Position numbers and translations under genes: made by a program. Positions 1 to 64,000 of a stretch of DNA of 64,000 nucleotides are shown here, piece by piece. Position 1 is the first letter of the stretch; the number at the start of each line of letters is the position of its first letter. The notes beneath the pieces are model-generated. The model worked only from the letters and a program-made list of their open reading frames with translations, searched no databases and was not told the DNA's origin. Source of the stretch: a virus; the IMG/VR virus record IMGVR_UViG_3300025727_000782, positions 1-64,000 of that record; one strand, 5' to 3'.

Positions 1-249
1 AATGCCAATGTATTGATGCCAGGTTATGGTAAAGTATGGTATGGTGATTTAAATCTTACTGAAGATTATTTAGTATTGAGAGAAATTGCTCAAAATTTAA
101 ATACAGATTTATATGTGTTGTGGGAAAGTGATGGACGATTTGGAGATGAGAATAAACCATTTGATGAGTTGATTAAAAAGGCAGTATGGAATACGGATGA
201 ACTTAAACCAACTAAAGAATGGTATAAAAAGAAACGGGAAACTAAGTAA
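1..249 (+). CDS. hypothetical phage protein, 5' end cut by window
   Basis: The frame is open from base 1 and ends with TAA at 247-249, so only the C-terminal 82 residues are present. In-frame TTG and ATG codons at 13 and 16 are probably internal. The visible part is aromatic and acidic, ends in a Lys-rich tail, and has no motif I recognise. The stop overlaps the next start (TAATG), as is usual in this phage, which supports it as a real gene. Function unknown. Confidence 0.6.
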   Translation, partial: NANVLMPGYGKVWYGDLNLTEDYLVLREIAQNLNTDLYVLWESDGRFGDENKPFDELIKKAVWNTDELKPTKEWYKKKRETK

Positions 250-410
250 TGGCCCGAGATATATTTGGAAATAAAAGAAAACTTCGTAAAGAAAAAGATT
301 TTAGTTATCAAACATCCGAGTGGGATGTTACTAAAGAGAAAATAAAAATAGTAATACTATTAGCTGTATCTGCAGTTTTTATGTATTACATAATATTAGG
401 ACAAGGATAA
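249..410 (+). CDS. small single-pass membrane protein
   Basis: A 53-residue protein. Its first 30 residues are charged (MARDIFGNKRKLRKEKD), followed by a hydrophobic segment at about residues 33-50 (IKIVILLAVSAVFMYYIIL) and a very short tail. This predicts a tail-anchored or N-in single-span membrane protein. Its start overlaps the previous stop by one base. Small membrane proteins of this kind are common in the accessory regions of T4-like phages; no specific function can be assigned. Confidence 0.6.
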   Translation: MARDIFGNKRKLRKEKDFSYQTSEWDVTKEKIKIVILLAVSAVFMYYIILGQG

Positions 411-414
411 TATA

Positions 415-684
415 ATGGCAAGACCAAGAGGACGAGACGCAAGACCGAAATTAGAACCAATCAGAAGGAAGTGTTCTACTTGTGGTAAAGTAAAAGTAGT
501 TAAACATAGGAGTTGGAATGTACCAGCTGCTAGTTCAGAATTTAATATACCAACATATAATAAAAACGCTGAACATAAAAATAGAGAAGACCGTGCTGGC
601 GTAGAGGTTAGAAACTATTGTAGTATTGAATGTTCTGGAGATAGTTTTTTAAACAAGTATACAGAAGAAGACTTTGACAGATAA
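415..684 (+). CDS. small zinc-ribbon-like protein
   Basis: An 89-residue basic protein with two cysteine pairs, C20-x2-C23 and C69-x3-C73, the pattern of a four-Cys zinc ribbon or treble clef. The N terminus is Arg-rich (MARPRGRDARPK), which suggests nucleic-acid contact. The ATG follows the upstream stop by four bases. The spacing between the Cys pairs (45 residues) is long for a simple ribbon. Metal binding is inferred from the Cys pattern only; the role is unknown. Confidence 0.6.
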   Translation: MARPRGRDARPKLEPIRRKCSTCGKVKVVKHRSWNVPAASSEFNIPTYNKNAEHKNREDRAGVEVRNYCSIECSGDSFLNKYTEEDFDR

Positions 685-871
685 TGCAAAGAAATCAATC
701 TTTAGAGATGCCGGCGGAGCAGGAAAAGGAGATAGACCAAGAAGTTATTCCACAAAGGAGTGGGGTGATAGGTGGGATAAAATTTTTGGTAACAAGGAAG
801 AAGTGGCACGAGAAGAATCTGGGTCAATACATCCATCAAAGACTGAACGAGGAAAATCTAACGATGAATGA
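674..871 (+). CDS. small phage protein of the GKGDRPR / DRIFG type
   Basis: A 65-residue protein containing GAGKGDRPR near the N terminus and DRWDKIFGNKEE in the middle. The pairing of a G-K-G-D-x-x-R motif with a following aromatic-rich DxIFG motif recurs in small uncharacterised phage proteins. This favours this frame over the overlapping one that starts at 684. It overlaps the preceding gene by 11 bases and the following one by 8. Function unknown. Confidence 0.55.
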   Translation: MTDNAKKSIFRDAGGAGKGDRPRSYSTKEWGDRWDKIFGNKEEVAREESGSIHPSKTERGKSNDE

Positions 872-965
872 TTTGGATGAAGATACAATTAATTTTTTCT
901 TTCAACAATTTAAAATTGATAAAAATATGAAGATGAAACAGACAACGAAGGGTAAAGTGAAATAG
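864..965 (+). CDS. small hypothetical protein (33 residues)
   Basis: An ATG at 864 overlaps the end of the preceding gene (ATGAATGA). It opens a 33-residue acidic-then-basic peptide beginning MNDLDEDTINFFFQQF. The same frame stays open back to 684, but the upstream part competes with a better-supported gene, so the short version is preferred. No function can be assigned. Confidence 0.4.
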   Translation: MNDLDEDTINFFFQQFKIDKNMKMKQTTKGKVK

Positions 966-968
966 GTT

Positions 969-1271
969 ATGTTAAGACCGATAGGTGCAAGAGTAGTAGT
1001 TGAACACAGAGAACGACAAGAAAAAACAGAGAGTGGAATTATAATACCAGATACAGCAAGAGAAGATGGATTACCAGACATAGGAACAATAGTTGCATGT
1101 GGTAAGGGTTCGGTAAGTCATATGACAGGAGAAAGAATACCAATGGAAGTTAGTGTTGGTGATGATATTTACTATGGTAGATTTCAGGCACAAGAACTTG
1201 AGTATAAAGGTAAGAAATATTTGATACTTGGTGAACAAGATATTATAGCAGTGATAGAGGAAGAGGAGTAG
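969..1271 (+). CDS. GroES-like co-chaperonin (T4 gp31 analogue)
   Basis: A 100-residue protein, the normal length for a GroES monomer. It starts MLRPIGARVVVEHRERQEK, then ESGIIIPDTA (the mobile-loop region), then VSVGDDIYYGRFQAQELEYKGKKYLILGEQDIIAVIE, which matches the Cpn10 core of VxVGDxVxY...EVxxxGxxYxIxxExDILAVI. Cpn10 proteins form a heptameric lid on GroEL. In T4, gp31 replaces host GroES to fold the major capsid protein gp23. The same role is inferred here, although no capsid gene lies in this window. Confidence 0.9.
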   Translation: MLRPIGARVVVEHRERQEKTESGIIIPDTAREDGLPDIGTIVACGKGSVSHMTGERIPMEVSVGDDIYYGRFQAQELEYKGKKYLILGEQDIIAVIEEEE

Positions 1272-1273
1272 AG

Positions 1274-1336
1274 ATGGTTGAAATGACAGTTTTTATGGGT
1301 GTAGTAATAATATTCCACTTGTTTATTAATGGATAA
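1274..1336 (+). CDS. possible micro membrane peptide (20 residues)
   Basis: A tiny frame starts three bases after the GroES-like stop, with the purine-rich GAGGAG at 1263-1268 as a good ribosome site. It encodes a 20-residue hydrophobic peptide beginning MVEMTVFMGVVIIFH. Its end overlaps the next gene start. It may be a real micro membrane protein or only a translational relay to the next gene. Confidence 0.35.
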   Translation: MVEMTVFMGVVIIFHLFING

Positions 1337-1496
1337 AGATTTAACAAAAAAATCTGATTTTGAATCAATAGAAAAATTCATAACAGATGTTAAGAGTATT
1401 GATATATTAAAAAGAGAGTTAGCTAAAACACCGATTGATTATGATAACATCGGGCCAATACCAAAAAAAAGATTTGAAAGAAAAACTAAAAAATGA
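1329..1496 (+). CDS. small hypothetical protein (55 residues)
   Basis: A Lys-rich 55-residue protein starting MDKDLTKKSDFESIEKF and ending in a basic tail. It overlaps the upstream micro-ORF and, by ATGA, the downstream one, so the three are probably translationally coupled. No recognisable domain. It is the penultimate phage-type gene before the methyltransferase insert. Confidence 0.5.
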   Translation: MDKDLTKKSDFESIEKFITDVKSIDILKRELAKTPIDYDNIGPIPKKRFERKTKK

Positions 1497-1624
1497 TTTC
1501 TAAAGATAATTTAAAAAACAAATTAGAAAAATTGGAGTTGTTAATTGATAAGACTCAACCTGATGAATCAGATAAAGAACAATTATTTCAACAACATCAA
1601 ATAGATAATTGTGATAACGGTTAG
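1493..1624 (+). CDS. small hypothetical protein ending in the first attC-like site
   Basis: A 43-residue protein (MISKDNLKNKLEKLELLIDK...) coupled to the preceding gene by an ATGA overlap. Its last codons and stop lie inside the left arm of the first attC-like hairpin (1612-1641). Its C terminus was therefore probably set by the insertion boundary; alternatively it is itself the gene of a first cassette. A short charged helix is likely; function unknown. Confidence 0.5.
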   Translation: MISKDNLKNKLEKLELLIDKTQPDESDKEQLFQQHQIDNCDNG

Positions 1625-1741
1625 TATATGAGTAGTGGCAGATAGAAAGCACCTACTTATCGTAAAGCAAAAAGTGAATAGATAAACAGAAACTTAAAAT
1701 TAAACAATAACCTGCCATTACTTATATACATTGTTATATAC
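1612..1741 (+). other. attC-like recombination site A
   Basis: Imperfect long-range palindrome. The outer arms are ATAAC (1614-1618) and GTTAT (1733-1737). The inner arms are 1624-1641 and 1712-1729: 18 pairs, two of them G.T, including TGGCAG/CTGCCA. The spacers between outer and inner arms are unequal, 5 bases on the left and 3 on the right, as in integron attC sites. The 70-base loop holds no gene. The right arm runs into GTTATATACTG, shared in form with the next two sites. The core deviates from the classical GTTRRRY by a T at the second R. Identification is by architecture only. Confidence 0.6.
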
Positions 1742-1769
1742 TGTATTGGCGACTTAAAAAGCACAGACC

Positions 1770-2360
1770 TTGAAAAAATACAATATAATTTATGCAGACC
1801 CTGCTTGGAAGTTTGGAAGTAGATTAGCGAATGGAAATGATAAAAACGGAATAGTAAATTTAAAGCAAGTTAAAATTGGTGATAATTATACCGTAATGAC
1901 AACCGATGAAATTTGCAAAATGCCTGTAAAAAATATGACTGCTGATGATGCTATTCTTTTTTTATGGACAACCGATGCTCACTTGGAAGAAGCAATGAAA
2001 GTAATAAACGCTTGGGGTTTTAAATATAAAACGATTGGTTTTACTTGGTTAAAAAAAGAAAAAAGTGGTGTTCAAAGTTGCTATGTAGGTTTTTGGACGA
2101 CTAAATGTGGCGAAATATGTCTATTAGCAACAAAAGGCAAAATGAGTAAATATTTAAAAAAACGAAATGTAAGGCAATTAGTAGAAGCGGTAAGAGGTAG
2201 GCATTCTGAAAAACCAAACGAAGTAAGAAAAAGAATAGTTGAAATGTTTGGAAATGATATTCCAAAAACAGAACTATTTGCAAGAGAAAATTTTGACGGT
2301 TGGGATGCGTGGGGCAATGAAGTTGAAGACAGTATAGACCTAAGCCAATATTGTATATAA
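1770..2360 (+). CDS. MT-A70 family adenine-N6 DNA methyltransferase
   Basis: A 196-residue protein starting KKYNIIYADPAWKFG, the MT-A70 layout with the catalytic tetrapeptide at the N terminus. The usual DPPW reads DPAW here. ILFLWTTDAHLEEAMKVINAWGFKYKT and the C-terminal GRHSEKPNEVRKRIVEMFG are typical of the family. These enzymes methylate adenine N6 on DNA in phages and bacteria, often against host restriction. Translation must begin at TTG 1770, as no in-frame ATG precedes the motif. The gene sits between two attC-like sites with long untranslated flanks (145 bases upstream), unlike the packed phage genes around it. Acquisition as a gene cassette is inferred. Confidence 0.88.
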   Translation: MKKYNIIYADPAWKFGSRLANGNDKNGIVNLKQVKIGDNYTVMTTDEICKMPVKNMTADDAILFLWTTDAHLEEAMKVINAWGFKYKTIGFTWLKKEKSGVQSCYVGFWTTKCGEICLLATKGKMSKYLKKRNVRQLVEAVRGRHSEKPNEVRKRIVEMFGNDIPKTELFARENFDGWDAWGNEVEDSIDLSQYCI

Positions 2361-2489
2361 CGGAATGCAAATAAGAACAGTAAAATTATGAAAGAAAAAA
2401 TATTAAAAATAGCTGACAAATTACGCAACAATGAAATAACAACAGAGGATGCAGAAACCCTTTTATTGTTTTTATTTGGTGTTGTACAC
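2353..2489 (+). other. attC-like recombination site B
   Basis: Begins in the stop region of the MT-A70 gene. The inner arms 2369-2385 and 2461-2477 pair over 17 bases with two G.T pairs. The outer arms are GTATATAAC (2353-2361) and GTTGTACAC (2481-2489), with one A.C mismatch and one G.T pair. The spacers are 7 bases on the left and 3 on the right. The right end continues ACTGTATTGCG, closely matching the GTTATATACTGTATTGGCG that ends site A. The same orientation and asymmetry as sites A and C support one family of sites. Confidence 0.55.
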
Positions 2490-2507
2490 TGTATTGCGAT
2501 TAAATAA
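2388..2507 (+). CDS. micro-ORF within attC-like site B
   Basis: A 39-codon frame whose start lies in the loop of site B and whose 3' half runs through the site's right arm. The peptide starts MKEKILKIADKLRNNEIT and continues TEDAETLLLFLFGVV. It reads as a normal amphipathic helix with an acidic turn, not as random sequence. Short proteins of this general form (K-I-A-D-K-L-R-N-x-E-I-T) feel familiar from Bacteroidota genomes, but I cannot verify that here. It may be a genuine small cassette gene. Confidence 0.45.
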   Translation: MKEKILKIADKLRNNEITTEDAETLLLFLFGVVHCIAIK

Positions 2508-2524
2508 ACTAAAACTTTAATTAA

Positions 2525-3568
2525 ATGACGAAACATAGTAATAATATTTTTTTGAGCGATGGCAAAATGGCTGACGATAGGAAGACAAATAACCTATTGT
2601 GGTTTGGTAACTGCTTGGAAGAAATGAAACGAATACCAAGTAAAAGTATTGACCTTATTTGTTGTGATTTACCTTATGGAACGACTGCTTGTAGTTGGGA
2701 TACAATAATACCATTTGAAAAACTTTGGAAAGAGTACAAGCGAATTATAAAAGATAAAGGTGTTATAGTATTATTTGGTTCTGAACCATTCTCTACGCTT
2801 TTAAGAGCAAGTAATTTGGATTGGTATAAATACGATTGGATTTGGGAAAAGAATAATGCAGGAAACTTTCAATTGGTAAATTACCAACCTTTAAAAGTAC
2901 ACGAAAATATTTCTGTATTTTACAATGAAACACCTAATCTTCAATTTTCTGAAATTATGAAAAGCAATATGGAACGACTTAACTTAAAACAAATTGACGT
3001 TTCAAGATTGCAATTATCTAAAAATGGGAACATAACAGGCTGGGTCGCAAATAAATTAAATGGTTCACAACTACCAACAAAAGAGCAATGGTTTAAAATA
3101 TGTGATTTATTTGGAATAGAGGATAATTATAATGAAATACTAAACTCTGTAAAAAGTGTTACTTACAACTTGGATTTACAAGATACAGATATTAAATGTA
3201 GTAATAAGGGGAAAGCAGGAAGTTTAGGTCATTTATCATCTGAAAGCAAAAGAGAAACTTATAACCAAACAAAAACAGGCTATCCAAAAAGTATATTAAA
3301 ATACAATAGAGAAAATGATTACCACACAACTCAAAAACCATTAGGATTGATAAAGTTTTTTATTGAAACTTACTCCAATAAAGGGGAAGTGGTTTTAGAT
3401 AACACTTGCGGAAGTGATACAACAGGAATAGCAAGTTTTGAACTTGGTAGAAATAGCATAAGTATTGAAAACGATTTAGATATTTACAAACTTGCTAAAA
3501 AAAGAAGGGAAGAAAAAAATATTATTGCGGTTGATATGCACGAAACTTTAATTGATGCACAGACGTAG
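2525..3568 (+). CDS. site-specific DNA methyltransferase, beta-class order
   Basis: A 347-residue protein. The catalytic motif IV is DLPYGTTACSWD near residue 50. The SAM-binding motif comes at the C terminus after TTQKPLGLIKFFIETYS, in the order of beta-class N6-adenine/N4-cytosine methylases. The SAM loop reads VLDNTCGSDTTG instead of the common DPFxGSGTT, so activity needs testing. A central segment at about residues 165-205 (NITGWVANKLNG, PTKEQWFKICDLFGI) looks like a helical target-recognition or DNA-binding insert. It is the second cassette gene, bounded by sites B and C. Likely role: protection from host restriction. Confidence 0.87.
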   Translation: MTKHSNNIFLSDGKMADDRKTNNLLWFGNCLEEMKRIPSKSIDLICCDLPYGTTACSWDTIIPFEKLWKEYKRIIKDKGVIVLFGSEPFSTLLRASNLDWYKYDWIWEKNNAGNFQLVNYQPLKVHENISVFYNETPNLQFSEIMKSNMERLNLKQIDVSRLQLSKNGNITGWVANKLNGSQLPTKEQWFKICDLFGIEDNYNEILNSVKSVTYNLDLQDTDIKCSNKGKAGSLGHLSSESKRETYNQTKTGYPKSILKYNRENDYHTTQKPLGLIKFFIETYSNKGEVVLDNTCGSDTTGIASFELGRNSISIENDLDIYKLAKKRREEKNIIAVDMHETLIDAQT

Positions 3569-3575
3569 CAATATT

Positions 3576-3640
3576 GTGTACAACGTTAAGGGTATGGTGT
3601 CGGTTGCTTTTCGCAACTGCACCATAACCATTGTTGTGCA
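3576..3640 (+). other. attC-like recombination site C
   Basis: A compact 65-base imperfect hairpin just after the second methyltransferase. The outer arms are GTACAAC (3578-3584) and GTTGTGC (3633-3639), with one G.T pair. The inner arms 3590-3599 and 3620-3629 match at 9 of 10 positions. The spacers are 5 bases on the left (GTTAA) and 3 on the right (ATT). A terminal hairpin, GTTGC (3603-3607) with GCAAC (3613-3617), closes it. Length, mismatch pattern and unequal spacers are those expected of a short attC site. The right end reads GTTGTGCATAGTGCGG. Confidence 0.65.
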
Positions 3641-3673
3641 TAGTGCGGATTATTAACAGAAAAACTAAATAGA

Positions 3674-4600
3674 ATGAAATTATACAAAGGAGATTGCTTG
3701 ATAGAAAGTGATAAAATAGAAAGTGGAAGCGTTGATTTAATATTAACTGATTTGCCTTATGGAACGGTTAAAGATATTAAAAATGTAAATCATGGAATGA
3801 GTGGAAAATGTGATTGGGATGTTGTAATTGACACAAACGAAATTTATAAAATAGCAAATAGAATATTGAGAAAGGATGGTAAAATCATTTTGTTTGCTCA
3901 ACAACCATTTACAAATGAATTAATAAATAAAGCTATTGAAAATATACCTTTTAATTATAGTATGATTTGGGAAAAAGACCACTTTGCAAATGCTTTGACT
4001 GCTAAGAAAGCACCTCTAAATTACTATGAAGATGTTTTAGTTTTTAGTAAAGACTATGAAAAGGGAAAAAATATAAAACCAACAAATCCTGTTTATGATT
4101 ATCTAAAAGGTTGCAAAATTGAAAGCGGAATAACTACAACTGAATTTAATTATAAATATTGTGAGTATTCAGGCAAAGAAAAAAACAAGCATAGAAGTTT
4201 GGTTGCAAGATATTGGGAAACATCACAATTTTTAGTACCTACAAAAGAAATATATGAAAACGTTTTGCAACCCACTGGATTTTTTAAATTACCTTATGAA
4301 GAAATGATAAAAATGAATACTTATAAAGGTTCTATTTTTAATTTATGGGAAGGTAAAAAATACAAAAGCAATATTTTAAAATACAAAAAAGATTATGATG
4401 GACACCACCCGACACAAAAGCCTATTTTATTGTTAGAAGATTTGATTAAAACCTTTAGTAATGAAAATGATTTAGTAGTGGATTTAACTATGGGTAGTGG
4501 AAGTACTGGTGTAGCTTGTAAAAACACCAATAGAGATTTTATAGGTATTGAGATGAATGATGAATACTATTATATTGCTTGTAAAAGAGTAGGATTGTAG
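3674..4600 (+). CDS. site-specific DNA methyltransferase, beta-class order
   Basis: A 308-residue homologue of the preceding gene. Motif IV is DLPYGTVKDI near residue 28, followed by IIWEK-type and HHPTQKPILLLEDLI segments. An intact SAM-binding motif, VVDLTMGSGSTGVAC, is near the C terminus, followed by FIGIEMNDEYYYIACKR. It is therefore the best candidate of the pair for an active N6A/N4C methylase. It is preceded by 33 bases of cassette leader after site C and is followed by a half attC-like arm (4605-4613). Presence of two related but diverged enzymes suggests different recognition sequences. Confidence 0.9.
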   Translation: MKLYKGDCLIESDKIESGSVDLILTDLPYGTVKDIKNVNHGMSGKCDWDVVIDTNEIYKIANRILRKDGKIILFAQQPFTNELINKAIENIPFNYSMIWEKDHFANALTAKKAPLNYYEDVLVFSKDYEKGKNIKPTNPVYDYLKGCKIESGITTTEFNYKYCEYSGKEKNKHRSLVARYWETSQFLVPTKEIYENVLQPTGFFKLPYEEMIKMNTYKGSIFNLWEGKKYKSNILKYKKDYDGHHPTQKPILLLEDLIKTFSNENDLVVDLTMGSGSTGVACKNTNRDFIGIEMNDEYYYIACKRVGL

Positions 4601-4604
4601 TATT

Positions 4605-4626
4605 ATGCACAACATTAGATATGTTG
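4605..4626 (+). other. remnant half-site at the end of the cassette array
   Basis: ATGCACAAC at 4605-4613 resembles the outer left arm of sites A-C and sits just after a methyltransferase stop, as theirs do. No matching GTTGTGCAT right arm is found downstream. A small perfect hairpin, CAACAT (4610-4615) with ATGTTG (4621-4626), is present instead. It reads as a truncated or degenerate last attC, or as the junction with phage DNA. Confidence 0.35.
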
Positions 4627-4946
4627 ATAATTTAAAGAATCAGCTGAATTTAACTTTAGATGAAAGAGAACATTTAATTTACATCATGAGAACTTCAAAC
4701 AAAGTTTGGAAGATGAGAAATAAAATGTTAGATGGAGATTGGAACTTAGAAGATGTTAAGTTAGATGATATGGAAAAAGAATTAAGAACTCTTTTACCTA
4801 ATAATAAGATAGGTGCCATTAAACATTATAGACAAGTTATGATAGACGAATTTGGAAAACAAGTTTCTCTTAGAGATTCGAAAGAACGAATAGATAATCT
4901 CTGCAGAGAAATGACTTACGAACAAGGTTTAATAATAAACCACTAA
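4605..4946 (+). CDS. hypothetical phage protein, start at cassette junction
   Basis: A 113-residue charged helical protein with LDEREHLIYIMRTSNKVWKM and KIGAIKHYRQVMIDEFG; no recognised domain. The only early ATG lies inside the half attC-like arm (4605-4613) and lacks a close ribosome site. The natural N terminus may therefore have been replaced when the methyltransferase cassettes entered. The segment DNLKNQL near its start resembles DNLKNKL in the small gene on the other side of the insert (1493-1624); this may be chance. Confidence 0.6.
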   Translation: MHNIRYVDNLKNQLNLTLDEREHLIYIMRTSNKVWKMRNKMLDGDWNLEDVKLDDMEKELRTLLPNNKIGAIKHYRQVMIDEFGKQVSLRDSKERIDNLCREMTYEQGLIINH

Positions 4947-4962
4947 ACAAGGAGTACAGGTT

Positions 4963-5172
4963 ATGTATTTTGAAACACAAGTAATATTTACAGAAGAAAT
5001 CCCAACAAAGAATGGAGTACGAGAAAAGAAAACTCGTAGAGCATTTTTAGTTGAGTGTGATTCGGTAAGTGTAGCAGAGTCAAAGGTAAATGGATTGTTA
5101 AAAGATTCACCATATCCCTTTGAAGTTAAAGTAGCAAAAGAATCTAAGATTGTAGAGGTAATTGATGCCTAA
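4963..5172 (+). CDS. small hypothetical protein (69 residues)
   Basis: It starts MYFETQVIFTEEIPTKNG and is preceded by a good ribosome site, AAGGAG, at 4949-4954. A central Arg/Lys patch (REKKTRRAF) is followed by a beta-rich C terminus (FEVKVAKESKIVEVI), suggesting a small alpha/beta fold. It overlaps the next gene by 8 bases. Function unknown. Confidence 0.6.
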   Translation: MYFETQVIFTEEIPTKNGVREKKTRRAFLVECDSVSVAESKVNGLLKDSPYPFEVKVAKESKIVEVIDA

Positions 5173-5365
5173 TTTAACATGGTTTTATTTCCATGTAGGA
5201 TTAGCACTGATAATAATAATAACTGATGCTAATGGAACATTAGAACCAGCGGTGAATAAATTTGAACAGAAGATTGGGTTATATACACCACCTGATACTA
5301 TTGATTCAACACCACCTTATTATATTGAACCAATAGAATCAGATTCAACAGACTGGAGAGTTTAG
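5165..5365 (+). CDS. small exported or membrane-anchored protein
   Basis: A 66-residue protein whose N terminus is hydrophobic (LTWFYFHVGLALIIIITDA). It is followed by a Pro/Asp-rich soluble tail with TPPDTIDSTPPYYIEP. This fits a signal anchor or an uncleaved signal with a short extracytoplasmic tail. The start chosen is ATG 5165, which overlaps the end of the previous gene. Function unknown. Confidence 0.5.
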   Translation: MPNLTWFYFHVGLALIIIITDANGTLEPAVNKFEQKIGLYTPPDTIDSTPPYYIEPIESDSTDWRV

Positions 5366-5367
5366 GT

Positions 5368-5586
5368 ATGGAGCATAAAATAGATGATTATAATAAAGGT
5401 TATTTAATTGGACTAATAATAGTAGCAGTTATTGGTGTTGCATTATTTTTCATACCATTTTGGGCCCTTTGGAATTGGCTAATGCCTTTATTTGGAGTAC
5501 CTAAAATAACACTTTTACAGAGTGTTGGGTTATATTTATTATTACGAATTATTTTCTTTCAGACTAATTATACTAACAAACAATAA
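5368..5586 (+). CDS. small two-span membrane protein
   Basis: A 72-residue protein with hydrophobic segments at about residues 10-33 (YLIGLIIVAVIGVALFFIPF) and 45-66 (LQSVGLYLLLRIIFF). They are separated by WALWNWLMPLFGVPKIT. The aromatic PFWALWNW turn followed by FGVPKIT...LLLRIIF is a pattern I associate with small conserved phage and bacterial membrane proteins, function unknown. The start follows the upstream stop by two bases. Confidence 0.6.
   Translation: MEHKIDDYNKGYLIGLIIVAVIGVALFFIPFWALWNWLMPLFGVPKITLLQSVGLYLLLRIIFFQTNYTNKQ
5533..5541 (+). promoter_or_regulatory. possible late-promoter motif inside the preceding gene
   Basis: An exact TATTTATTA within the context GTTATATTTATTATTAC, resembling the copy at 50341. 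It lies 55 bases upstream of the gene at 5597 and could serve that gene and the tmRNA. It is the only exact copy noticed inside a coding region, so chance in AT-rich DNA is quite possible. Confidence 0.3.
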
Positions 5587-5596
5587 GGAAAACTTT

Positions 5597-5764
5597 ATGG
5601 GCATTAGTATGGTGGAGATTAAAGAAAAATTAGAAAAAGCGTATAACGATGAAAATTGGAGTATCATAGAAGAGTTGTTAGAAACCTTATCATATGAGAT
5701 TGAAAATGGTGAAGGTTTATTTGAACAATATAAAGATGATGAAGAAGAAGATTTATGGGGCTGA
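5597..5764 (+). CDS. small acidic protein
   Basis: A 55-residue acidic protein, MGISMVEIKEKLEKAYNDEN... ending in DDEEEDLWG. ATG 5597 is preferred over the longer frame back to 5522, because AAGGAAAA at 5585-5592 is a ribosome site and the longer version overlaps the previous gene heavily. The last eight bases coincide with the 5' end of the tmRNA, so processing of the tmRNA from a joint transcript would remove the stop codon of this message. Function unknown. Confidence 0.5.
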   Translation: MGISMVEIKEKLEKAYNDENWSIIEELLETLSYEIENGEGLFEQYKDDEEEDLWG

Positions 5765-6164
5765 CATGGAGATCGACTGGTGTTATTCGATACTAAAGTG
5801 CAGCAGAGTTTGAGTAGACTCTTAAATAAGACTCAACGAAACCTAAATGGCGATACATCGCTACAAGGGTTGGACATTGATTGGCATCTAGCCAATGCTG
5901 AAATGGGATTCGACAATTTTGTTGCTCCTGTTCAGAATGACCAACCAACTTACGCTTACGCATAAGTTACTGAGTTGTCTAACACTCGGTCATAAAATAA
6001 GTTAGACAAACAACTCTCGCATATGAGTATAAAGATGCACGGAGCTATCCAAAAAAATAGTCGGTGGTTTGTAGGTAACTTCTCGGAGGGTAGTAACCTA
6101 ATAAGCTGTAAATGACTTTGTAAAGAAATCATACAGGACGGGAGTTCGATTCTCCCCAGCTCCA
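5757..6164 (+). ncRNA. ssrA: phage-encoded tmRNA (one-piece)
   Basis: The 5' end GGGGCTGACATGG and the 3' end CAGCTCC-A form a seven-pair acceptor stem with a G3.U wobble, the alanine identity element. The T arm GGGAG-TTCGATT-CTCCC lies at 6140-6156. A tag reading frame ends with TAA at 5963-5965. Downstream, TTGTCTAAC (5975-5983) pairs perfectly with GTTAGACAA (6001-6009), a pseudoknot-type stem. CCA is not fully encoded after the discriminator A. tmRNA rescues stalled ribosomes and tags the nascent chain for proteolysis. No SmpB gene is in the window, so host SmpB is presumably used. Confidence 0.93.
5891..5965 (+). other. tmRNA tag-peptide reading frame
   Basis: The frame runs from GCC 5891 or AAT 5894 to TAA 5965. 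The tag contains AEMGFDNFVAPV and ends QPTYAYA. The bases before AAT (TAGCC) match the TAGTC that sets the resume codon in E. coli tmRNA, giving a 23-residue tag beginning with Asn. Starting at the preceding GCC would give the more usual Ala. The C terminus YAYA differs from the common LAA ending read by ClpXP. Confidence 0.6.
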
Positions 6165-6181
6165 CAACTAAGAGGAAATGA

Positions 6182-6400
6182 ATGAAAAAAATAAGACATG
6201 GTAAATTACCAATTACATTAGAAAGTTCAGATGAATTAACACCTGATTTATTAGAAACAATACAATTGAATTTGATGTATGATAAAAAGAGAAAAGATAA
6301 TCACACTGGATGGGAATCCTGGAAAGATGAATATGGAAATTGGGTTAACCCGTACAAAGCGGATAAAAACCAATTAGAACTTTTCGAGAAAATAAAATGA
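6182..6400 (+). CDS. small hypothetical protein (72 residues)
   Basis: Begins MKKIRHGKLPITLESSDEL and has the ribosome site AGAGGAAATGA directly upstream. A C-terminal half rich in Trp/Tyr (HTGWESWKDEYGNWVNPYK) suggests a compact fold or peptide interaction. It is the first gene after the tmRNA, 17 bases away. No family recognised. Confidence 0.6.
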   Translation: MKKIRHGKLPITLESSDELTPDLLETIQLNLMYDKKRKDNHTGWESWKDEYGNWVNPYKADKNQLELFEKIK

Positions 6401-6444
6401 TAAAAAAATTGATTTTAACAATGATAGGAGATATTTATCTATGA
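6397..6444 (+). CDS. possible relay micro-ORF (15 residues)
   Basis: ATG 6397 overlaps the upstream stop (ATGATAA), and the TGA at 6442-6444 overlaps the next start (ATGAG). The product would be MIKKLILTMIGDIYL. It probably serves to carry ribosomes into the next gene rather than to make a functional peptide; a small membrane peptide cannot be excluded. Confidence 0.3.
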   Translation: MIKKLILTMIGDIYL

Positions 6445-7007
6445 GTGAATATGATACTTCATATTTGAATAAAATTATGAAGAATATAAAAATATATTTT
6501 GGAGTTGGAATAATAATGATATTATTTTTCAACACCTTTGTATGGACAGAGCTGTTTGAAAATTATAAAGATTTCCATAAGCAAACGCTTGTGGAATTGA
6601 GAGATGAGAATAGTAAACTCAAGAACATAGTTCAAGAGTTTAAACTGGAGGGATTGAATGTTACTGTTACAATGTATCATCCAGTTTCGTATCAAACTGA
6701 TTCTACACCGAACATTCTCGCGGATGGAACGCGCATAAGGGTAAATAAAGCTAGTGAATACCGATACATAGCGGTGAGTAGAAATCTTTTGACACGATAT
6801 GGTGGATGGTTAAATTACGGTGATTTCATTTATCTCAAAGGAACATCAGGTAAAGATGGTATGTACCAAGTACGCGACACAATGAACGCAAGATTTGTAA
6901 ATCGTATAGACATCTTGGAATCGCCAGGTACACCACCATATAAATACACCGATGCTCAAATTATGAAACACTCTATAGAGTTAGTTAGTGGAGATCGAGA
7001 TAGTTAA
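6441..7007 (+). CDS. membrane-anchored 3D-domain (double-psi barrel) protein
   Basis: A 188-residue protein. A membrane segment at about residues 18-35 is followed by a short coiled coil (about 45-70) and a C-terminal domain (73-165). That domain carries VTVTMYHPV, ADGTRIRV, YGDFIYLKG and the closing YQVRDTMNARFVNRIDILE. The D146-T147 / R155-I-D157 arrangement is typical of the 3D domain, the double-psi beta-barrel of MltA-like lytic transglycosylases and YabE/RlpA-type proteins. A role on peptidoglycan, in lysis or envelope remodelling, is inferred. A classical soluble endolysin would not usually have an N-terminal anchor and coiled coil. Confidence 0.65.
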   Translation: MSEYDTSYLNKIMKNIKIYFGVGIIMILFFNTFVWTELFENYKDFHKQTLVELRDENSKLKNIVQEFKLEGLNVTVTMYHPVSYQTDSTPNILADGTRIRVNKASEYRYIAVSRNLLTRYGGWLNYGDFIYLKGTSGKDGMYQVRDTMNARFVNRIDILESPGTPPYKYTDAQIMKHSIELVSGDRDS

Positions 7008-7015
7008 AATAAAGC

Positions 7016-7045
7016 TTGACTTTTATATAAAAAAAGTCGTATATT
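7016..7045 (+). promoter_or_regulatory. sigma-70-like promoter
   Basis: TTGACT (7016-7021) and TATATT (7040-7045) are separated by 18 bases in the only sizeable gap before the methylase gene at 7073. It differs in form from the TATTTATTA motif found before the structural operons and would suit early or middle transcription by unmodified host polymerase. Confidence 0.5.
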
Positions 7046-7072
7046 TAAACAATGAAAAATACAGGTTATTAA

Positions 7073-8614
7073 TTGAAATCGTGTTATGAAAAATCAAATA
7101 TAGCGGATAAGACCAATCCTATTAATATCACATATGATGAATTGCTACACAAAAGTGATTCAGAGATTGATACATGGATTGATGAACTTCGTACATATGT
7201 TATAACTCAATGGGATGAAAATGGCCAACCTCCAGTCATAGGACAAAATGAGGATACCATTATTTCTAATTGGAAAAAACTTTTTGGTTACGATGTTAAA
7301 TCATTCTATACAGAAGATTTAAAAGTAATTAAGAACTTCAATAAATTTGCTTCGGCAGTAAATCAATTCTTTCCAACAATGTTAAAAACAAAAATATCAA
7401 GTGGAGTTAGTAGTGAAGGTGCTACATCTATATATGATATGTTTAAAGAAGATGATTTACGAGATACTTTTAAAAAGGCTATGTTGAGAGCTTTGTATAA
7501 AGATTCAATGTATAGTTTTAGTAAAAGTATTTTAAAGGATGAAGTGGATAGGAATGTAGGTGAGTATTTAAATTATTGGAATAATAATGATAAGTATGGA
7601 ATCACCGTTATACGACAAACCGATAAAACTCCTGTAGATATAAATTCAAAGTATTTGTTATTAAAGGGTAGTGAAGTACAAATGTATTTAACGAGTGGAA
7701 ACTTAACCGAACAGAATGTTCGCACAATAAGTGGTGAGTTAGATAATAGTATTACATTAAAGAATGGTGAGTTACGATATTACCATTACTATATAAGAAA
7801 GTATAAAAGAAGTCATAAGTTATTTCCTACAGCATTACAAATCTTTAGATTATCATTAGGACAACCCGCGGTTAACTTTCCTGCATTAACTGCTAAATTC
7901 TTATATGAACATTTTACAGAACATATTAAAGATGAGAAGATTACAGTATATGATTGTTCATCAGGATGGGGTGGAAGAATATTAGGTGCTATGAGTACCG
8001 ATAGAGATTTACATTATGTAGGAACTGATCCCAATCCAGATAACATTGGACGATATGAGAGAGTAGCTGAATACTACAATACTCATTGTTTCCAAAGTAA
8101 TCCATTTTGGGGGAGAGACAAGCCAAACACTTACGAAGTTTTCCAAGATGGTAGTGAGGTTATATGTGATAACCCTAAGTTTGATAAATATAAAAATTCG
8201 TTAGACTTTGTTTTCACAAGTCCACCTTACTTTAACCGAGAACAATACTCACAAGACGAAAATCAATCGTTCAAGAAATTTTCGGCGTACGAAGATTGGC
8301 GTGATAACTTTTTAAAACCTACTTTGACAACGGCGTATACTAATCTAAAAAACGATAGGTTTCTTTGTTGGAACATTGCGGACATCAAGATAGGTGAAGA
8401 CAAATACATTCCATTAGAACAAGATTCAATTGATATTGTTAAATCACTTGGTGGTGAGTATCAAGGAATATATAAAATGTTGATGACACGAATGGTAGGA
8501 ATCGATACATCAAAAATAAAGAATTCAGTACAAGTAAAGCATCATCCATTACAACGAGGTGGAGATGTTTTTAAATTTGAACCAATATTAGTATTTTATA
8601 AAGGAAAATTATGA
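7073..8614 (+). CDS. DNA methylase of SPPY type with long N-terminal domain
   Basis: A 513-residue protein. Residues 1-250 have no recognised motif. The C-terminal half has FRLSLGQPAVNFPALTAKFLYEH, then a SAM-binding VYDCSSGWGGRILGAM, YVGTDPNPDNI and the catalytic FVFTSPPYFNREQYS. SPPY motifs are typical of N4-cytosine-type amino-methylases. The start must be TTG 7073: the same frame is closed by TAA at 7070-7072, after a six-codon leader at 7052. It stands apart from the cassette methyltransferases, is packed with downstream phage genes (ATGA overlap at 8611), and so belongs to the phage backbone. Confidence 0.82.
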   Translation: MKSCYEKSNIADKTNPINITYDELLHKSDSEIDTWIDELRTYVITQWDENGQPPVIGQNEDTIISNWKKLFGYDVKSFYTEDLKVIKNFNKFASAVNQFFPTMLKTKISSGVSSEGATSIYDMFKEDDLRDTFKKAMLRALYKDSMYSFSKSILKDEVDRNVGEYLNYWNNNDKYGITVIRQTDKTPVDINSKYLLLKGSEVQMYLTSGNLTEQNVRTISGELDNSITLKNGELRYYHYYIRKYKRSHKLFPTALQIFRLSLGQPAVNFPALTAKFLYEHFTEHIKDEKITVYDCSSGWGGRILGAMSTDRDLHYVGTDPNPDNIGRYERVAEYYNTHCFQSNPFWGRDKPNTYEVFQDGSEVICDNPKFDKYKNSLDFVFTSPPYFNREQYSQDENQSFKKFSAYEDWRDNFLKPTLTTAYTNLKNDRFLCWNIADIKIGEDKYIPLEQDSIDIVKSLGGEYQGIYKMLMTRMVGIDTSKIKNSVQVKHHPLQRGGDVFKFEPILVFYKGKL

Positions 8615-9201
8615 ATAATATATTTATACAAAATGAAATAGATGAATACATTCCTGATGTATTAAAGGAAGATGGTAATCCAATGTCTAAATGGAAAATG
8701 GAATACAGAGACTTTGTAGAAATGTTTGCTCAGTTTAATGAGTGGTTTGATAAAGAAGAAACTTTATTACATATAGGACATAGGAGAACAAATTTACCAC
8801 CATTGGGTTCTATACACGATAACATATTTTTCAATTCTATGCATTGTATTGATGGTAAAAAATTAAAATCAATACGAGATGAAATACTTTGGGATTGGTG
8901 TCAAGTTGGAGAAGACGCTAACTTTATGTTAGAGTATTTAACACGAGGTTATACAAATAGAAGAACAGATTTATATTCAGCACATTGGGGTTCATATCAA
9001 GATGGTGGATGTTCCGAATACAGAGATGCTGAATTTCATAATAAGGAACATAAAAAATTAATGTCAAGATGGCCAGAATATGTGTCGTTAAGAAAAACAA
9101 TGATGGCACAAGGTCCTGATGGAAATAATATTGGTGAAATAGATGAGTATAAATATAATATGAAAAAGGCTTATAAAGATTCACAAAAAGAATTAGAATA
9201 A
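8611..9201 (+). CDS. hypothetical phage protein (196 residues)
   Basis: Overlaps the methylase gene by four bases, so the two are probably co-translated. It is rich in Trp, Asp and Asn, with no membrane segment and no motif I recognise. The middle part (LWDWCQVGEDANFMLEYL-like) is acidic and helical. Conservation of the gene pair elsewhere would suggest a function linked to DNA modification, but that is untested. Confidence 0.65.
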   Translation: MNNIFIQNEIDEYIPDVLKEDGNPMSKWKMEYRDFVEMFAQFNEWFDKEETLLHIGHRRTNLPPLGSIHDNIFFNSMHCIDGKKLKSIRDEILWDWCQVGEDANFMLEYLTRGYTNRRTDLYSAHWGSYQDGGCSEYRDAEFHNKEHKKLMSRWPEYVSLRKTMMAQGPDGNNIGEIDEYKYNMKKAYKDSQKELE

Positions 9202-9222
9202 CTAATAAATGGAGATTAGAAA

Positions 9223-10002
9223 ATGAAACAGTTAACACCTGAACAAATCCAACAAAATTGGGTTAAACTTCGCGAACTATTAAATAATACATTTAGTGGT
9301 GAACGATTAGAAAAGTTAAATCAAATGTATGATTACTTTGAAGACAGGATGGTTATGGCACCAGCAAGTGGTAAGGAACATTACCACAATGCATTCGTTG
9401 GTGGTTATGTAGACCATGTACTTCATGTAACTGATTTGGCTTTAAAAATAAATAAGTTGTGGAAAGACAATGGAGCATCAATAAATTATACTGATGAAGA
9501 ACTTGTTTTCGCAGCTATACATCATGACTTGGGTAAAGTTGGTGATTTAGAAAATGATTATTATACACCAAACGAATCAGATTGGCATCGTAAGAATCAA
9601 GGATTAATTTTTAAACACAACGAAGACCTTCAGTTCATGACAGTTACAGATAGAGCAATCTTTCTGTTAAATCACTTTGGAGTTAAGTATTCCGAGTGGG
9701 AATATATTGGTTTGAGATTAACTGATGGTATGTATGAAGAAGCAAATAAAGCTTATTATATAGCATATCAACCTGAAAGACAACTAAGGTCTAACATTGC
9801 GTATATCTTACATCAGGCAGATATGATGGCAACTCATATAGAATATGATGAGTGGAAACATGGAGAACAAAAGAGTAAAGAACAAGTAAACAAAAAAGTC
9901 ATCAATATCAAAAAGGCAGTTGCAACAGAAGTTGAAACTAAACTTGGTAGTGGGGATAATGCTAAGGATTTATTTGATGAATTGTTTGGAGATAAAAAAT
10001 GA
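9223..10002 (+). CDS. HD-domain metal-dependent phosphohydrolase
   Basis: A 259-residue protein with the HD-superfamily pattern: a first His in GYVDHVLHVTDLAL (H65), then AAIHHDLGKVGD (H100-H101-D102), and further helical residues QADMMATHIEYDE. HD proteins hydrolyse nucleotides, cyclic nucleotides or phosphodiesters using one or two metals. In a phage a role in nucleotide metabolism or in removal of a host signalling nucleotide is possible. The ribosome site GGAGATTAG precedes ATG 9223. The substrate is not predictable from sequence. Confidence 0.8.
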   Translation: MKQLTPEQIQQNWVKLRELLNNTFSGERLEKLNQMYDYFEDRMVMAPASGKEHYHNAFVGGYVDHVLHVTDLALKINKLWKDNGASINYTDEELVFAAIHHDLGKVGDLENDYYTPNESDWHRKNQGLIFKHNEDLQFMTVTDRAIFLLNHFGVKYSEWEYIGLRLTDGMYEEANKAYYIAYQPERQLRSNIAYILHQADMMATHIEYDEWKHGEQKSKEQVNKKVINIKKAVATEVETKLGSGDNAKDLFDELFGDKK

Positions 10003-10259
10003 TATTAGAAATACTATTAGGAGTTACAACAATTCTATCTATAGTACTTGGTTGGACAACATACAATCAATTACAAAAGGTAGAACGATTAGAAGAGTGG
10101 GCAGAAGAATATTCCCAAAAACTAATCGATACTAAAACAACATTGGACTTGTTAGATTCAGAAGGTAAGTTTGAATCTGATGATGAAATTGGAACTGTAT
10201 TTGAGGGAATCAAAGATGCAGTTAATGACTTAACCAAATTAACCGAAAAGGATATTTAA
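9999..10259 (+). CDS. small membrane-anchored coiled-coil protein
   Basis: An 86-residue protein with one N-terminal membrane span (residues 2-20, ILEILLGVTTILSIVLGW) and then a charged helical region (LQKVERLEEWAEEYSQKL) that should form a coiled coil. It overlaps the HD gene by four bases and lies two bases before the sigma-factor gene. Function unknown. Confidence 0.6.
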   Translation: MILEILLGVTTILSIVLGWTTYNQLQKVERLEEWAEEYSQKLIDTKTTLDLLDSEGKFESDDEIGTVFEGIKDAVNDLTKLTEKDI

Positions 10260-10260
10260 C

Positions 10261-10995
10261 ATGCCAAGAAAAGCCAAGAAGTCTTCACCACGATATTATT
10301 TCCATCAAGGAACTGAAAATGCAATCATTCGTCATAATAAGGAAGATAGACCTTATATGAGGGAGAGAATTTATAATGAACATATTCGTACACCATTTGA
10401 GAAATTAGCAGAGAATATCATCCATACATTTAAGTTTTATTACTTTGATGTACCGAGTGCAGATGTCGTGCATGAGGTGGTTAGCTTCCTTTATATGAAC
10501 ATGCATAAATTCGCTGAGGGTAAGGGTAAGGCCTTTTCATACTTCAGTATTGTTGCTAAGAATTATTTAATTCTACACAATAATAATAATTACAAACGAT
10601 TAAAACAACACGATAGTGAAGAGGTTACAGATTATCAACGAGATGCAATTTCAGAAGAAAAATCAAAAGAAAATCGTGAAGTTAAAGTTGAGTATTTAAC
10701 TCAGTTAGCTGATTACTGGAGAAATAATCTTACTACTGTTTTTAAACGGAAGAAAGATTTAGATGTTGCAAATGCTGTTGTTGAGTTGATTGATATGAAA
10801 GATAATATTGATAACTTCAATAAGAAAGCTCTATACATTATGATTCGTGAAATGACAGATTCTAATACACAACATATTACGAGAGTGATTAATGTGATGA
10901 AGAAACACCACAATCAGTTACAGAAATCTTATCTTGCTACGGGTTCAATTGAAACTCGGTGGACAGGTAGTTGGTTTAATCAACCAAAAAGATAA
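10261..10995 (+). CDS. late-transcription sigma factor, gp55-like
   Basis: A 244-residue protein. The segment at residues 35-105 (TPFEKLAENIIHTFKFYYF, VVHEVVSFLYMNMHKFAEGKGKAFSYFSIVAKNYLI) is the region-2-like helical core seen in T4 gp55-type factors, with the aromatic FSYFSIVAKNYL recognition helix. gp55 binds host RNA polymerase and reads the short late promoter with the sliding clamp and gp33. A recurring TATTTATTA motif upstream of the structural operons in this window is the likely target. Followed by a terminator; it ends the forward block of enzyme genes. Confidence 0.85.
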   Translation: MPRKAKKSSPRYYFHQGTENAIIRHNKEDRPYMRERIYNEHIRTPFEKLAENIIHTFKFYYFDVPSADVVHEVVSFLYMNMHKFAEGKGKAFSYFSIVAKNYLILHNNNNYKRLKQHDSEEVTDYQRDAISEEKSKENREVKVEYLTQLADYWRNNLTTVFKRKKDLDVANAVVELIDMKDNIDNFNKKALYIMIREMTDSNTQHITRVINVMKKHHNQLQKSYLATGSIETRWTGSWFNQPKR

Positions 10996-10999
10996 AAAA

Positions 11000-11029
11000 A
11001 AAGGGGGCCATTTACAATCGACCCCCTTT
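11000..11029. terminator. bidirectional rho-independent terminator
   Basis: AAAGGGGG (11000-11007) pairs perfectly with CCCCCTTT (11022-11029) across a 14-base loop. There is an A-run on the left and TTTATTAT on the right, so it can work on both strands. It lies between the end of the + strand sigma-factor gene and the end of the convergent minus-strand gene at 11050. Confidence 0.85.
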
Positions 11030-11049
11030 ATTATCTATCCGATATAGTA

Positions 11050-11271
11050 CTACTTACGGAATAAACCCACCAACACCAACAATGCGACGAGTCCAGCGAA
11101 ACCCGATTCGCCGAAACTGTTTATGATGGATGTCAGGTTACCTATAACATTAACACCGAAGATACCACTACCGAATATGACTTCGGAAACGGCACCAATG
11201 GCTACAAAGGATAAAAGTAAATGAGCAATGTCATCAACCCATCCCCTTACGAGTGCTATGATTTCCTTCAT
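11050..11271 (-). CDS. small hydrophobic membrane protein on the minus strand
   Basis: A 73-residue protein with two hydrophobic segments, about residues 15-40 (AHLLLSFVAIGAVSEVIFGSG) and 55-71 (FAGLVALLVLVGLF), joined by GVNVIGNLTSIINSFGE. The ribosome site CGGGAGA lies upstream of ATG. Its opposite orientation, private terminator and divergent placement against the structural operon suggest independent timing. Its size and two spans would suit a holin, but nothing proves it. Confidence 0.7.
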   Translation of the reverse strand: MKEIIALVRGWVDDIAHLLLSFVAIGAVSEVIFGSGIFGVNVIGNLTSIINSFGESGFAGLVALLVLVGLFRK

Positions 11272-11300
11272 GGTTTTTATCTCCCGTTAGTTATCAATTA

Positions 11301-11319
11301 GTCGGATTTTATACCCGAC
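11301..11319. promoter_or_regulatory. small hairpin in the divergent intergenic region
   Basis: GTCGG (11301-11305) pairs with CCGAC (11315-11319) in the leader of the minus-strand gene. The rest of the 176-base region 11272-11447 is extremely AT-rich (several TATATA runs) and holds the late motif at 11406. No other feature is seen in it. Confidence 0.3.
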
Positions 11320-11405
11320 AGTAATAACTATTGTATATATTTTAAAATATTAATGGGTATATACAAGTGTATATATTTATATATAACTATTTTCTGAACT
11401 TTTAA

Positions 11406-11414
11406 TATTTATTA
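11406..11414 (+). promoter_or_regulatory. late-promoter motif for the baseplate operon
   Basis: TATTTATTA in the context CTTTTAATATTTATTATTG, 33 bases upstream of the ATG at 11448. It is one of six exact copies in 5' leaders (11406, 25802, 26327, 35656, 49239, 50341). It resembles, in size and position, the single short -10 element of T4-like late promoters. Confidence 0.6.
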
Positions 11415-11447
11415 TTGAATCAAATTCAATCAAAAATAGGTAATAAT

Positions 11448-11828
11448 ATGGCAATCGATTTTGAAGTTTTCGAGGGGAAATCCCTTTCAGATGTTTTTAA
11501 AGATATTTATGATAATTCAGTAACTAATAAAAAACAGTTAGAAGTGTTGATGAAAGAAGTTGTTGGGTTTATCAAAGATGGTGATACAGCTGTGCAAATA
11601 ATTCCAATGCTAAAAGAGTATTTGGAAATCAATGTGAAGAATGATGAACAATTAGTTAAGTTAGCAACAATAGTTCAGAGGTTGGCTACTGCTGCTAAAC
11701 AAGGTGATAGTGATGAAGAATTCGGGTTATCTGATAAAGAGAAAGAACAATTGATGACAAGTATAGAACATACTGTAAGTGAATTACAGGATCATTCGGA
11801 CAATATAACGGCCAAATTAGATAATTAA
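11448..11828 (+). CDS. hypothetical structural-operon protein
   Basis: A 126-residue acidic, helical protein (MAIDFEVFEGKSLSDVFKDIYDN...). ATG 11448 is chosen over the TTG at 11415 because the latter falls in the promoter motif. It has a repeated helical pattern with KEYLEINVKNDEQLVKLATIVQRL and ends directly against the next start. First gene of the tail operon; possibly a virion protein or assembly factor. No family recognised. Confidence 0.6.
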   Translation: MAIDFEVFEGKSLSDVFKDIYDNSVTNKKQLEVLMKEVVGFIKDGDTAVQIIPMLKEYLEINVKNDEQLVKLATIVQRLATAAKQGDSDEEFGLSDKEKEQLMTSIEHTVSELQDHSDNITAKLDN

Positions 11829-12968
11829 ATGCCCGTAAAAATGAAAAAGAAAGGTGGTGCTAAATCAGGACCACTTCAATCTAATAGAATACAAAATGTA
11901 GAATCAACGATGAGACTATTTAAACAATTAGTCCAGTCGGAAGAATTTTATGAATTAGAACCAGTAGAAATTTTGGATGTACATTTGGATGAGAGTAAAT
12001 CATCTTTTCCAAAAACATCTGAAGATAAACCAGATTATGCTTTTATTGGTGGGATTCTTGGTAGGTTTGTTTATTCGGAACAAGGTAAGACAATAGATAA
12101 ATGTAAAAATTTTAAACCGATGAATCCAAGTATAAACAATTTACCAGCAGTTGGAGAGATTGTGATAGGAGTTCAGTATCTTGGACAATATTATTATACA
12201 ACACAATTAAATGTATTTGGTAATCCTAATTTTAATTCACAACATGGAATTAGTAGATTAAAAAGAAAGAACACACTTAAATCTTTGTTTGGTTTAGACA
12301 CACCAAATACAGATGATAAAAGTGCTGAACTTGGATATTATTTAAAGAAGACAAAAGATTCTCGCAAATTATTACCACACGAGGGTGATGTAATATTTGA
12401 AGGTAGACATGGAAACACTATAAGAATTGGTAGTGATATAAAGAATGAAAATGAAGATTCACCAAACATTATTTTAAATGTTGGACAAAGTAAAGATGAG
12501 TTTCCTGAACCAAAACAACCAGTAGAAGAAAAGATTGATACGGATGGTTCAAGTATTTACTTGACTACAAATCAAAAATTAGAGTTTACTTCAGGAATAG
12601 AAAGTAAAGTAGTTACAGCTCCATATGAGGGTAAAAATATTTTATTAAGTTCGGATAGGATTATATTTAATACTAAGAACGGTGGAGATATTGGAATGTT
12701 TAGTAATAATAATGTTTCAATAGGAGCAGTTAGTGAAGTAGTAATTGAATCACCAGTAACAAAAATTGGTAGTTCAGGTGCTACTGAACCAATGGTATTG
12801 GGGGATAAATTAGAATCGGTGTTGAATGATATTTTAACATTAATAGAAACTGGATTATTAGCACCTACGGGTCCTGTACAAGTTGTTGCAGGACAACCAA
12901 TATTACAAAAATTAAAAAGTGCATTAGGTATACCATCAATAAAAAGTCCAAAGAATACGGTAGAATAA
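11829..12968 (+). CDS. baseplate hub/spike protein, gp5-like
   Basis: A 379-residue protein. Residues 45-150 form an OB-like region (YAFIGGILGRFVYSE, LPAVGEIVIGVQYLGQYYYTTQL). Then come HEGDVIFEGRHGNTIRIGSD and ENILLSSDRIIFNTKNGGDIGMFSNNNVSIGA, the strand-repeat pattern of beta-helical tail spikes. This combination is that of T4-like gp5/VgrG-type spikes. No lysozyme domain is seen, unlike T4 gp5. Position ahead of gp25- and gp6-like genes agrees. Confidence 0.72.
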   Translation: MPVKMKKKGGAKSGPLQSNRIQNVESTMRLFKQLVQSEEFYELEPVEILDVHLDESKSSFPKTSEDKPDYAFIGGILGRFVYSEQGKTIDKCKNFKPMNPSINNLPAVGEIVIGVQYLGQYYYTTQLNVFGNPNFNSQHGISRLKRKNTLKSLFGLDTPNTDDKSAELGYYLKKTKDSRKLLPHEGDVIFEGRHGNTIRIGSDIKNENEDSPNIILNVGQSKDEFPEPKQPVEEKIDTDGSSIYLTTNQKLEFTSGIESKVVTAPYEGKNILLSSDRIIFNTKNGGDIGMFSNNNVSIGAVSEVVIESPVTKIGSSGATEPMVLGDKLESVLNDILTLIETGLLAPTGPVQVVAGQPILQKLKSALGIPSIKSPKNTVE

Positions 12969-12969
12969 A

Positions 12970-13488
12970 ATGGCAGAAAAAATAGGTTGGGAATTATTTA
13001 GAGTTGAATATAAAGCAGCCTTAGAAAAGGGTGATGACATTGGTACGGCAATTGCTGATTCATATGATAAAGCAGTTAAAACCGCGGTACCAGGTATACC
13101 ATATTTTGGTGGAACACAAAAAGGACAAGGAAGTGCAACTGTTCCAGGAATAATAGTTAAATCACCATTAAAAAAATTAATGGCAGGAATGTTAAATATG
13201 TGTTTGAAAAACCCATTACCAGTTCCACCATTTTCAGTTGCATTAGATACGGCATTAAAAATATATTGGACAGGAGCCGTTTCAAGTAATATGTGTGTTG
13301 TAGTAGTTCCAGGTGTTACTGGAGCATTTATTGACGCGGAAGGAATGAAAAATAAAAGTGTGGATGATTTTATTGATCAATTGATAAAAGCATTTGATAC
13401 ACACGCAAAACAAGTACAGGGGATAGGAGTTCCATTGGGAAATGTACCAACTGTATTTACAGGCTATAAAGTACCATCAGGTGCGTAA
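12970..13488 (+). CDS. probable tail/baseplate protein
   Basis: A 172-residue protein with an N-terminal helix (EKIGWELFRVEYKAALEKGDDIGTAIADSYDKAV) and a Gly/Pro/Val-rich centre (NPLPVPPFSVALDTALKIYW, CVVVVPGVTGAF). The centre could be mistaken for a membrane span but lacks a clean hydrophobic stretch. It sits one base after the spike gene in the baseplate operon. I do not recognise the family; structural role inferred from position only. Confidence 0.6.
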   Translation: MAEKIGWELFRVEYKAALEKGDDIGTAIADSYDKAVKTAVPGIPYFGGTQKGQGSATVPGIIVKSPLKKLMAGMLNMCLKNPLPVPPFSVALDTALKIYWTGAVSSNMCVVVVPGVTGAFIDAEGMKNKSVDDFIDQLIKAFDTHAKQVQGIGVPLGNVPTVFTGYKVPSGA

Positions 13489-13499
13489 AGGAGTTAAAC

Positions 13500-13958
13500 A
13501 TGACTAAAAAAGACCTTGTAAAAATAATACAAGAAGTAGTACGAATTGAAGTTAAAAAACAGGTTAAACATATATTTATAACCGAGAAGAAATCTACTTC
13601 TCTCAAATCACTTACACAGCCAGTTCGAAAGAAAAAAGTAGTAAAGAAAAGAGAACCAGTACAATATACTGAGAACCAAACTCTGAACGATATACTAAAT
13701 GAAACGGTTGGTTTAAATGAAAAATCACAAGAAATGGATGAGTATCCAACAATGGGTGGTGGTGCATTTGATTCAACAAGAGCATCAGAATTATTAGGTT
13801 ATGGTGGAGATAAACAAACACAACGAGAAGTTGGAGCAGTACAAACTATGAAAGAAGCTGGAGTTTCAGCTAATCAAGTTCCAGACCATGTACAAGATGC
13901 TTTAACAAAGGATTATAGTAAGTTAATGAAACACAATAAGATGAAAAGTAATAGATAA
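13500..13958 (+). CDS. hypothetical structural-operon protein
   Basis: A 152-residue protein. Its N-terminal 60 residues are strongly basic (VRIEVKKQVKHIFI, RKKKVVKKREPVQY). The rest is polar and flexible with GGGAFDSTRASELLGYGGD. The ribosome site AAAGGAG precedes the ATG. The basic N terminus might bind DNA or an acidic partner in the tail. Stop and next start overlap by one base. Function unknown. Confidence 0.6.
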   Translation: MTKKDLVKIIQEVVRIEVKKQVKHIFITEKKSTSLKSLTQPVRKKKVVKKREPVQYTENQTLNDILNETVGLNEKSQEMDEYPTMGGGAFDSTRASELLGYGGDKQTQREVGAVQTMKEAGVSANQVPDHVQDALTKDYSKLMKHNKMKSNR

Positions 13959-14404
13959 TGAACACAAGAGATATAAACAATCCATCAGTAGCAGCATTAA
14001 ATGAGGACGAAGATAGTTTTTTCGGATGTACCTTTCCATTAACATATGGAGTAGGTGGTGAGGGATTTTTTCCCCGCTCAACAACATTAAAAGAACAAGC
14101 ATCATCTAATATAAAAAATTTATTATTAACACAAAAAGGTGAAAGACTTGGACAACCAGCGTTTGGTAGTGATTTACCTGCAATTTTATTTGAACCAGTA
14201 ACTGGTACTATTGGAGATAAAATTGATAGTGCAATTAGAGAAGCTTTAGCAATATGGTTACCTTATATTACAGCTGAAAATATTTTTACTATACAGGATG
14301 AATCTAATCCTAATCAGGTAACGGTTTCACTTGAGTTTAGAGTAGATACAGATGACCCTGATTCAATTGAGACAATGACATTTAATTTTAATACAGGAGG
14401 ATAG
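13958..14404 (+). CDS. baseplate wedge subunit, gp25-like
   Basis: A 148-residue protein matching the gp25/GPW family. Key segments are GFFPRSTTLKEQASSNIKNLL, LTQKGERLGQPAFGSDL, AIREALAIWLPYITAENI and VSLEFRV. The R-x-x-x-P-x-FGS signature of the lysozyme-like GPW fold is present (ERLGQPAFGSD). In contractile tails gp25 joins gp6 and gp53 at the inner baseplate and initiates the sheath. The gp6-like gene follows two bases later, as in most contractile systems. Confidence 0.9.
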   Translation: MNTRDINNPSVAALNEDEDSFFGCTFPLTYGVGGEGFFPRSTTLKEQASSNIKNLLLTQKGERLGQPAFGSDLPAILFEPVTGTIGDKIDSAIREALAIWLPYITAENIFTIQDESNPNQVTVSLEFRVDTDDPDSIETMTFNFNTGG

Positions 14405-14405
14405 A

Positions 14406-16370
14406 ATGGCCGTCGATTATAATACAAATCAAAAAGTAGAGAAAAAGGAAGTCCAATATCTTGGTAGAGAATTTTCTGATATAAGAAACAATTTAATGGA
14501 ATTTGCAAAGACATACTTTCCAAATACATATAATGATTTTAATGAATCAAGTCCTGGAATGATGTTTATAGAGATGGCAGCATATGTAGGAGATGTATTA
14601 GGATTTTATATTGATAATCAATATCGTGAATCATTATTACATGCAGCAGAAGAAAAGAAAAATATTTATAAAATTGCCCAATCATTTGGATATGAACCGA
14701 AACTATCAAGTCCAGCTACAGCAATATGTGATTTTAGTGTAGAAGTTCCATCATTACAAGTTGGAGAAACTTACCAACCAGATTTAGATTATGCACCAAT
14801 ATTAGCAGGTGATAGTACATTCTCATCTACTAATGGAACAACATTTAGATTGGCGGATGATATTAATTTTAAAGTATCGAGTTCTTTAGATAATATGGAT
14901 ATAAGAGTTTCAAAGTTTGATGAAACCACACCAACACATTTTACATTGACGAAAAAAGGAATTTGTAAATCAGGTACTAAAACATCACAAACATTTACTT
15001 TTGGTAATGCTACTAAATTCGATAAAATAATTTTAAGTAATAATAAAGTAATTGATATTATGTCAATAACAGATAGTAAAGAAGAAAAATGGTATGAAGT
15101 TCCATTCTTGGCTCAAGATACTGTTTTTGCTTCAATGGAAAATTCTGATAATAATAGTCCTGATTTAACATCATATAAAAAGGAATCCCCTTTCTTATTA
15201 AAGTTAATTAAAACTGCTAAAAGATTTACAAAGTATGTCCGTAGTGATGGTAAAACAGAAATAAGATTTGGTTCAGGTATTAGTTCAAATGCGGATGAAG
15301 AAATAATTCCAAATCCAGATAATGTTGGTTCATCGTTATCATTGGGTGTTAATAAATTGGATGAATCTTTTGATCCAAGTAATTTTTTGAAAACCAAAAC
15401 TTTTGGATTGGCTCCAAGTAATACTACATTAACCGTAACTTATACTTATGGTGGTTCAGTTAAAGATAATGCACTTTCAGGTACAATTACAAATCTCGAT
15501 AATGTTAGTTGGACATTTGATGATACAGGATTAAATGGTACAAAAGTAAGTGATATGAAAACAAGTTTAGTTATTACTAATGAAGAATCTGCAACTGGTG
15601 GTTCAAGTGGAGAGACAAATGAACAAGTTAGACAGAATGCATTAGCATATTTTAATTCACAAAATAGAGCAGTTACCAAAGAGGATTATATAATTAGAGT
15701 TTATTCATTACCACAAAAGTATGGTAATATTGCTAAATGTTTTATCGTTCAAGATGAACAGTTAGAAGAGAATACAAAATTGATTGTTAAGAATGGTAAA
15801 ATTTCTAAAAACACATCTATAAGTACTTTACCTAATCCATTAGCATTAAATTTTTATACTTTAGGATATGATGCAAATCAGAATTTAGTAACATTAAACC
15901 ACGCTGTAAAAAATAATTTAAAAACATATCTATCACAATATAGAATTTTAACAGATGCAATTAATATTAAAGATGCATATATTGTAAATATTAGTTGTAG
16001 ATTTTCAATTATTACTCAAAGAGGATTTAATAAAAATGAAGTATTGTTAAGGGCAATAGAATCAGTTAAGAAATATTTTGATATTAAGAAATGGCAAATT
16101 GGACAACCAATAATTTTAAGTGATATTGCTTATGCAATTTCATTAGTGGATGGTGTGGCAAGTATTGTTCCACCAGAAGATGATAATCCACAAAAACAAA
16201 TGGTAGTTATTGATAATGAATGGCAAACAGAAAGTGGATATACTGGCCATGTATATGATTTACAATCAGCAACCAAAGATGGAGTTATTTATCCATCATT
16301 AGACCCTTGTATTTTCGAATTAAAATTCCCAAATACTGATATTTCGGGTAGAGTAGTAGGAGATGTATAA
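14406..16370 (+). CDS. baseplate wedge protein, gp6-like
   Basis: A 654-residue protein, close to the length of T4 gp6. The N terminus carries FSDIRNNLMEFAKTYFPNTY, ESSPGMMFIEMAAYVGDVLGFYID and AQSFGYEPK, typical of gp6/J-type wedge proteins. The centre has GETNEQVRQNALAYFNSQNRAVTKEDYIIRV, the core domain shared with Baseplate_J. gp6 dimers form the continuous ring that holds the wedges together. Preceded by the strong ribosome site AGGAGG. Confidence 0.9.
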   Translation: MAVDYNTNQKVEKKEVQYLGREFSDIRNNLMEFAKTYFPNTYNDFNESSPGMMFIEMAAYVGDVLGFYIDNQYRESLLHAAEEKKNIYKIAQSFGYEPKLSSPATAICDFSVEVPSLQVGETYQPDLDYAPILAGDSTFSSTNGTTFRLADDINFKVSSSLDNMDIRVSKFDETTPTHFTLTKKGICKSGTKTSQTFTFGNATKFDKIILSNNKVIDIMSITDSKEEKWYEVPFLAQDTVFASMENSDNNSPDLTSYKKESPFLLKLIKTAKRFTKYVRSDGKTEIRFGSGISSNADEEIIPNPDNVGSSLSLGVNKLDESFDPSNFLKTKTFGLAPSNTTLTVTYTYGGSVKDNALSGTITNLDNVSWTFDDTGLNGTKVSDMKTSLVITNEESATGGSSGETNEQVRQNALAYFNSQNRAVTKEDYIIRVYSLPQKYGNIAKCFIVQDEQLEENTKLIVKNGKISKNTSISTLPNPLALNFYTLGYDANQNLVTLNHAVKNNLKTYLSQYRILTDAINIKDAYIVNISCRFSIITQRGFNKNEVLLRAIESVKKYFDIKKWQIGQPIILSDIAYAISLVDGVASIVPPEDDNPQKQMVVIDNEWQTESGYTGHVYDLQSATKDGVIYPSLDPCIFELKFPNTDISGRVVGDV

Positions 16371-17548
16371 TGTATTATTTTGAATATCCAGTAGTAGACA
16401 CAACAATTTATGAGGGAAATGTAAGTTCTTCTATCAATACAGGAATTGATCAAATATTAGAAGTTAGAAAAGAAGTTAATTCAGCGGGAACATCTGTTGG
16501 AGTATCTCGAATACTTATTAAATTTGATTATAGTTATATTACTAATCAAGTAAATACCGGAGTTATTCCAAGCGATGCAAAATATTATTTAAATTTATAT
16601 GATGCAAGTTCAGAAGAATTAGCAGTAGAACAAACTCTATACACTTATATGGTAAGTGGAAGTTGGTCAGGTGGAACAGGATTTTATAGTAGAGACCCAG
16701 TATTAAGTGATGGGGCAAGTTGGAAATATCGAGATAACGATACAACAAAAACTGAATGGGTGAGTGGTAGTACAACACAAGGTGGTACTTGGTTTACTTC
16801 AAGTATTAGTAGTCAATATGAAGTTAGCTCTTCAGAAAATTTAGTTTATGAAACTAAAGATATTAGAATGGATGTAAGTGATTTAGTTAAAAATCATATT
16901 TATTCAAGTTCTATATTTCCAAATAATGGGCTTATTGTAAAGAGACAAAATGTAGCAACATCACAAAGTATGTATTCAATATTCGATCCAACAACCGCAA
17001 CAGGTTCAGCTGAAGGGGATACTAATCATATTGGACATTTAAAATTTTTCTCACGAGAGACAAATACAATTTTTCCACCAAAGTTAGAAGTAGAGTGGGA
17101 TGATAGTGTATGGAGTACTGGAAGTTTAAGTGCTTTAGCTTCATCCGATTTAGATAACCTAACTGTTTATTTTAAAAATATTAAATCTGAATATAAAGAA
17201 AAATCAAAAGTAAAATTCAGATTAGTAGGTAGAGAACTATATCCAACAAGAGGATTTTCTACTACACCCGCAGCGTTAACTGTAAAATCTTTACCAAGTG
17301 GAAGTCAGGCTCTCGGCCAAGGAACTTACTATTCAGTAAAAGATTCATTAACTGATGATGTAATAATACCATTTAGTACAGGTTCAATAGTTAGTTGTGA
17401 TTCAACAGGTAATTATTTTAATTTGTGGATGGATGGGTTACAACCAGAAAGACATTATAAGTTTGAAATTAAAGTAGTAAGTGGAAGCGGAGCAGATGAA
17501 TCATCTTTAGTATATGATGACGGATATGAATTTAAAGTGGTGAGATAA
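16370..17548 (+). CDS. tail/baseplate protein with DNRLRE-like beta domain
   Basis: A 392-residue beta-rich protein. The start, FEYPVVDTTIYEGNVSSSINTGIDQILEVRK, with SRILIKFDYS and later VSDLVKNHI and GLIVKRQ, follows the DNRLRE layout (DTxIxxxxxxxNxGxxxxLxV...ALLxFD). That fold is found in extracellular fibrous and surface proteins. The C-terminal half has further beta structure (YKFEIKVVSGSG). Its place between gp6-like and a giant tail gene suggests a baseplate-peripheral or short-fibre role. Confidence 0.65.
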   Translation: MYYFEYPVVDTTIYEGNVSSSINTGIDQILEVRKEVNSAGTSVGVSRILIKFDYSYITNQVNTGVIPSDAKYYLNLYDASSEELAVEQTLYTYMVSGSWSGGTGFYSRDPVLSDGASWKYRDNDTTKTEWVSGSTTQGGTWFTSSISSQYEVSSSENLVYETKDIRMDVSDLVKNHIYSSSIFPNNGLIVKRQNVATSQSMYSIFDPTTATGSAEGDTNHIGHLKFFSRETNTIFPPKLEVEWDDSVWSTGSLSALASSDLDNLTVYFKNIKSEYKEKSKVKFRLVGRELYPTRGFSTTPAALTVKSLPSGSQALGQGTYYSVKDSLTDDVIIPFSTGSIVSCDSTGNYFNLWMDGLQPERHYKFEIKVVSGSGADESSLVYDDGYEFKVVR

Positions 17549-17549
17549 A

Positions 17550-18047
17550 ATGCCCTATACAATAAAACAAGCTAGAAATACAGATTATTATAAAAATGTA
17601 CAAGATGCAGACGAACATAAACTTTTAAAACATTTAGAAGAAGAAAAGAAAAGAGCTGCAATGTCTGGTTCTGCACTTGATGCAACAGACCCATTGAGAG
17701 ATGATAGAGGATTTTTATTATCATACGAAGACCCTAAAAATCCAGGTGCTTCAATGGAAAAGGAACACCAATATGTTAGACTTCCTGTAGTACAAAAATC
17801 TTCAAATAAAGACTTGTGGTTAAAGTTTTTTGGTCCTGAAGAATTAGGCGGGAATGGAAAATCAGTATTTAATGAATTACTTACTGAAGTACCACCTGAA
17901 GAACCAGAAGTAACACCTCCTGAACTTGAGGGAATGAGAATAGAATTACAATCTAAGATAGATGCTCAAGATGAATTGAATATAACATTAGATGAAACTA
18001 TAACAGAATTACAAGAAGAACTTGCAAAAGTAGCAGAGGGTGATTAA
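17550..18047 (+). CDS. tail-operon protein with C-terminal coiled coil
   Basis: A 165-residue protein. The N terminus is polar and helical, the centre Pro/Glu-rich (PPEEPEVTPPELEG), and the last 35 residues form a clear heptad coiled coil (MRIELQSKIDAQDELNITLD...). The stop overlaps the next start by one base (TAATG), so it is translationally linked to the giant tail protein. It may be an oligomerising linker or chaperone for it; this is inference. Confidence 0.55.
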   Translation: MPYTIKQARNTDYYKNVQDADEHKLLKHLEEEKKRAAMSGSALDATDPLRDDRGFLLSYEDPKNPGASMEKEHQYVRLPVVQKSSNKDLWLKFFGPEELGGNGKSVFNELLTEVPPEEPEVTPPELEGMRIELQSKIDAQDELNITLDETITELQEELAKVAEGD

Positions 18048-21000
18048 TGTTAGAATACGGATTAAATCAAAAAGATAAAGAACAATTAGAAATTCCTGGA
18101 CTGTTACCTTCTGGATTTGGTAGAAGAAATGAAGATTATATTCATATCTATGTTTATCAATCAGAAGACTTAACTACTGATGAAGACGATGTATTAGTTG
18201 GAGATGAAATATTTCCAGCAGGAGATGTATTTCCTGATGATAGAAAACTTGATTTAGATATAGGTGGACATTTACGACAAATGGGTTTTACAGAAGGAAC
18301 TTATAAAGTTAAGTATTTGTTTCTAAAGAGAATTGCTGGAAAAGAACAAACTGTATTTATAAATGAAGATGGTGAGGTTCATGTTGGTAAAGTTCAAACA
18401 AAAGTTATTAATGGAAAAACAAAATATTTCTCAACTAAAAAATTTGGTAAAAGACAATCAAGACAAGAACTAAAAGAAATATTTCCAAAAGAATTAAAAT
18501 ATGTTGTAAAGAAAATATCTGCTGATAAAACAGAAGTTGAAGTAGATACTCAAAATATTCAAAACGCACTTTATAAAAAGAGAATAAAAGAAATAAATTC
18601 GTGGATAACTTATACGCCACTTACAAATTCTACTTCAGGTAAAATAAGATTTGATTTAACCGACCCAAATATATTAGTATTAACACCACACGATAAAGAA
18701 CCAGGATTTAGTGATGCAATGGTTGGTGGTAAAATAACAATTAAAGGTATGTATAGTATTACTGGAGCTCAGATTGCAGAAAATATTGAACCTGTAACTC
18801 TTCCACCAACAATTTTCACTCCAGAAGATTTTTCAAATATAGATATTTTTGCTGATGTAACTGCAGGAGTAGAACAACCAACTGTAGATGAGCAGATTAA
18901 TGTAAGAGCAGTAGATGAAGAAATGGTTGGTGGGAACGACAAGTTTTCAGGTGTTTGTTTTACAGGGAATACTAAAGTAAAATTAAGTAATGGTAGACAA
19001 GTTCCAATAAAATATTTAAGACATGGAATGAAAGTCAAAACAGAAATTGGTTATGCAAAAATATTAAAAGTAATTAAAGATGAAAGACCTTATGGTGATA
19101 CACTTTCTAAATTTAAAAATCTAATAACTACAGATAACCATCCAATGAAGTATCGTGGTAAATGGTATAAGGCTCATGAGATTGGTAAGTTATTTCAATC
19201 TAAACCACTTAATGTTTATAATTTAATTCTTGATAAACACCACACAATAGTTGCAAACAATGTTGTTTGTGCAACTCTTGGTAAGTGGGAATCAATGAAG
19301 AAGTTTGAAATGTGGAGAGAAAGACAAATCACTATGTTGAGAGCTATGGATGAAGGTGATGATTGGAGTATGGGTGGAGATTCTTCTACTGACAATGAGG
19401 GAATGACTTATAGTACACCATATATTGCAAATAATGAAGTTGTAGTTAATGACCCACCACCAAGTGTAACTCCAGAAAATATTAGAGGGGCAATAGCTAT
19501 AAGTAAGGGATCAGCTGATGTACCAACGGTTCCAGTACCAGCTCCAGAAATTGTAATACCAATTGATTATGTTGGAACAATTGTTGAGGTGTTGGACAAT
19601 AATAGAATAAGAGTTGATACATCATATGAACAAGGTGCAAATAAATTTGAACATAGTGGTGAAGATAATTCAAGAGCAATATTTGATGAATGTTTTGTTA
19701 ATTTCAAAAAAGGACAAGTTGAAAGATTAAATACTTATATGGTTTGTAATGGAAGTTATCACTTAGTACTTAATTATTTAAAAAATCCATTTGGAGCTGA
19801 AACTTCAAGATTAGTAAAGTTATACGATAAGGTAGAAGAAACAGAAGAAATGGATTTATGTTATTTCGTAGAAGAGAAAATGGAGCCATATGAAGATACG
19901 ATTACTTTAGTTCCATTTGTAGAGGAAGATCCTGAAATATTATTTTTAAGATTACCAGATTTTAACTCTACTAATAATCCAATAAATTTTCGTGGAACAA
20001 ACTTTAATAACTATACTCAATTAATCGGAACAGATTCGGGAGTACAAGAAGATATTCAAAATAAATTAGTTTCACAAAGTTTACTTGATACCCAAGTCAA
20101 TGTTGATTATACAAGAAGAACAGATTATTTAGGAAGTGATATAACAGATTATGGATTTGCTAATCACATTCACTTTAGTAGTGCAGAAAAAAGAATTGAT
20201 AATTTTAAAACGAAATTAGAATTAATTGAATTATATGTTTCATCAAGTGATTCATTTCAAGATATAACTGGTTCTGAAGAAACTATTGGTGAATGGAATG
20301 CTAAAAAACGAAGAGTAATTAATTCATTTGATCCATTAGAACATTATATGTATTTTGAATCATCTTCATACGCTTCGAGTTCAGTTGGAGAATACTACTC
20401 AGCTTCTTGGCCTAAGTCAAATTCATCTTCACCATATACATTAGTTCATACGAGTGGTTCTGCAGCAACAACTTGGTTTGATACTTGGAGAGGATATGCA
20501 GAAGATTTTGATAGAAACAATCGTGATAGATTAGCTAATAATATACCACTTCATGTAAATACTGATACTCAAAATAATACATTTATAGATTTTCTTGATA
20601 TGACTGGACAACAATTCGATGAGATTTGGAGTTATCTAAAACACTTCACAGATATAAATGAAAGAAGTAATAAATTATCAGAGGGTATATCAAAGGATAT
20701 TGTTAGAGAAGTTGCTAGGAGTATGGGATTTGAACTTACTAATGGTAATGATTTAATGATACTTCCAGAATATTTGTTGGGTAAAGAAGCAGATGGTACT
20801 ACTAAATATGAATCACCACAAGACCAGGTAACAGAAGAAATATGGAAAAGAATTTTAGCAAATACACCTTTCTTTCTGAAGACAAAAGGTACTATGAGGG
20901 CAATGAAAGGATTGTTAAATTGTTATGGTATACCAAGTTCAATATTACGAGTAAGAGAATATGGTGGTCCTGATAAAGGAACAAGAGTTTCTTATGAGAT

Positions 21001-22834
21001 AAAAAGAAAGTTTACATATGCATTAGATTTTAAATCTTCAGAGTATGTTCAAGTGCCATGGAATGATGATGGTACGAGTGGAATAAAACCTGAAACAGTA
21101 GAGTTTAGATTTAGAAGTCCAAAATCAAAAGACCAAGTTATATTGAATCAAGGAACTAATTGGGCAATATCATTACAAGATAATGGAGCAACTGATGATT
21201 ATGGATATTTAGAATTTGCTATTAGTGGTAGTTCTCTTGAATTTGTTACTTCATCTTTATTACCAGTTTATAATGATGAGATGTGGAGTGTTATGTTAAC
21301 GAGGAAATCAGCAAGTGGAGCTGAGTTAACTGCAGATACAACTTCACAAAATATAACTTATGAGTTAACAACAAAACAATATGATTCAAGTAGAGAAGTT
21401 GTAAGGTTTGCAAGTAGTCAAAGTTTATCAACAAATACTGCAGCGACAAATGCTAAATTTGTTGCAGATGGTACTCTAAGTTTTGGTGGAAGTGGAACAG
21501 GGTTTTATACAACACAACTTAGTGGTTCATTAATGGAGCTTAGATTGTGGAGTGAACCATTATCACAGGATTCATTTGATAACCATGTTAGAGCACCAAA
21601 ATCTTATAATGGAAATACTACTGAATCTTTCTTTGATAATTTGATACATAGAACACAATTGAATGATAATATAAGTTTAGTTTCAACTTCAAGTTTTACT
21701 GATAATAGTTTTTCACAAACATACAATGAAACTGGTAGTGCTAAAAGTTTTGTTGGGAATCAATTTAGAAGTATAGTAGATTTAGAACAATTAAGAGTTC
21801 CAAACATTGGTCCGAGTAGAAGAAATGCAACTAAAATACGATTAGAGGATAATACTTTAACTGGACCATTATCATCTAATATTAGAAATGAAAAATCATC
21901 ACAAGATTTTGCACCAATAGATAGTAATAAACTCGGAGTATTCTTTTCACCAACGGATGTAGTGAATGAGGATATAATGTATTCTATAGCGGATTTTAAT
22001 TTTGATAATTTGGTTGGAGATCCAAGAGATGTTTATGAAGATAGTTATCGTGGATTAGAATTACAACAAAGAAAGTATTGGAAAAAATATTCACGAACAA
22101 ATAACTTTTGGGATTATATGAGAATCATAGATTATTATGATAGTGGTATTTGGCAACAACTTAAAAGTTTATCACCTGCAAGAGCAAACACAACTCTTGG
22201 AGTTTTGATTGAACCAAACATATTAGAACGAAGTAAAGTGGTAATTGGAAAGTCACCATCATTTGATAATCAATATTTTGAAAATGCTGGACATTTTGAT
22301 GTTGGAATAGATATGACTAATTTCATAAGTGGTTCTGATGATAGGATGATGGTTCTAACTGGAGAGTTTCCAAACTATGATGGAGTTTTAAATGTACATA
22401 ATAATGAATCAGGTTCACTTGGTACTACAGCAATGCCATCATTGGTGAGATTGGGAGAAATTGACCCGAGAACAGAATTTGGTAATACATATGCTACAGC
22501 AAGTACTACACAGGGTGCTGTATCAAGAGTATTTACAGAAACATTACAACCTTATATTAGTTCTTCAAGACTTGCAGAACACAATGAAATAAAATATAAG
22601 AATTATGCGAGTTCACAAGATGCTTATACTGATACACCACTTAGTTCATCATTTGAACCAGCGGAATATCAGAGTATGGCATATGACTCAAAACTTTTTA
22701 GACTTTTTTATAAAGGTCAATTATTAACAAAGAAAAATACAATAGATGGAAACGACCCCGTTGAGATAACTATAACATCACCAACAAAACTTGTAACACA
22801 AGAACCAGGTGATTCTAAACTAAAAGTTGAATAA
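18047..22834 (+). CDS. giant tail protein with internal Hint domain and LamG-like domain
   Basis: A 1595-residue protein. Residues 304-408 are a Hint (hedgehog/intein) module. It starts CFTGNTKVKLSNGRQVP, has a block-B-like TTDNHPMKYRGKWYKAHEIG, and closes VYNLILDKHHTIVANNVV-C. The usual terminal His-Asn is absent (ANNVVC), so cleavage rather than clean splicing is more likely, if it acts at all. Residues about 990-1175 resemble a LamG/concanavalin fold (YALDFKSSEYVQVPW... MELRLWSEPLSQDSFDNH). The remainder has many Ser/Tyr-rich tail-type stretches. Position after the baseplate genes suggests a baseplate or proximal fibre protein. Confidence 0.75.
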   Translation: MLEYGLNQKDKEQLEIPGLLPSGFGRRNEDYIHIYVYQSEDLTTDEDDVLVGDEIFPAGDVFPDDRKLDLDIGGHLRQMGFTEGTYKVKYLFLKRIAGKEQTVFINEDGEVHVGKVQTKVINGKTKYFSTKKFGKRQSRQELKEIFPKELKYVVKKISADKTEVEVDTQNIQNALYKKRIKEINSWITYTPLTNSTSGKIRFDLTDPNILVLTPHDKEPGFSDAMVGGKITIKGMYSITGAQIAENIEPVTLPPTIFTPEDFSNIDIFADVTAGVEQPTVDEQINVRAVDEEMVGGNDKFSGVCFTGNTKVKLSNGRQVPIKYLRHGMKVKTEIGYAKILKVIKDERPYGDTLSKFKNLITTDNHPMKYRGKWYKAHEIGKLFQSKPLNVYNLILDKHHTIVANNVVCATLGKWESMKKFEMWRERQITMLRAMDEGDDWSMGGDSSTDNEGMTYSTPYIANNEVVVNDPPPSVTPENIRGAIAISKGSADVPTVPVPAPEIVIPIDYVGTIVEVLDNNRIRVDTSYEQGANKFEHSGEDNSRAIFDECFVNFKKGQVERLNTYMVCNGSYHLVLNYLKNPFGAETSRLVKLYDKVEETEEMDLCYFVEEKMEPYEDTITLVPFVEEDPEILFLRLPDFNSTNNPINFRGTNFNNYTQLIGTDSGVQEDIQNKLVSQSLLDTQVNVDYTRRTDYLGSDITDYGFANHIHFSSAEKRIDNFKTKLELIELYVSSSDSFQDITGSEETIGEWNAKKRRVINSFDPLEHYMYFESSSYASSSVGEYYSASWPKSNSSSPYTLVHTSGSAATTWFDTWRGYAEDFDRNNRDRLANNIPLHVNTDTQNNTFIDFLDMTGQQFDEIWSYLKHFTDINERSNKLSEGISKDIVREVARSMGFELTNGNDLMILPEYLLGKEADGTTKYESPQDQVTEEIWKRILANTPFFLKTKGTMRAMKGLLNCYGIPSSILRVREYGGPDKGTRVSYEIKRKFTYALDFKSSEYVQVPWNDDGTSGIKPETVEFRFRSPKSKDQVILNQGTNWAISLQDNGATDDYGYLEFAISGSSLEFVTSSLLPVYNDEMWSVMLTRKSASGAELTADTTSQNITYELTTKQYDSSREVVRFASSQSLSTNTAATNAKFVADGTLSFGGSGTGFYTTQLSGSLMELRLWSEPLSQDSFDNHVRAPKSYNGNTTESFFDNLIHRTQLNDNISLVSTSSFTDNSFSQTYNETGSAKSFVGNQFRSIVDLEQLRVPNIGPSRRNATKIRLEDNTLTGPLSSNIRNEKSSQDFAPIDSNKLGVFFSPTDVVNEDIMYSIADFNFDNLVGDPRDVYEDSYRGLELQQRKYWKKYSRTNNFWDYMRIIDYYDSGIWQQLKSLSPARANTTLGVLIEPNILERSKVVIGKSPSFDNQYFENAGHFDVGIDMTNFISGSDDRMMVLTGEFPNYDGVLNVHNNESGSLGTTAMPSLVRLGEIDPRTEFGNTYATASTTQGAVSRVFTETLQPYISSSRLAEHNEIKYKNYASSQDAYTDTPLSSSFEPAEYQSMAYDSKLFRLFYKGQLLTKKNTIDGNDPVEITITSPTKLVTQEPGDSKLKVE

Positions 22835-22850
22835 AAGATGAGTAAGTATA

Positions 22851-22859
22851 TATTTATCT
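22851..22859 (+). promoter_or_regulatory. variant late-promoter motif
   Basis: TATTTATCT in AGTATATATTTATCTATG, 44 bases upstream of the ATG at 22904. It differs from the exact motif at one base but has the same spacing and lies in the 69-base gap between two structural genes. Confidence 0.4.
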
Positions 22860-22903
22860 ATGAGGTTTTCCATCTCAAATATAATACAATTAGGAGTATT
22901 TAA

Positions 22904-23740
22904 ATGAATAAAAAATCAGTCGTTTGGACATCCCCAAGACGCGTGAAAATGGGATTTCTAAACAATACAAGCGTAACCGTTGATGCTATTCTTACCAAAA
23001 AAGGTCGAGAACTATTGGCAAGAGGGCAAGACGAGTTCAGAATAACAAAGTTTGCATTATCGGATGACGAAATAGATTACAGTCTATGGGATACAGCACA
23101 TCCGAATGGTTCAAATTATTACGGAGCAGTAATTGAGAATATGCCGTTATTGGAAGCCTTTGTAGATGAAAATCAAGTTATGAGATATAAGTTAGTATCC
23201 TTACCGAAGAATACTGCTAAATTACCAATACTTGAAATTCCATCACCATCATTAGTTTTCAATGGTCCTGGTATTACTCAAACTATTACACCAAACACGC
23301 GAAATGGTAGTGATAACGAAAGTGGATATAACTTCATCTTACATGATGGTATTATAGCTAACTTGACTCCAGTAATCGTTTCTTCTAATACGAAGAAAAG
23401 TAGAGTACCACCAAAACAAAGGTTTGCAAGAAGAGTAGCTGGATCCAGTCGGGGAAGATTTTCCGCAGGAGCAGCTGGTAAATTGGGTGCAACCGCATTT
23501 TTAGATGAACTGGAAGATATGAATATTGCAGATTTACAATTTAATGCAGGGGCAACTACTCCAGTATTCTTAAACGAGGAAGAGAGAAAGAGTTCAATAA
23601 CAATTACAGGAAAATCTGTAAATGTCGTTTCTCGTTCTGTAACTTCAGACACTTCAACAAATGTAACCGTAATTGGGTTGGACACAGGGGCGACATATAA
23701 TGTTGCAGTTACTGTTAAAGCAGACCCAAGTAAATTATAA
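22904..23740 (+). CDS. virion structural protein
   Basis: A 278-residue protein. Residues 16-75 (MGFLNNTSVTVDAILTKKGRELLARGQ, ITKFALSDDEIDYSLWD) are a pattern I associate with tail-region proteins of marine T4-like phages. ATG 22904 has the ribosome site TAGGAG eight bases upstream, so it is preferred to the internal Met16, where homologues might begin. The C terminus (VNVVSRSV...YNVAVTVKADPS) reads like a beta-sandwich. First of three consecutive structural genes. Confidence 0.65.
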   Translation: MNKKSVVWTSPRRVKMGFLNNTSVTVDAILTKKGRELLARGQDEFRITKFALSDDEIDYSLWDTAHPNGSNYYGAVIENMPLLEAFVDENQVMRYKLVSLPKNTAKLPILEIPSPSLVFNGPGITQTITPNTRNGSDNESGYNFILHDGIIANLTPVIVSSNTKKSRVPPKQRFARRVAGSSRGRFSAGAAGKLGATAFLDELEDMNIADLQFNAGATTPVFLNEEERKSSITITGKSVNVVSRSVTSDTSTNVTVIGLDTGATYNVAVTVKADPSKL

Positions 23741-23747
23741 GGAGTAG

Positions 23748-24761
23748 ATGATGTCAGTATTTACAAGATTCGATTTTGAAAACGATGTAGTTGAAAATCA
23801 ACGAACTAAAGTATCAAGTGGTATTTTTAGTGGTGGAAGTGGAACATTAACCACTTTCTTTACAGCATCAGCATTAGGTGATGTTAGTGGTTCGTATCGT
23901 GCAATATATCATAAAGTACCAAGCGATTCAACATCAGAAATACAATTTGATATAGGATATGCTAATTTTAATGGGAGTGGTTCAGCAGGAAATACTACCA
24001 AATTAACAAGTGGTGGAAGACAAACTGCTGGGATGTATCGACAATTCAGAAATGTTTTGTTATCACCCAATACCGAGAAATTTACATTCACAAGTGCAGC
24101 TTCTACTGCAGATGATTTTTACTTCATCTCGTTCAATAGAGCTCGTATGAGAGAAAAGATTGATCCAGGTAATTGGGAACTACATCTTGGGAGTACACCA
24201 TTAAAATTAATTGATGATAGTGGAGCAACTAATAACCCAACTGTTAATGAGGGTGGGAGAGTATATAATATTGTTTCAGGTTCATTGGAGACAGGAACAG
24301 GTGTTATTAAAACTGCAGCAGTTTCTCAACCAGGTGGAGCAATTGGTACATTCTATCCAGATTTAGGAATTATTTTATTAAGTGCATCCCAACTTGATGC
24401 AAGTGCCTCAATGGCAAGTGCCAGAAGTGCAGATGCATTCGATGACAATGGAATGAAATTTTATAATTCAATGGTAACAGGTAATAAAGTTCAAGCTCGT
24501 AGAGAAGAAGAAATAACTTCAACAAACTTTTTCTGTAGAGTGAATAACAAACGATACAACTTTAGTTCCAATCCAACTTTCTTTACAGGTTCAGATGGAG
24601 CATTAACACAACAAACTTTCTTCAAAGACCCTAAAGTTTATATTACTTCTGTAGGTATGTACAATGATGAAAATGAGTTGTTGGCTATTGCTAAACTAAG
24701 TAAACCTATTTTGAAATCATACTCAAGGGAAGCTATTATAAAAGTAAAACTTGACTTCTAA
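23748..24761 (+). CDS. virion structural protein, paralogue of next gene
   Basis: A 337-residue, Ser/Gly-rich beta protein. Its C terminus, VYITSVGMYNDENELLAIAKLSKPI, matches VSTVGLYNDSNELMAIGKLSKAV in the following gene, which has the same length (337). The two are therefore tandem paralogues. Either ATG 23748 or ATG 23751 could start it; GGAG lies just upstream. Likely a repeated component of the tail or a fibre attachment protein; precise role unknown. Confidence 0.7.
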   Translation: MMSVFTRFDFENDVVENQRTKVSSGIFSGGSGTLTTFFTASALGDVSGSYRAIYHKVPSDSTSEIQFDIGYANFNGSGSAGNTTKLTSGGRQTAGMYRQFRNVLLSPNTEKFTFTSAASTADDFYFISFNRARMREKIDPGNWELHLGSTPLKLIDDSGATNNPTVNEGGRVYNIVSGSLETGTGVIKTAAVSQPGGAIGTFYPDLGIILLSASQLDASASMASARSADAFDDNGMKFYNSMVTGNKVQARREEEITSTNFFCRVNNKRYNFSSNPTFFTGSDGALTQQTFFKDPKVYITSVGMYNDENELLAIAKLSKPILKSYSREAIIKVKLDF

Positions 24762-24773
24762 GGGGAAACTATA

Positions 24774-25787
24774 ATGTTCAAAAACATTGACCCATCGAGT
24801 AAGTCAATTAAACCTTTTAAAGCGTATAAGTCATTCACACTAACTAACAATGATAGTGGGAGTGGACACTTTGTTTTAAAAGCAGTTAGTGGTTCTCATC
24901 ATAATTTCAATACAGGTTCCGCAGCTTCACAGAGTTTTGGTAGTTATGTTCAATCTGCAAGTGCATTTGAATATGGTACATTCTATGATTTACCTAATTG
25001 GCATGGAATAAATCAACTCTATTATAAAAGAAGTTCAGAACCATATGGAAATTTTGGAAGTAATAATCCTAAAAAGATTAATCGCGAACTAAATGGTACG
25101 GCAAGAATATTTTCCATACCAAGACAATTATTCGGTGAACAAATAAAACCAGAAAGTGTAACACTATCAGCTACAGCTGATGGCCAAACTTTTGATATCC
25201 GAGATGACGGAGATGGGAATTTATTTGATTTTGCTCATTCAGCAAGTTATGCTGCATTTAAATCAAGTTCATTTAATAGGAGTCAAGGTGTACAATCAAA
25301 TGGAAGTGGTAGTGAGGTAGGTAATGTTTTTTATGAACATGGCCAAATTGTTATAACCGATACAGGTTCTTATGTAAATGTAGGAACTTCAACAGGACAT
25401 ACTTTAAATTATAAAGCAACTTCTACATTATATGAACATGAATATGTTGTGGATGCTACACCAAGTGAGTTTAATTTAAGTACTAATATAAGTGCTACAT
25501 TTGAACGAAGTGGTAGTATATCAATTGCAGAAGGAAGTGTATCAATGTCAAGATTTTTCCCACCAGGTGATCAACCAACGGGTGTGGGAACGGGCAGTTT
25601 AAAACCATTTTATAATGCAGCTTCTAAGGTGGCATCATACACAACACATTCTGAATTTCGACCATATGTTAGTACTGTAGGACTTTATAATGATAGTAAT
25701 GAACTTATGGCTATTGGTAAGTTAAGTAAAGCAGTGAAGTTTAGTAAAGATTCAAACACATCAATAGTTATAAGATTTGATGTTTAA
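24774..25787 (+). CDS. virion structural protein, paralogue of previous gene
   Basis: 337 residues, starting FKNIDPSSKSIKPFKAYKSFTLTNNDSGSG. It shares its C-terminal module (TVGLYNDSNELMAIGKLSKAVKFS) with the preceding gene while the N-terminal halves differ. This suggests a common attachment domain with variable distal parts. It ends the baseplate/tail operon; a late motif follows at 25802. Confidence 0.7.
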   Translation: MFKNIDPSSKSIKPFKAYKSFTLTNNDSGSGHFVLKAVSGSHHNFNTGSAASQSFGSYVQSASAFEYGTFYDLPNWHGINQLYYKRSSEPYGNFGSNNPKKINRELNGTARIFSIPRQLFGEQIKPESVTLSATADGQTFDIRDDGDGNLFDFAHSASYAAFKSSSFNRSQGVQSNGSGSEVGNVFYEHGQIVITDTGSYVNVGTSTGHTLNYKATSTLYEHEYVVDATPSEFNLSTNISATFERSGSISIAEGSVSMSRFFPPGDQPTGVGTGSLKPFYNAASKVASYTTHSEFRPYVSTVGLYNDSNELMAIGKLSKAVKFSKDSNTSIVIRFDV

Positions 25788-25801
25788 TTAAGTATATATC
25801 C

Positions 25802-25810
25802 TATTTATTA
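25802..25810 (+). promoter_or_regulatory. late-promoter motif
   Basis: An exact TATTTATTA in the 74-base gap before the MscS-like gene, 51 bases upstream of its ATG at 25862. The ribosome site AGGAGAGAG follows closer to the start. Confidence 0.55.
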
Positions 25811-25861
25811 TTGATTACAGGGGAGTAATTTTTTAATAATTAAAACAGGAGAGAGACTACG

Positions 25862-26296
25862 ATGGATACCGATGTTCAAGGGTTATTGAAAACCTTAATA
25901 GGACATTACGGTTGGATGGTAGTTACATTTGGTATTATGTTCTTTTTTAAAGAGTCCATAATGAATATGATTCAGGGTATGCAAATATTTATGGGTAACG
26001 ATTTTAATAATGATGATGTTATCTATATTAGTGGCCGAGAAGCCAGAGTCGTGAGAGTCGGAATGACAAAAACAGTATTTTACATGACCGACAGGAGAAG
26101 TAAAATGGTAGTGCCCAATGAAAAACTAAAATCCTTAACCTTAGAGAAACGATTACCGCGTGGTGCACGCCAGGCTAAAGACGGTTATTTGCCTAAATCT
26201 ACCGATAAACTATCAGATAAACAAAAACAAGGATTACATGCAGTTTCTAACGAAAAAACTGTACGGGATACGGGGAAAAAAGTATCAAAAAAGTAG
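25862..26296 (+). CDS. small membrane protein with MscS-like beta domain
   Basis: A 144-residue protein with one membrane span (about residues 15-32) then residues 44-92 with GNDFNNDDVIYISGREARVV, RVGMTKTVFYM and RRSKMVVPNEKLKSL. This follows the beta domain of small-conductance mechanosensitive channels: a gD-x-V-x-I-x-G-x-x-G-x-V motif, then x-T, then V-x-I-P-N-x-x-L. A full MscS has three spans and a C-terminal alpha/beta domain; both extra spans and that domain are missing, and the tail is Lys-rich. It may be a channel-derived membrane protein reused by the phage, for example in osmotic or lysis timing. Confidence 0.6.
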   Translation: MDTDVQGLLKTLIGHYGWMVVTFGIMFFFKESIMNMIQGMQIFMGNDFNNDDVIYISGREARVVRVGMTKTVFYMTDRRSKMVVPNEKLKSLTLEKRLPRGARQAKDGYLPKSTDKLSDKQKQGLHAVSNEKTVRDTGKKVSKK

Positions 26297-26326
26297 TTAG
26301 TTTTACCTAAATTTTAAAGATTTTAA

Positions 26327-26335
26327 TATTTATTA
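26327..26335 (+). promoter_or_regulatory. late-promoter motif for the envelope module
   Basis: An exact TATTTATTA in the context AAAGATTTTAATATTTATTAATA, 41 bases upstream of ATG 26377. The flanks are nearly the same as at 35656 (AAAGTTTTGATATTTATTAATG), so conservation extends about 12 bases upstream of the core. Confidence 0.65.
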
Positions 26336-26376
26336 ATAAGTCATAATCAATTAACTATAGAAAGGATTGACGAAGT

Positions 26377-27639
26377 ATGAGAAAATTATGGATGATACCA
26401 TTGTTATTTAGTTTTGTGTTCTCACAGAATTTAATAACAGACTTTTTTAAATATTCAACTGTATATGCTGGATTTAATTTATCTTCACCTAAATGGGAAG
26501 ATGATAGATACAGATTGCAGTTAATAAATCCAGAAACTGGCCTACCAGATTGGGTAAATGGAACTATTAGTGTAAATAAAGAAGATATAGAATTAAAACC
26601 AGATTTTGATTTCTCATTTGGTATAAGAAAAATCGCAAGATTTCATTATGAACCAAAACGAGGAGTTAAAAATGCTGGTGTTGGTGGAGATTGGTATAAA
26701 GGAAATGAATCAAGTCCAAATGATGCTGCTACAATTGGTAGAGTTAAAGGATTTGAGTATTTAATAAAATATGAAGAAAATCGTAGATGGGATGAGGAGT
26801 TTACATCTCAAGAATATAATTTACGATATCTTGGTGATTGGTTTATTGCTAAAATTAAATACCATGATTTACAATTAGAAGACATTAAATATTCCCAAGC
26901 AGATTTGAGATTTAGAAAAGAATTTCTATTAGAGGATGCAAGTCTAAATCTATCAGTTGGTATTGGTGGGAGAGAACATCCAGTTTATGGATTTGCCCCT
27001 ACCGTTATAGATACAAGTTGGTATACAGGTTCTTGGTGGGATTTCGCATCAGATGAATTTGGTGTAAGTGATAAATACTATCGCGGTGATTTAGACGGAG
27101 ATGGAGTAGGAGATGGTGGAATGACTATATATGATGCAGCTACAGGACAACCAATAGGTTGGGTAGGTAGTGATTTTAGATGGTTTGATGCCAATGGTGA
27201 ATTAATGGCAATGTCTGATAGAGAATTTTATCAATATCATTTTCCTGAATTATTAGAAAATTGGTTTGAAGATAAAACAAAGGCATTAGGAAATCAACGA
27301 GAAATATCATTATCATTCGGTTTAGATTACTATAAATACACAGAGAACTTTTGGATACATGCATGGGGAACTTTGTTTCCTATCCACTATGGATTAGATA
27401 AATACTCTTTCCATAATGCATTTGCATTTAAAGAACATGAAAAACGAGGTGGGGATCCACTTGAGTTTGAATTTATGGATGCAGAAATAGAACAATGGAA
27501 TGATTATGACTTCGGTGCAGTAATCGGATTTAAATTAAAAGATAATTTAGGATTTTATGCTGAAGGTAAATATTTATACTATTGGGAACGCCCTACTTAT
27601 GATGTACGATTAGGGTTAAATTATCAGTTTTTAAACTAA
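26377..27639 (+). CDS. secreted, probably outer-membrane beta-barrel protein
   Basis: A 420-residue protein with a signal peptide, MRKLWMIPLLFSFVFSQ, cut after about residue 16-17. It has alternating aromatic/polar strands throughout (YNLRYLGDWFIAKIKYHDLQL, ISLSFGLDYYKY, GFYAEGKYLYYW) and ends YDVRLGLNYQFLN. This is the look of a Gram-negative outer-membrane barrel. A DLDGDGVGDGG loop near residue 240 could bind calcium. A phage-encoded barrel could mask or replace the receptor in the infected host. That role is inference; the Gram-negative host it implies is better supported. Confidence 0.65.
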   Translation: MRKLWMIPLLFSFVFSQNLITDFFKYSTVYAGFNLSSPKWEDDRYRLQLINPETGLPDWVNGTISVNKEDIELKPDFDFSFGIRKIARFHYEPKRGVKNAGVGGDWYKGNESSPNDAATIGRVKGFEYLIKYEENRRWDEEFTSQEYNLRYLGDWFIAKIKYHDLQLEDIKYSQADLRFRKEFLLEDASLNLSVGIGGREHPVYGFAPTVIDTSWYTGSWWDFASDEFGVSDKYYRGDLDGDGVGDGGMTIYDAATGQPIGWVGSDFRWFDANGELMAMSDREFYQYHFPELLENWFEDKTKALGNQREISLSFGLDYYKYTENFWIHAWGTLFPIHYGLDKYSFHNAFAFKEHEKRGGDPLEFEFMDAEIEQWNDYDFGAVIGFKLKDNLGFYAEGKYLYYWERPTYDVRLGLNYQFLN

Positions 27640-27655
27640 TATAGGAGAGATAAGA

Positions 27656-27724
27656 ATGTTAAACGCATGTAAAAACCCAGATTGTAAATGTGAAAATTGC
27701 AATTGTAAAAATTGTGATTGTTAA
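27656..27724 (+). CDS. cysteine-rich micropeptide (22 residues, 7 Cys)
   Basis: ATG 27656 follows a strong ribosome site (AGGAGAGATAAGA). The 22-residue product has Cys at positions 5, 10, 12, 15, 17, 20 and 22, giving three C-x-C units spaced by two residues, with Asn, Asp and Lys between. This is a metallothionein-like metal-thiolate pattern. It lies 16 bases after the barrel gene and 17 before the next gene, inside one operon. Its size is below normal gene-finding limits. Metal binding or a redox role is inferred. Confidence 0.65.
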   Translation: MLNACKNPDCKCENCNCKNCDC

Positions 27725-27741
27725 TCACTCGGAGAGAATAA

Positions 27742-28314
27742 GTGGATGAAAAGAAATTAGGTCAGCTGTTGCTCGTTAAAGATGTAATAACTAAACGACA
27801 ATTAGCATCAGCTGTACAATCACAAATAAAAGGTGATAATAGAAAGATAGGGGAAATCTTAATTGATAAGGGATTTCTTACTATGGAAGATTTAACAGAT
27901 ATTTTGTTAGAGAATGGGCATAGTGAGCCAACACCAGTTATACCAACCCCTGAGCCATCAGGTTTAGTGGAAGGATCAGAATTGAGTAAAAATACAAAAT
28001 TCAAAGTATCCATTCAGACGATGATTAGTGCTGGAGTTGGTATTGCAACACTGGTTGGATTTTGGTACGCATTACAAGCAGACATACAAGAAGCAAAAGA
28101 GTTACCCGCGATTGGTAACATATATGACCAAGAGTATCCATCAAAACCAGAAGGATATAACTGGCCGCGTTCATATGAACAATATAAGGATAATGTTGGT
28201 GCACTTCAAGAAGATATGGATGCAGTATTTGAAACCTTAGAAGACTATGAAGAAAAGATTGAAGAATTAGAAAAGCAAGTTACAGAACTGAGAATTAAGG
28301 TGGGCAATAAATGA
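27742..28314 (+). CDS. membrane protein with N-terminal MshEN-like domain
   Basis: 190 residues from a GTG start with ribosome site GGAGAG. Residues 4-60 (KKLGQLLLVKDVITKRQLASAV, RKIGEILIDKGFLTMEDLTDIL) give the LGExLVxxGxIT-xxQL / xxGEILIxxGxxTxxDL double motif of MshEN/GspE-N domains. In bacteria these occur in pilus and type II secretion ATPases, and some bind cyclic di-GMP. A membrane span at about 94-112 and a C-terminal coiled coil (about 155-188) follow. No ATPase domain is attached. It may sense a host second messenger or imitate a secretion-ATPase contact. Confidence 0.65.
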   Translation: MDEKKLGQLLLVKDVITKRQLASAVQSQIKGDNRKIGEILIDKGFLTMEDLTDILLENGHSEPTPVIPTPEPSGLVEGSELSKNTKFKVSIQTMISAGVGIATLVGFWYALQADIQEAKELPAIGNIYDQEYPSKPEGYNWPRSYEQYKDNVGALQEDMDAVFETLEDYEEKIEELEKQVTELRIKVGNK

Positions 28315-28739
28315 AAAAAACAAGAATAATAAGAAATTTTCTATTTTGGTTTGTACTTGGATTTGTTATGATGGGTACAGTATCAAGTCAAACAAGACCT
28401 AAAGCAAAAGTAGAAATTACAGATAAAACTTTTAAGTCAGCAGTATCTAAAGGGTTTGTTGTGGTGATATTCACAGCAGATTATCAATTGAAAAATATTG
28501 ATCCTAAGATGATAAAAGATATTGAAGGACATGAAAAAACTGTTGTGGTATCAATACAACACAATAGTGTTTCAGCCGTTGTAAAGAAATTAAGGTTGAG
28601 AAATTATCCATCAATAGCTTTGTTTCATAATGGAGCAAAGAAAAAAGTTTGGAAACCAGATATGGATGGAAATTTAGGGATAACCCAAAAAGATATTAAA
28701 AAAGAAATAACCAATACATTAGCAGGTGATGTATTTTAA
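28311..28739 (+). CDS. exported thioredoxin-like protein lacking CxxC
   Basis: 142 residues with an N-terminal hydrophobic signal (about residues 8-27, ending VSSQ). It is followed by a thioredoxin-like order: FVVVIFTADYQLKNI where WCGPC would be, TVVVSIQHNSVS, then RLRNYPSIALFHNGAKKKVW with the cis-proline at P100. The redox cysteines are absent, so a binding or chaperone role is more likely than disulfide exchange. It overlaps the preceding gene by four bases. Confidence 0.6.
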   Translation: MKKTRIIRNFLFWFVLGFVMMGTVSSQTRPKAKVEITDKTFKSAVSKGFVVVIFTADYQLKNIDPKMIKDIEGHEKTVVVSIQHNSVSAVVKKLRLRNYPSIALFHNGAKKKVWKPDMDGNLGITQKDIKKEITNTLAGDVF

Positions 28740-28752
28740 AAAGGAGACTGAT

Positions 28753-28920
28753 ATGTTTAAAAAACTATTAGTAATAATACCGTTATTGTTTGCACTTGGA
28801 TGTGAAGACAATATAAGTCATGATATAGATGCTAATATGAATGGTAAAATACAGTTTTCAAATTTAAAAATAGATACAGATTCAGAAGAATCGCCGTATC
28901 ATAATTATGGTGGCAGATAA
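28753..28920 (+). CDS. small lipoprotein
   Basis: A 55-residue precursor starting MFKKLLVIIPLLFALGC. The lipobox LFALGC predicts lipid attachment at Cys17, with a mature part of about 39 residues (CEDNISHDIDANMNGK...). The ribosome site AAGGAGACTG fixes ATG 28753 rather than the frame start 27 bases earlier. The residues after Cys (E, D) do not give a clear sorting call. Small lipoproteins near lysis genes can be outer spanins; here that is only a possibility. Confidence 0.75.
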   Translation: MFKKLLVIIPLLFALGCEDNISHDIDANMNGKIQFSNLKIDTDSEESPYHNYGGR

Positions 28921-28941
28921 ACCACTTGTAGGAGAAAGAAT

Positions 28942-30024
28942 ATGGCTGACGAAAATCAAGTAGAAACAAGTGAATCAGTATCAGTAGGTGATGATGAAGT
29001 TGGTGCAAGTGTAGAAGTAGATACAGGAGCAAGTGTAGAGGTAAGTGATGATGGAGTATCAGCAGAAGCTCATTATGAAGAATCTGCAGAAGCTCATGCT
29101 GGAGTATCAACAGAATCAGACTTGGGAGAAGCTCATGCTGGAGTATCAGCCGAAGTAAGTGTTGAAGCAGAAGTTCATGCAGATGCAGGATTTGATGGTG
29201 AAGATGTGAGTGCAAGTGTTGGAGCATCAATTGAGGAAAAAGCTCAAGTAGGTGTTGAAGCAGGAGCAAGTACTGATGGGGCTGGAGTTGAAGTTTCAGG
29301 TGATGCATATGTTGAAACACACGCAACAGCAGAAGCAGATGTAAGTGTTGGAGAACATGGAGTAGAAGCTGGTGGAGAAGCATCCATTGGTTCAAGTGTC
29401 GGTGTTGAAGGTGAAGGAAGTGCAACCGTAGGAGCCGCAACTGGAACAGTTGGTGGTGGAGTTAGTGTTGGTGAACAAGTTGGAATTGGTGGAGAAGGAC
29501 ACGCAACTATGGAAGATGGTGTAGTTGATGTAGGTGTTAGTGGAGATGTAGCAGCGTTAGTAGGAATTGAAGTTGATGTGGATGTACAAATAGATACTAA
29601 AGAAGTTCAGAAAGAAGCTGAAGCGGCACGAGTAGCAGCTGAAGAAGAAGCAAAACGAGTTGCTCAAGATGTGGCTGATGCAAAGAGAATTGCAGACCAA
29701 CAAGCAGCTGAGGCAAAAAGAATTGCAGATGAAGCTAAAGCAGAAGCAGAACGACAAGCCGAAGAAGTTAAGAAACAGGCTGAAGAAGCAAAACAACAAG
29801 CCGAAGAAGAAGCAAAACGAGTTGCTCAAGAAGCGGCAGATGCTAAAAGAATTGCAGAACAACAGGCGGCAGTGGCGAAAAAGAAATCCGATGAGGCCTC
29901 AAAAGCAGCAAAGAAAGCAGCAGATGATGCAGCTAATAAAGCAAAGAAAGGTACTAAGAAAGCCACTAAGTCAATTTCAAAAGCTTTTGGTGGCGGTAAA
30001 AAGAAACATAAGAAGAAACACTAA
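28942..30024 (+). CDS. low-complexity Ala/Glu/Val protein with TolA-like coiled coil
   Basis: 360 residues. Residues 1-210 are an acidic, repetitive region of A, E, V, G, S and D with recurring AEAHAGVS and VSVGE-type units and no aromatic core. Residues about 213-325 form a long Ala/Lys/Glu helix (EAKRVAQDVADAKRIADQQA, repeated as EAKRVAQEAADAKRIAEQQA), like the TolA stalk. The last 25 residues are Lys-rich (KKHKKKH). Preceded by AGGAGAAAG. It may be a periplasm-spanning or DNA/cell-wall-binding filament; function unknown. Confidence 0.65.
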   Translation: MADENQVETSESVSVGDDEVGASVEVDTGASVEVSDDGVSAEAHYEESAEAHAGVSTESDLGEAHAGVSAEVSVEAEVHADAGFDGEDVSASVGASIEEKAQVGVEAGASTDGAGVEVSGDAYVETHATAEADVSVGEHGVEAGGEASIGSSVGVEGEGSATVGAATGTVGGGVSVGEQVGIGGEGHATMEDGVVDVGVSGDVAALVGIEVDVDVQIDTKEVQKEAEAARVAAEEEAKRVAQDVADAKRIADQQAAEAKRIADEAKAEAERQAEEVKKQAEEAKQQAEEEAKRVAQEAADAKRIAEQQAAVAKKKSDEASKAAKKAADDAANKAKKGTKKATKSISKAFGGGKKKHKKKH

Positions 30025-30284
30025 TGGCTATAACAGATTACGATGAATTACATGGTGGTGATGGACTACCAGATTGGATGCAATATAGTATTAGTATTGC
30101 AATGTTTGGAATGTTTATATGGATAATTTGGTTGTTATTCCATTCTACTTTAGACCCACAGTTTAGAGACTTACTTAATATTATTGTAGGTGGTTTTTTA
30201 GCTTCCTTTGGTAAAGTAGTAGACTTTTGGTTTAAACACGAAAAGTCTAAAAAGGGTGTAATGAGATGTACAGGAGGTAAATAA
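30024..30284 (+). CDS. small membrane protein
   Basis: 86 residues starting MAITDYDELHGGDGLPDW, with hydrophobic segments at about residues 20-42 (YSISIAMFGMFIWIIWLLF) and 53-66 (LNIIVGGFLASFG), and a basic tail. The one-base overlap with the preceding gene shows coupling. Two spans with a charged tail could be a holin or an inner-membrane partner of the coiled-coil protein, but no family is recognised. Confidence 0.6.
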   Translation: MAITDYDELHGGDGLPDWMQYSISIAMFGMFIWIIWLLFHSTLDPQFRDLLNIIVGGFLASFGKVVDFWFKHEKSKKGVMRCTGGK

Positions 30285-30428
30285 ATGCCAAACAGAAAAG
30301 CAAAAGATAGAAAAGCTAAACGACAGAAGTTAAATGAAAAATGGAAAACCGAAGGTAGAACTGCAAAACAACATAAGAAGTGGAAAGCAAAACAACCTAC
30401 AAATCAAATGCCACGATATGGGAGATAA
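30285..30428 (+). CDS. small highly basic protein (47 residues)
   Basis: Product MPNRKAKDRKAKRQKLNEKW and so on to MPRYGR, almost one third Lys/Arg. The ribosome site AGGAGG at 30271-30276 lies before ATG. Probably binds nucleic acid or an acidic partner. No family recognised. Confidence 0.55.
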   Translation: MPNRKAKDRKAKRQKLNEKWKTEGRTAKQHKKWKAKQPTNQMPRYGR

Positions 30429-30431
30429 CAA

Positions 30432-30584
30432 ATGGAATTAAATTGGACATATGATGTAGAAACTAAATTGATGACATTTATTTTAAATGATTCAATTAAA
30501 TATGTAGCTACAAGTGGAGGCCTTCGTTATGGTAAGAAAGTTGCTAAAGCTCTATTTCAAGGAATAATTAAAAAGGACTTGTAA
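30432..30584 (+). CDS. small hypothetical protein (50 residues)
   Basis: Encodes MELNWTYDVETKLMTFILND..., with GGLRYGKKVAKALFQG in the second half. It starts three bases after the previous stop, with GGGAGA upstream, and its stop overlaps the next start by one base. Compact alpha/beta appearance; function unknown. Confidence 0.5.
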   Translation: MELNWTYDVETKLMTFILNDSIKYVATSGGLRYGKKVAKALFQGIIKKDL

Positions 30585-30994
30585 TGATTACATTAAAAGA
30601 AGTTTATTTGTTACAAGAAAGAGAAGATTTTACTTTTATAGCAAGTGAAATCATAAAATATTATAAATCAAAAGTTCCGCCAGGAATAAAAATTAACACA
30701 ACACGATATAAAGATGATACTCTTAAAGGTGATTATAATGTTGATAAAAACACTATACAAATCAGAACAAGTTATACAAAAGTATCAGACTTCATGATAT
30801 CAGTTCTACACGAAATCAAACACGCTATGGATGCTAAAAAGAAGGGTAAAAAAAACTATAAATTAGATTACGAGTGGGAAATGAATTATCAGATTGGAAA
30901 TGGTAAACACCAATATAGAGATAACAAATATGAGATAGAAGCCGAAAAATGGGCAAAAAGTGAGTATAGTAAAAGATGGAAAAATAAATTCTAA
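30584..30994 (+). CDS. small zincin-type metallopeptidase-like protein
   Basis: 136 residues with ISVLHEIKHAMDAKKKGKK, an HExxH-type motif (H-E-I-K-H) in a helix. Further on, NKYEIEAEKWAKSEY offers a candidate third ligand Glu, as in ImmA/IrrE- and SprT-like peptidases. Phages encode such enzymes to cut regulators or virion proteins; the target here is unknown. It closes the envelope module, but the sequence itself has no export signal. Confidence 0.65.
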   Translation: MITLKEVYLLQEREDFTFIASEIIKYYKSKVPPGIKINTTRYKDDTLKGDYNVDKNTIQIRTSYTKVSDFMISVLHEIKHAMDAKKKGKKNYKLDYEWEMNYQIGNGKHQYRDNKYEIEAEKWAKSEYSKRWKNKF

Positions 30995-31012
30995 TTTGGG
31001 GATTTTAGGTTA

Positions 31013-31021
31013 TATTTATAT
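31013..31021 (+). promoter_or_regulatory. variant late-promoter motif
   Basis: TATTTATAT in TTTTAGGTTATATTTATATATAT. The flank GGTTATATTTAT resembles the copy at 50341. It lies only eight bases before ATG 31030, so if used as a -10 element the message would be nearly leaderless; no ribosome site is seen upstream of that ATG, which fits. Confidence 0.35.
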
Positions 31022-31029
31022 ATATAGTT

Positions 31030-31365
31030 ATGAAGACTCGTTCAGCGAAAAATAAAGGCAAACGCCTTCAAAATACAGTCAGAGATATTCTACTCGAAAC
31101 ATTCAAGGAAGATTTAGAACCAGATGATATTCGTTCGCAAATTATGGGAATGAGTGGAGAGGACATAGTTTTATCCCCTGCCGCTCGTAAACTTATACCA
31201 TATTCAATAGAATGTAAAAATCAAGAAAAGTTGAATATATGGTCATCATTAGAACAGGCGGAAGGTAATTCTAAAGAATCTACTCCCGTATTGGTATTTA
31301 AAAGAAATAGAAGTAAAACTTATGCAGCTGTAGAATTAAAGGAATTTATCAAGTTGATTAAATGA
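31030..31365 (+). CDS. putative PD-(D/E)XK-type nuclease
   Basis: 111 residues. RSAKNKGKRLQNTVRDILLETF is followed by MSGEDIVLSPAARKLIPYSIECKNQEKLNIW and PVLVFKRNRSKTYAAVEL. GED-x(n)-EcK matches the catalytic D-x(n)-E-x-K of the restriction-endonuclease fold, and a Q-A-E helix follows. Small enzymes of this type in phages include Holliday-junction resolvases and recycling endonucleases. It overlaps the primase gene by four bases. Confidence 0.65.
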   Translation: MKTRSAKNKGKRLQNTVRDILLETFKEDLEPDDIRSQIMGMSGEDIVLSPAARKLIPYSIECKNQEKLNIWSSLEQAEGNSKESTPVLVFKRNRSKTYAAVELKEFIKLIK

Positions 31366-32282
31366 GTCAGTTAGTTATAAACATATTAGATAAAGCCCTT
31401 AAATCAAAGGGTAATAAATTAAAGAAGACAAATGAGTATATGTGGTGGAGTCCATTTGTCTCACATCACAAACCAAAATTACAAGTCAATATAGAGACTG
31501 GTAAGTGGCATTGTTGGGTAAGTAATCAAGGTGGACATAATCTGTTCCAATTATTAAAACAAGTAAATGCAAACAGAAGTCTATTCAAAGAGTTGAGTGA
31601 TGCTGTCGGTTCTACTTACTATACTTCAGATAAGAAAGATGTGAAAGATATTGTATTAAATCTTCCGAAGGAAGCTAAACCATTATGGAATGGTGGAGAT
31701 TCATTACAGAAGTTACATGCACTTAAATTTATATATGAACGAGGTTTAACCGATGAAGATATACTACGATACAATTTACATTATTGTTTAAGTGGAGTGT
31801 ATCAAAATAGAATTATTATACCGAGTTATGATAGTGATGGAGTATTGAATTATTTCGTAGGGAGAGATTTTTATAAGGGTGGAATGAAATACAAAAATCC
31901 CCCTATACCTAAAGATATTATCGGATTCGACTTGTATATAGATTGGAGTCAACCGATTGTTCTTTGTGAGGGAGTGTTTGATGCCATTGCTATTAAAAAT
32001 AACTCTATACCATTATTCGGTAAAACCATATTACCTAAACTTTATGAAAAGATAATAAAAAATCGGGTTAAACATATAATAATTTCTTTGGATGAAGACG
32101 CATTTAAAGACTCTTTAAAAATGATAAAAAAATTCTTTAACTCTGGAATTTCCGTAAACTTTGTCAAACTTACGGAAACCGACCCAAGTGAATTGGGATA
32201 TATAAAAATGATTGACAAACTAAATACTTCAACCGAAGTAAACTTTAAAGAACTAATGAGAATGAAAATTTATGGAAAATAA
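31362..32282 (+). CDS. DNA primase (Toprim domain)
   Basis: 306 residues. The N-terminal part has WWSPFVSHHKPKLQVN and GKWHCWVSNQGGHNLFQLL, the layout of a DnaG/gp61 zinc-binding module, although only one Cys remains. The Toprim core is QPIVLCEGVFDAIAIKN (about residues 197-212) and HIIISLDEDAFKDSLKM, giving the E and D-x-D metal ligands. This enzyme makes RNA primers for lagging-strand synthesis with the gp41-type helicase, which is not in this window. It overlaps the recombination gene by 11 bases. Confidence 0.8.
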   Translation: MSQLVINILDKALKSKGNKLKKTNEYMWWSPFVSHHKPKLQVNIETGKWHCWVSNQGGHNLFQLLKQVNANRSLFKELSDAVGSTYYTSDKKDVKDIVLNLPKEAKPLWNGGDSLQKLHALKFIYERGLTDEDILRYNLHYCLSGVYQNRIIIPSYDSDGVLNYFVGRDFYKGGMKYKNPPIPKDIIGFDLYIDWSQPIVLCEGVFDAIAIKNNSIPLFGKTILPKLYEKIIKNRVKHIIISLDEDAFKDSLKMIKKFFNSGISVNFVKLTETDPSELGYIKMIDKLNTSTEVNFKELMRMKIYGK

Positions 32283-35200
32283 AATAAAAGTTCCGTTTCG
32301 GAAACTTAAACACATACACCACATATCAGATATACAAATTCGTAATCTGAAACGACATAGAGAATATGAAGAAGTATTCAATGGATTATATGAAGAAGTA
32401 AAAAAGAATCCAGATAATGCCGTAGCATATATTGGTGGTGATATAGCTCATTCTAAGTGTGAGATGTCACCAGAGTTAATTGACCAATTATCTCGATTAT
32501 TCAAAAATTTAGCAGATATAGTTCCTACAATTATTATTGCAGGAAATCACGATTGTAATCTAAATAATCTAAATAGAATGGATTGTTTAACACCTATCGT
32601 AGAAAACTTAAATCATCCAAACTTACACTATCTAAAACGAACAGGGATTTATACCTGTGCGGATACAGATTTTATAGTATGGGATGTGTGGGATAGTGAA
32701 AAAGATTATATTAAAGCAAAAGATGTTCCAGGCGATAGAACTAAAGTTGTATTGTTTCATGGTACGGTAGATAGAAGTGAAACTGATTTAGGATTTAAGT
32801 TACCAAGTAAAGTAAAGATGTCAATGTTCAAAGGATATGATTTAGGATTACTTGGTGATATACACAAAAGACAACATTTGAATAAAGAAGAAACTATATC
32901 TTATTGTGGTTCATTAGTTCAACAGAATCATGGTGAAGATATTGGTAAAGGTTATTTACTATGGGATGTACCAAATAGAAAATCAGAATACATAGAAATA
33001 CATAATGATTTTGGTTATTATACAGTTGATATAGATAATGGTAAATTACCAGAACTTCCAAATCTACCTAATAAACCACGAGTTCGTATTAGAGTAAGTA
33101 ATACCAAACCCGCTCAGTTAAAACGATTGTTAGCTAAACTACATAAAATGACTAATATTCAAGAATCAGTTGTTACGAGAGTAGATGGTTTGAGTACAGA
33201 AACGATTCGTGATAAGAAAATTAATCTTGGGGATATTAATAGTGTAGGTTATCAATATAAATTAATTAGTGAGTATTTAAGTAACAATTATATGGTTGAT
33301 GATGACACCATGATAAAGATAAAAAAAGTACTTACTGATTTAAATGCAGTTATACCAGAATCAGATGTTCAACGAAATGTACATTGGAAATTAAAGAAAT
33401 TTGAATTTAGTAATCTGTTTAGTTATGGTGAAGATAATGTAGTAGATTTTACAAAACTAAATGGTGTAGTTGGATTATTTGCACCTAATGCTGCAGGTAA
33501 ATCAGGACTATTAGATGCTCTATGTTTTAACTTATTTGATATGAGTTCTCGAGCATATAAGGCAGATAAAATTATTAATAATTCAAAATCTAATTTACAT
33601 TGTAGAGTTAATTTTGAGATAGATGGTACAGATTACTTTATTGAAAAAACAGGTAAAAAGAATTTACGAACAGGTCATGTAAAGGTAGATATAGAATTTT
33701 GGATGATTGATGAAACTGGTGATAAGATTAGTTTAAATGGAGACCAACGAAGAACTACACAAAATAACATCAAACGAGTTATTGGTAGTTATGAAGATTT
33801 TATTTTAACATCTATGAGTTCACAAAATAACTCAACTGTATTTATTGATAAAACACAAAAAGAACGAAAAGAGTTATTATCTCAATTTATGGGATTGAAT
33901 ATATTTGATAGATTATACACACAAGCATCCGAAGATATTAAAGAAGTGAATACACTTTTAAAAGACTTTAAGAAATCAGATTATGATAGTGAGTTAGCAT
34001 CAATAACAAATGATTTGATTTTGTTAACATCAAAACAAAAAGATTTCAAAAAAGATGAACGAGTTTTAAAAAAATCAATTAAAGAAATAATATCAGAAAT
34101 AAAAGAAGAGACTAAAAGATTAAAACCAGTTGATGATAGTTTACGAGATATTGATGATTTAAAAACTGAAGAAACAAAACTTAGAGGTATGTTTGGTAAT
34201 GTAGATTTAAAACTTGATGAGTTACAAGTAGAAGAATATGATTTACAGAGAGCAATTGAAAATATCATTACGAAGATGTCAAGTTATAAACAAGATGGGG
34301 TTCAAGATAAATACTTTGAATTAGAAAAACTTGAAGAAGAAAGAGATTTGTTTCAAATTGAGATTGATAAACTTAAATCCGATGTTAGAGTTAAATTGGA
34401 TAAGATTGAAAAACTTCATAATGTAACTCACGATGAAGATTGTGAACATTGTATGAGTAATCCATTTACACTGGATGCTATTGAAACTCGTAAGAACCTT
34501 AGTAAAGACCAAAAGATTGCACAAGAGTATGTAAATAAAAAACAACATATGGAAGATGAAATTCAAAAGAGATTTAAAATTCGTGCATTTAAAAAAGATT
34601 TAGATGAATTAACAGAACAATATAATCAAAAAGAAATGTATGAATCACGAGTTAATTCAGATATCAAATTGATGAAAGAAAAGAAATCTAATATACAGAA
34701 TCAGTTAAATTTAATCACAAGTGATATATCAAAAGCACAATCACAAGAACAAGATGTAATGTTTAATTCACAAGTAGAAATAGAAATAGAAAAGTTACAA
34801 AGTAATGATGATGATTTGGATTATCAATTAGATATGGTAAGTAAAAAATTAACTACATTACATGGTGATATACAAGTACTGAGAACCAATGAAAAACAAA
34901 TCAATGATAACATCAATAAAGTAGAAGAACTTGAAGATTCACATCAGGCATATCAATACTTACTTGAGGCAATAAAACGAGATGGTGTACCTTATGATTT
35001 GATTAGTAAATCATTACCTACAATTGAGGGAGCAGTAAATGATATCTTGGCTCAAATAGTTGACTTTAGTATTGTGTTTAATATGGATGGAAAAGTTATT
35101 GATACTCATATCGTATATGATGATGATAGAGTATGGCCATTAGAATTATCAAGTGGTATGGAACGATTCATTAGTTCTCTTGCAATAAGAGTTGGTTTAA

Positions 35201-35430
35201 TGAATGTTAGTAATTTACCACGAAGTAACTTCTTGGCTATCGATGAGGGATGGGGAACAATGGATAGTGAAAACTTAAATTCAGTTTCTCAATTATTCCA
35301 ATACTTGAAATCCCAATTCCAATTTACAATGGTAGTTTCTCATATAGAAACTATGAGAGATTTTGTAGATACTTTATTAGAGATCAAAAAAGTTAATAGT
35401 TTGAGCTCAGTTCGATTTAGTAGAGACTGA
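32272..35430 (+). CDS. fused Mre11/SbcD-Rad50/SbcC recombination nuclease (gp47-gp46 fusion)
   Basis: 1052 residues. Residues 1-345 are a Mre11-type phosphoesterase: HISDIQ, YIGGDIAHSK, IAGNHDCN, VLFHGTVD and LLGDIHKRQ. Residues about 370-1052 are Rad50-type: Walker A FAPNAAGKSGLLDA (about 400-415), coiled coils, zinc hook DCEHC (about 722), signature LSSGMERF (about 958) and Walker B FLAIDEGWGTMD (about 985). In T4 these are the separate proteins gp47 and gp46, which resect DNA ends for recombination-dependent replication. A single continuous frame, with no stop or frameshift between, joins them here. Confidence 0.92.
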   Translation: MENKIKVPFRKLKHIHHISDIQIRNLKRHREYEEVFNGLYEEVKKNPDNAVAYIGGDIAHSKCEMSPELIDQLSRLFKNLADIVPTIIIAGNHDCNLNNLNRMDCLTPIVENLNHPNLHYLKRTGIYTCADTDFIVWDVWDSEKDYIKAKDVPGDRTKVVLFHGTVDRSETDLGFKLPSKVKMSMFKGYDLGLLGDIHKRQHLNKEETISYCGSLVQQNHGEDIGKGYLLWDVPNRKSEYIEIHNDFGYYTVDIDNGKLPELPNLPNKPRVRIRVSNTKPAQLKRLLAKLHKMTNIQESVVTRVDGLSTETIRDKKINLGDINSVGYQYKLISEYLSNNYMVDDDTMIKIKKVLTDLNAVIPESDVQRNVHWKLKKFEFSNLFSYGEDNVVDFTKLNGVVGLFAPNAAGKSGLLDALCFNLFDMSSRAYKADKIINNSKSNLHCRVNFEIDGTDYFIEKTGKKNLRTGHVKVDIEFWMIDETGDKISLNGDQRRTTQNNIKRVIGSYEDFILTSMSSQNNSTVFIDKTQKERKELLSQFMGLNIFDRLYTQASEDIKEVNTLLKDFKKSDYDSELASITNDLILLTSKQKDFKKDERVLKKSIKEIISEIKEETKRLKPVDDSLRDIDDLKTEETKLRGMFGNVDLKLDELQVEEYDLQRAIENIITKMSSYKQDGVQDKYFELEKLEEERDLFQIEIDKLKSDVRVKLDKIEKLHNVTHDEDCEHCMSNPFTLDAIETRKNLSKDQKIAQEYVNKKQHMEDEIQKRFKIRAFKKDLDELTEQYNQKEMYESRVNSDIKLMKEKKSNIQNQLNLITSDISKAQSQEQDVMFNSQVEIEIEKLQSNDDDLDYQLDMVSKKLTTLHGDIQVLRTNEKQINDNINKVEELEDSHQAYQYLLEAIKRDGVPYDLISKSLPTIEGAVNDILAQIVDFSIVFNMDGKVIDTHIVYDDDRVWPLELSSGMERFISSLAIRVGLMNVSNLPRSNFLAIDEGWGTMDSENLNSVSQLFQYLKSQFQFTMVVSHIETMRDFVDTLLEIKKVNSLSSVRFSRD

Positions 35431-35595
35431 TGGCATCTTAGGACGATTCTGAGTACTACTTGAATCGTTATACATCTTAAAAATCTGTTGATTTAAAACC
35501 GAAGATGCAGATACTCGGTTTTGTTTACACCAATATCTGAACCAATCCATTAAATCTGTATCTAATGTAAAATTATATCTTTGTTTATTTTTCAT
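35407..35595 (-). CDS. ribbon-helix-helix DNA-binding protein
   Basis: 62 residues on the minus strand. KQRYNFTLDTDLMDWFRYW, then RVSASSVLNQQIFKMYND, has the strand-helix-helix order of Arc/CopG-type repressors: alternating polar/hydrophobic strand residues, then S-x-S-x-V-L-N helix B. The ribosome site AAGGAAG precedes ATG. Its 3' end overlaps the fused nuclease gene by 24 bases in the convergent direction. It faces away from the giant fibre gene whose late motif (35656) lies in the shared upstream region, so it may regulate that promoter. Confidence 0.65.
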   Translation of the reverse strand: MKNKQRYNFTLDTDLMDWFRYWCKQNRVSASSVLNQQIFKMYNDSSSTQNRPKMPSVSTKSN

Positions 35596-35655
35596 TTATA
35601 CTTCCTTTATACACACTTCATATATATTAATAAGTATTAAATTTTAAAGTTTTGA

Positions 35656-35664
35656 TATTTATTA
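35656..35664 (+). promoter_or_regulatory. late-promoter motif for the tail-fibre operon
   Basis: An exact TATTTATTA in TTTAAAGTTTTGATATTTATTAATG, 27 bases upstream of ATG 35692. It sits in the region between the minus-strand ribbon-helix-helix gene and the fibre gene. Confidence 0.65.
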
Positions 35665-35691
35665 ATGTAACCCAAACGGAGTTTTTCCAAC

Positions 35692-38600
35692 ATGGCAATA
35701 TTAAAAAGAACCAATAAATATCAAGGATTGAAAGATATAGATGTATTAGTTGAAGAAAGTGGATTGTCTTCACAATATTTTAATATCTATGATGTTCCTT
35801 CCAATATACCGCAAGGTAGGTCTTCATTCCTATTAGCTGGTTCGCCATTTCTTAAAAATTTTGTAGAACTAAAAGTAGAAATATTAGACTCTGCTGGCCA
35901 AACGGTTTATACTGAACCAGTATCAAATTATATTGAAGGAAATGCTCGTAGAGTATCAATTGAAGTATATGATGATACTGCTCCTGGTGATGCTTTTCTT
36001 TATATTGTAGGTGAGTTAAAAGATAACTTTAGAAGTGTTTCTGGCCAACAACGACAAAATTTAGAAGTAACAGATAAATTTTTAGACTCTGAAATTCTTA
36101 ATAATCTTGGTGGAAATGATGTACCACATGATTTTCAAAATATATATAATGTAAGATATATACGACCTATTTTTATAAATACGGTAATTCCAAATTCCGA
36201 ACCAATATATTTTTATCAACAACCACGAGTTACCGTTACTGAAATTTTAAAGGGATATGTTGTAGAAACAAGCGTTTCAAGTTCATATGAAATTACTGGT
36301 AGTGTAAGTGTAGACCCAATTCCAGATTTAAAACCAAAAGACCCTGAACCAGATCCAATAGATGGATTTAGTAAAGGAATGAATGATGGTGCTCGTGATG
36401 AAATTGGAAATGAATTAGAAATATTTAAAAATAGAAGAAGTTCCAAAATTGATCCATTGAGACATAGTAACTACTCATCTCGTGGTAGAGTAATGAGAAG
36501 AGAATCTCCTGAAATAGATAGGTTTACTATTACTGTTGGTTCTATGGAAACTTCACCTGAGAATACCACAAGTGATGCTGTAACGAGTGCATTTGTTGGT
36601 GGTGAAATAACAATTAACAACCCAAGTGTGGATTCTACATTATATCCACCAGATGAATATACAATTCCAACTCAATATAAATCATCAATTAAAAAAGTCA
36701 ATAATGAGAAAACTCTTGTACCACTTGATGATTTTGTAATTACAAAAAAATCTACAGGCGAAAAAGTACCAGTTCAAATAGACGAGGCTAATAATAATGT
36801 TACGATGTCGGTTACACCAACACCGCCACAAATTATTAGTACAACACACTATCGTTCATATGCGGATATTATTGTTGGTAATTTACATACATTTAGTGGA
36901 GATGTTTATAAAGCAAAAATTTATGCAAGAAGTAAAGGAACTCTTGGAGATTTTGAACCTGTATATGATGCTTCAATAGAAGCACCACAAGTATTAATAG
37001 ATAGTTATAGTGAAACAGGATTTAAGAATACAGGTTATTTTTATACACAATCAATAGTTGATGATTATTGGGATGTAGTAAATGGTACGGCTACTCAAAA
37101 CAATAGTAAGTTTATTGATGGTGTTTTAATTAGTGGTTCTAATGCGGGATTTACACCAGAACATTCAACTGTAAATACGGTAGAATTCAATACTTCACAT
37201 AGTTATGATTTACAAACAGGAGTACCATATACTCTTGAGTTTAATGCCTATTATTATAAAGAAGATAAATCAGATAAAGATGGAGTTAGTACTAAACAAG
37301 CAGAATTAGAAGTATTTCTAAGTGGTTCTGCCATGACGGGTGGTTCTGAAGAAAATCATAAATTGGGTAAAGTAGTTGTTAATGATAATACAACTGAAGG
37401 CCAAGTTCTTGGGGTTCACAATACATTTACATCTGCCATAACTGGTACACCATCTACACATCTAAAATTCAAAGCAACTTCAGGTCGTTGGATAATTCAA
37501 GATATTTTATTACGACCACACAGTGAAACAAATTTCAATCCTTCTTATTTTAGAACTATTGTTCCTATGACACATCCGCTACCTAAGAAACCAGATCAAT
37601 ATGATTTCTTGGTGGAGTTTTATGATTTAAATAATAATATTGCAGAAACAATTTCTGTTAAAGAGAATATAGATTTTGTAGGGGCACCACAAAATATAGA
37701 TGGTGAGGATAACTTACTTAGTGGTTCTTTATTTATAGGAAATGCACAAGGTAGTGGTTTTGAGATGGCAGGAGCATCTTCTGCATATATGAGGTCTCTT
37801 ACCTACGAGGGATTCGATAAAACTATCGCAAGTAGTAGTGGTGGATTTATGATATGGAGTGGTTCAGTCGGTGGACGATTATCTTCAAGTGAAGATTATG
37901 ATGGTGTTGGATTAGAGATTGTAGATGCTCATGGTGCAACAGATAGATATTTACAATTTAAAACTAATCCAAGTACATTTAAAGTTCAAACGGATGAGTT
38001 CTTTTTAGGTAGTACATCACAATTTGTTAGTGGTAGTAATAGTAATATAGAAATTAGTTCAAGTAATTTCCACTTAACACCAGAGGGTGATGTAACCATG
38101 AGTGGTACAATTACTGCAACTGCTGGTAACATTGGTGATTGGACAATATCAGGTGGGGATATCGTTGGTTCTAATATTACTATGGATGCTGATAGTTCAA
38201 GAATTTATAAGACGGATGATAATGCTGACCTAACTGGTTATTATATGGACTTTACTCCAGGTTCAAATTATTATATAAGATTTGGAACTAACTTTGCCGT
38301 ATCTTCATCGGGTACACTTATTGCTGAAGGTGCAATAATTGAGGGGGTTTTAACATCATCAGAAGGTTTGATTGCTAATTGGACAATAGATTCAGATTCA
38401 ATTTATAAACTTACTTCAGGTAAATATAGTGGACTATCTTCAACTGGAGATACTCGATTCTTTGGTGGAGCTTCATCATTAACAGCAACAGGAAGTGCAC
38501 CATTTAATGTTAAGGCAACTGGAGATATAACGGGTTCAAGTGTATTATTTACTGGAGGTAAAGTTGGTGGATTTGAAATAGTTACTGATGGATTAAGTTC

Positions 38601-41600
38601 TGTTAATAACGCATTTCAAGTTACAGGTTCAACAGGACAAGTTAGTGGTTCTCAAGTATATTTCGATGGTGGTAAAATTGGTGGATTTGTACTTACATCA
38701 ACTGAATTATATAGTTTAGATAGTGGAACACCAGACTCTACTCCTGATACAGGTATCACAATAGATACAACAGGTGGTGGAAATAGTAAAGGTGTAATAA
38801 GAATTTATGACGGAACTACTGTAAATGCTGCTTTAGGTAATTGGACAAGTGGTAAATATGGTATTTATGCTCAAGAAGGTTTAATTGGTGGTTGGACTGT
38901 TACTTCAACCGAGTTATATAATTTAGGAAGTGGAACACCTGATTTATTCCCAGATACAGGTATGACAATAGATACAACAGGTGGTTCAGATAGTGCAGCA
39001 GTAGTACGAGTTTATGATGGAACTACTGTAAATGCCGCTTTAGGTAATTGGGCTAGTGGAAAATATGGTGTTTATGCAATTGAAGGAGATATTGGTGGTT
39101 GGGAAATAGATTCCAATAAAATATTTAAAGATAATATACAATTACAGTCTAACAATTCTATAATTTCTATTGGTGGTACTACTTTCGGAAGTGCTGGTGT
39201 ACAATTACAATATGATTCACAGGGTAAGTTTTATGCTGGTGATGGTTCTAATAATCGTATACAATTTGATAGTAGTGGTGTTGATATTAAAACTACTAAA
39301 TTTGAATTAGATACCACAACTCTTGATATTAGTTCTACAAATAAAAGAATAACAATTTCCGATACAGACGGATCAACGGAGTATGTGAGAATTGGTGAAA
39401 TCTCTACAGACGCAAGTGATAAATATGGTATAAAAGTTTGGGATGGAACAGGAACAAATGATACTACAGATTTAATTGCAATGTTTGGTGAACAAGGTAA
39501 TAAAATTGCTGGTTGGGAGATTACAGGAACTCAAATTAGAACTATACCAAATGCAGGATTAGGTGGAGTATTTGCAGAAGGTGAAAATGGATTAATATTA
39601 CATGCAGATGGTACAATAGAAAGTGCAGATTTTGCAACTAACTTAAAGGGTTGGAGAATTGATACATTAGGTAATGGTACTGCAGAATTTGAAAACGCAA
39701 GAATTAGAGGAACACTTTCTACAGCTGTATTTGAAAAAGAAAGTGTGAATGTTGTTGGTGGACAATTAATGGTTGCAAACTCAACAACACTACAACCATT
39801 AAGAAGTGGTAGTGAGATAATAGCTGGTAATTCAGGTTCTTCGGCTACCGATGTAACGATGAGTTTTGCAAATGTAAGTGGATTTGTTACAGGAGAAATT
39901 TTAAAGGCTAAATCAGTTGGAGATACTGGATTTTCAGTAGAGTATTTATATGTAACTGGTTCACAAAGATATACTGATCCAAATTCACCATATTCAGCAT
40001 CAATAGCTTCATCAAGTATGGGAGCCATAGACCCAGATGGATTAGCTGGTGAAATATATGTTGGTAGAGGATATGGACAAGTTACCAACATTTCATCTTC
40101 GGTGGGTACATTAGATGGTGCAATGTCCGATACTGGTACATATAGTACAGAAATAAGTATAGTTTTAGATTTGGGTAGTAATGTAGTTAATATACAAGAT
40201 GTGTTAAAAATTGATACTGAACGATTTAAAATTATTTCTGGTTCGGTTACTGGTAATACGGGGGCTAATCAAACAGTTAAAGTATTAAGAGATTTTAATC
40301 AGACTGATCCAGCGGCACATGACAATGGTGAAACTGTATTTAAAATACATGGAGATAATGAATTCTTACAAGGATTGATTTCAACTCCTGTAGCATATAA
40401 TGAAGGACAAGTTTTTGTATCTACTGGTAAATTCGATGCTTCTGCAGATTTATCAAGTGGTTATATATTGATGAATGCTAATCCAAACGATACTTCAACA
40501 CCATATATGGATATTGTTGAGAGAACTGGTAGTGGAGTTTATGATTTACAATTAAGAACAAGACTTGGTGATTTAAGTGGATTGAGTAGTGCTTATTTAT
40601 ATGGAGATGAAGAACCAGGATTTGGACTTTATACTGAAAATGGTTTCTTTAAAGGAACTCTACATGCAATGACAGGAAGTATTCATGGAATACTTAATGT
40701 GGCTACATCACAGGGTGGTATAGAAACTGGACAAAAAATTACTATTGGTAGAGGTGTAGATGGAACACATGATGGTTTTAGAATTAATAATAATAACTAT
40801 TGGTTTACAACTGGAGAATTTCGTGTAGGTGATGGAACAAATTATTTTCATGTAAGTGGTACAGAATCAAATATTGCAAGTAATATATCAATTAAAACAG
40901 ATGACTTTAATATTAATACTTCAACATTTGATGTAAGTACAGATAATGGTGGTAAAGTTGCATTAGGAACTTTAACAGGTGTAAATCCAGCAACAACTAA
41001 GCGTGGGTTGTTTGCAAGTGGCAGTGGAGAAGTTTTAATAAAAGGTGGTACTGATAGTAGTAAAGATTATTTATTATTTAATGAATCTGGTATGACGATA
41101 AGTGTTGATGATATTGATATTACGGCTACCGAGTTTGATTTATCAAGTACTGGTTTAAAAATTGATAATGATCATATTCATTTAGGAACAATAACAACCG
41201 ATACCGATGTAACTGGAGCTGGATTTTATGCAAGTAGTAGTGGGGTGTTTAGGGTTCAAGGTGATGCAAGTAATTATCTAAGAATATCTTCAGGTAATTT
41301 TGAGATTGCAACAAGTGAGTTTAATTTAACAGGTACAAATATGGCTCTCTGTAATGAGAGTATGTCTTTAGGTACAATTACAACTGCTACCGATACAAGT
41401 GGTGCTGGTGTCTATATGGACAACGATGGAGTATTTAGAGTTCAAGGTGATTCAAGTAATTATTTAAGAGTATCTTCAAGTGCAATTGAAATGGCCGCAG
41501 AATCTTTCAATCTTGATGCAACTACAGTTGTAATAGATTCTGCAACCAATAGTGGATATATTTCACTTGGTTCTACACCAAATACAAGTATTGCCGGAAC

Positions 41601-44076
41601 TGGTAAGGGTGTTTATATGGATGGAACTGGAGATTTCTTACTTTATGGAAGTTCTACTAATTTATTTTCATTTGACGCAGCTGGTACTGCTATCACTATG
41701 AAATCAGATACCTTTTCATTAACAGGAACAAACTTAGAATTATCATCTACTGGACCAAGTGGAACAAGTAAAATATCAATTGGAACTTTAACAGATGCTG
41801 ATGATATTTCAGACACATCAGCAGGATTTTATGCAGATAATGATGGAAATGTTTTAATTAAAGGCGATACAGCTAGTAATGATTACATACGATTTAAGAG
41901 TGGTGATATTGATATTAAGGCACAAAATTTTGATTTAAATGCAGGAATTGGTAAACTTGTAATTGGAAGTTCAACACCAAGTATAGCATTAACTACCGCG
42001 GACGCTACATTTAGTGTCGGTTCAATCACATCCGATTCCGATACAACTGGTGCAGGTGTATTTATGGATGGTAATGGCCACTTTAGAGTTATTGGAGATG
42101 CTGATAATCAAATTATAGTTGATGGTGGGGATATGACTATTAAGTCGCAAGATTTAACTCTTTTATCAACACACTTCACTGCTTCATCAGATCATGGTGG
42201 ATATATATCATTGCCCACTACAGCAAGTAATGCTGGTTATCCAGGAGATGATACATGGACTACACAAAATGGTGTATGGTTAAGTGGTAGTGGAGAATTT
42301 AATTTAAAACAAGATGGATCTAGATATATAAGACATATCAAGGGCCAAGGTATTGAAATGGCTTTTCCAAACTTCTCAGTTGATTCGGATGGAAATATGA
42401 CTGCAAATAGTGCATCATTTATGGGAGATATACAAGCTAAATCAGGATTCTTTGGACAAAGTACTGGTTCGGGTTGGATTATAGATGGTGCCACAATAAG
42501 AGATGATGATAGTCAAATTGTTATTGATGGTACATCTACTTCACCAAGTATTACGATTGTATCCCAAAGTTTTTCAGCAGAAATGGTACCAGATTTTACT
42601 CCTGGTTCAGTAATATTAGCAGGTGGTGGTAATTCATATGATAGTGGAGTTCAAGGAATAGATTCAAGTCCAGAGGATACACAGACTGGAACAATTACCA
42701 ATGGAAACAATTTTGCCACGGCCAATACGGTATTTCAAGGATTTACAGCTGTAACTGGTGGTACTTCATCCCCAATGACGGGATCTACAGCTTATGGTGG
42801 TATGAATGGTGGTGATACAGATGGAGAGGCTACTGCAGCTTCATTAACAGGACCTGATAGAGTTTATAAGAGTTCGGTATCATTAGAACATAAAACTACA
42901 GTTTCAAGTGATTGGATAAATGATTCAGGTATTAATAATTGGATGACATTTGGTAGTGTACCATATACATTATATTTACGACTTAGAAAAACTAATTCAC
43001 CACCGAGTACTGTGTATGAAGAAACAATAAGTGGTGCCTTTTTTACCGATTTCTTTAGTGAAATGTTTCAACCAGCATCAGGTCCTTGGCCATCTGGTGG
43101 ACCTTATACTCATGAAATGGTGAGGTCATTTACAAGAACTGTGAATCATACTGTTGAAACAGATGATGATACATACCAATGGGAAATTTCAGCTGCAAAT
43201 ACAACAAATAATAATCTTCGTGGAACTTATACAGATAGTAATATAGGTAATAAACCTGGAAGTGAATCTTTAACACTTACAAGTTGTACAACAACTATTA
43301 CGGCGGCATCACACGCACCAAGTAATAAAAAGGTTGAGATTGCACCTTCTGGATTCCAAGCAGTATTTTTACAAGAACCCACTTTGGAACATGCGGACAA
43401 TAGCTATTTCCGCGTAACACCAGCTGAAGATAAAACGGTTGATATACTGGGTAGTGCTAATATAACGGGCTCGATGAAAGTGAAAGAAATTCATCATGGT
43501 GGCACTGTTGGTTATGTAAATATTGATCCAAATGCTGCTAACGGTATAGCAACCAACAAAGATATTTTAGGAACAAACATTCAAGGTGCAAGGATTGAAA
43601 TTGGTGGTACATCGGATACTTTCACACATCTAACAAGTGGAACAGGTGGAATATTGGTCAGGGTAAGTAACGCAAATGATTTCTTATTTGCAAATGGTGG
43701 GGATTTTCATGCCGGCAGAGATATAATTGGATATTCAGCAGATAGTAATGTATCAGATATAAAATTTAAAGAAAATATTTTACCAATCCATGATGCTCTA
43801 TTTAAAGTTAAACAATTAAGAGGTGTGGAGTTTGATTGGAAAAAATCATTTAATGCTAGTGGTCATGATATAGGATTTGTTGCTCAAGAAGTAGAAAAAA
43901 TTGATGGTTTGGGTGTATTGGTTAAAGACAAGAAGAATTTCAAAACTGAAGAAGATATGAAAACACTTTCATATACAAAGGTTGTACCATTATTAGTAGA
44001 AGCTATAAAAGAACAACAGATTCAGATAGAAGAATTGCAATCTAAATTGGAGAAGTTAGATGGCAGTATCGGGTAG
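35692..44076 (+). CDS. giant tail fibre with C-terminal S74 chaperone domain
   Basis: 2794 residues. The N-terminal 600 residues look like an attachment region (VTEILKGYVVET..., beta-rich). The shaft consists of many repeats such as GxITTxTDTSGAGVYMDNDGVFRVQGD and a tandem 207-base DNA repeat at 38680-39093. The last about 110 residues, SDIKFKENILPIHDALFKVKQLRGVEFDW ... HDIGFVAQEVEKI, are a peptidase-S74 intramolecular chaperone, which trimerises the fibre and cuts itself off. This is the likely long, receptor-facing fibre. Confidence 0.9.
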   Translation: MAILKRTNKYQGLKDIDVLVEESGLSSQYFNIYDVPSNIPQGRSSFLLAGSPFLKNFVELKVEILDSAGQTVYTEPVSNYIEGNARRVSIEVYDDTAPGDAFLYIVGELKDNFRSVSGQQRQNLEVTDKFLDSEILNNLGGNDVPHDFQNIYNVRYIRPIFINTVIPNSEPIYFYQQPRVTVTEILKGYVVETSVSSSYEITGSVSVDPIPDLKPKDPEPDPIDGFSKGMNDGARDEIGNELEIFKNRRSSKIDPLRHSNYSSRGRVMRRESPEIDRFTITVGSMETSPENTTSDAVTSAFVGGEITINNPSVDSTLYPPDEYTIPTQYKSSIKKVNNEKTLVPLDDFVITKKSTGEKVPVQIDEANNNVTMSVTPTPPQIISTTHYRSYADIIVGNLHTFSGDVYKAKIYARSKGTLGDFEPVYDASIEAPQVLIDSYSETGFKNTGYFYTQSIVDDYWDVVNGTATQNNSKFIDGVLISGSNAGFTPEHSTVNTVEFNTSHSYDLQTGVPYTLEFNAYYYKEDKSDKDGVSTKQAELEVFLSGSAMTGGSEENHKLGKVVVNDNTTEGQVLGVHNTFTSAITGTPSTHLKFKATSGRWIIQDILLRPHSETNFNPSYFRTIVPMTHPLPKKPDQYDFLVEFYDLNNNIAETISVKENIDFVGAPQNIDGEDNLLSGSLFIGNAQGSGFEMAGASSAYMRSLTYEGFDKTIASSSGGFMIWSGSVGGRLSSSEDYDGVGLEIVDAHGATDRYLQFKTNPSTFKVQTDEFFLGSTSQFVSGSNSNIEISSSNFHLTPEGDVTMSGTITATAGNIGDWTISGGDIVGSNITMDADSSRIYKTDDNADLTGYYMDFTPGSNYYIRFGTNFAVSSSGTLIAEGAIIEGVLTSSEGLIANWTIDSDSIYKLTSGKYSGLSSTGDTRFFGGASSLTATGSAPFNVKATGDITGSSVLFTGGKVGGFEIVTDGLSSVNNAFQVTGSTGQVSGSQVYFDGGKIGGFVLTSTELYSLDSGTPDSTPDTGITIDTTGGGNSKGVIRIYDGTTVNAALGNWTSGKYGIYAQEGLIGGWTVTSTELYNLGSGTPDLFPDTGMTIDTTGGSDSAAVVRVYDGTTVNAALGNWASGKYGVYAIEGDIGGWEIDSNKIFKDNIQLQSNNSIISIGGTTFGSAGVQLQYDSQGKFYAGDGSNNRIQFDSSGVDIKTTKFELDTTTLDISSTNKRITISDTDGSTEYVRIGEISTDASDKYGIKVWDGTGTNDTTDLIAMFGEQGNKIAGWEITGTQIRTIPNAGLGGVFAEGENGLILHADGTIESADFATNLKGWRIDTLGNGTAEFENARIRGTLSTAVFEKESVNVVGGQLMVANSTTLQPLRSGSEIIAGNSGSSATDVTMSFANVSGFVTGEILKAKSVGDTGFSVEYLYVTGSQRYTDPNSPYSASIASSSMGAIDPDGLAGEIYVGRGYGQVTNISSSVGTLDGAMSDTGTYSTEISIVLDLGSNVVNIQDVLKIDTERFKIISGSVTGNTGANQTVKVLRDFNQTDPAAHDNGETVFKIHGDNEFLQGLISTPVAYNEGQVFVSTGKFDASADLSSGYILMNANPNDTSTPYMDIVERTGSGVYDLQLRTRLGDLSGLSSAYLYGDEEPGFGLYTENGFFKGTLHAMTGSIHGILNVATSQGGIETGQKITIGRGVDGTHDGFRINNNNYWFTTGEFRVGDGTNYFHVSGTESNIASNISIKTDDFNINTSTFDVSTDNGGKVALGTLTGVNPATTKRGLFASGSGEVLIKGGTDSSKDYLLFNESGMTISVDDIDITATEFDLSSTGLKIDNDHIHLGTITTDTDVTGAGFYASSSGVFRVQGDASNYLRISSGNFEIATSEFNLTGTNMALCNESMSLGTITTATDTSGAGVYMDNDGVFRVQGDSSNYLRVSSSAIEMAAESFNLDATTVVIDSATNSGYISLGSTPNTSIAGTGKGVYMDGTGDFLLYGSSTNLFSFDAAGTAITMKSDTFSLTGTNLELSSTGPSGTSKISIGTLTDADDISDTSAGFYADNDGNVLIKGDTASNDYIRFKSGDIDIKAQNFDLNAGIGKLVIGSSTPSIALTTADATFSVGSITSDSDTTGAGVFMDGNGHFRVIGDADNQIIVDGGDMTIKSQDLTLLSTHFTASSDHGGYISLPTTASNAGYPGDDTWTTQNGVWLSGSGEFNLKQDGSRYIRHIKGQGIEMAFPNFSVDSDGNMTANSASFMGDIQAKSGFFGQSTGSGWIIDGATIRDDDSQIVIDGTSTSPSITIVSQSFSAEMVPDFTPGSVILAGGGNSYDSGVQGIDSSPEDTQTGTITNGNNFATANTVFQGFTAVTGGTSSPMTGSTAYGGMNGGDTDGEATAASLTGPDRVYKSSVSLEHKTTVSSDWINDSGINNWMTFGSVPYTLYLRLRKTNSPPSTVYEETISGAFFTDFFSEMFQPASGPWPSGGPYTHEMVRSFTRTVNHTVETDDDTYQWEISAANTTNNNLRGTYTDSNIGNKPGSESLTLTSCTTTITAASHAPSNKKVEIAPSGFQAVFLQEPTLEHADNSYFRVTPAEDKTVDILGSANITGSMKVKEIHHGGTVGYVNIDPNAANGIATNKDILGTNIQGARIEIGGTSDTFTHLTSGTGGILVRVSNANDFLFANGGDFHAGRDIIGYSADSNVSDIKFKENILPIHDALFKVKQLRGVEFDWKKSFNASGHDIGFVAQEVEKIDGLGVLVKDKKNFKTEEDMKTLSYTKVVPLLVEAIKEQQIQIEELQSKLEKLDGSIG
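38680..39093 (+). repeat. tandem 207-base repeat in the fibre gene
   Basis: Two adjacent units (38680-38886 and 38887-39093) of exactly 207 bases begin GGTGG and share long identical stretches such as TATGATGGAACTACTGTAAA-type segments. A third, partial unit begins at 39094. Each encodes 69 residues with TSTELY, PDTG(I/M)TIDTTGG and DGTTVNAALGNW. Exact period and high identity point to recent duplication in the shaft. Confidence 0.85.
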
Positions 44077-47000
44077 TGGTGAAACAAAGTTAAGAGATAT
44101 TTATAATGAACAGCAAGAGGCTACAGGAGAACCAAGTGCTAATACAAATATCTCTATGGATAGTCTTGCTGATTCTTATGGAGCTAATGCGGCAAGTACC
44201 GTTACATCTCGTGCAACTTTAAGTGGAGATCAAGATAATATATCTCATTTTCGAGGTGCAACTTTTCCAGGTACATTTGAAAATTTTGCAATATATCGAG
44301 GAAGTTATGGTTCAAATCAATTAGATGGAGTTGCAGCAAATGATGATAATTCTGTTGTGATTGAGGGAGAAACAATTGTTCCATATGCATCAACTACACA
44401 AGCTTTAGAAGGTGCTGAGAATGCAACATTTGAAATAATGACTATAGGTGGTGCATCACTTAGTTCAGTTCAATCTGATGATTCAAATGAAAGTGGTACA
44501 AATACATTTCCATATGCGGCAATAGTACTTTCACCAGAGAATGATACATATGATGGTACGAGTATGAAATTTAGAGTTTATGATACGAATAATACATTCA
44601 ATGGTAGTTTCGGTGATCAAGTCTTTAGATTTTATGATAATATAAATACCCATACTACTTCTCAAATTGGGCCATCAGGAAATACAGCTGCTACTAAAGT
44701 AATGTATGTAGATGCTGCAGATGAAAGTGTTGGTGATATTGTTACAGTTCATACAACTACAGTTGGTACTATTAGATCATCATCGTATTCAAATGTTATT
44801 AATGAGAACGGAGATGGTGGTAATATTTATCATTCAGAAGATTTAGAGGGTGCTTTCACAATTGGAAATACACCAGGAAAAATGACATTTTCATATACTC
44901 ATTGGAATTATCCATATAGTACAACTTCTGGTGGTTCTCGTAATACAAGTACAAATACAGCAGTTCTTGATATACGATATAATAATGCAATTGATTCATT
45001 AGCAATAGATGACACAACAATAAATGTTTCATCGGTAGATGGTGCAGATAATGCTACTTTTACTTGTTATTCAGAAGGGTATGTGGGAACACTTACGATT
45101 GGATATGATACTAATAATACCACAAGTGATACATCATATACTAATACAACTGAAGCAGTTAGTACATTATATGTGAGAGAATCCATAAGTAAAAATTTCA
45201 CTATAAGTTCTGCAGGTACATATTATCCAAAAGCACATCATGGTGGAAATGCTGTAGTGGGTTCTTCATTTATAGTAGCTCCAGCACTTGCGTATACAAC
45301 AACTAACAATCAAACAATAAATGTAAGTACAACTCAAGCTTTTGCAGCTTCAGTTTCAGCTGGTACTAATGCATCAGTTGCAATTACATCATCACCCAAT
45401 ATTGGTAGTGGAACGACTACTGCCACAATGACACCACTTTTAAAAACTGGTGATTTTACAATAAGTTACGCTGGTACTGCAGATTATAGTCAGACTAATA
45501 ACCAAACTGATATTTTATCTGTAGACCCAACTGTTAGTGTGGCTCTTACAGATAATCAAACTGGAAATAATTTTCCTATAAATGATGCTCATAGTGATAC
45601 CATTACATCTGGTACACATGGTGTAAGTCCAACTGTATTCACACATACACCCACTGCGGTGGGAACTTTACAAAATGGAAATGCATTAGCTTATGCTTGG
45701 TCAGCAGCAAGTTCGAATTTTACTTATACGAGTGGCACCGTTTCAACTGCTGGAGCAGTTTCTTTTAAGAAGAATTGGCCAGGTACACTTTCACACTCAT
45801 TAACCGTTACGGGAGATGATGATAGAACTGCAACAGATTCAAGTTCCGTAGTTTGTATAGGTGTAACAAAAACAGTTGCAGGGTCGACAAGTGATGTATT
45901 GAGAATAGGAACTACTTTTACGGTAACGAGTATTAGTACAGCATATACACAAACGGTAGCACTTTATCGTCAAAATTCGTTGGCCGGTTGGGATAAAATA
46001 GCTAATGGAGTATCTGTTGCTAGTACTATAAATTTTTCTTTGACTGGATTTCAAATTCCTGATGCAACTGCACGGGCCGTTAGGTTAGTGGATGATGATA
46101 ATACTGGTGTTTATGCTGCTTTGGGTAATTTTGCTATCTTGAATCCATTACCCACTATCACGAGTTTTACTGCAACAGCATCAACCACAATAGGTCAAAT
46201 AGATTTAGCATGGTCAATATCTGGTGCATCAGGAGGATCGGTAAGTATTAATCAAGATGTTGGTTCTCAATCAACTGGGAATTCTGGTACTGATTCTGAT
46301 ACTGGATTAGGTAATAATACACCAGTAACTTATACATTAACAGTAAATAATGCAAATAGTGAAGCGGTAACGGCTCAAGCTAGCGCAACAACTCTTACTC
46401 CAACTATATCTCTTGCTGCTCCTGATGTTACTTCATGGACTTGGGGAGATTCAGGAAATGTTACTTTAGTTGCACAGAAAAATTATTACGATACTGTAAC
46501 TGGACATATGGGTTATGATTTAACAACCGCTAGTGGAACAAGTGGAACGGAATTACAAACAATAACTGCAGGTAATGGTTCGGTTGGTACTAATTTTAAT
46601 ATGGTTTTTGATATAAATGATTGGACTTATGCGAGTAGTTTAGGTAGTACAATAACTGATTTTAGAGCAGGAAATTCATCTGCCGCATGGGTTGTACAAA
46701 ACAATGCCTCAACCGTTAGTGATTTTGCTACACCAAATGATGCTACTTCATTTTCAGCAACAGGAACTTCTGCAACAGGAATTCAAATTAGCTGGACAAA
46801 TCCAACTGGTAATTTTACTGGAGTAACACTTCACGGTGGTCCACAGGGTGATATTGTAGAACTTTTAGCTACTGTTACAAATGGTCAAACACCAAGTTTT
46901 TCCCATATAGGTTTAACTCAAGGAACTACTTATGCATATTATCTAAAAACATATTATGATAGAACTGCTAATGGTGTAACAAGAACAAAATATAATCAAT

Positions 47001-48055
47001 CTGCTACTTTCACAGGTACAACAATAGGGTGGGATTCAATTAGTGTTGCAGGACAGACAATGTCATTAACTGCAGGAACTGGGTGGAACGATACTGGTGG
47101 TGGACTAACTTCAGGACAAGAAGATGCACATCTACAAGCGACGGGCACCACTAAGACATTATATTATTTAGATAGTACAACTTTAGGTACAGATACAGTT
47201 AGTTTGAGAAGAGCGCAAGATGAGGGTACATGGAATGGTACTCAAGATTGGTACGGACATTCAGAAACAAATGATGTACTTTATATAGAAAATGATGGAA
47301 CTGTAACTGCAGCAAATTATATTTTATCGGCAAATGTAAAACCAGATGGTCCCGCAAATGCTACGGCAACTGCAAATAGTACTTCACAAATAACATTAAC
47401 TTGGTCATGTACTTCAGCAATAGAAACAGGATTTAAAATTTTTAGAAGTACATCAGCTTATCCAGATTCTTCAGGAACACCTATAAACTCACCATCTGCA
47501 AATGCAACTTCATATGTTAATAATACAGGATTATCTGGCAACACACAATATTATTATTCGATATATTCATATCGTGGTTCGACTGTTTCAAGTGTTAGAG
47601 CAACTGCAACCGCAACGACACAAACAGCGACGCCAACCGTTTCAATTGCTGGAACTGTAGGATCAAATTGGAATGCAGGAACAAACACTTATGCGGACGC
47701 TACTTTATCAGACGGCGATACCTTAGAAACAACTACATTTACAGTTACTTCGGCCGATAGGGGTGGTAATATAGTTAGGTTGCAAGTAGCCGGTACAAAT
47801 GATGGAAACTTTAAATGGAGAGATCACACAGCGGATAGTGGATGGAGTGGTGCTGGATGGAGCTATGTTGGTAGTAGTACTTCTGCAGAAAATCTTATGG
47901 CAGATAATAATACAAATTATTTTAGAATATCACGAGAAATGAATTCCGGTGGAGATGATAGTCCAGATATAACATTAAGATGTAGGGTAATAAGCGGTGG
48001 AACTTCGTATTACTCAAACACAATAACTATTAATTTTGACTTGCTAGTAATGTAG
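44060..48055 (+). CDS. large fibre-associated protein with fibronectin III-like repeats
   Basis: 1331 residues, overlapping the S74 fibre gene by 17 bases. It is Ser/Thr/Asn/Ala-rich with no signal peptide. The C-terminal third holds Fn3-type units: PNDATSFSATGTSATGIQISWTNPT and PDGPANATATANSTSQITLTWS, each followed by a Tyr-rich YAYYLKTYYD or QYYYSIYSYRG strand. Earlier parts look like immunoglobulin-type sandwiches. Such repeats often occur on phage surface proteins that bind carbohydrate. Probably a distal fibre or adhesin. Confidence 0.7.
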   Translation: MAVSGSGETKLRDIYNEQQEATGEPSANTNISMDSLADSYGANAASTVTSRATLSGDQDNISHFRGATFPGTFENFAIYRGSYGSNQLDGVAANDDNSVVIEGETIVPYASTTQALEGAENATFEIMTIGGASLSSVQSDDSNESGTNTFPYAAIVLSPENDTYDGTSMKFRVYDTNNTFNGSFGDQVFRFYDNINTHTTSQIGPSGNTAATKVMYVDAADESVGDIVTVHTTTVGTIRSSSYSNVINENGDGGNIYHSEDLEGAFTIGNTPGKMTFSYTHWNYPYSTTSGGSRNTSTNTAVLDIRYNNAIDSLAIDDTTINVSSVDGADNATFTCYSEGYVGTLTIGYDTNNTTSDTSYTNTTEAVSTLYVRESISKNFTISSAGTYYPKAHHGGNAVVGSSFIVAPALAYTTTNNQTINVSTTQAFAASVSAGTNASVAITSSPNIGSGTTTATMTPLLKTGDFTISYAGTADYSQTNNQTDILSVDPTVSVALTDNQTGNNFPINDAHSDTITSGTHGVSPTVFTHTPTAVGTLQNGNALAYAWSAASSNFTYTSGTVSTAGAVSFKKNWPGTLSHSLTVTGDDDRTATDSSSVVCIGVTKTVAGSTSDVLRIGTTFTVTSISTAYTQTVALYRQNSLAGWDKIANGVSVASTINFSLTGFQIPDATARAVRLVDDDNTGVYAALGNFAILNPLPTITSFTATASTTIGQIDLAWSISGASGGSVSINQDVGSQSTGNSGTDSDTGLGNNTPVTYTLTVNNANSEAVTAQASATTLTPTISLAAPDVTSWTWGDSGNVTLVAQKNYYDTVTGHMGYDLTTASGTSGTELQTITAGNGSVGTNFNMVFDINDWTYASSLGSTITDFRAGNSSAAWVVQNNASTVSDFATPNDATSFSATGTSATGIQISWTNPTGNFTGVTLHGGPQGDIVELLATVTNGQTPSFSHIGLTQGTTYAYYLKTYYDRTANGVTRTKYNQSATFTGTTIGWDSISVAGQTMSLTAGTGWNDTGGGLTSGQEDAHLQATGTTKTLYYLDSTTLGTDTVSLRRAQDEGTWNGTQDWYGHSETNDVLYIENDGTVTAANYILSANVKPDGPANATATANSTSQITLTWSCTSAIETGFKIFRSTSAYPDSSGTPINSPSANATSYVNNTGLSGNTQYYYSIYSYRGSTVSSVRATATATTQTATPTVSIAGTVGSNWNAGTNTYADATLSDGDTLETTTFTVTSADRGGNIVRLQVAGTNDGNFKWRDHTADSGWSGAGWSYVGSSTSAENLMADNNTNYFRISREMNSGGDDSPDITLRCRVISGGTSYYSNTITINFDLLVM

Positions 48056-48062
48056 GAGACAT

Positions 48063-49238
48063 ATGAGTAAAGAAATATATGATGTTTATTATTCCACAGG
48101 TGGTGGTGATTTAGTTTATGGTGGTGCCGATTTATGGGTGAATCATTGGATTGAAAATGTTGCACCAAAACTAAAAGTAAAACCAGTGTTGGCAATTCAT
48201 CGAAAGGCCCCAACAAATCCATTATCAATAGAACAAAAACGAGCATTTAAAAGTAGTGTTAAAAAAGGAACTGGTGGTAATGAGGGTAGAAAAATAAATG
48301 TATCGTTGAGAACTAATTTTAAAAAATCTTTAGAGAAAAAAGATAAGGTTTATAAAGAATTAGAAAAAACTAAATCTTGGGAAGAAGTAGTAGAGGATGA
48401 TTTACAAGTAATTTATCAACCCGATGATGTGAAAAAATTTCGTGAAGTATTACGAGGAGCAAGACGAATAAATATTCTTCATGGATATTATACAAATAAT
48501 CCAGATTTTATTGAGATGAAAGATAAAATATTTAGTAATGTGGTTCATGTTTGTATTGAGAATACATTTAAAGCACACACCATAATAGAAACAGAATCAC
48601 AAATGACTTTTGGTATGGATAGAGAATGGGAAAATGAAATTAATAGTTATGCAAAACATCCTATATGGATTGGATTTAGTAAAACACCACTACATGATAA
48701 ATTCAATATGAAAGATATTACTAACTTTTATGAATTTAAACATAATTTAGATGTGAGTGATGACAATACTATTGGATTTGCAGCAAGAGTAGAGGCAAGA
48801 AAGTGTGTACACTATTTAACAGATTTAAAATCAGAAATCTGTACACGAACTGATGATTTATTTTGGTATAGAAAAAATTTAAATATGACATTTCCAAAAT
48901 CAAAAGTATTTAAATACTCAAATGATACCATTGAGTTATTTTATAAGAAAAAGTGGGGAGTTGCTCATGTTGCTCACTTATTAGAACCATTTGGATATGG
49001 GATATTTCAGGCATTAGATTTTGGAAAAATCCCTATTATTGCAAGTGATTGGTTGCCTGAATATAATTATCCATTTCGATGTCATGATAAAAAAGGATTT
49101 GAAAAGTGTTATAAAGAAATATGTGAACTTACAATTGAACAAAGACGAAAATATGTATTTGATTTCCGTGATTATTTAAGAAAATACGATAATAAAAAGA
49201 GATGGGCAAAAAATTTCACGGATTTATACAACTCTTGA
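48063..49238 (+). CDS. glycosyltransferase, GT4-like (GT-B fold)
   Basis: 391 residues. The C-terminal half has TIGFAARVEARKCVHYL (start of the donor domain), WGVAHVAHLLEPFGYGIFQALDFGKIPIIAS (the E-x(7)-E-like loop that binds nucleotide sugar) and a closing LTIEQRRKYVFDFRDYLRKYD. The N-terminal half (VYYSTGGGDLVYGGADLWVNHW, RRINILHGYYTNNPDFIEMKD) fits an acceptor domain. It starts with ribosome site AGGAGAC directly after the fibre gene, so it may glycosylate fibre or host surface molecules. Confidence 0.7.
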   Translation: MSKEIYDVYYSTGGGDLVYGGADLWVNHWIENVAPKLKVKPVLAIHRKAPTNPLSIEQKRAFKSSVKKGTGGNEGRKINVSLRTNFKKSLEKKDKVYKELEKTKSWEEVVEDDLQVIYQPDDVKKFREVLRGARRINILHGYYTNNPDFIEMKDKIFSNVVHVCIENTFKAHTIIETESQMTFGMDREWENEINSYAKHPIWIGFSKTPLHDKFNMKDITNFYEFKHNLDVSDDNTIGFAARVEARKCVHYLTDLKSEICTRTDDLFWYRKNLNMTFPKSKVFKYSNDTIELFYKKKWGVAHVAHLLEPFGYGIFQALDFGKIPIIASDWLPEYNYPFRCHDKKGFEKCYKEICELTIEQRRKYVFDFRDYLRKYDNKKRWAKNFTDLYNS

Positions 49239-49247
49239 TATTTATTA
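49239..49247 (+). promoter_or_regulatory. late-promoter motif
   Basis: An exact TATTTATTA, beginning inside the TGA stop context of the glycosyltransferase gene (CTCTTGATATTTATTATTG), 24 bases upstream of ATG 49272. The following AATTAATTTAG flank resembles that at 11406. Confidence 0.55.
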
Positions 49248-49271
49248 TTGAATTAATTTAGGGAAAAAATA

Positions 49272-50303
49272 ATGTCAACAGCAGCAGGACAAAACTTATC
49301 ATTAGGAAAATTAAGACGAGCAATCGATGGAAACGATTCGTATACCGCCGAATTTGCTATGTCTACTGCCAAAGGTTCTTCAGCTACAGTTCAGATGAGT
49401 GAGTTTTCCATTAGTTCAGTAGATAGTGTTAGTGGATATGCTTATTTATGGGAATCAACTGCAGAAACCTATACAATGAACTTTAGTAATGCAGGTGCTT
49501 TATTTTTATCAAAAATAGCAAGTAGAGATGAAAATTTTACTTGGTCGGATAATAGTTCGATTTTAAGTGTTGCAGGTGATTATACTGCTACAGTAACAGC
49601 GGGTGCAATTTCAAATGCAAATACTGGTACTGGAGCAGATGATGATTGGTATGCAGCGGGAACTAATAATGCAGCTGTAGCAGTTACAGGTTCATTTAAT
49701 GAAGATGGACAAAGTAATGGATTTAATGATCATGCTACAAATTATAATACTAATTTATACAAAACACTTACCATTGTGGATAGTTATGGTGGTTCACCAA
49801 GTTGTTTATTAATTGGAACACCAATTGATATGGCAGATGGTACTACTAAACTTGTAGAAGATTTAGAAATTGGTGATGAAGTTTTATCAATGAATATGCC
49901 AGGTCAACTTGATGAAGATAATGATGATTGGAGAAGTTGTAGATTTTCTGATGAGAAAACAGAAACATTTACTCAACATTCTGCAAGTGTTCAAGATATT
50001 AACTTTGATTTTGCACACAATTATTGGAATATAAATGATGGACAAGAGAAGATTACAGGTGAACACGAAATGCTATATAAACCATTAAATGAAGATGTTT
50101 GGATGTGGCAATTAGTTCCAAATATGAAAGTTGGTGCTAATGTAATGGACAAAAATGGAAATGAAGTTGAAATTAAATCTTTGGAGAACATACCAAGTGA
50201 TGAAGGATTTGAAGTAGTTCAAATTGATGTAGAACCATTGGATGTATATTTTGGTAAAACATTCTTGGTACATAATAAGGGAAGTAATGTTAATCCATTC
50301 TAA
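49272..50303 (+). CDS. virion-type protein with C-terminal Hint domain
   Basis: 343 residues. The N-terminal 175 residues are a Ser/Ala/Thr-rich beta domain (FAMSTAKGSSATVQMSEF...). A Hint module runs from C178 (CLLIGTPIDMADGTTKLVEDL, EIGDEVLSM) through a block-B-like ITGEHEMLYKP to the closing DVYFGKTFLVHNKG, with His334-Asn335 in place. The next residue is Lys, not Cys/Ser/Thr, so splicing is unlikely; C-terminal cleavage after Asn or N-terminal cleavage at Cys178 is possible. Likely a tail protein that cleaves itself during maturation. Confidence 0.7.
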   Translation: MSTAAGQNLSLGKLRRAIDGNDSYTAEFAMSTAKGSSATVQMSEFSISSVDSVSGYAYLWESTAETYTMNFSNAGALFLSKIASRDENFTWSDNSSILSVAGDYTATVTAGAISNANTGTGADDDWYAAGTNNAAVAVTGSFNEDGQSNGFNDHATNYNTNLYKTLTIVDSYGGSPSCLLIGTPIDMADGTTKLVEDLEIGDEVLSMNMPGQLDEDNDDWRSCRFSDEKTETFTQHSASVQDINFDFAHNYWNINDGQEKITGEHEMLYKPLNEDVWMWQLVPNMKVGANVMDKNGNEVEIKSLENIPSDEGFEVVQIDVEPLDVYFGKTFLVHNKGSNVNPF

Positions 50304-50340
50304 TTGTAAAAAAATAATGAATTAACACGAGTTTAGGTTA

Positions 50341-50349
50341 TATTTATTA
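50341..50349 (+). promoter_or_regulatory. late-promoter motif for the sugar/radical-SAM cluster
   Basis: An exact TATTTATTA in GTTTAGGTTATATTTATTAATAGG, 29 bases upstream of the GTG at 50379. From here genes to the end of the window are nearly continuous, so this may drive the whole cluster. Confidence 0.55.
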
Positions 50350-50378
50350 ATAGGAAAATTACAAAAAAATAGGTTATT

Positions 50379-51107
50379 GTGTATCACGGAATATTAAATC
50401 ATAATTTTATAAAGAAATTTATTACCACTAATAATGGTGATGGAGTTGCATATCGATGGACACACGGTGCAACAGATTATCATTTGGGTGATGGTTTATT
50501 AGTTTATAGTTTAGTACAATTCTTTCAATCTAAAACTTGTGTATGTTTAGGTAGTGGTGGTGGATTTATACCACGAATAATGAGTCAAGCAAGACAAGAC
50601 TTATATAGTGATGGAACTTTTGGGGGTAAAAGTAACAAATACGAGTTTGGTGATATTGGAACTACTATAGTTGTAGATGATTGTAATGGTTTTAATGGTG
50701 AGGTAGATTGGAATGATGAAGATAGTTTTTTAAGAGAAATGTTTCATCCAATGTTTATAAAGAAAACAACTGAAACGGCATATTATAATTATTTTATAAA
50801 GAGAGATATTAAAATAGATTATTTACATATAGACGCCGACCACACATTTGACGGAGTTAAAAAAGACTTTGAGTTATATTCAAAAATTATGAATAAGGAT
50901 GGTATAATTACCATACATGATACTGATAAAGAATATATTGATAATTTTGTAGAAGAATATGGCCACGAGGGTGATGATTTAACAGGCCCAGGTGAGTTTA
51001 TTAAAACAATAGATAAACGAAGTTTTGAAGTTTTTAATTTTTTTAATCACGGAAAACATAAAGATAAACCAAGTTCAACAGGGTTAACAATAGTGAGAAA
51101 GAAGTGA
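50379..51107 (+). CDS. class I SAM-dependent methyltransferase-like protein
   Basis: 242 residues from a GTG start. CVCLGSGGGFIPRIMSQ is the SAM-binding glycine loop. IDYLHIDADHTFDGVKKDFELYSKIMNKDGIITIHDT is the motif-IV region seen in Methyltransf_24-type enzymes, which often act on sugars or small molecules. No catalytic DNA-methylase tetrapeptide. As first gene of a glycosyltransferase cluster it probably modifies a sugar or glycoprotein. Confidence 0.65.
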   Translation: MYHGILNHNFIKKFITTNNGDGVAYRWTHGATDYHLGDGLLVYSLVQFFQSKTCVCLGSGGGFIPRIMSQARQDLYSDGTFGGKSNKYEFGDIGTTIVVDDCNGFNGEVDWNDEDSFLREMFHPMFIKKTTETAYYNYFIKRDIKIDYLHIDADHTFDGVKKDFELYSKIMNKDGIITIHDTDKEYIDNFVEEYGHEGDDLTGPGEFIKTIDKRSFEVFNFFNHGKHKDKPSSTGLTIVRKK

Positions 51108-51961
51108 ATTTAGTTACAGTTAGTGGACATCATGTAAATACAATAGAACATATGTTAAATCATTATAAGGATAAAGTTAATGATATTTTTATAGGAGTAC
51201 ACCGTAATAGTTTATCAGATGAGGACTACGATAGATTAGTTCAGATTACAAATGATATTGGGTGTGGAATTTATAAAGAATATAATTTCCCACTTTATAA
51301 TTGGCCAAAGGTTACTGACATATATAATGAGATAAAAATGTTAAAACCTGATGATTGGTGGATAGTGTCAGACGATGATGAATTTCATCAATACCAAAAT
51401 CCATTAAATGATATAATTGATAAATGTGAAGATGAGAATTGGAAGTTTGTAACTGGTGCATTTTTAGATAGAGTTTCAGAAGATGGTAGTTTAGAAAAAG
51501 TTGAACGAGATATTAATATTTTTAAACAATTTCCACTTGGTGGGATGTTTAGATTTCCAATTTCTCAAGCTTGTCCAAATAAGGTTGTAATATCGAAAGG
51601 TGATATCCAATTTTCAAGTGGCCAACATTACGCAATAATAGATGGAAATGAAGTTAGAGTAGAGGGTGGTTCAAAAACAGCATCAGGAGTTGAACATCCA
51701 TATAGATGTGATGTTGATTGGGAATTTACTCAAGTACACCATTTCAAATGGGATGAGTCATTACAAAGAAGATTAAATCAGATAGTAGATATTGATGAAG
51801 AGTATACATATGGTTGGGAATATAAGATATTGATTGATTATTTTAGAAGAACTGGGGGTAAGATAGATTTGAAAGATAATAAGTTTAAGTTTCAAAATGT
51901 CTTTATTTTCCCTAAACACAATTCGTGGGATTCTATAAAACATATGAGTTTGGATTTTTAG
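51104..51961 (+). CDS. glycosyltransferase, GT2/GT92-like
   Basis: 285 residues, GTG start overlapping the previous stop (GTGA). The N terminus has LVTVSGHHVNTIEHMLNHYKDKVNDIFIGV. A metal-binding D-x-D region follows: DDWWIVSDDDEFHQYQNPL. This is the layout of small GT-A enzymes that handle a branched acceptor. TQVHHFKWDESLQRRLNQI near the end resembles the C terminus of related glycan-modifying proteins. Cytoplasmic, with no membrane segment. Confidence 0.65.
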   Translation: MNLVTVSGHHVNTIEHMLNHYKDKVNDIFIGVHRNSLSDEDYDRLVQITNDIGCGIYKEYNFPLYNWPKVTDIYNEIKMLKPDDWWIVSDDDEFHQYQNPLNDIIDKCEDENWKFVTGAFLDRVSEDGSLEKVERDINIFKQFPLGGMFRFPISQACPNKVVISKGDIQFSSGQHYAIIDGNEVRVEGGSKTASGVEHPYRCDVDWEFTQVHHFKWDESLQRRLNQIVDIDEEYTYGWEYKILIDYFRRTGGKIDLKDNKFKFQNVFIFPKHNSWDSIKHMSLDF

Positions 51962-53527
51962 ATGAATAATTATAAATTAGCAATTATTGTTCCTTATAGG
52001 GATAGACAAGAACATATGGATGTATTTATACCACATATGGATCAATTTTTTTCCAACAAGGATATTGATTATACTATTGTTGTTGTTGAACAAACTGATG
52101 GTAGACCATTTAATCGTGGTAAGTTATTGAATATTGGATTCGATTTAGTTAAGGACGACTTTGATTATTTCTGTTTTCACGATGTCGATTTACTACCAAT
52201 TTCAGATGAGTGTGATTATTCATATGAAGATGCACCTATACACTTAGCTACTCAACTTGAAACCTATAATTATAACATACCGTATCCACACTATTTTGGT
52301 GGTGTTGTTATATTCAATAAGGAAAATTTTATACAACTCAATGGCTATTCAAATGAATATTGGGGATACGGAGTAGAGGATTTAGATATGATGTTTAGAT
52401 TAGAAAATTCTGGTTTACCACATGATATTTGCATAGACCAATCAGGAATTAATACACAGAGTAAATATAGTTTATCGGAATTTAAAGTTATAGAAAATAC
52501 AAAAAATAAAAAATTAAAATATGTAACATTGGATGGCGAGAATACATTACATCTTAAAAGTAGTACGGAGTTATTGACTTTACCAGAAAAATCTTATAGT
52601 ATTAGTGTTTGGGTACGACCACATAAGTTACCAACGATTTCTAATTTACCCTCTTCTATTAAAAATGGTGAACGAGAACACTCTATTATTTCCAAACCAG
52701 GATTTCATACAGGGTTATTTTATAAGTCACCTATACGAAGAAGAACTAAATCTTTTGATGAAAAACCTAAGTGGGAATTTGAAAAAGAAAAAACTTCATT
52801 TTTTCAGGCTCAGATATGGGATGAAAATGAACAAAATTATGTTGTTGATAGAGATGTAACACTTGGAGATTGGTATCACTTAATAATGTCGGTTGATGTC
52901 GATGATGGAAGTTTATCTTTATATTTAAATGGGATAAAGGCATTTGATAAGTTTAACAGACAAAAGTTTGATAATGGAAAGTTTAAAAAGAATTTAAGAA
53001 AATATTCGGATTCGCCTTGGTTTATTGGATGTTCGTATCCAGAACACAATGGATTTATAGGTGATATTTCAGAATTAAAATTTTACAATGTACCAATGAC
53101 ACCTGAAAGGGCCGAGAGTGAGTTTCTTGCTGATGAGATTGATGTATTACCAATAGTACATATTGATTTCTCTAAGGGTTATCGAAATACATATTTTGAT
53201 ATAACGGGAAATCATTGTAATTTAGTTTCATCGTTAGATATTATTGATACACACAAATCTCATTATTTTAAAATTGGTAAGGAGTTGGTAATTCCTATTA
53301 GAAAACCTGGTAAGTATAAATGTTTAAAACATACAGGCGATGATAAGATAGTAGAAAGATATGATAACTTTGACCCCGATACAGATTTAAATCTTGAAAT
53401 ATTTTTTGATGATATTAAAAGTGGTGATATTGATTATACGAAGATTGGTTTAAATAGTTTAAATTATAAACTTGTATCTGAAGAAGATTACAAAGAGAGG
53501 CATAAATGGATAAAAGTAATAACATAA
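51962..53527 (+). CDS. GT7-like galactosyltransferase domain fused to LamG-like lectin domain
   Basis: 521 residues. Residues 1-155 resemble beta-1,4-galactosyltransferases (GT7): IVPYRDRQEHMDVFIPHM, PFNRGKLLNIGFD, FCFHDVDLLP (D-V-D metal site) and YFGGVVIFNKENF with GYGVEDLDMMFR. Residues about 200-385 form a LamG/concanavalin-type sandwich: SISVWVRPHKLP, WYHLIMSVDVDDGSLSLYLNG, WFIGCSYPEHNGFIGDISELKFYN. First of three such fusions. The lectin-like part may hold the acceptor glycan. Confidence 0.8.
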   Translation: MNNYKLAIIVPYRDRQEHMDVFIPHMDQFFSNKDIDYTIVVVEQTDGRPFNRGKLLNIGFDLVKDDFDYFCFHDVDLLPISDECDYSYEDAPIHLATQLETYNYNIPYPHYFGGVVIFNKENFIQLNGYSNEYWGYGVEDLDMMFRLENSGLPHDICIDQSGINTQSKYSLSEFKVIENTKNKKLKYVTLDGENTLHLKSSTELLTLPEKSYSISVWVRPHKLPTISNLPSSIKNGEREHSIISKPGFHTGLFYKSPIRRRTKSFDEKPKWEFEKEKTSFFQAQIWDENEQNYVVDRDVTLGDWYHLIMSVDVDDGSLSLYLNGIKAFDKFNRQKFDNGKFKKNLRKYSDSPWFIGCSYPEHNGFIGDISELKFYNVPMTPERAESEFLADEIDVLPIVHIDFSKGYRNTYFDITGNHCNLVSSLDIIDTHKSHYFKIGKELVIPIRKPGKYKCLKHTGDDKIVERYDNFDPDTDLNLEIFFDDIKSGDIDYTKIGLNSLNYKLVSEEDYKERHKWIKVIT

Positions 53528-53724
53528 TTCATAACGTAATGAAAGTATTATTTGATAATATTGAAGAATTAGAGACTTTTGATGCTAAGTTAAAAGAACT
53601 TATTGCTCAAAAATCTTCAATAACATTATTTACTTTATTGTTGGCAAATATAGAACAATTGTATACAAGTGTAACAAAAAAGGAAGTAGATATTTTAACC
53701 TTATTAAAGAGGACAAGGAGTTAA
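53506..53724 (+). CDS. small helical protein between fusion genes
   Basis: 72 residues, starting inside the end of the preceding gene with AGAGG upstream. All-helical look (NVMKVLFDNIEELETFDAKLKEL, LFTLLLANIEQLYTSV). No family recognised. Its place between two GT7-LamG genes suggests an accessory subunit, though it could also be a tail protein unrelated to them. Confidence 0.5.
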   Translation: MDKSNNIIHNVMKVLFDNIEELETFDAKLKELIAQKSSITLFTLLLANIEQLYTSVTKKEVDILTLLKRTRS

Positions 53725-53728
53725 GGAA

Positions 53729-53941
53729 ATGGCAAAAGAACATGCAGAAGAACGAGTAGCAAAATCATTAGAGAGTATTGCTGAATCATTTAGAACATTT
53801 GAAGATTCATTTTTGGAGTTAGACCTTCCAATTTGGAGTGAAAGACTTGAGTGGTATTTGAATGAGTTTTATAGTTTGGCAAAACAAAAAACAGTTGGTG
53901 GTGAGAATAGACCAGATAGGGATAAGGAACGTAGTAGATGA
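53729..53941 (+). CDS. small acidic helical protein between fusion genes
   Basis: 70 residues, MAKEHAEERVAKSLESIAESF... ending in a charged tail (PDRDKERSR). Ribosome site AAGGAG precedes it; the stop overlaps the next start (ATGA). Helical and coiled-coil-prone, with two Trp. Function unknown. Confidence 0.5.
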   Translation: MAKEHAEERVAKSLESIAESFRTFEDSFLELDLPIWSERLEWYLNEFYSLAKQKTVGGENRPDRDKERSR

Positions 53942-55305
53942 ATCCTAAACTCGGTGTAATCGTACCGTATCGAGATAGGGAAAAACACCTAAAGAAATTC
54001 ATTCCACATATTACAGATTTTTTAAATGAACATACAATTCCATTTGAAATTTTAGTGGTGGAACAGGCAGATGATTTACCTTTTAATAGAGGTAGGTTGT
54101 TGAATGTTGGTTTTGATATTTTAGAAGAAACTTGTGATTATTTTTGTTTCCATGATATTGATATGCTTCCTATGGAGGCTGATTATAGTTATGCTAAAAC
54201 ACCATTACATTTGGCAACAAAGCTAAGTAGTAATGATTATGAATTAACATTTCCATCCTATTTTGGTGGAGTTACATTATTTAATAAAGATGATTTCAAA
54301 TCTATTAATGGATTTTCAAATGAATATTGGGGATGGGGATTTGAAGATGATGATTTATTGTATAGGTGTTCTAAAAATGGATTGCCTGTAGATAAAAAGG
54401 TTTACGGTAATGATAGTAAAATAAACTATGTATTACAGATATCAAACGAAACTGAGGGTATCGAGATAATATCAAATAATAAAGTTTTAAAAAAACTATT
54501 CGATTCTGATTTTACTATTTCAGTAAATTCTAAACCAGATAAAATTACAAAAGATAATAGTAGTGATGCAGATGAGTATTTTATAATTAAGAAACCTGGA
54601 TATGATAGTGGATTATCATTTACAAGTTTTAATAGATTTAAAGCAGAACTTTTTGAGGAAAGTGGAAAATCAGTCTCAATAAATTCAGAATTACTGGGTG
54701 AAATCTGGACAAATTTAATATTAACAAAGAACGGTAATGAGTTATATTTTTATTTAAATGGTGAATTGGTAGGAAAAGAATTTATAGATGATGTGCGGGA
54801 TTATAATGACGAATCACTTTATATAGGACATTCAAAATTTAAAGGAGTAGTATCTTCGGTTTCTATATGGAATAAAAATATTACCTTAGAGGAAGTAAAT
54901 ACTATTTATAATAGTAGTCAGCCAATGACGAATGTTTTACCAACTGGATTACAAGTTCATTATGATTTTAAAAATATAATAAATAATAAAGTAATTGATT
55001 TAAGTGGCAATAATAACAATGGAGTTTTGACTGGTGGTAAGCAGATTGAGATGGATAGTAAATTGAAGAGTTCACTTACTATTCCACTTAGGAGAGATGG
55101 TAAGTTTTTAACTTTGAGTCATAGAAACAATTCGTGGAATGATTTGAGTTGGGTACATAAAGAAACAAGATTAAATCAGATAAAGTATTTAAATGAGGTA
55201 CGACAAGATATGTTTGATACAAACATAGATGGTTTGAATACTTTGAGATATAATTTAGAAGATAAAGAAGTAATCGATGATTATACAAAGGTAAAAGTAT
55301 CGTGA
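53938..55305 (+). CDS. GT7-like domain fused to LamG-like domain (second copy)
   Basis: 455 residues. The N-terminal GT7-like part has VIVPYRDREKHLKKFIPHI, LPFNRGRLLNVGFDILEE, FCFHDIDMLP and YFGGVTLFNKDDFKSINGF with GWGFEDDDLLYRC. The C-terminal LamG-like part has TISVNSKPDKI, WTNLILTKNGNELYFYLNGEL and LYIGHSKFKGVVSSVSIWN. Same order and spacing as the gene at 51962, with clear divergence. It overlaps the genes on both sides by four bases, so the three are co-translated. Confidence 0.8.
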   Translation: MNPKLGVIVPYRDREKHLKKFIPHITDFLNEHTIPFEILVVEQADDLPFNRGRLLNVGFDILEETCDYFCFHDIDMLPMEADYSYAKTPLHLATKLSSNDYELTFPSYFGGVTLFNKDDFKSINGFSNEYWGWGFEDDDLLYRCSKNGLPVDKKVYGNDSKINYVLQISNETEGIEIISNNKVLKKLFDSDFTISVNSKPDKITKDNSSDADEYFIIKKPGYDSGLSFTSFNRFKAELFEESGKSVSINSELLGEIWTNLILTKNGNELYFYLNGELVGKEFIDDVRDYNDESLYIGHSKFKGVVSSVSIWNKNITLEEVNTIYNSSQPMTNVLPTGLQVHYDFKNIINNKVIDLSGNNNNGVLTGGKQIEMDSKLKSSLTIPLRRDGKFLTLSHRNNSWNDLSWVHKETRLNQIKYLNEVRQDMFDTNIDGLNTLRYNLEDKEVIDDYTKVKVS

Positions 55306-56735
55306 AACATAAATTAGGAGTTTGTATACCATATCGAGATATCGGAGATGGTGTTCGTAAAGGACACTTGGACAAGTTAGTACCTCATTTAGAAAAGTTC
55401 CTTGGCGATAGGAATATAGACTTCAGATGTTACATTGGACACCAAGTTGATGATAAACTGTTTAATCGAAGTGGGACAAAGAATGTTGCATTCCTTGCTG
55501 CTAAAGAAGATGGGTGTGATTATGTAGCATTGCATGATGTAGATATGTTACCCGAAGATGATGCATGTGATTATAGTTATCCAGAAAAATATCCAAGACA
55601 TATTGCGTGTTATTTATCACAATGGGATTATACTCTCAGAGATGTAGAGTATTTTGGTGGTGTTATTCTTTTTACGAAAGAACAATTTCTTGATGTGAAT
55701 GGTTATAATCCAGATTATTGGGAGTGGGGAATGGAAGATGACGACTTATTTTGGAGATGTGTAAAGAAAGGTTATACACCAAAAAAATCTATTAAAGGTT
55801 TTGGGAAATCAAAAGCATTATATTTTAACGGAGAGGATGATCATATTATTGTTCCACCAAGTAGAACTTTAAGAAATTTAACAAGTCGTTCATTTGAGAT
55901 TGAGTTAACTTTAAAAGCTCAATTACCAGAAAAATATAAAGAATATTTAATTGGGGATTTAAGTAATAGAAGATATATTGACTTTCCAATAATAAATCGT
56001 AAAGGTTGGGATTTTAATATTGGTTATAATAATAGTAGAGCATTCTCAACAACAATGTGGAGTTGGAGAAATGAATTAATTTATACTTGGGCAAAAAGAT
56101 ATCCAAATAAATGGACTAAATTAAATTTAAAAGTTGATGATAGAGAACAAGAAGTAAGATTTCTTGTTAATGATGAAGAAACAGATTCACGACATGGTAC
56201 AGGTGCAGAATCACCATTGAAATATGAAAATGGATTAAAAAGATATGGTGGACTTCCCTATATTATTGGAAAGGCTCATTCGAGTGGACAAGTCGATTCT
56301 AAATATAAATTATTTCAAGGATATATTCAAGAGATTAAGTTTATAGATTTTAGAGAAAATTTAGTTTTACATTATGATTTTAGTAAATCAGTAGATGGAA
56401 ATAAAGTTATTGATTTAAGTGGTAATGAAAATCATGGTGAACTTCATGGCGGAGAAGTCAGAGAAGTTGAAGTAAGTGATTTATATAATACTGATGTACC
56501 ACACAGAAGTTTTGGTAGAATGGATTGTATGTATCACGATGATGTAGGAATTGTTAATAATAAATTTACACTTGAGACTACACAAAAAAACGAAGAACTT
56601 TATAGACTACAAATGCAAAAAGATAAAATAGATATTGATTCTAATGGAGTGAAACAACAAAAATATGAAATCGTATCAAAGGAAAATGTTTACGATAGAC
56701 ATCAAATGGTAAATGTAACTTTTAAAGGAAAGTAA
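55302..56735 (+). CDS. GT7-like domain fused to LamG-like domain (third copy)
   Basis: 477 residues from GTG 55302 (GTGA overlap). GVCIPYRDIGDGVRKGHLDKL, LFNRSGTKNVAF, VALHDVDMLPEDD and YFGGVILFTKEQFLDVNGY with EWGMEDDDLFWRC define the GT7-like part. The LamG-like part (about residues 190-385) includes SFEIELTLKAQLP and YIQEIKFIDFRENLVLHYDF. LSGNENHGELHGG resembles a segment (LSGNNNNGVLTGG) in the second copy. This copy has drifted most in the NRG motif (NRSG). Confidence 0.8.
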   Translation: MKHKLGVCIPYRDIGDGVRKGHLDKLVPHLEKFLGDRNIDFRCYIGHQVDDKLFNRSGTKNVAFLAAKEDGCDYVALHDVDMLPEDDACDYSYPEKYPRHIACYLSQWDYTLRDVEYFGGVILFTKEQFLDVNGYNPDYWEWGMEDDDLFWRCVKKGYTPKKSIKGFGKSKALYFNGEDDHIIVPPSRTLRNLTSRSFEIELTLKAQLPEKYKEYLIGDLSNRRYIDFPIINRKGWDFNIGYNNSRAFSTTMWSWRNELIYTWAKRYPNKWTKLNLKVDDREQEVRFLVNDEETDSRHGTGAESPLKYENGLKRYGGLPYIIGKAHSSGQVDSKYKLFQGYIQEIKFIDFRENLVLHYDFSKSVDGNKVIDLSGNENHGELHGGEVREVEVSDLYNTDVPHRSFGRMDCMYHDDVGIVNNKFTLETTQKNEELYRLQMQKDKIDIDSNGVKQQKYEIVSKENVYDRHQMVNVTFKGK

Positions 56736-56736
56736 G

Positions 56737-56841
56737 ATGGTACGGTGGATTAAAAAAATTATAAATAAAATAAAACTCAAACGAAGATTAAAAAAGAAAA
56801 TGAAACATTTAAGAAAGAAAGACCCTTTTATTTATAGGTAA
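56737..56841 (+). CDS. small basic peptide (34 residues)
   Basis: Encodes MVRWIKKIINKIKLKRRLKK and a short tail. About half the residues are Lys/Arg, and the first part is an amphipathic helix with Trp4. It starts one base after the previous stop and ends three bases before the next start, with AAAGGAA upstream. Could act on membranes or bind nucleic acid. Confidence 0.45.
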   Translation: MVRWIKKIINKIKLKRRLKKKMKHLRKKDPFIYR

Positions 56842-56844
56842 GTT

Positions 56845-57840
56845 ATGATAGATAAACATTTTATAGCATTGGGTTGTAGTTGGACGGCAGATTATAGTTA
56901 TTTGAAAATCGAAAATCCAGAATTGTATGGAGAGTACAAAGATGTGTATGCTACGTGGGCAACCCATCTCGGAAAAGATTTTAAAAAGTATAGTAACCTT
57001 GCTTGTCCTGGCCAGGGGAATGGTTATATGTACCATAGACTTGCTTATTATCTTAGTACACATAAGAATACAAAAGATTTGTGTGTTGGTATAATGTTTT
57101 CTGATTACACACGAATGTATTTTTCGACTGATACTTATGTAGAACATCCATTACTGAAAACTGATACGTATGAACCAGAGTTTCTCAAAACGGATGGATT
57201 TAAAACTTATGATATGGGCAGAATGGGTAGTGAACTTATTGAGGGTGGGGAGTGGGATATTAGAAAAAATAATTCATGGACTCAAGATTTATATGAATCT
57301 GATGACCCAGATAAGAGGAAAACCTTTGACTTACTATGGAAAGGAATGGAAGATTGGGTAGGTTCTCCAGACCATAAATTTCAAGAATCAATTGCTAATG
57401 GATTAAGTGTTTCCCATATATATTATAATTGGTTAACTGATATAATAAATATTATAAATCTTTTGAAGGCACATAATGTAGACTATTTTTATATGTTTGC
57501 AACACAGGATTACCACGCTTGTAAGAGTGTCACACAATATACTATTAGGAGTGATATATCTGGATATAAAAGAAACGTAAATGAGTTCAACGATAACACA
57601 GGAAACTTTGAACCATATTGGCAACCCTTACCTTATTCGGTAGAACCAATGATTAATCTAATTAATACACAAAACTATGTAGAGTTTCCTACTCGGACAG
57701 GGTGTTGGACAAGTTGGGTAGTAGAACAAGATAATCCAGATTGGAGAGATGTAATTCACCCAGGTAAAAAAATGCAGAAAAAAACATATACAGAAGTATT
57801 AAAACCCTTTTTAAAGGATAGGTTTGGTTATTATGATTGA
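56845..57840 (+). CDS. possible SGNH/GDSL-type hydrolase
   Basis: 331 residues. The N terminus IALGCSWTADYSY, the later YSNLACPGQGNGYMYHRLAYYL and the C-terminal DVIHPGKKMQKKTYTEVL recall the blocks of SGNH hydrolases (Ser in block I, Gly, Asn, and a D-x-x-H near the end). Here block I is GCSWT, and the D-x-x-H could be D-V-I-H. These enzymes remove or transfer acyl groups on sugars. The match is by pattern only; an unrelated phage enzyme is possible. Confidence 0.5.
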   Translation: MIDKHFIALGCSWTADYSYLKIENPELYGEYKDVYATWATHLGKDFKKYSNLACPGQGNGYMYHRLAYYLSTHKNTKDLCVGIMFSDYTRMYFSTDTYVEHPLLKTDTYEPEFLKTDGFKTYDMGRMGSELIEGGEWDIRKNNSWTQDLYESDDPDKRKTFDLLWKGMEDWVGSPDHKFQESIANGLSVSHIYYNWLTDIINIINLLKAHNVDYFYMFATQDYHACKSVTQYTIRSDISGYKRNVNEFNDNTGNFEPYWQPLPYSVEPMINLINTQNYVEFPTRTGCWTSWVVEQDNPDWRDVIHPGKKMQKKTYTEVLKPFLKDRFGYYD

Positions 57841-59311
57841 TCATGAATATGATAGAATAAAAAAAATATTACCTGATATAGAAAAGAAGACATCGCCTAC
57901 TTTTTGTCTTGCTAAATGGCATCACGTTACCATTTATTTACACTTAGGTGAAACTCATAGTTGTTACCACCCACAACCACACGGTATTCCTTTAGATGAG
58001 TTAAAAGAAAACCCATCTGCTCTACATAACACCAAACAAAAGAAGTTAGAACGAAAGATGATGTTAGAGGGTAAGAAGCCTGAGGGATGTAACTATTGTT
58101 GGAATGTAGAATCTATGGGTCCTGATTATATAAGTGATAGAAAACAAAGAACAGTTGCAATTCACGAGGGAGATAAAAGTAGATTAGATGATATCATAAA
58201 TAATCCCTGGGATATGAATGTTAATCCTGAATATATTGAACTTTCTTTTGGAAATACTTGTAACTTTAAATGTGGTTATTGTCATCCGAGATATAGTTCA
58301 AGATTTTTGGATGAGATTAAAGAACACGGACAATACCAAGAGATGTTTTCAGGGAAGTATGATATAGAATGGTTTATTGATAAATTACAAACAGATGAAG
58401 AAACAAATCCATATGTCAAGGCTTGGTGGCAATGGTGGCCAGAAGTTTCTAAAACTTTATCTATTCTAAGAATTACAGGTGGTGAACCAACAATTCATGG
58501 TAGTACATACAGATTGTTAGATGAGATTAATAAGAACCCCATGCCAAATCTTGAGTTGAATATTAATTCAAATCTTGGTGCAAACCCAAAACTCTTTGAT
58601 AGGTTTATAGATAAGTTAAAACCAATCATAGAAGAAAAGAAAGTAAAGGATTTTAAATTATTTACTTCTATAGATACTTGGGATAAAGATAAAGCTGAGT
58701 ATATGAGACATGGTTTAGATGTAGAATTGTTTGAGAGAAATTTTAACAAATACTTAGAGGAAATACCAGATAGTAGATTGTCTCTAATGATTACCTTTAA
58801 TAATTTATGTGTTTCTAATTTTGATTCTTTATTAGAAAAAATATTAGAGTGGAGAGGGAAGTATAATAACTTAGATTGGATTAATGAAAATGGACACCCA
58901 GTTCAGAGAATACAAATAGATACACCATATTTAAAAGAACCACCACACTATGATATGAATATTTTACCAAAGAAAGACTTTGGACATTATATGGATACTC
59001 ATTTAAAATTCATGGAAGATAATCTTGAGAAATGGAATGTGAATAAGTTTGACCACCTTGAAGTTGCTAAATTTAGAAGAGTACATAATTATTTTACTAC
59101 TAACACACCTGCAATTTCTTATTTGAGAAAAGGACAATCAGATTTTTATAGTTTTTTTACTCAACACGACAAAAGAAGAGATACAGAGTTTTTAAACGCT
59201 TTTCCAGAATATACAGATTTCTATAATCATTGTAAAAAAATAAATAATAGATATCAGGCAAGAGATAGATTAAGAGAGAAGAGACGGTTGAGGAATAAGA
59301 GATATGGATAA
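57833..59311 (+). CDS. radical-SAM protein with N-terminal Cys-rich domain (1)
   Basis: 492 residues from ATG 57833, overlapping the previous stop. The radical-SAM cluster motif is SFGNTCNFKCGYCHPRYSS (C143, C147, C150; C-x3-C-x2-C), followed by ILRITGGEPTIHG, the GGE motif. N-terminal FCLAKWHHVTIYLHLGETHSCYHPQ and GCNYCWNVE carry extra Cys, as in SPASM/twitch cluster domains, but placed before the core. Such enzymes modify peptides or sugars by radical chemistry. Confidence 0.82.
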   Translation: MIDHEYDRIKKILPDIEKKTSPTFCLAKWHHVTIYLHLGETHSCYHPQPHGIPLDELKENPSALHNTKQKKLERKMMLEGKKPEGCNYCWNVESMGPDYISDRKQRTVAIHEGDKSRLDDIINNPWDMNVNPEYIELSFGNTCNFKCGYCHPRYSSRFLDEIKEHGQYQEMFSGKYDIEWFIDKLQTDEETNPYVKAWWQWWPEVSKTLSILRITGGEPTIHGSTYRLLDEINKNPMPNLELNINSNLGANPKLFDRFIDKLKPIIEEKKVKDFKLFTSIDTWDKDKAEYMRHGLDVELFERNFNKYLEEIPDSRLSLMITFNNLCVSNFDSLLEKILEWRGKYNNLDWINENGHPVQRIQIDTPYLKEPPHYDMNILPKKDFGHYMDTHLKFMEDNLEKWNVNKFDHLEVAKFRRVHNYFTTNTPAISYLRKGQSDFYSFFTQHDKRRDTEFLNAFPEYTDFYNHCKKINNRYQARDRLREKRRLRNKRYG

Positions 59312-59340
59312 TATTTTTAATAAGATAGATACGGCATGTA

Positions 59341-60579
59341 ATGTTAAATAGAGACTTGTATTTTTTGAGAGACACACACTCCTCCTCAGTTGCTTCAGCT
59401 CTCAATAATCATAGAGACAATATGTATTCACCATCAATTCATGCTGGTGAGTTTTCAACATCTTCGCCAAACCGACAATTATACTTTGGAAATATGTTTG
59501 GACATTTAAATGGGTATGGTAAAAATAGTATTGTGAATGTTAAACATTATGATTTGTTACCAAAGGATTCTTTAAAAGTATATTTGTTTTTTTGTTACTT
59601 TCCGGAAGAATATACAATAAAGATAACACCAGGTTATTTAGATAAGTTAAAAAATGATCCTAATGCTTATTTTATGGTGTTTAATTTTTATGAGTGGATT
59701 CTTGAAGAAAAACTATTAATTAAATCATTGGACTCACAGGGTATCCCAAAAGAGAAAGTAATAGTGGCCAGTTCTTCAACGGGTAGATTAACTAACTCAT
59801 TCAAAGAAGTTAATATAGCAAATTGGTGGCAAAGTTGGTATAGGACACAAATTATGCATGGTGGATCTTCATTAATTGAGGAACACCAACATTCAATAGA
59901 TGATAAAAAGTTTAAATCACTTTGTTTTATGAAACATGCAAGATGGGATAGATTTATTTTAGCCTATTATTTAAATAAATTCAATATGTTATACGATAAG
60001 GAAAATTTGATTTCTTTACATTTTAATAAACAGAATTGGTTTCATTCTGAGTTAGAAAAAATGGATGATTCTTTAGGTGCACCTTATGCTGGAATTCCGA
60101 GAGATTTTAAAGATACCGTAAAAACATTTAAAGATAGAGAGTTAGATACTTTAAATAGAATTGATATACAATTACAACCGGTAGATGATTTCTATTTAAA
60201 TAGTTGTTATTCTATCGTGAGTGAAACAACAATGTTACAACAACCATTTATAACCGAGAAAACATTTAAACCTATAGTCCACAGTCATCCATTTATTTTA
60301 ATAGCTGGTAAAGGTGCAATTAAACAATTAAAAAAAATAGGATTTAAATTCTATGATGAATTGGCTGGTAAGGGATATGCAACAAGTGAAAAACAAGTAC
60401 AGAATATTATAAAAGAACTTTCAGAAAAATCACTTGACGACTTAAAAGAAATACTGCCAAGTCTTAAAAATAAAGTAAAACATAATTTTAATATATTTAT
60501 GTATACGGAGGTTATTTGGGATGACTGGGTAGGAGAACTATATGAAGTCATCACATCAAAGAGAAACAGTAATGAATAA
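59341..60579 (+). CDS. putative glycosyltransferase-like protein
   Basis: 412 residues. The C-terminal half has CYSIVSETTMLQQPFITEKTFKPIVHSHPFILIAGKGAI. The E-K-T-F-K-P-I-x(4)-P-F pattern is like the donor-binding end of GT10/GT-B-type enzymes, where a helix after a loop contacts the nucleotide sugar. The N-terminal half is unfamiliar (LYFLRDTHSSSVASALNN). The start has no good ribosome site and may depend on a 15-codon relay frame at 59304-59351. Two radical-SAM genes flank it. Confidence 0.55.
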   Translation: MLNRDLYFLRDTHSSSVASALNNHRDNMYSPSIHAGEFSTSSPNRQLYFGNMFGHLNGYGKNSIVNVKHYDLLPKDSLKVYLFFCYFPEEYTIKITPGYLDKLKNDPNAYFMVFNFYEWILEEKLLIKSLDSQGIPKEKVIVASSSTGRLTNSFKEVNIANWWQSWYRTQIMHGGSSLIEEHQHSIDDKKFKSLCFMKHARWDRFILAYYLNKFNMLYDKENLISLHFNKQNWFHSELEKMDDSLGAPYAGIPRDFKDTVKTFKDRELDTLNRIDIQLQPVDDFYLNSCYSIVSETTMLQQPFITEKTFKPIVHSHPFILIAGKGAIKQLKKIGFKFYDELAGKGYATSEKQVQNIIKELSEKSLDDLKEILPSLKNKVKHNFNIFMYTEVIWDDWVGELYEVITSKRNSNE

Positions 60580-62053
60580 AAAGAAAAAACACACTTTAAA
60601 ATCCTTAAAAAAGGATAAGGTAATATGTCCTTTTTTGTGGACACACTCTTATGTCGAACCAAATGGAAATGTCTTTCCTTGTTGTACATCTAAGAATACA
60701 GAAGCTTTTACACGACCAAGTAAGTATGGTAATGTTAAGGATAGTACTTTGGATGAGATAATGAGGGGCCAAGAGATGAGTAAACTCAGAAAGAAAATGT
60801 TAAATGGTGAGTTTGACTCTAATTGTTCTAATTGTTATAAAACTGAAAAAAATGGTGGTTATAGTTTTAGAACATTTGGGCAAGATGAGTTTCTTGATCA
60901 AGATATAGTTGACTATGTTAATGCTACAAATCCTGAAAACGGTGAAATAGAAGATTACACTTTTAAATATATTGATATTAGGTTTAGTAATGTTTGTAAT
61001 TTTAGATGTAAATATTGTAGTCCGAGATTTAGTTCTACTTGGTATAACTTTATGAAAGATGAGTCGGAAAAACACCCTGTTGTTAGGGCATATGTAAAAA
61101 ATAATCCAATGGAGATTGATTTATTTAAAGTTCAAGATGTTACAAAGGAAAATTTAATTACACAATTAACACCGCACTTGGATACAACACAACAAGTTTA
61201 TTTTGGTGGAGGTGAGCCATTGATTACTGAAGAGCATTATGAACTATTAGATGTAATGATGTCTAAAGATTTGTATGATATACACTTGAGGTATAATACT
61301 AATTTGAGTAATTTTAAATATAAAAAGAAACATATATTTGATTATTGGGAAAATTTTCAATATTTAACTATTGGATGCAGTTTAGATCATTTCGGTAAGA
61401 AGGCTGAATTTATGAGAACTAAAACTGATTGGAAAGTTGAGGAAGAAAATTTAAGAGAGTTAATTAAATTTAGAAGCAACCACTATGAAATTTGGGGCCC
61501 ACATGAAGAATTGGGAGACTCACAAAGAGAACATACAAAGAAGTGGGGAAAAAGTGGATGGGTAATCATATCAATTGATACTGTAATTACTATTTTTAAT
61601 GTAGGTTCAATTACTGATTTCTGGGACTATCTACTTGATGAAAAATTATTAGATGATCAGATGACAGTTACTATAAATGTAACTTACACACCTGAATACT
61701 TTACGGTTAGGGCATTACCAAAACACTTGAAAGACGAATTTAGTAAAAAGATGTATGATTGGTGGGAGAATGTTGATGAACGACATCCTAAACTTAAAAC
61801 TATGAAAGATGTAGCGGGAAATTTAATAAAGGGAGAATTTAAACAATACATTGATACCATTCATAACATAATGCATTCAGAGGATATTTGGGATGAAGAT
61901 CTATTTTTCTGGAAAATAAAATTTTTAGACCCTGATATGACATTTAAGAAAATACTACCTGAATTAAGTGATTGTGTTGATATGGATGCTTTAGCAGATA
62001 AAGTTTCCGATGAGGCATTTATGATAGCATCCCCCACAACTCTTTTAAAATAA
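60542..62053 (+). CDS. radical-SAM protein with N-terminal Cys-rich domain (2)
   Basis: 503 residues. ATG 60542 has AGGAG six bases upstream and overlaps the previous gene. The radical-SAM motif is IRFSNVCNFRCKYCSPRFSS (C152, C156, C159), with VYFGGGEPLITEEHYELLDVM as GGE motif. The N-terminal module has CPFLWTHSYVEPNGNVFPCC and NCSNCYKTEKNGGYSFR, a cluster-binding twitch-like domain before the core. Same type as the two genes that follow. Confidence 0.85.
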   Translation: MKSSHQRETVMNKKKKHTLKSLKKDKVICPFLWTHSYVEPNGNVFPCCTSKNTEAFTRPSKYGNVKDSTLDEIMRGQEMSKLRKKMLNGEFDSNCSNCYKTEKNGGYSFRTFGQDEFLDQDIVDYVNATNPENGEIEDYTFKYIDIRFSNVCNFRCKYCSPRFSSTWYNFMKDESEKHPVVRAYVKNNPMEIDLFKVQDVTKENLITQLTPHLDTTQQVYFGGGEPLITEEHYELLDVMMSKDLYDIHLRYNTNLSNFKYKKKHIFDYWENFQYLTIGCSLDHFGKKAEFMRTKTDWKVEEENLRELIKFRSNHYEIWGPHEELGDSQREHTKKWGKSGWVIISIDTVITIFNVGSITDFWDYLLDEKLLDDQMTVTINVTYTPEYFTVRALPKHLKDEFSKKMYDWWENVDERHPKLKTMKDVAGNLIKGEFKQYIDTIHNIMHSEDIWDEDLFFWKIKFLDPDMTFKKILPELSDCVDMDALADKVSDEAFMIASPTTLLK

Positions 62054-62095
62054 GATGTATATACAGACTCTGACGAATGATGATAAAACAATTTA

Positions 62096-63307
62096 ATGTC
62101 TAAAGAAAAAAAAAATAAAAGTTTTTGTATGGCTCCGTGGGTTCATATGAGTATATGGCAAACTGGTGATGCCTATCCTTGTTGTATTTATGATTGGGAA
62201 ACACCAATTGGAAATGTTAATGATGAGGGATTCAGGGGAGTATGGAATAATGATTCTATGAAAGAACTTAGATTAAAAATGTTAAATGGTGACGTTGTGG
62301 ATTCGTGTAAGACTTGTGATTTATATGATGAACAGGGAATATATTCATATAGACATAAAATGAATACAGAGTATAAACACCATCAGGGAGTAGTTGATAG
62401 TACAGAGAAAGATGGTTACGTTGAACAATTTAATTTAGCATATTTTGATGTTCGTTTTTCTAATTTGTGTAATATGAAGTGTAGAACTTGTGGTAGTCAT
62501 TTTTCAAGTAAATGGGGGGAAGATGATTATAATGGAAAACCTATAGTGATTGAAATTGATTATCCAAATATGTGGAAAGAGATTGAAGAGGTTATACCAA
62601 CAATAGAAGAGATTTATTTTACTGGAGGTGAGAGTTTATTTATGCCACACCACTATAAATTGTTAGATATGTTAATTGAAAGAGATAAGAAACCATTGAT
62701 AAAATATAATAGTAACGCAAGTAGACTTGGAATAGGGGATAAACATATTAAAAACTATTGGCCACACTTTGAGGAAATAATTTATGGAGTTAGTTTTGAT
62801 CAAGTTGGGGATAAAGCAAGTTATACTCGACACGGAACTAAGTGGGATAAGATTGTTGAAAATTTATTTTGGATAAGGGATAATAATAAAAATGTTGTTA
62901 TTGAACCAAGTCCTACTATTAGTATTTTTAACATTCTTGATTTAGATAAGATTGTAGAATTTTTATTTGAGAATGATTTAAGTACTAATTTTAGAATAAA
63001 CTTATCTAATTTATTAGTAACTCCTGAATATTTTTCAATAACATTATTACCAAAAGAATTAAAAGTAAAGGCTGAAAAAAATATAAATAAGTTGAAAAAG
63101 TATATAATAAAGAAAGTTGAACACATTGGACAGCGACAACATATTATTGAAAATTTAGATAAGGTTATAAGATTTATGTATGGAAAGGATACTTCAGATT
63201 TGATACCACGAACATTAAATGAAATAAAACTTATTGATATAAAAAGAAAGGAAAACTTTTTTGAAGTATTTCCTGAATATGAGATTTTAAAAGAATATGA
63301 AAAGTAA
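62096..63307 (+). CDS. radical-SAM protein with N-terminal Cys-rich domain (3)
   Basis: 403 residues. N-terminal FCMAPWVHMSIWQTGDAYPCC, then GNVNDEGFRGVWNNDSMKEL and SCKTCDLYDEQGIYSYR, are the twitch-like module. The core begins DVRFSNLCNMKCRTCGSHFSS (C125, C129, C132), followed by EIYFTGGESLFMPHHYKLLDML. The S in GGES replaces the usual GGEP. It overlaps the next radical-SAM gene by 11 bases. Confidence 0.85.
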   Translation: MSKEKKNKSFCMAPWVHMSIWQTGDAYPCCIYDWETPIGNVNDEGFRGVWNNDSMKELRLKMLNGDVVDSCKTCDLYDEQGIYSYRHKMNTEYKHHQGVVDSTEKDGYVEQFNLAYFDVRFSNLCNMKCRTCGSHFSSKWGEDDYNGKPIVIEIDYPNMWKEIEEVIPTIEEIYFTGGESLFMPHHYKLLDMLIERDKKPLIKYNSNASRLGIGDKHIKNYWPHFEEIIYGVSFDQVGDKASYTRHGTKWDKIVENLFWIRDNNKNVVIEPSPTISIFNILDLDKIVEFLFENDLSTNFRINLSNLLVTPEYFSITLLPKELKVKAEKNINKLKKYIIKKVEHIGQRQHIIENLDKVIRFMYGKDTSDLIPRTLNEIKLIDIKRKENFFEVFPEYEILKEYEK

Positions 63308-64000
63308 AGAAGAGTTATTTAAAACTAAAACATTTTGTATGATGCCTTGGGTACACATGCATGTTTGGCCTGCAGGAAAAACATTTCCTTGTTGTATGGC
63401 AGACCCAAATTGTGATATCGGAAATACTAATGAGAAAAGTTTGTTAGAACTTTGGAATAGTGGTAGAATGAAATTTATCAGAAAGTCTATGTTGAATGAT
63501 AGGCAAATTCCAGATTGTAGACGATGTTATGAATTGGAAGAAAGTGGAATGAGAACATTGAGAAATTCTTCTTTGGAAAATTTTGGACACCACTTTGACA
63601 AGGTTTTAGGTACACACGATGATGGGACAGTTGATGAGTTGAATATGGCTTATCTTGATATAAGATTTAGTAACTTGTGTAATATGAGTTGTAGAACTTG
63701 CGGCCCACAATTTAGTACAGGTTGGTATGATGATCATAAAAAAATTCACGGAGATCCTGGACATCCTAAAGTTTTACAAGTTAGTAAAAATATGAAAACT
63801 TGGTTCGAAAAATTAAAAGATGTGTTGGATACGGTAGAAGAAGTTTATTTTGCTGGGGGAGAACCTTTGATTACTGAAGAACATTATAAAATTTTGGATT
63901 ATTGGATTGAAACTAATAAGAAAGATGTTAGAATCGGATACACAACAAATTTTTCTTTAATGAATTATAAGAAGAAGTCGATATATGATTATTGGAATTC
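63297..64000 (+). CDS. radical-SAM protein with N-terminal Cys-rich domain (4), cut by window end
   Basis: Starts at ATG 63297 and is still open at 64000 (about 234 residues seen). N-terminal FCMMPWVHMHVWPAGKTFPCC, then DCRRCYELEESGMRTLR, precedes the core DIRFSNLCNMSCRTCGPQFS (C128, C132, C135) and VYFAGGEPLITEEHYKILDYW. It is closest in layout to the two genes upstream, which suggests tandem duplication. Confidence 0.85.
   Translation, partial: MKSKEELFKTKTFCMMPWVHMHVWPAGKTFPCCMADPNCDIGNTNEKSLLELWNSGRMKFIRKSMLNDRQIPDCRRCYELEESGMRTLRNSSLENFGHHFDKVLGTHDDGTVDELNMAYLDIRFSNLCNMSCRTCGPQFSTGWYDDHKKIHGDPGHPKVLQVSKNMKTWFEKLKDVLDTVEEVYFAGGEPLITEEHYKILDYWIETNKKDVRIGYTTNFSLMNYKKKSIYDYWN

Follow-up and report, generated by a model that had tools for sequence, protein, structure and literature searches.

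What does a phage gain from a row of radical-SAM enzymes that carry their auxiliary cluster module in front of the core instead of behind it? In the window studied here, positions 1 to 64,000 of an aquatic phage record of 77,466 bp, a reading made from the letters alone had placed four such genes beside glycosyltransferases and fibres and had proposed a sugar, a fibre residue or two small proteins as the substrate. This overall interpretation is partly supported by the analysis described in the following.

Identity and extent of the array

The four radical-SAM open reading frames are present at 57833, 60542, 62096 and 63297 (Table 1), and an N-terminal auxiliary module in all of them is confirmed. 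A profile search for SPASM or twitch domains in the N-terminal parts found PF13186 (SPASM, Pfam) in enzyme 2 (E=3e-13, residues 29-99), enzyme 3 (E=3e-12, residues 11-75) and enzyme 4 (E=1e-11, residues 14-78), in each case ahead of PF04055. Enzyme 1 gave no SPASM match in Pfam; it covers positions 1 to 398 of the NCBIfam model NF033640 (1.6e-91), which matches all four proteins. Thus the reversed domain order is real. The NF033640 scores were 307, 299 and 363 bits for enzymes 1-3, 249 bits for enzyme 4 as cut by the end of the window and 399 bits for the complete protein (409 aa), and 313 and 299 bits for two further enzymes past the window; they exceed the curated cut-off of 170 bits, and the cysteines of the N-terminal cluster lie ahead of CxxxCxxC. 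In the canonical SPASM/twitch order the auxiliary domain follows the core; here the module occupies residues 11-99 and the core comes after it. The swapped order also shows directly in alignments, where the N-terminal parts pair with the SPASM regions that canonical maturases carry at their C terminus (e.g. TIGR04317 positions 232-314). The enzyme type is already catalogued, as NF033640 (N_Twi_rSAM, "twitch domain-containing radical SAM protein"), under a name without a function. A literature search on NF033640 and on "N-terminal SPASM" found nothing.

The motif originally described for the module needs one correction: in the product of 57833 one Cys replaces "CC". The sequence-only reading had made its interpretation depend on conservation of the N-terminal cysteines, and this conservation held in 551 aligned relatives: the auxiliary Cys 14, 32, 74 and 77 (enzyme 4 numbering) are kept in 100, 99.8, 100 and 99.6%, the core Cys in 100%. 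Together with the profile E-values this excludes chance. Only these four auxiliary Cys are common to all subfamilies. With a profile of 52 members, the best PDB match of the N-terminal module was the twitch domain of BtrN, a dehydrogenase of a carbocyclic sugar; its Cys169, 187, 232 and 235 coincide in the alignment with the four auxiliary Cys. Judged by alignment, the module is thus of the twitch type: its four Cys are spaced as in BtrN, and a motif for a second cluster is absent.

The number of four genes holds for the window. Extension of the contig revealed that the array continues to about 70.9 kb of the record and comprises six of these enzymes, here called N-twitch enzymes, and two other radical-SAM proteins; most genes abut or overlap. 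This six-enzyme, operon-like array lies inside a fibre and host-recognition gene region. One of the two other radical-SAM proteins (66386-67363) has no N-terminal module; its C terminus contains two Cys about 20 residues apart, followed by CPKLHCHC. It apparently has the canonical order amid reversed-order enzymes and has a syntenic counterpart in one other contig (L016). In the fusion protein at 71450-73789 (779 aa) the DegT segment is located mid-protein; by eye, the N-terminal part is glycosyltransferase-like and the C-terminal part ParB-like.

Table 1. Features of the array and its surroundings (record and window positions coincide up to 64,000)
Feature	Position	Strand	Evidence or remark
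Methyltransferase (Methyltransf_24), same region	50379..51107	+	PF13578 3e-9
GT7 domains fused to LamG lectin domain	51962-53527		PF13733 1e-23, PF13385 3e-14
GT7-family galactosyltransferase-like, upstream of array	55302..56735	+	PF02709 9e-20, PF13733 8e-15
Protein directly preceding array	56845..57840	+	SGNH/GDSL-like by resemblance only (GCSWT start, DxxHP-type end)
N-twitch enzyme 1 (subfamily B)	57833..59311	+	NF033640 E=1.6e-91, clade B in tree; auxiliary Cys25, 44, 86, 89; core Cys143, 147, 150
GT-B-fold glycosyltransferase-like (family c2), between enzymes 1 and 2	59341..60579	+	
N-twitch enzyme 2 (subfamily G)	60542..62053	+	PF13186 3e-13, PF04055 7e-10, NF033640 7e-89; auxiliary Cys29, 47(48), 95, 98; core Cys152, 156, 159
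N-twitch enzyme 3 (subfamily I)	62096..63307	+	NF033640 1.8e-108, model pLDDT 93.8; auxiliary Cys11, 29(30), 71, 74; core Cys125, 129, 132
N-twitch enzyme 4 (subfamily A), 5' part	63297..64000	+	NF033640 1e-73, full gene 2.5e-119; auxiliary Cys14, 32(33), 74, 77; core Cys128, 132, 135
N-twitch enzyme 4, complete	record 63297-64526		crosses window end
N-twitch enzyme 5	record 64516-65760		
Class I methyltransferase	record 65760-66386		
Radical-SAM protein, Cys-rich segment C-terminal	record 66386-67363 (L008:8387-9364)		
N-twitch enzyme 6	record 67356-68756		
B12-binding radical-SAM protein	record 68753-70897		resembles C-methyltransferases
Small protein	between B12 radical-SAM gene and DegT fusion		
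Sugar-aminotransferase-like fusion with DegT segment	record 71450-73789 (L008:13451-15790)		
Elusimicrobia bin-0981 contigs with N-twitch genes	L103-L106, L108, L109, L111, L113, L116, L168		

Subfamilies, gene order and neighbours

A scan of viral contigs yielded at least 581 relatives. For the comparison of gene order 80 loci of up to 21 kb each were kept; they were picked by similarity to subfamily A, and arrays containing this subfamily are therefore favoured among them. These loci contain 2-8 N-twitch genes (median 5). Subfamilies were delimited in the tree by a branch-length threshold, with a support of 1.0 for D and H, 0.84-0.89 for B, C, E and G, and weak support for A, I and L. The exact order B-C-A-E-D was found in 38 of the 42 contigs with all five subfamilies, the remaining four swapping only E and D, and most subfamily pairs are never reversed; as the contigs are related, these counts do not represent independent events. 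The genome studied here has the order B-G-I-A-H-L. The same order is present in contig L016, where the flanks match as well, with the GT-B-like gene between B and G and the core radical-SAM gene between H and L. The number of phage contigs with such arrays, of about five N-twitch genes in nearly invariant order, is in the dozens at least.

Of 481 genes compared, 459 matched a gene of another contig better than any gene of their own array. Paralogues within the studied array share at most 36% identity, and orthologues in other phages mostly 59-82% (only 34-38% for G and L). By these sequence comparisons, the N-twitch genes are to be regarded as ancient, distinct subfamilies and not as recent copies. 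The suggestion that the copies serve serial or combinatorial modification is thereby divided: serial action agrees with the nearly fixed subfamily order, while combinatorial use is unsupported since each gene is closer to its counterpart in other phages than to its array neighbours. Further Cys are conserved in single subfamilies (D 100%, E 100%, H 94%, C 92%), which would fit different chemistries at successive steps.

As the sequence-only reading had said, the array adjoins glycosyltransferases and fibres. The AlphaFold model of the 59341 product (pLDDT 82) has GT-B glycosyltransferases as its best PDB matches (Foldseek, E 4e-4 to 1e-3), among them trehalose-phosphate synthase and GT10 fucosyltransferases; the protein carries a TEKT...HPF motif and has no match in Pfam. 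The product directly preceding the array did not match Pfam, NCBIfam or PHROG. Further upstream, three GT7 galactosyltransferase-like proteins are adjacent to each other (51962-53527, 53938-55305 and 55302-56735; the middle one recognised by eye), and the pairing of GT7 with a LamG/concanavalin-like lectin in the first of them is unusual for a phage. Two structural-looking proteins contain Hint-like (intein/hedgehog-type) segments, one at 49272-50303 (weak PF05203, E=0.009) and one at 18047-22834 (by eye), possibly for autoprocessing of phage structural proteins. The nearest baseplate from a cultured phage is that of Microcystis phage Mel-JY01 (48% identity).

Across the related viral loci the typical order is tail fibre, small protein, two GT8-like genes, small protein, c1, N-twitch array, c9 and a NodU-type carbamoyltransferase. 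Most viral arrays have fibre genes a few kb upstream of them, and the conserved small proteins c4sm and c8sm are situated between fibre and array. The GT-B-like family c2 occurs in 62 of the 80 loci, the carbamoyltransferase (identified by Pfam) in 37, a GDSL-like esterase (weak profile match) in 32 and amidinotransferase-like genes (named by resemblance) in 21; 70 loci have at least one of the listed partners. The GT8-like family c3 matches glycogenin (E 5.5e-4). Both c1, which is strongly conserved, and c9 are frequent direct neighbours of the array; c1 has no match in Pfam or PDB, c9 none in Pfam or PHROGs.

A tblastn search of 50,697 phage records with the window proteins matched only the Vibrio phages K566 and K567; a K566 protein as the query then reached KVP40-type phages. 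Vibrio phage QD01, which grows on the laboratory strain V. natriegens Vmax, also has a homologue of the KVP40 type. In the cultured phages K566 and K567 four family members are found amid GT8 genes with PagP, a lipid-A gene, nearby; in K566 the GT8 proteins among which they lie number two, and a weak GT4-like protein is there as well. KVP40 has three genes that belong to the family or are close to it: one is two genes away from a glycosyltransferase, and the others are near nadV and QueC-like genes. Gene 0261 of KVP40 (L172) encodes an N-twitch radical-SAM protein, and its Cys pattern is shared by the close relatives 0260 and 0272. KVP40 has long been studied and offers a cultured system for testing N-twitch genes.

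In bacteria, single-copy members (subfamilies F and N) have pirin, yaaA, a PALP enzyme and other unrelated genes as neighbours, among which no consistent partner was found. Subfamily F is a lone N-twitch gene without glycan neighbours in many Bacteroidota (L123, L147 and other bacterial loci); its role may differ from that of the phage arrays. The metagenome-assembled Elusimicrobia bin-0981 has more than 20 N-twitch genes similar to subfamily A, spread over many contigs, unlike the mixed phage arrays.

The substrate of the array

Among the substrates proposed, a sugar appears best supported. With little more than even confidence, we propose that the array is a serial radical pathway which tailors a sugar of a phage-directed surface glycan. 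Only two things, the genes around the array and the match of the twitch module to BtrN, point to a sugar-modifying activity comparable to that of BtrN, NeoN, AprD4 or DesII. The core CxxxCxxC would hold a [4Fe-4S] cluster that cleaves SAM, and the resulting 5'-deoxyadenosyl radical would abstract a hydrogen from the substrate. The four N-terminal Cys would bind a second [4Fe-4S] cluster, BtrN-like but order-swapped, which could accept or relay an electron. For BtrN, whose auxiliary cluster has four Cys ligands, this cluster is the proposed electron acceptor when a carbocyclic amino sugar is oxidised (PMC9012708). Because separate ancient subfamilies are held in nearly fixed order, the N-twitch enzymes may be read as successive steps of one pathway, which would oxidise, epimerise or deoxygenate a sugar, either as such or as a unit attached to a carrier or glycan. 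Methylation might be the task of the B12 radical-SAM protein and the methyltransferase, amination that of the DegT-like domain, and transfer that of the glycosyltransferases, which are of the GT7 and GT-B types here and GT8-like in the relatives. The end product could be a modified host surface glycan that excludes rival phages, or a sugar on the fibre. A bolder and rather doubtful version of this is a radical assembly line in which five or six fixed-order N-twitch enzymes, together with the B12 radical-SAM methylase and carbamoyl-, amino- and glycosyltransferases, would build a rare sugar about as complex as an aminoglycoside, to be placed on the phage's own fibres or on the surface of the infected host.

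The bacterial members beside unrelated genes weigh against a sugar, as do the KVP40 members, of which only one is near a glycosyltransferase, and the frequent neighbours c1 and c9, to which no function is assigned. Structure leaves the substrate undecided. Enzyme 3 was modelled with high confidence (pLDDT 93.8); its top viral structural relatives are proteins of uncultured phages and one Vibrio phage KVP40 protein, and its PDB relatives are a mixture of radical-SAM enzymes acting on peptides, lipids, nucleotides and sugars. The Foldseek matches include a sactipeptide enzyme, SuiB, anSME and viperin, which likewise speaks against the sugar reading.

The main rival, which we consider rather unlikely, is modification of a protein, most plausibly a tail fibre or another protein that binds the receptor; radical chemistry would then alter its side chains in series, much as SPASM maturases treat peptides. 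Among the SPASM enzymes with known biochemistry most modify peptides or proteins, which favours this explanation over a sugar. PqqE and SuiB are examples (PMC9012708), and the structural matches to the sactipeptide enzyme and SuiB point in the same direction, as do the fibre genes upstream of most viral arrays with c4sm and c8sm in between. The window itself, however, has no homologues of c4sm or c8sm. No obvious precursor peptide had been seen in the sequence-only reading, and the intergenic gaps of the array indeed leave no room for a precursor gene: genes abut or overlap, no gene for a precursor or leader peptide and no peptidase is present, and the operon thus lacks the precursor-peptide gene by which a RiPP cluster is recognised. 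Moreover, the auxiliary module corresponds to a single BtrN-type cluster and not to a two-cluster SPASM, and the partners are glycosyltransferases, a carbamoyltransferase and esterases. The small proteins at 53506 and 53729, which had been considered as substrates, are not supported in this role: no homologue of them was found at the related loci, and they are also unrelated to c4sm and c8sm. The 53506 product has no homologue in cultured phages either; its matches to RRF_GI and FadR were weak and below the cut-offs.

It is quite improbable that the enzymes make a small molecule not destined for the surface, for example a modified nucleotide as viperin does, a hypermodified base of DNA or a cofactor. 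In favour of this are an alignment of the core domain with viperin (E about 1e-5) and the QueC-like and NAD-salvage genes near the members in KVP40 and Vibrio D479. Yet a viperin match is general to radical-SAM cores, and no thymidylate-synthase, base-transferase or 7-deazaguanine genes were recognised beside the array of the window. To our knowledge, viperin has no auxiliary cluster. Finally, recent tandem duplication for combinatorial diversification of one modification, in the manner of phase-variable modules, is ruled out for practical purposes by the low identity of array paralogues compared with orthologues and by the nearly fixed order, even though several copies are adjacent and a few arrays have doubled subfamilies (e.g. 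BBAAHP).

Radical carbohydrate chemistry is so far known mainly from antibiotic producers. If the proposed sugar substrate is correct, many aquatic phages would encode it, and this would bear on how receptors evolve and on superinfection exclusion.

Comparison with known systems

That marine phages carry radical-SAM cassettes has been described earlier, but without an explanation. The T4-like marine genome TARA_ERS488813_N000010 resembles the phage studied here in having many radical-SAM genes, namely 12, in a single phage (Nishimura 2017, PMC5332604); in the part of that paper dealing with them they are treated as Fe-S metabolism, and domain order and substrate are not discussed there. In pelagimyophages, a host recognition cluster between VrlC and gp14 contains fibres and glycosyltransferases, and its glycosyltransferases and radical-SAM cassettes were read as a means of surface alteration against coinfection (Zaragoza-Solas 2020, PMC7029224). 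Like this variable region of T4-like phages, the window region combines fibre genes, glycosyltransferases and radical-SAM genes. The passages on the pelagimyophage cluster present it as a variable, non-syntenic island and do not describe radical-SAM subfamilies or a fixed order. With the near-fixed subfamily order and the extra Cys conserved in several subfamilies, what looked like an unexplained cloud of genes becomes a defined, probable pathway of several steps, each enzyme of which is open to testing.

On the protein level, all six N-twitch proteins match NF033640 over nearly the entire model and do not differ from it; the entry says nothing about arrays or gene order. The SPASM maturases PqqE, anSME, SuiB and CteB are related in both auxiliary module and core, but their SPASM domain is C-terminal and usually holds two clusters, their substrates are peptides or proteins, and precursor genes are often nearby. 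BtrN from butirosin biosynthesis (PDB 4M7S/4M7T) combines, like the N-twitch enzymes, a four-Cys twitch cluster with a radical-SAM core; sequence similarity is confined to the twitch module, which follows the core in BtrN and precedes it in the N-twitch family.
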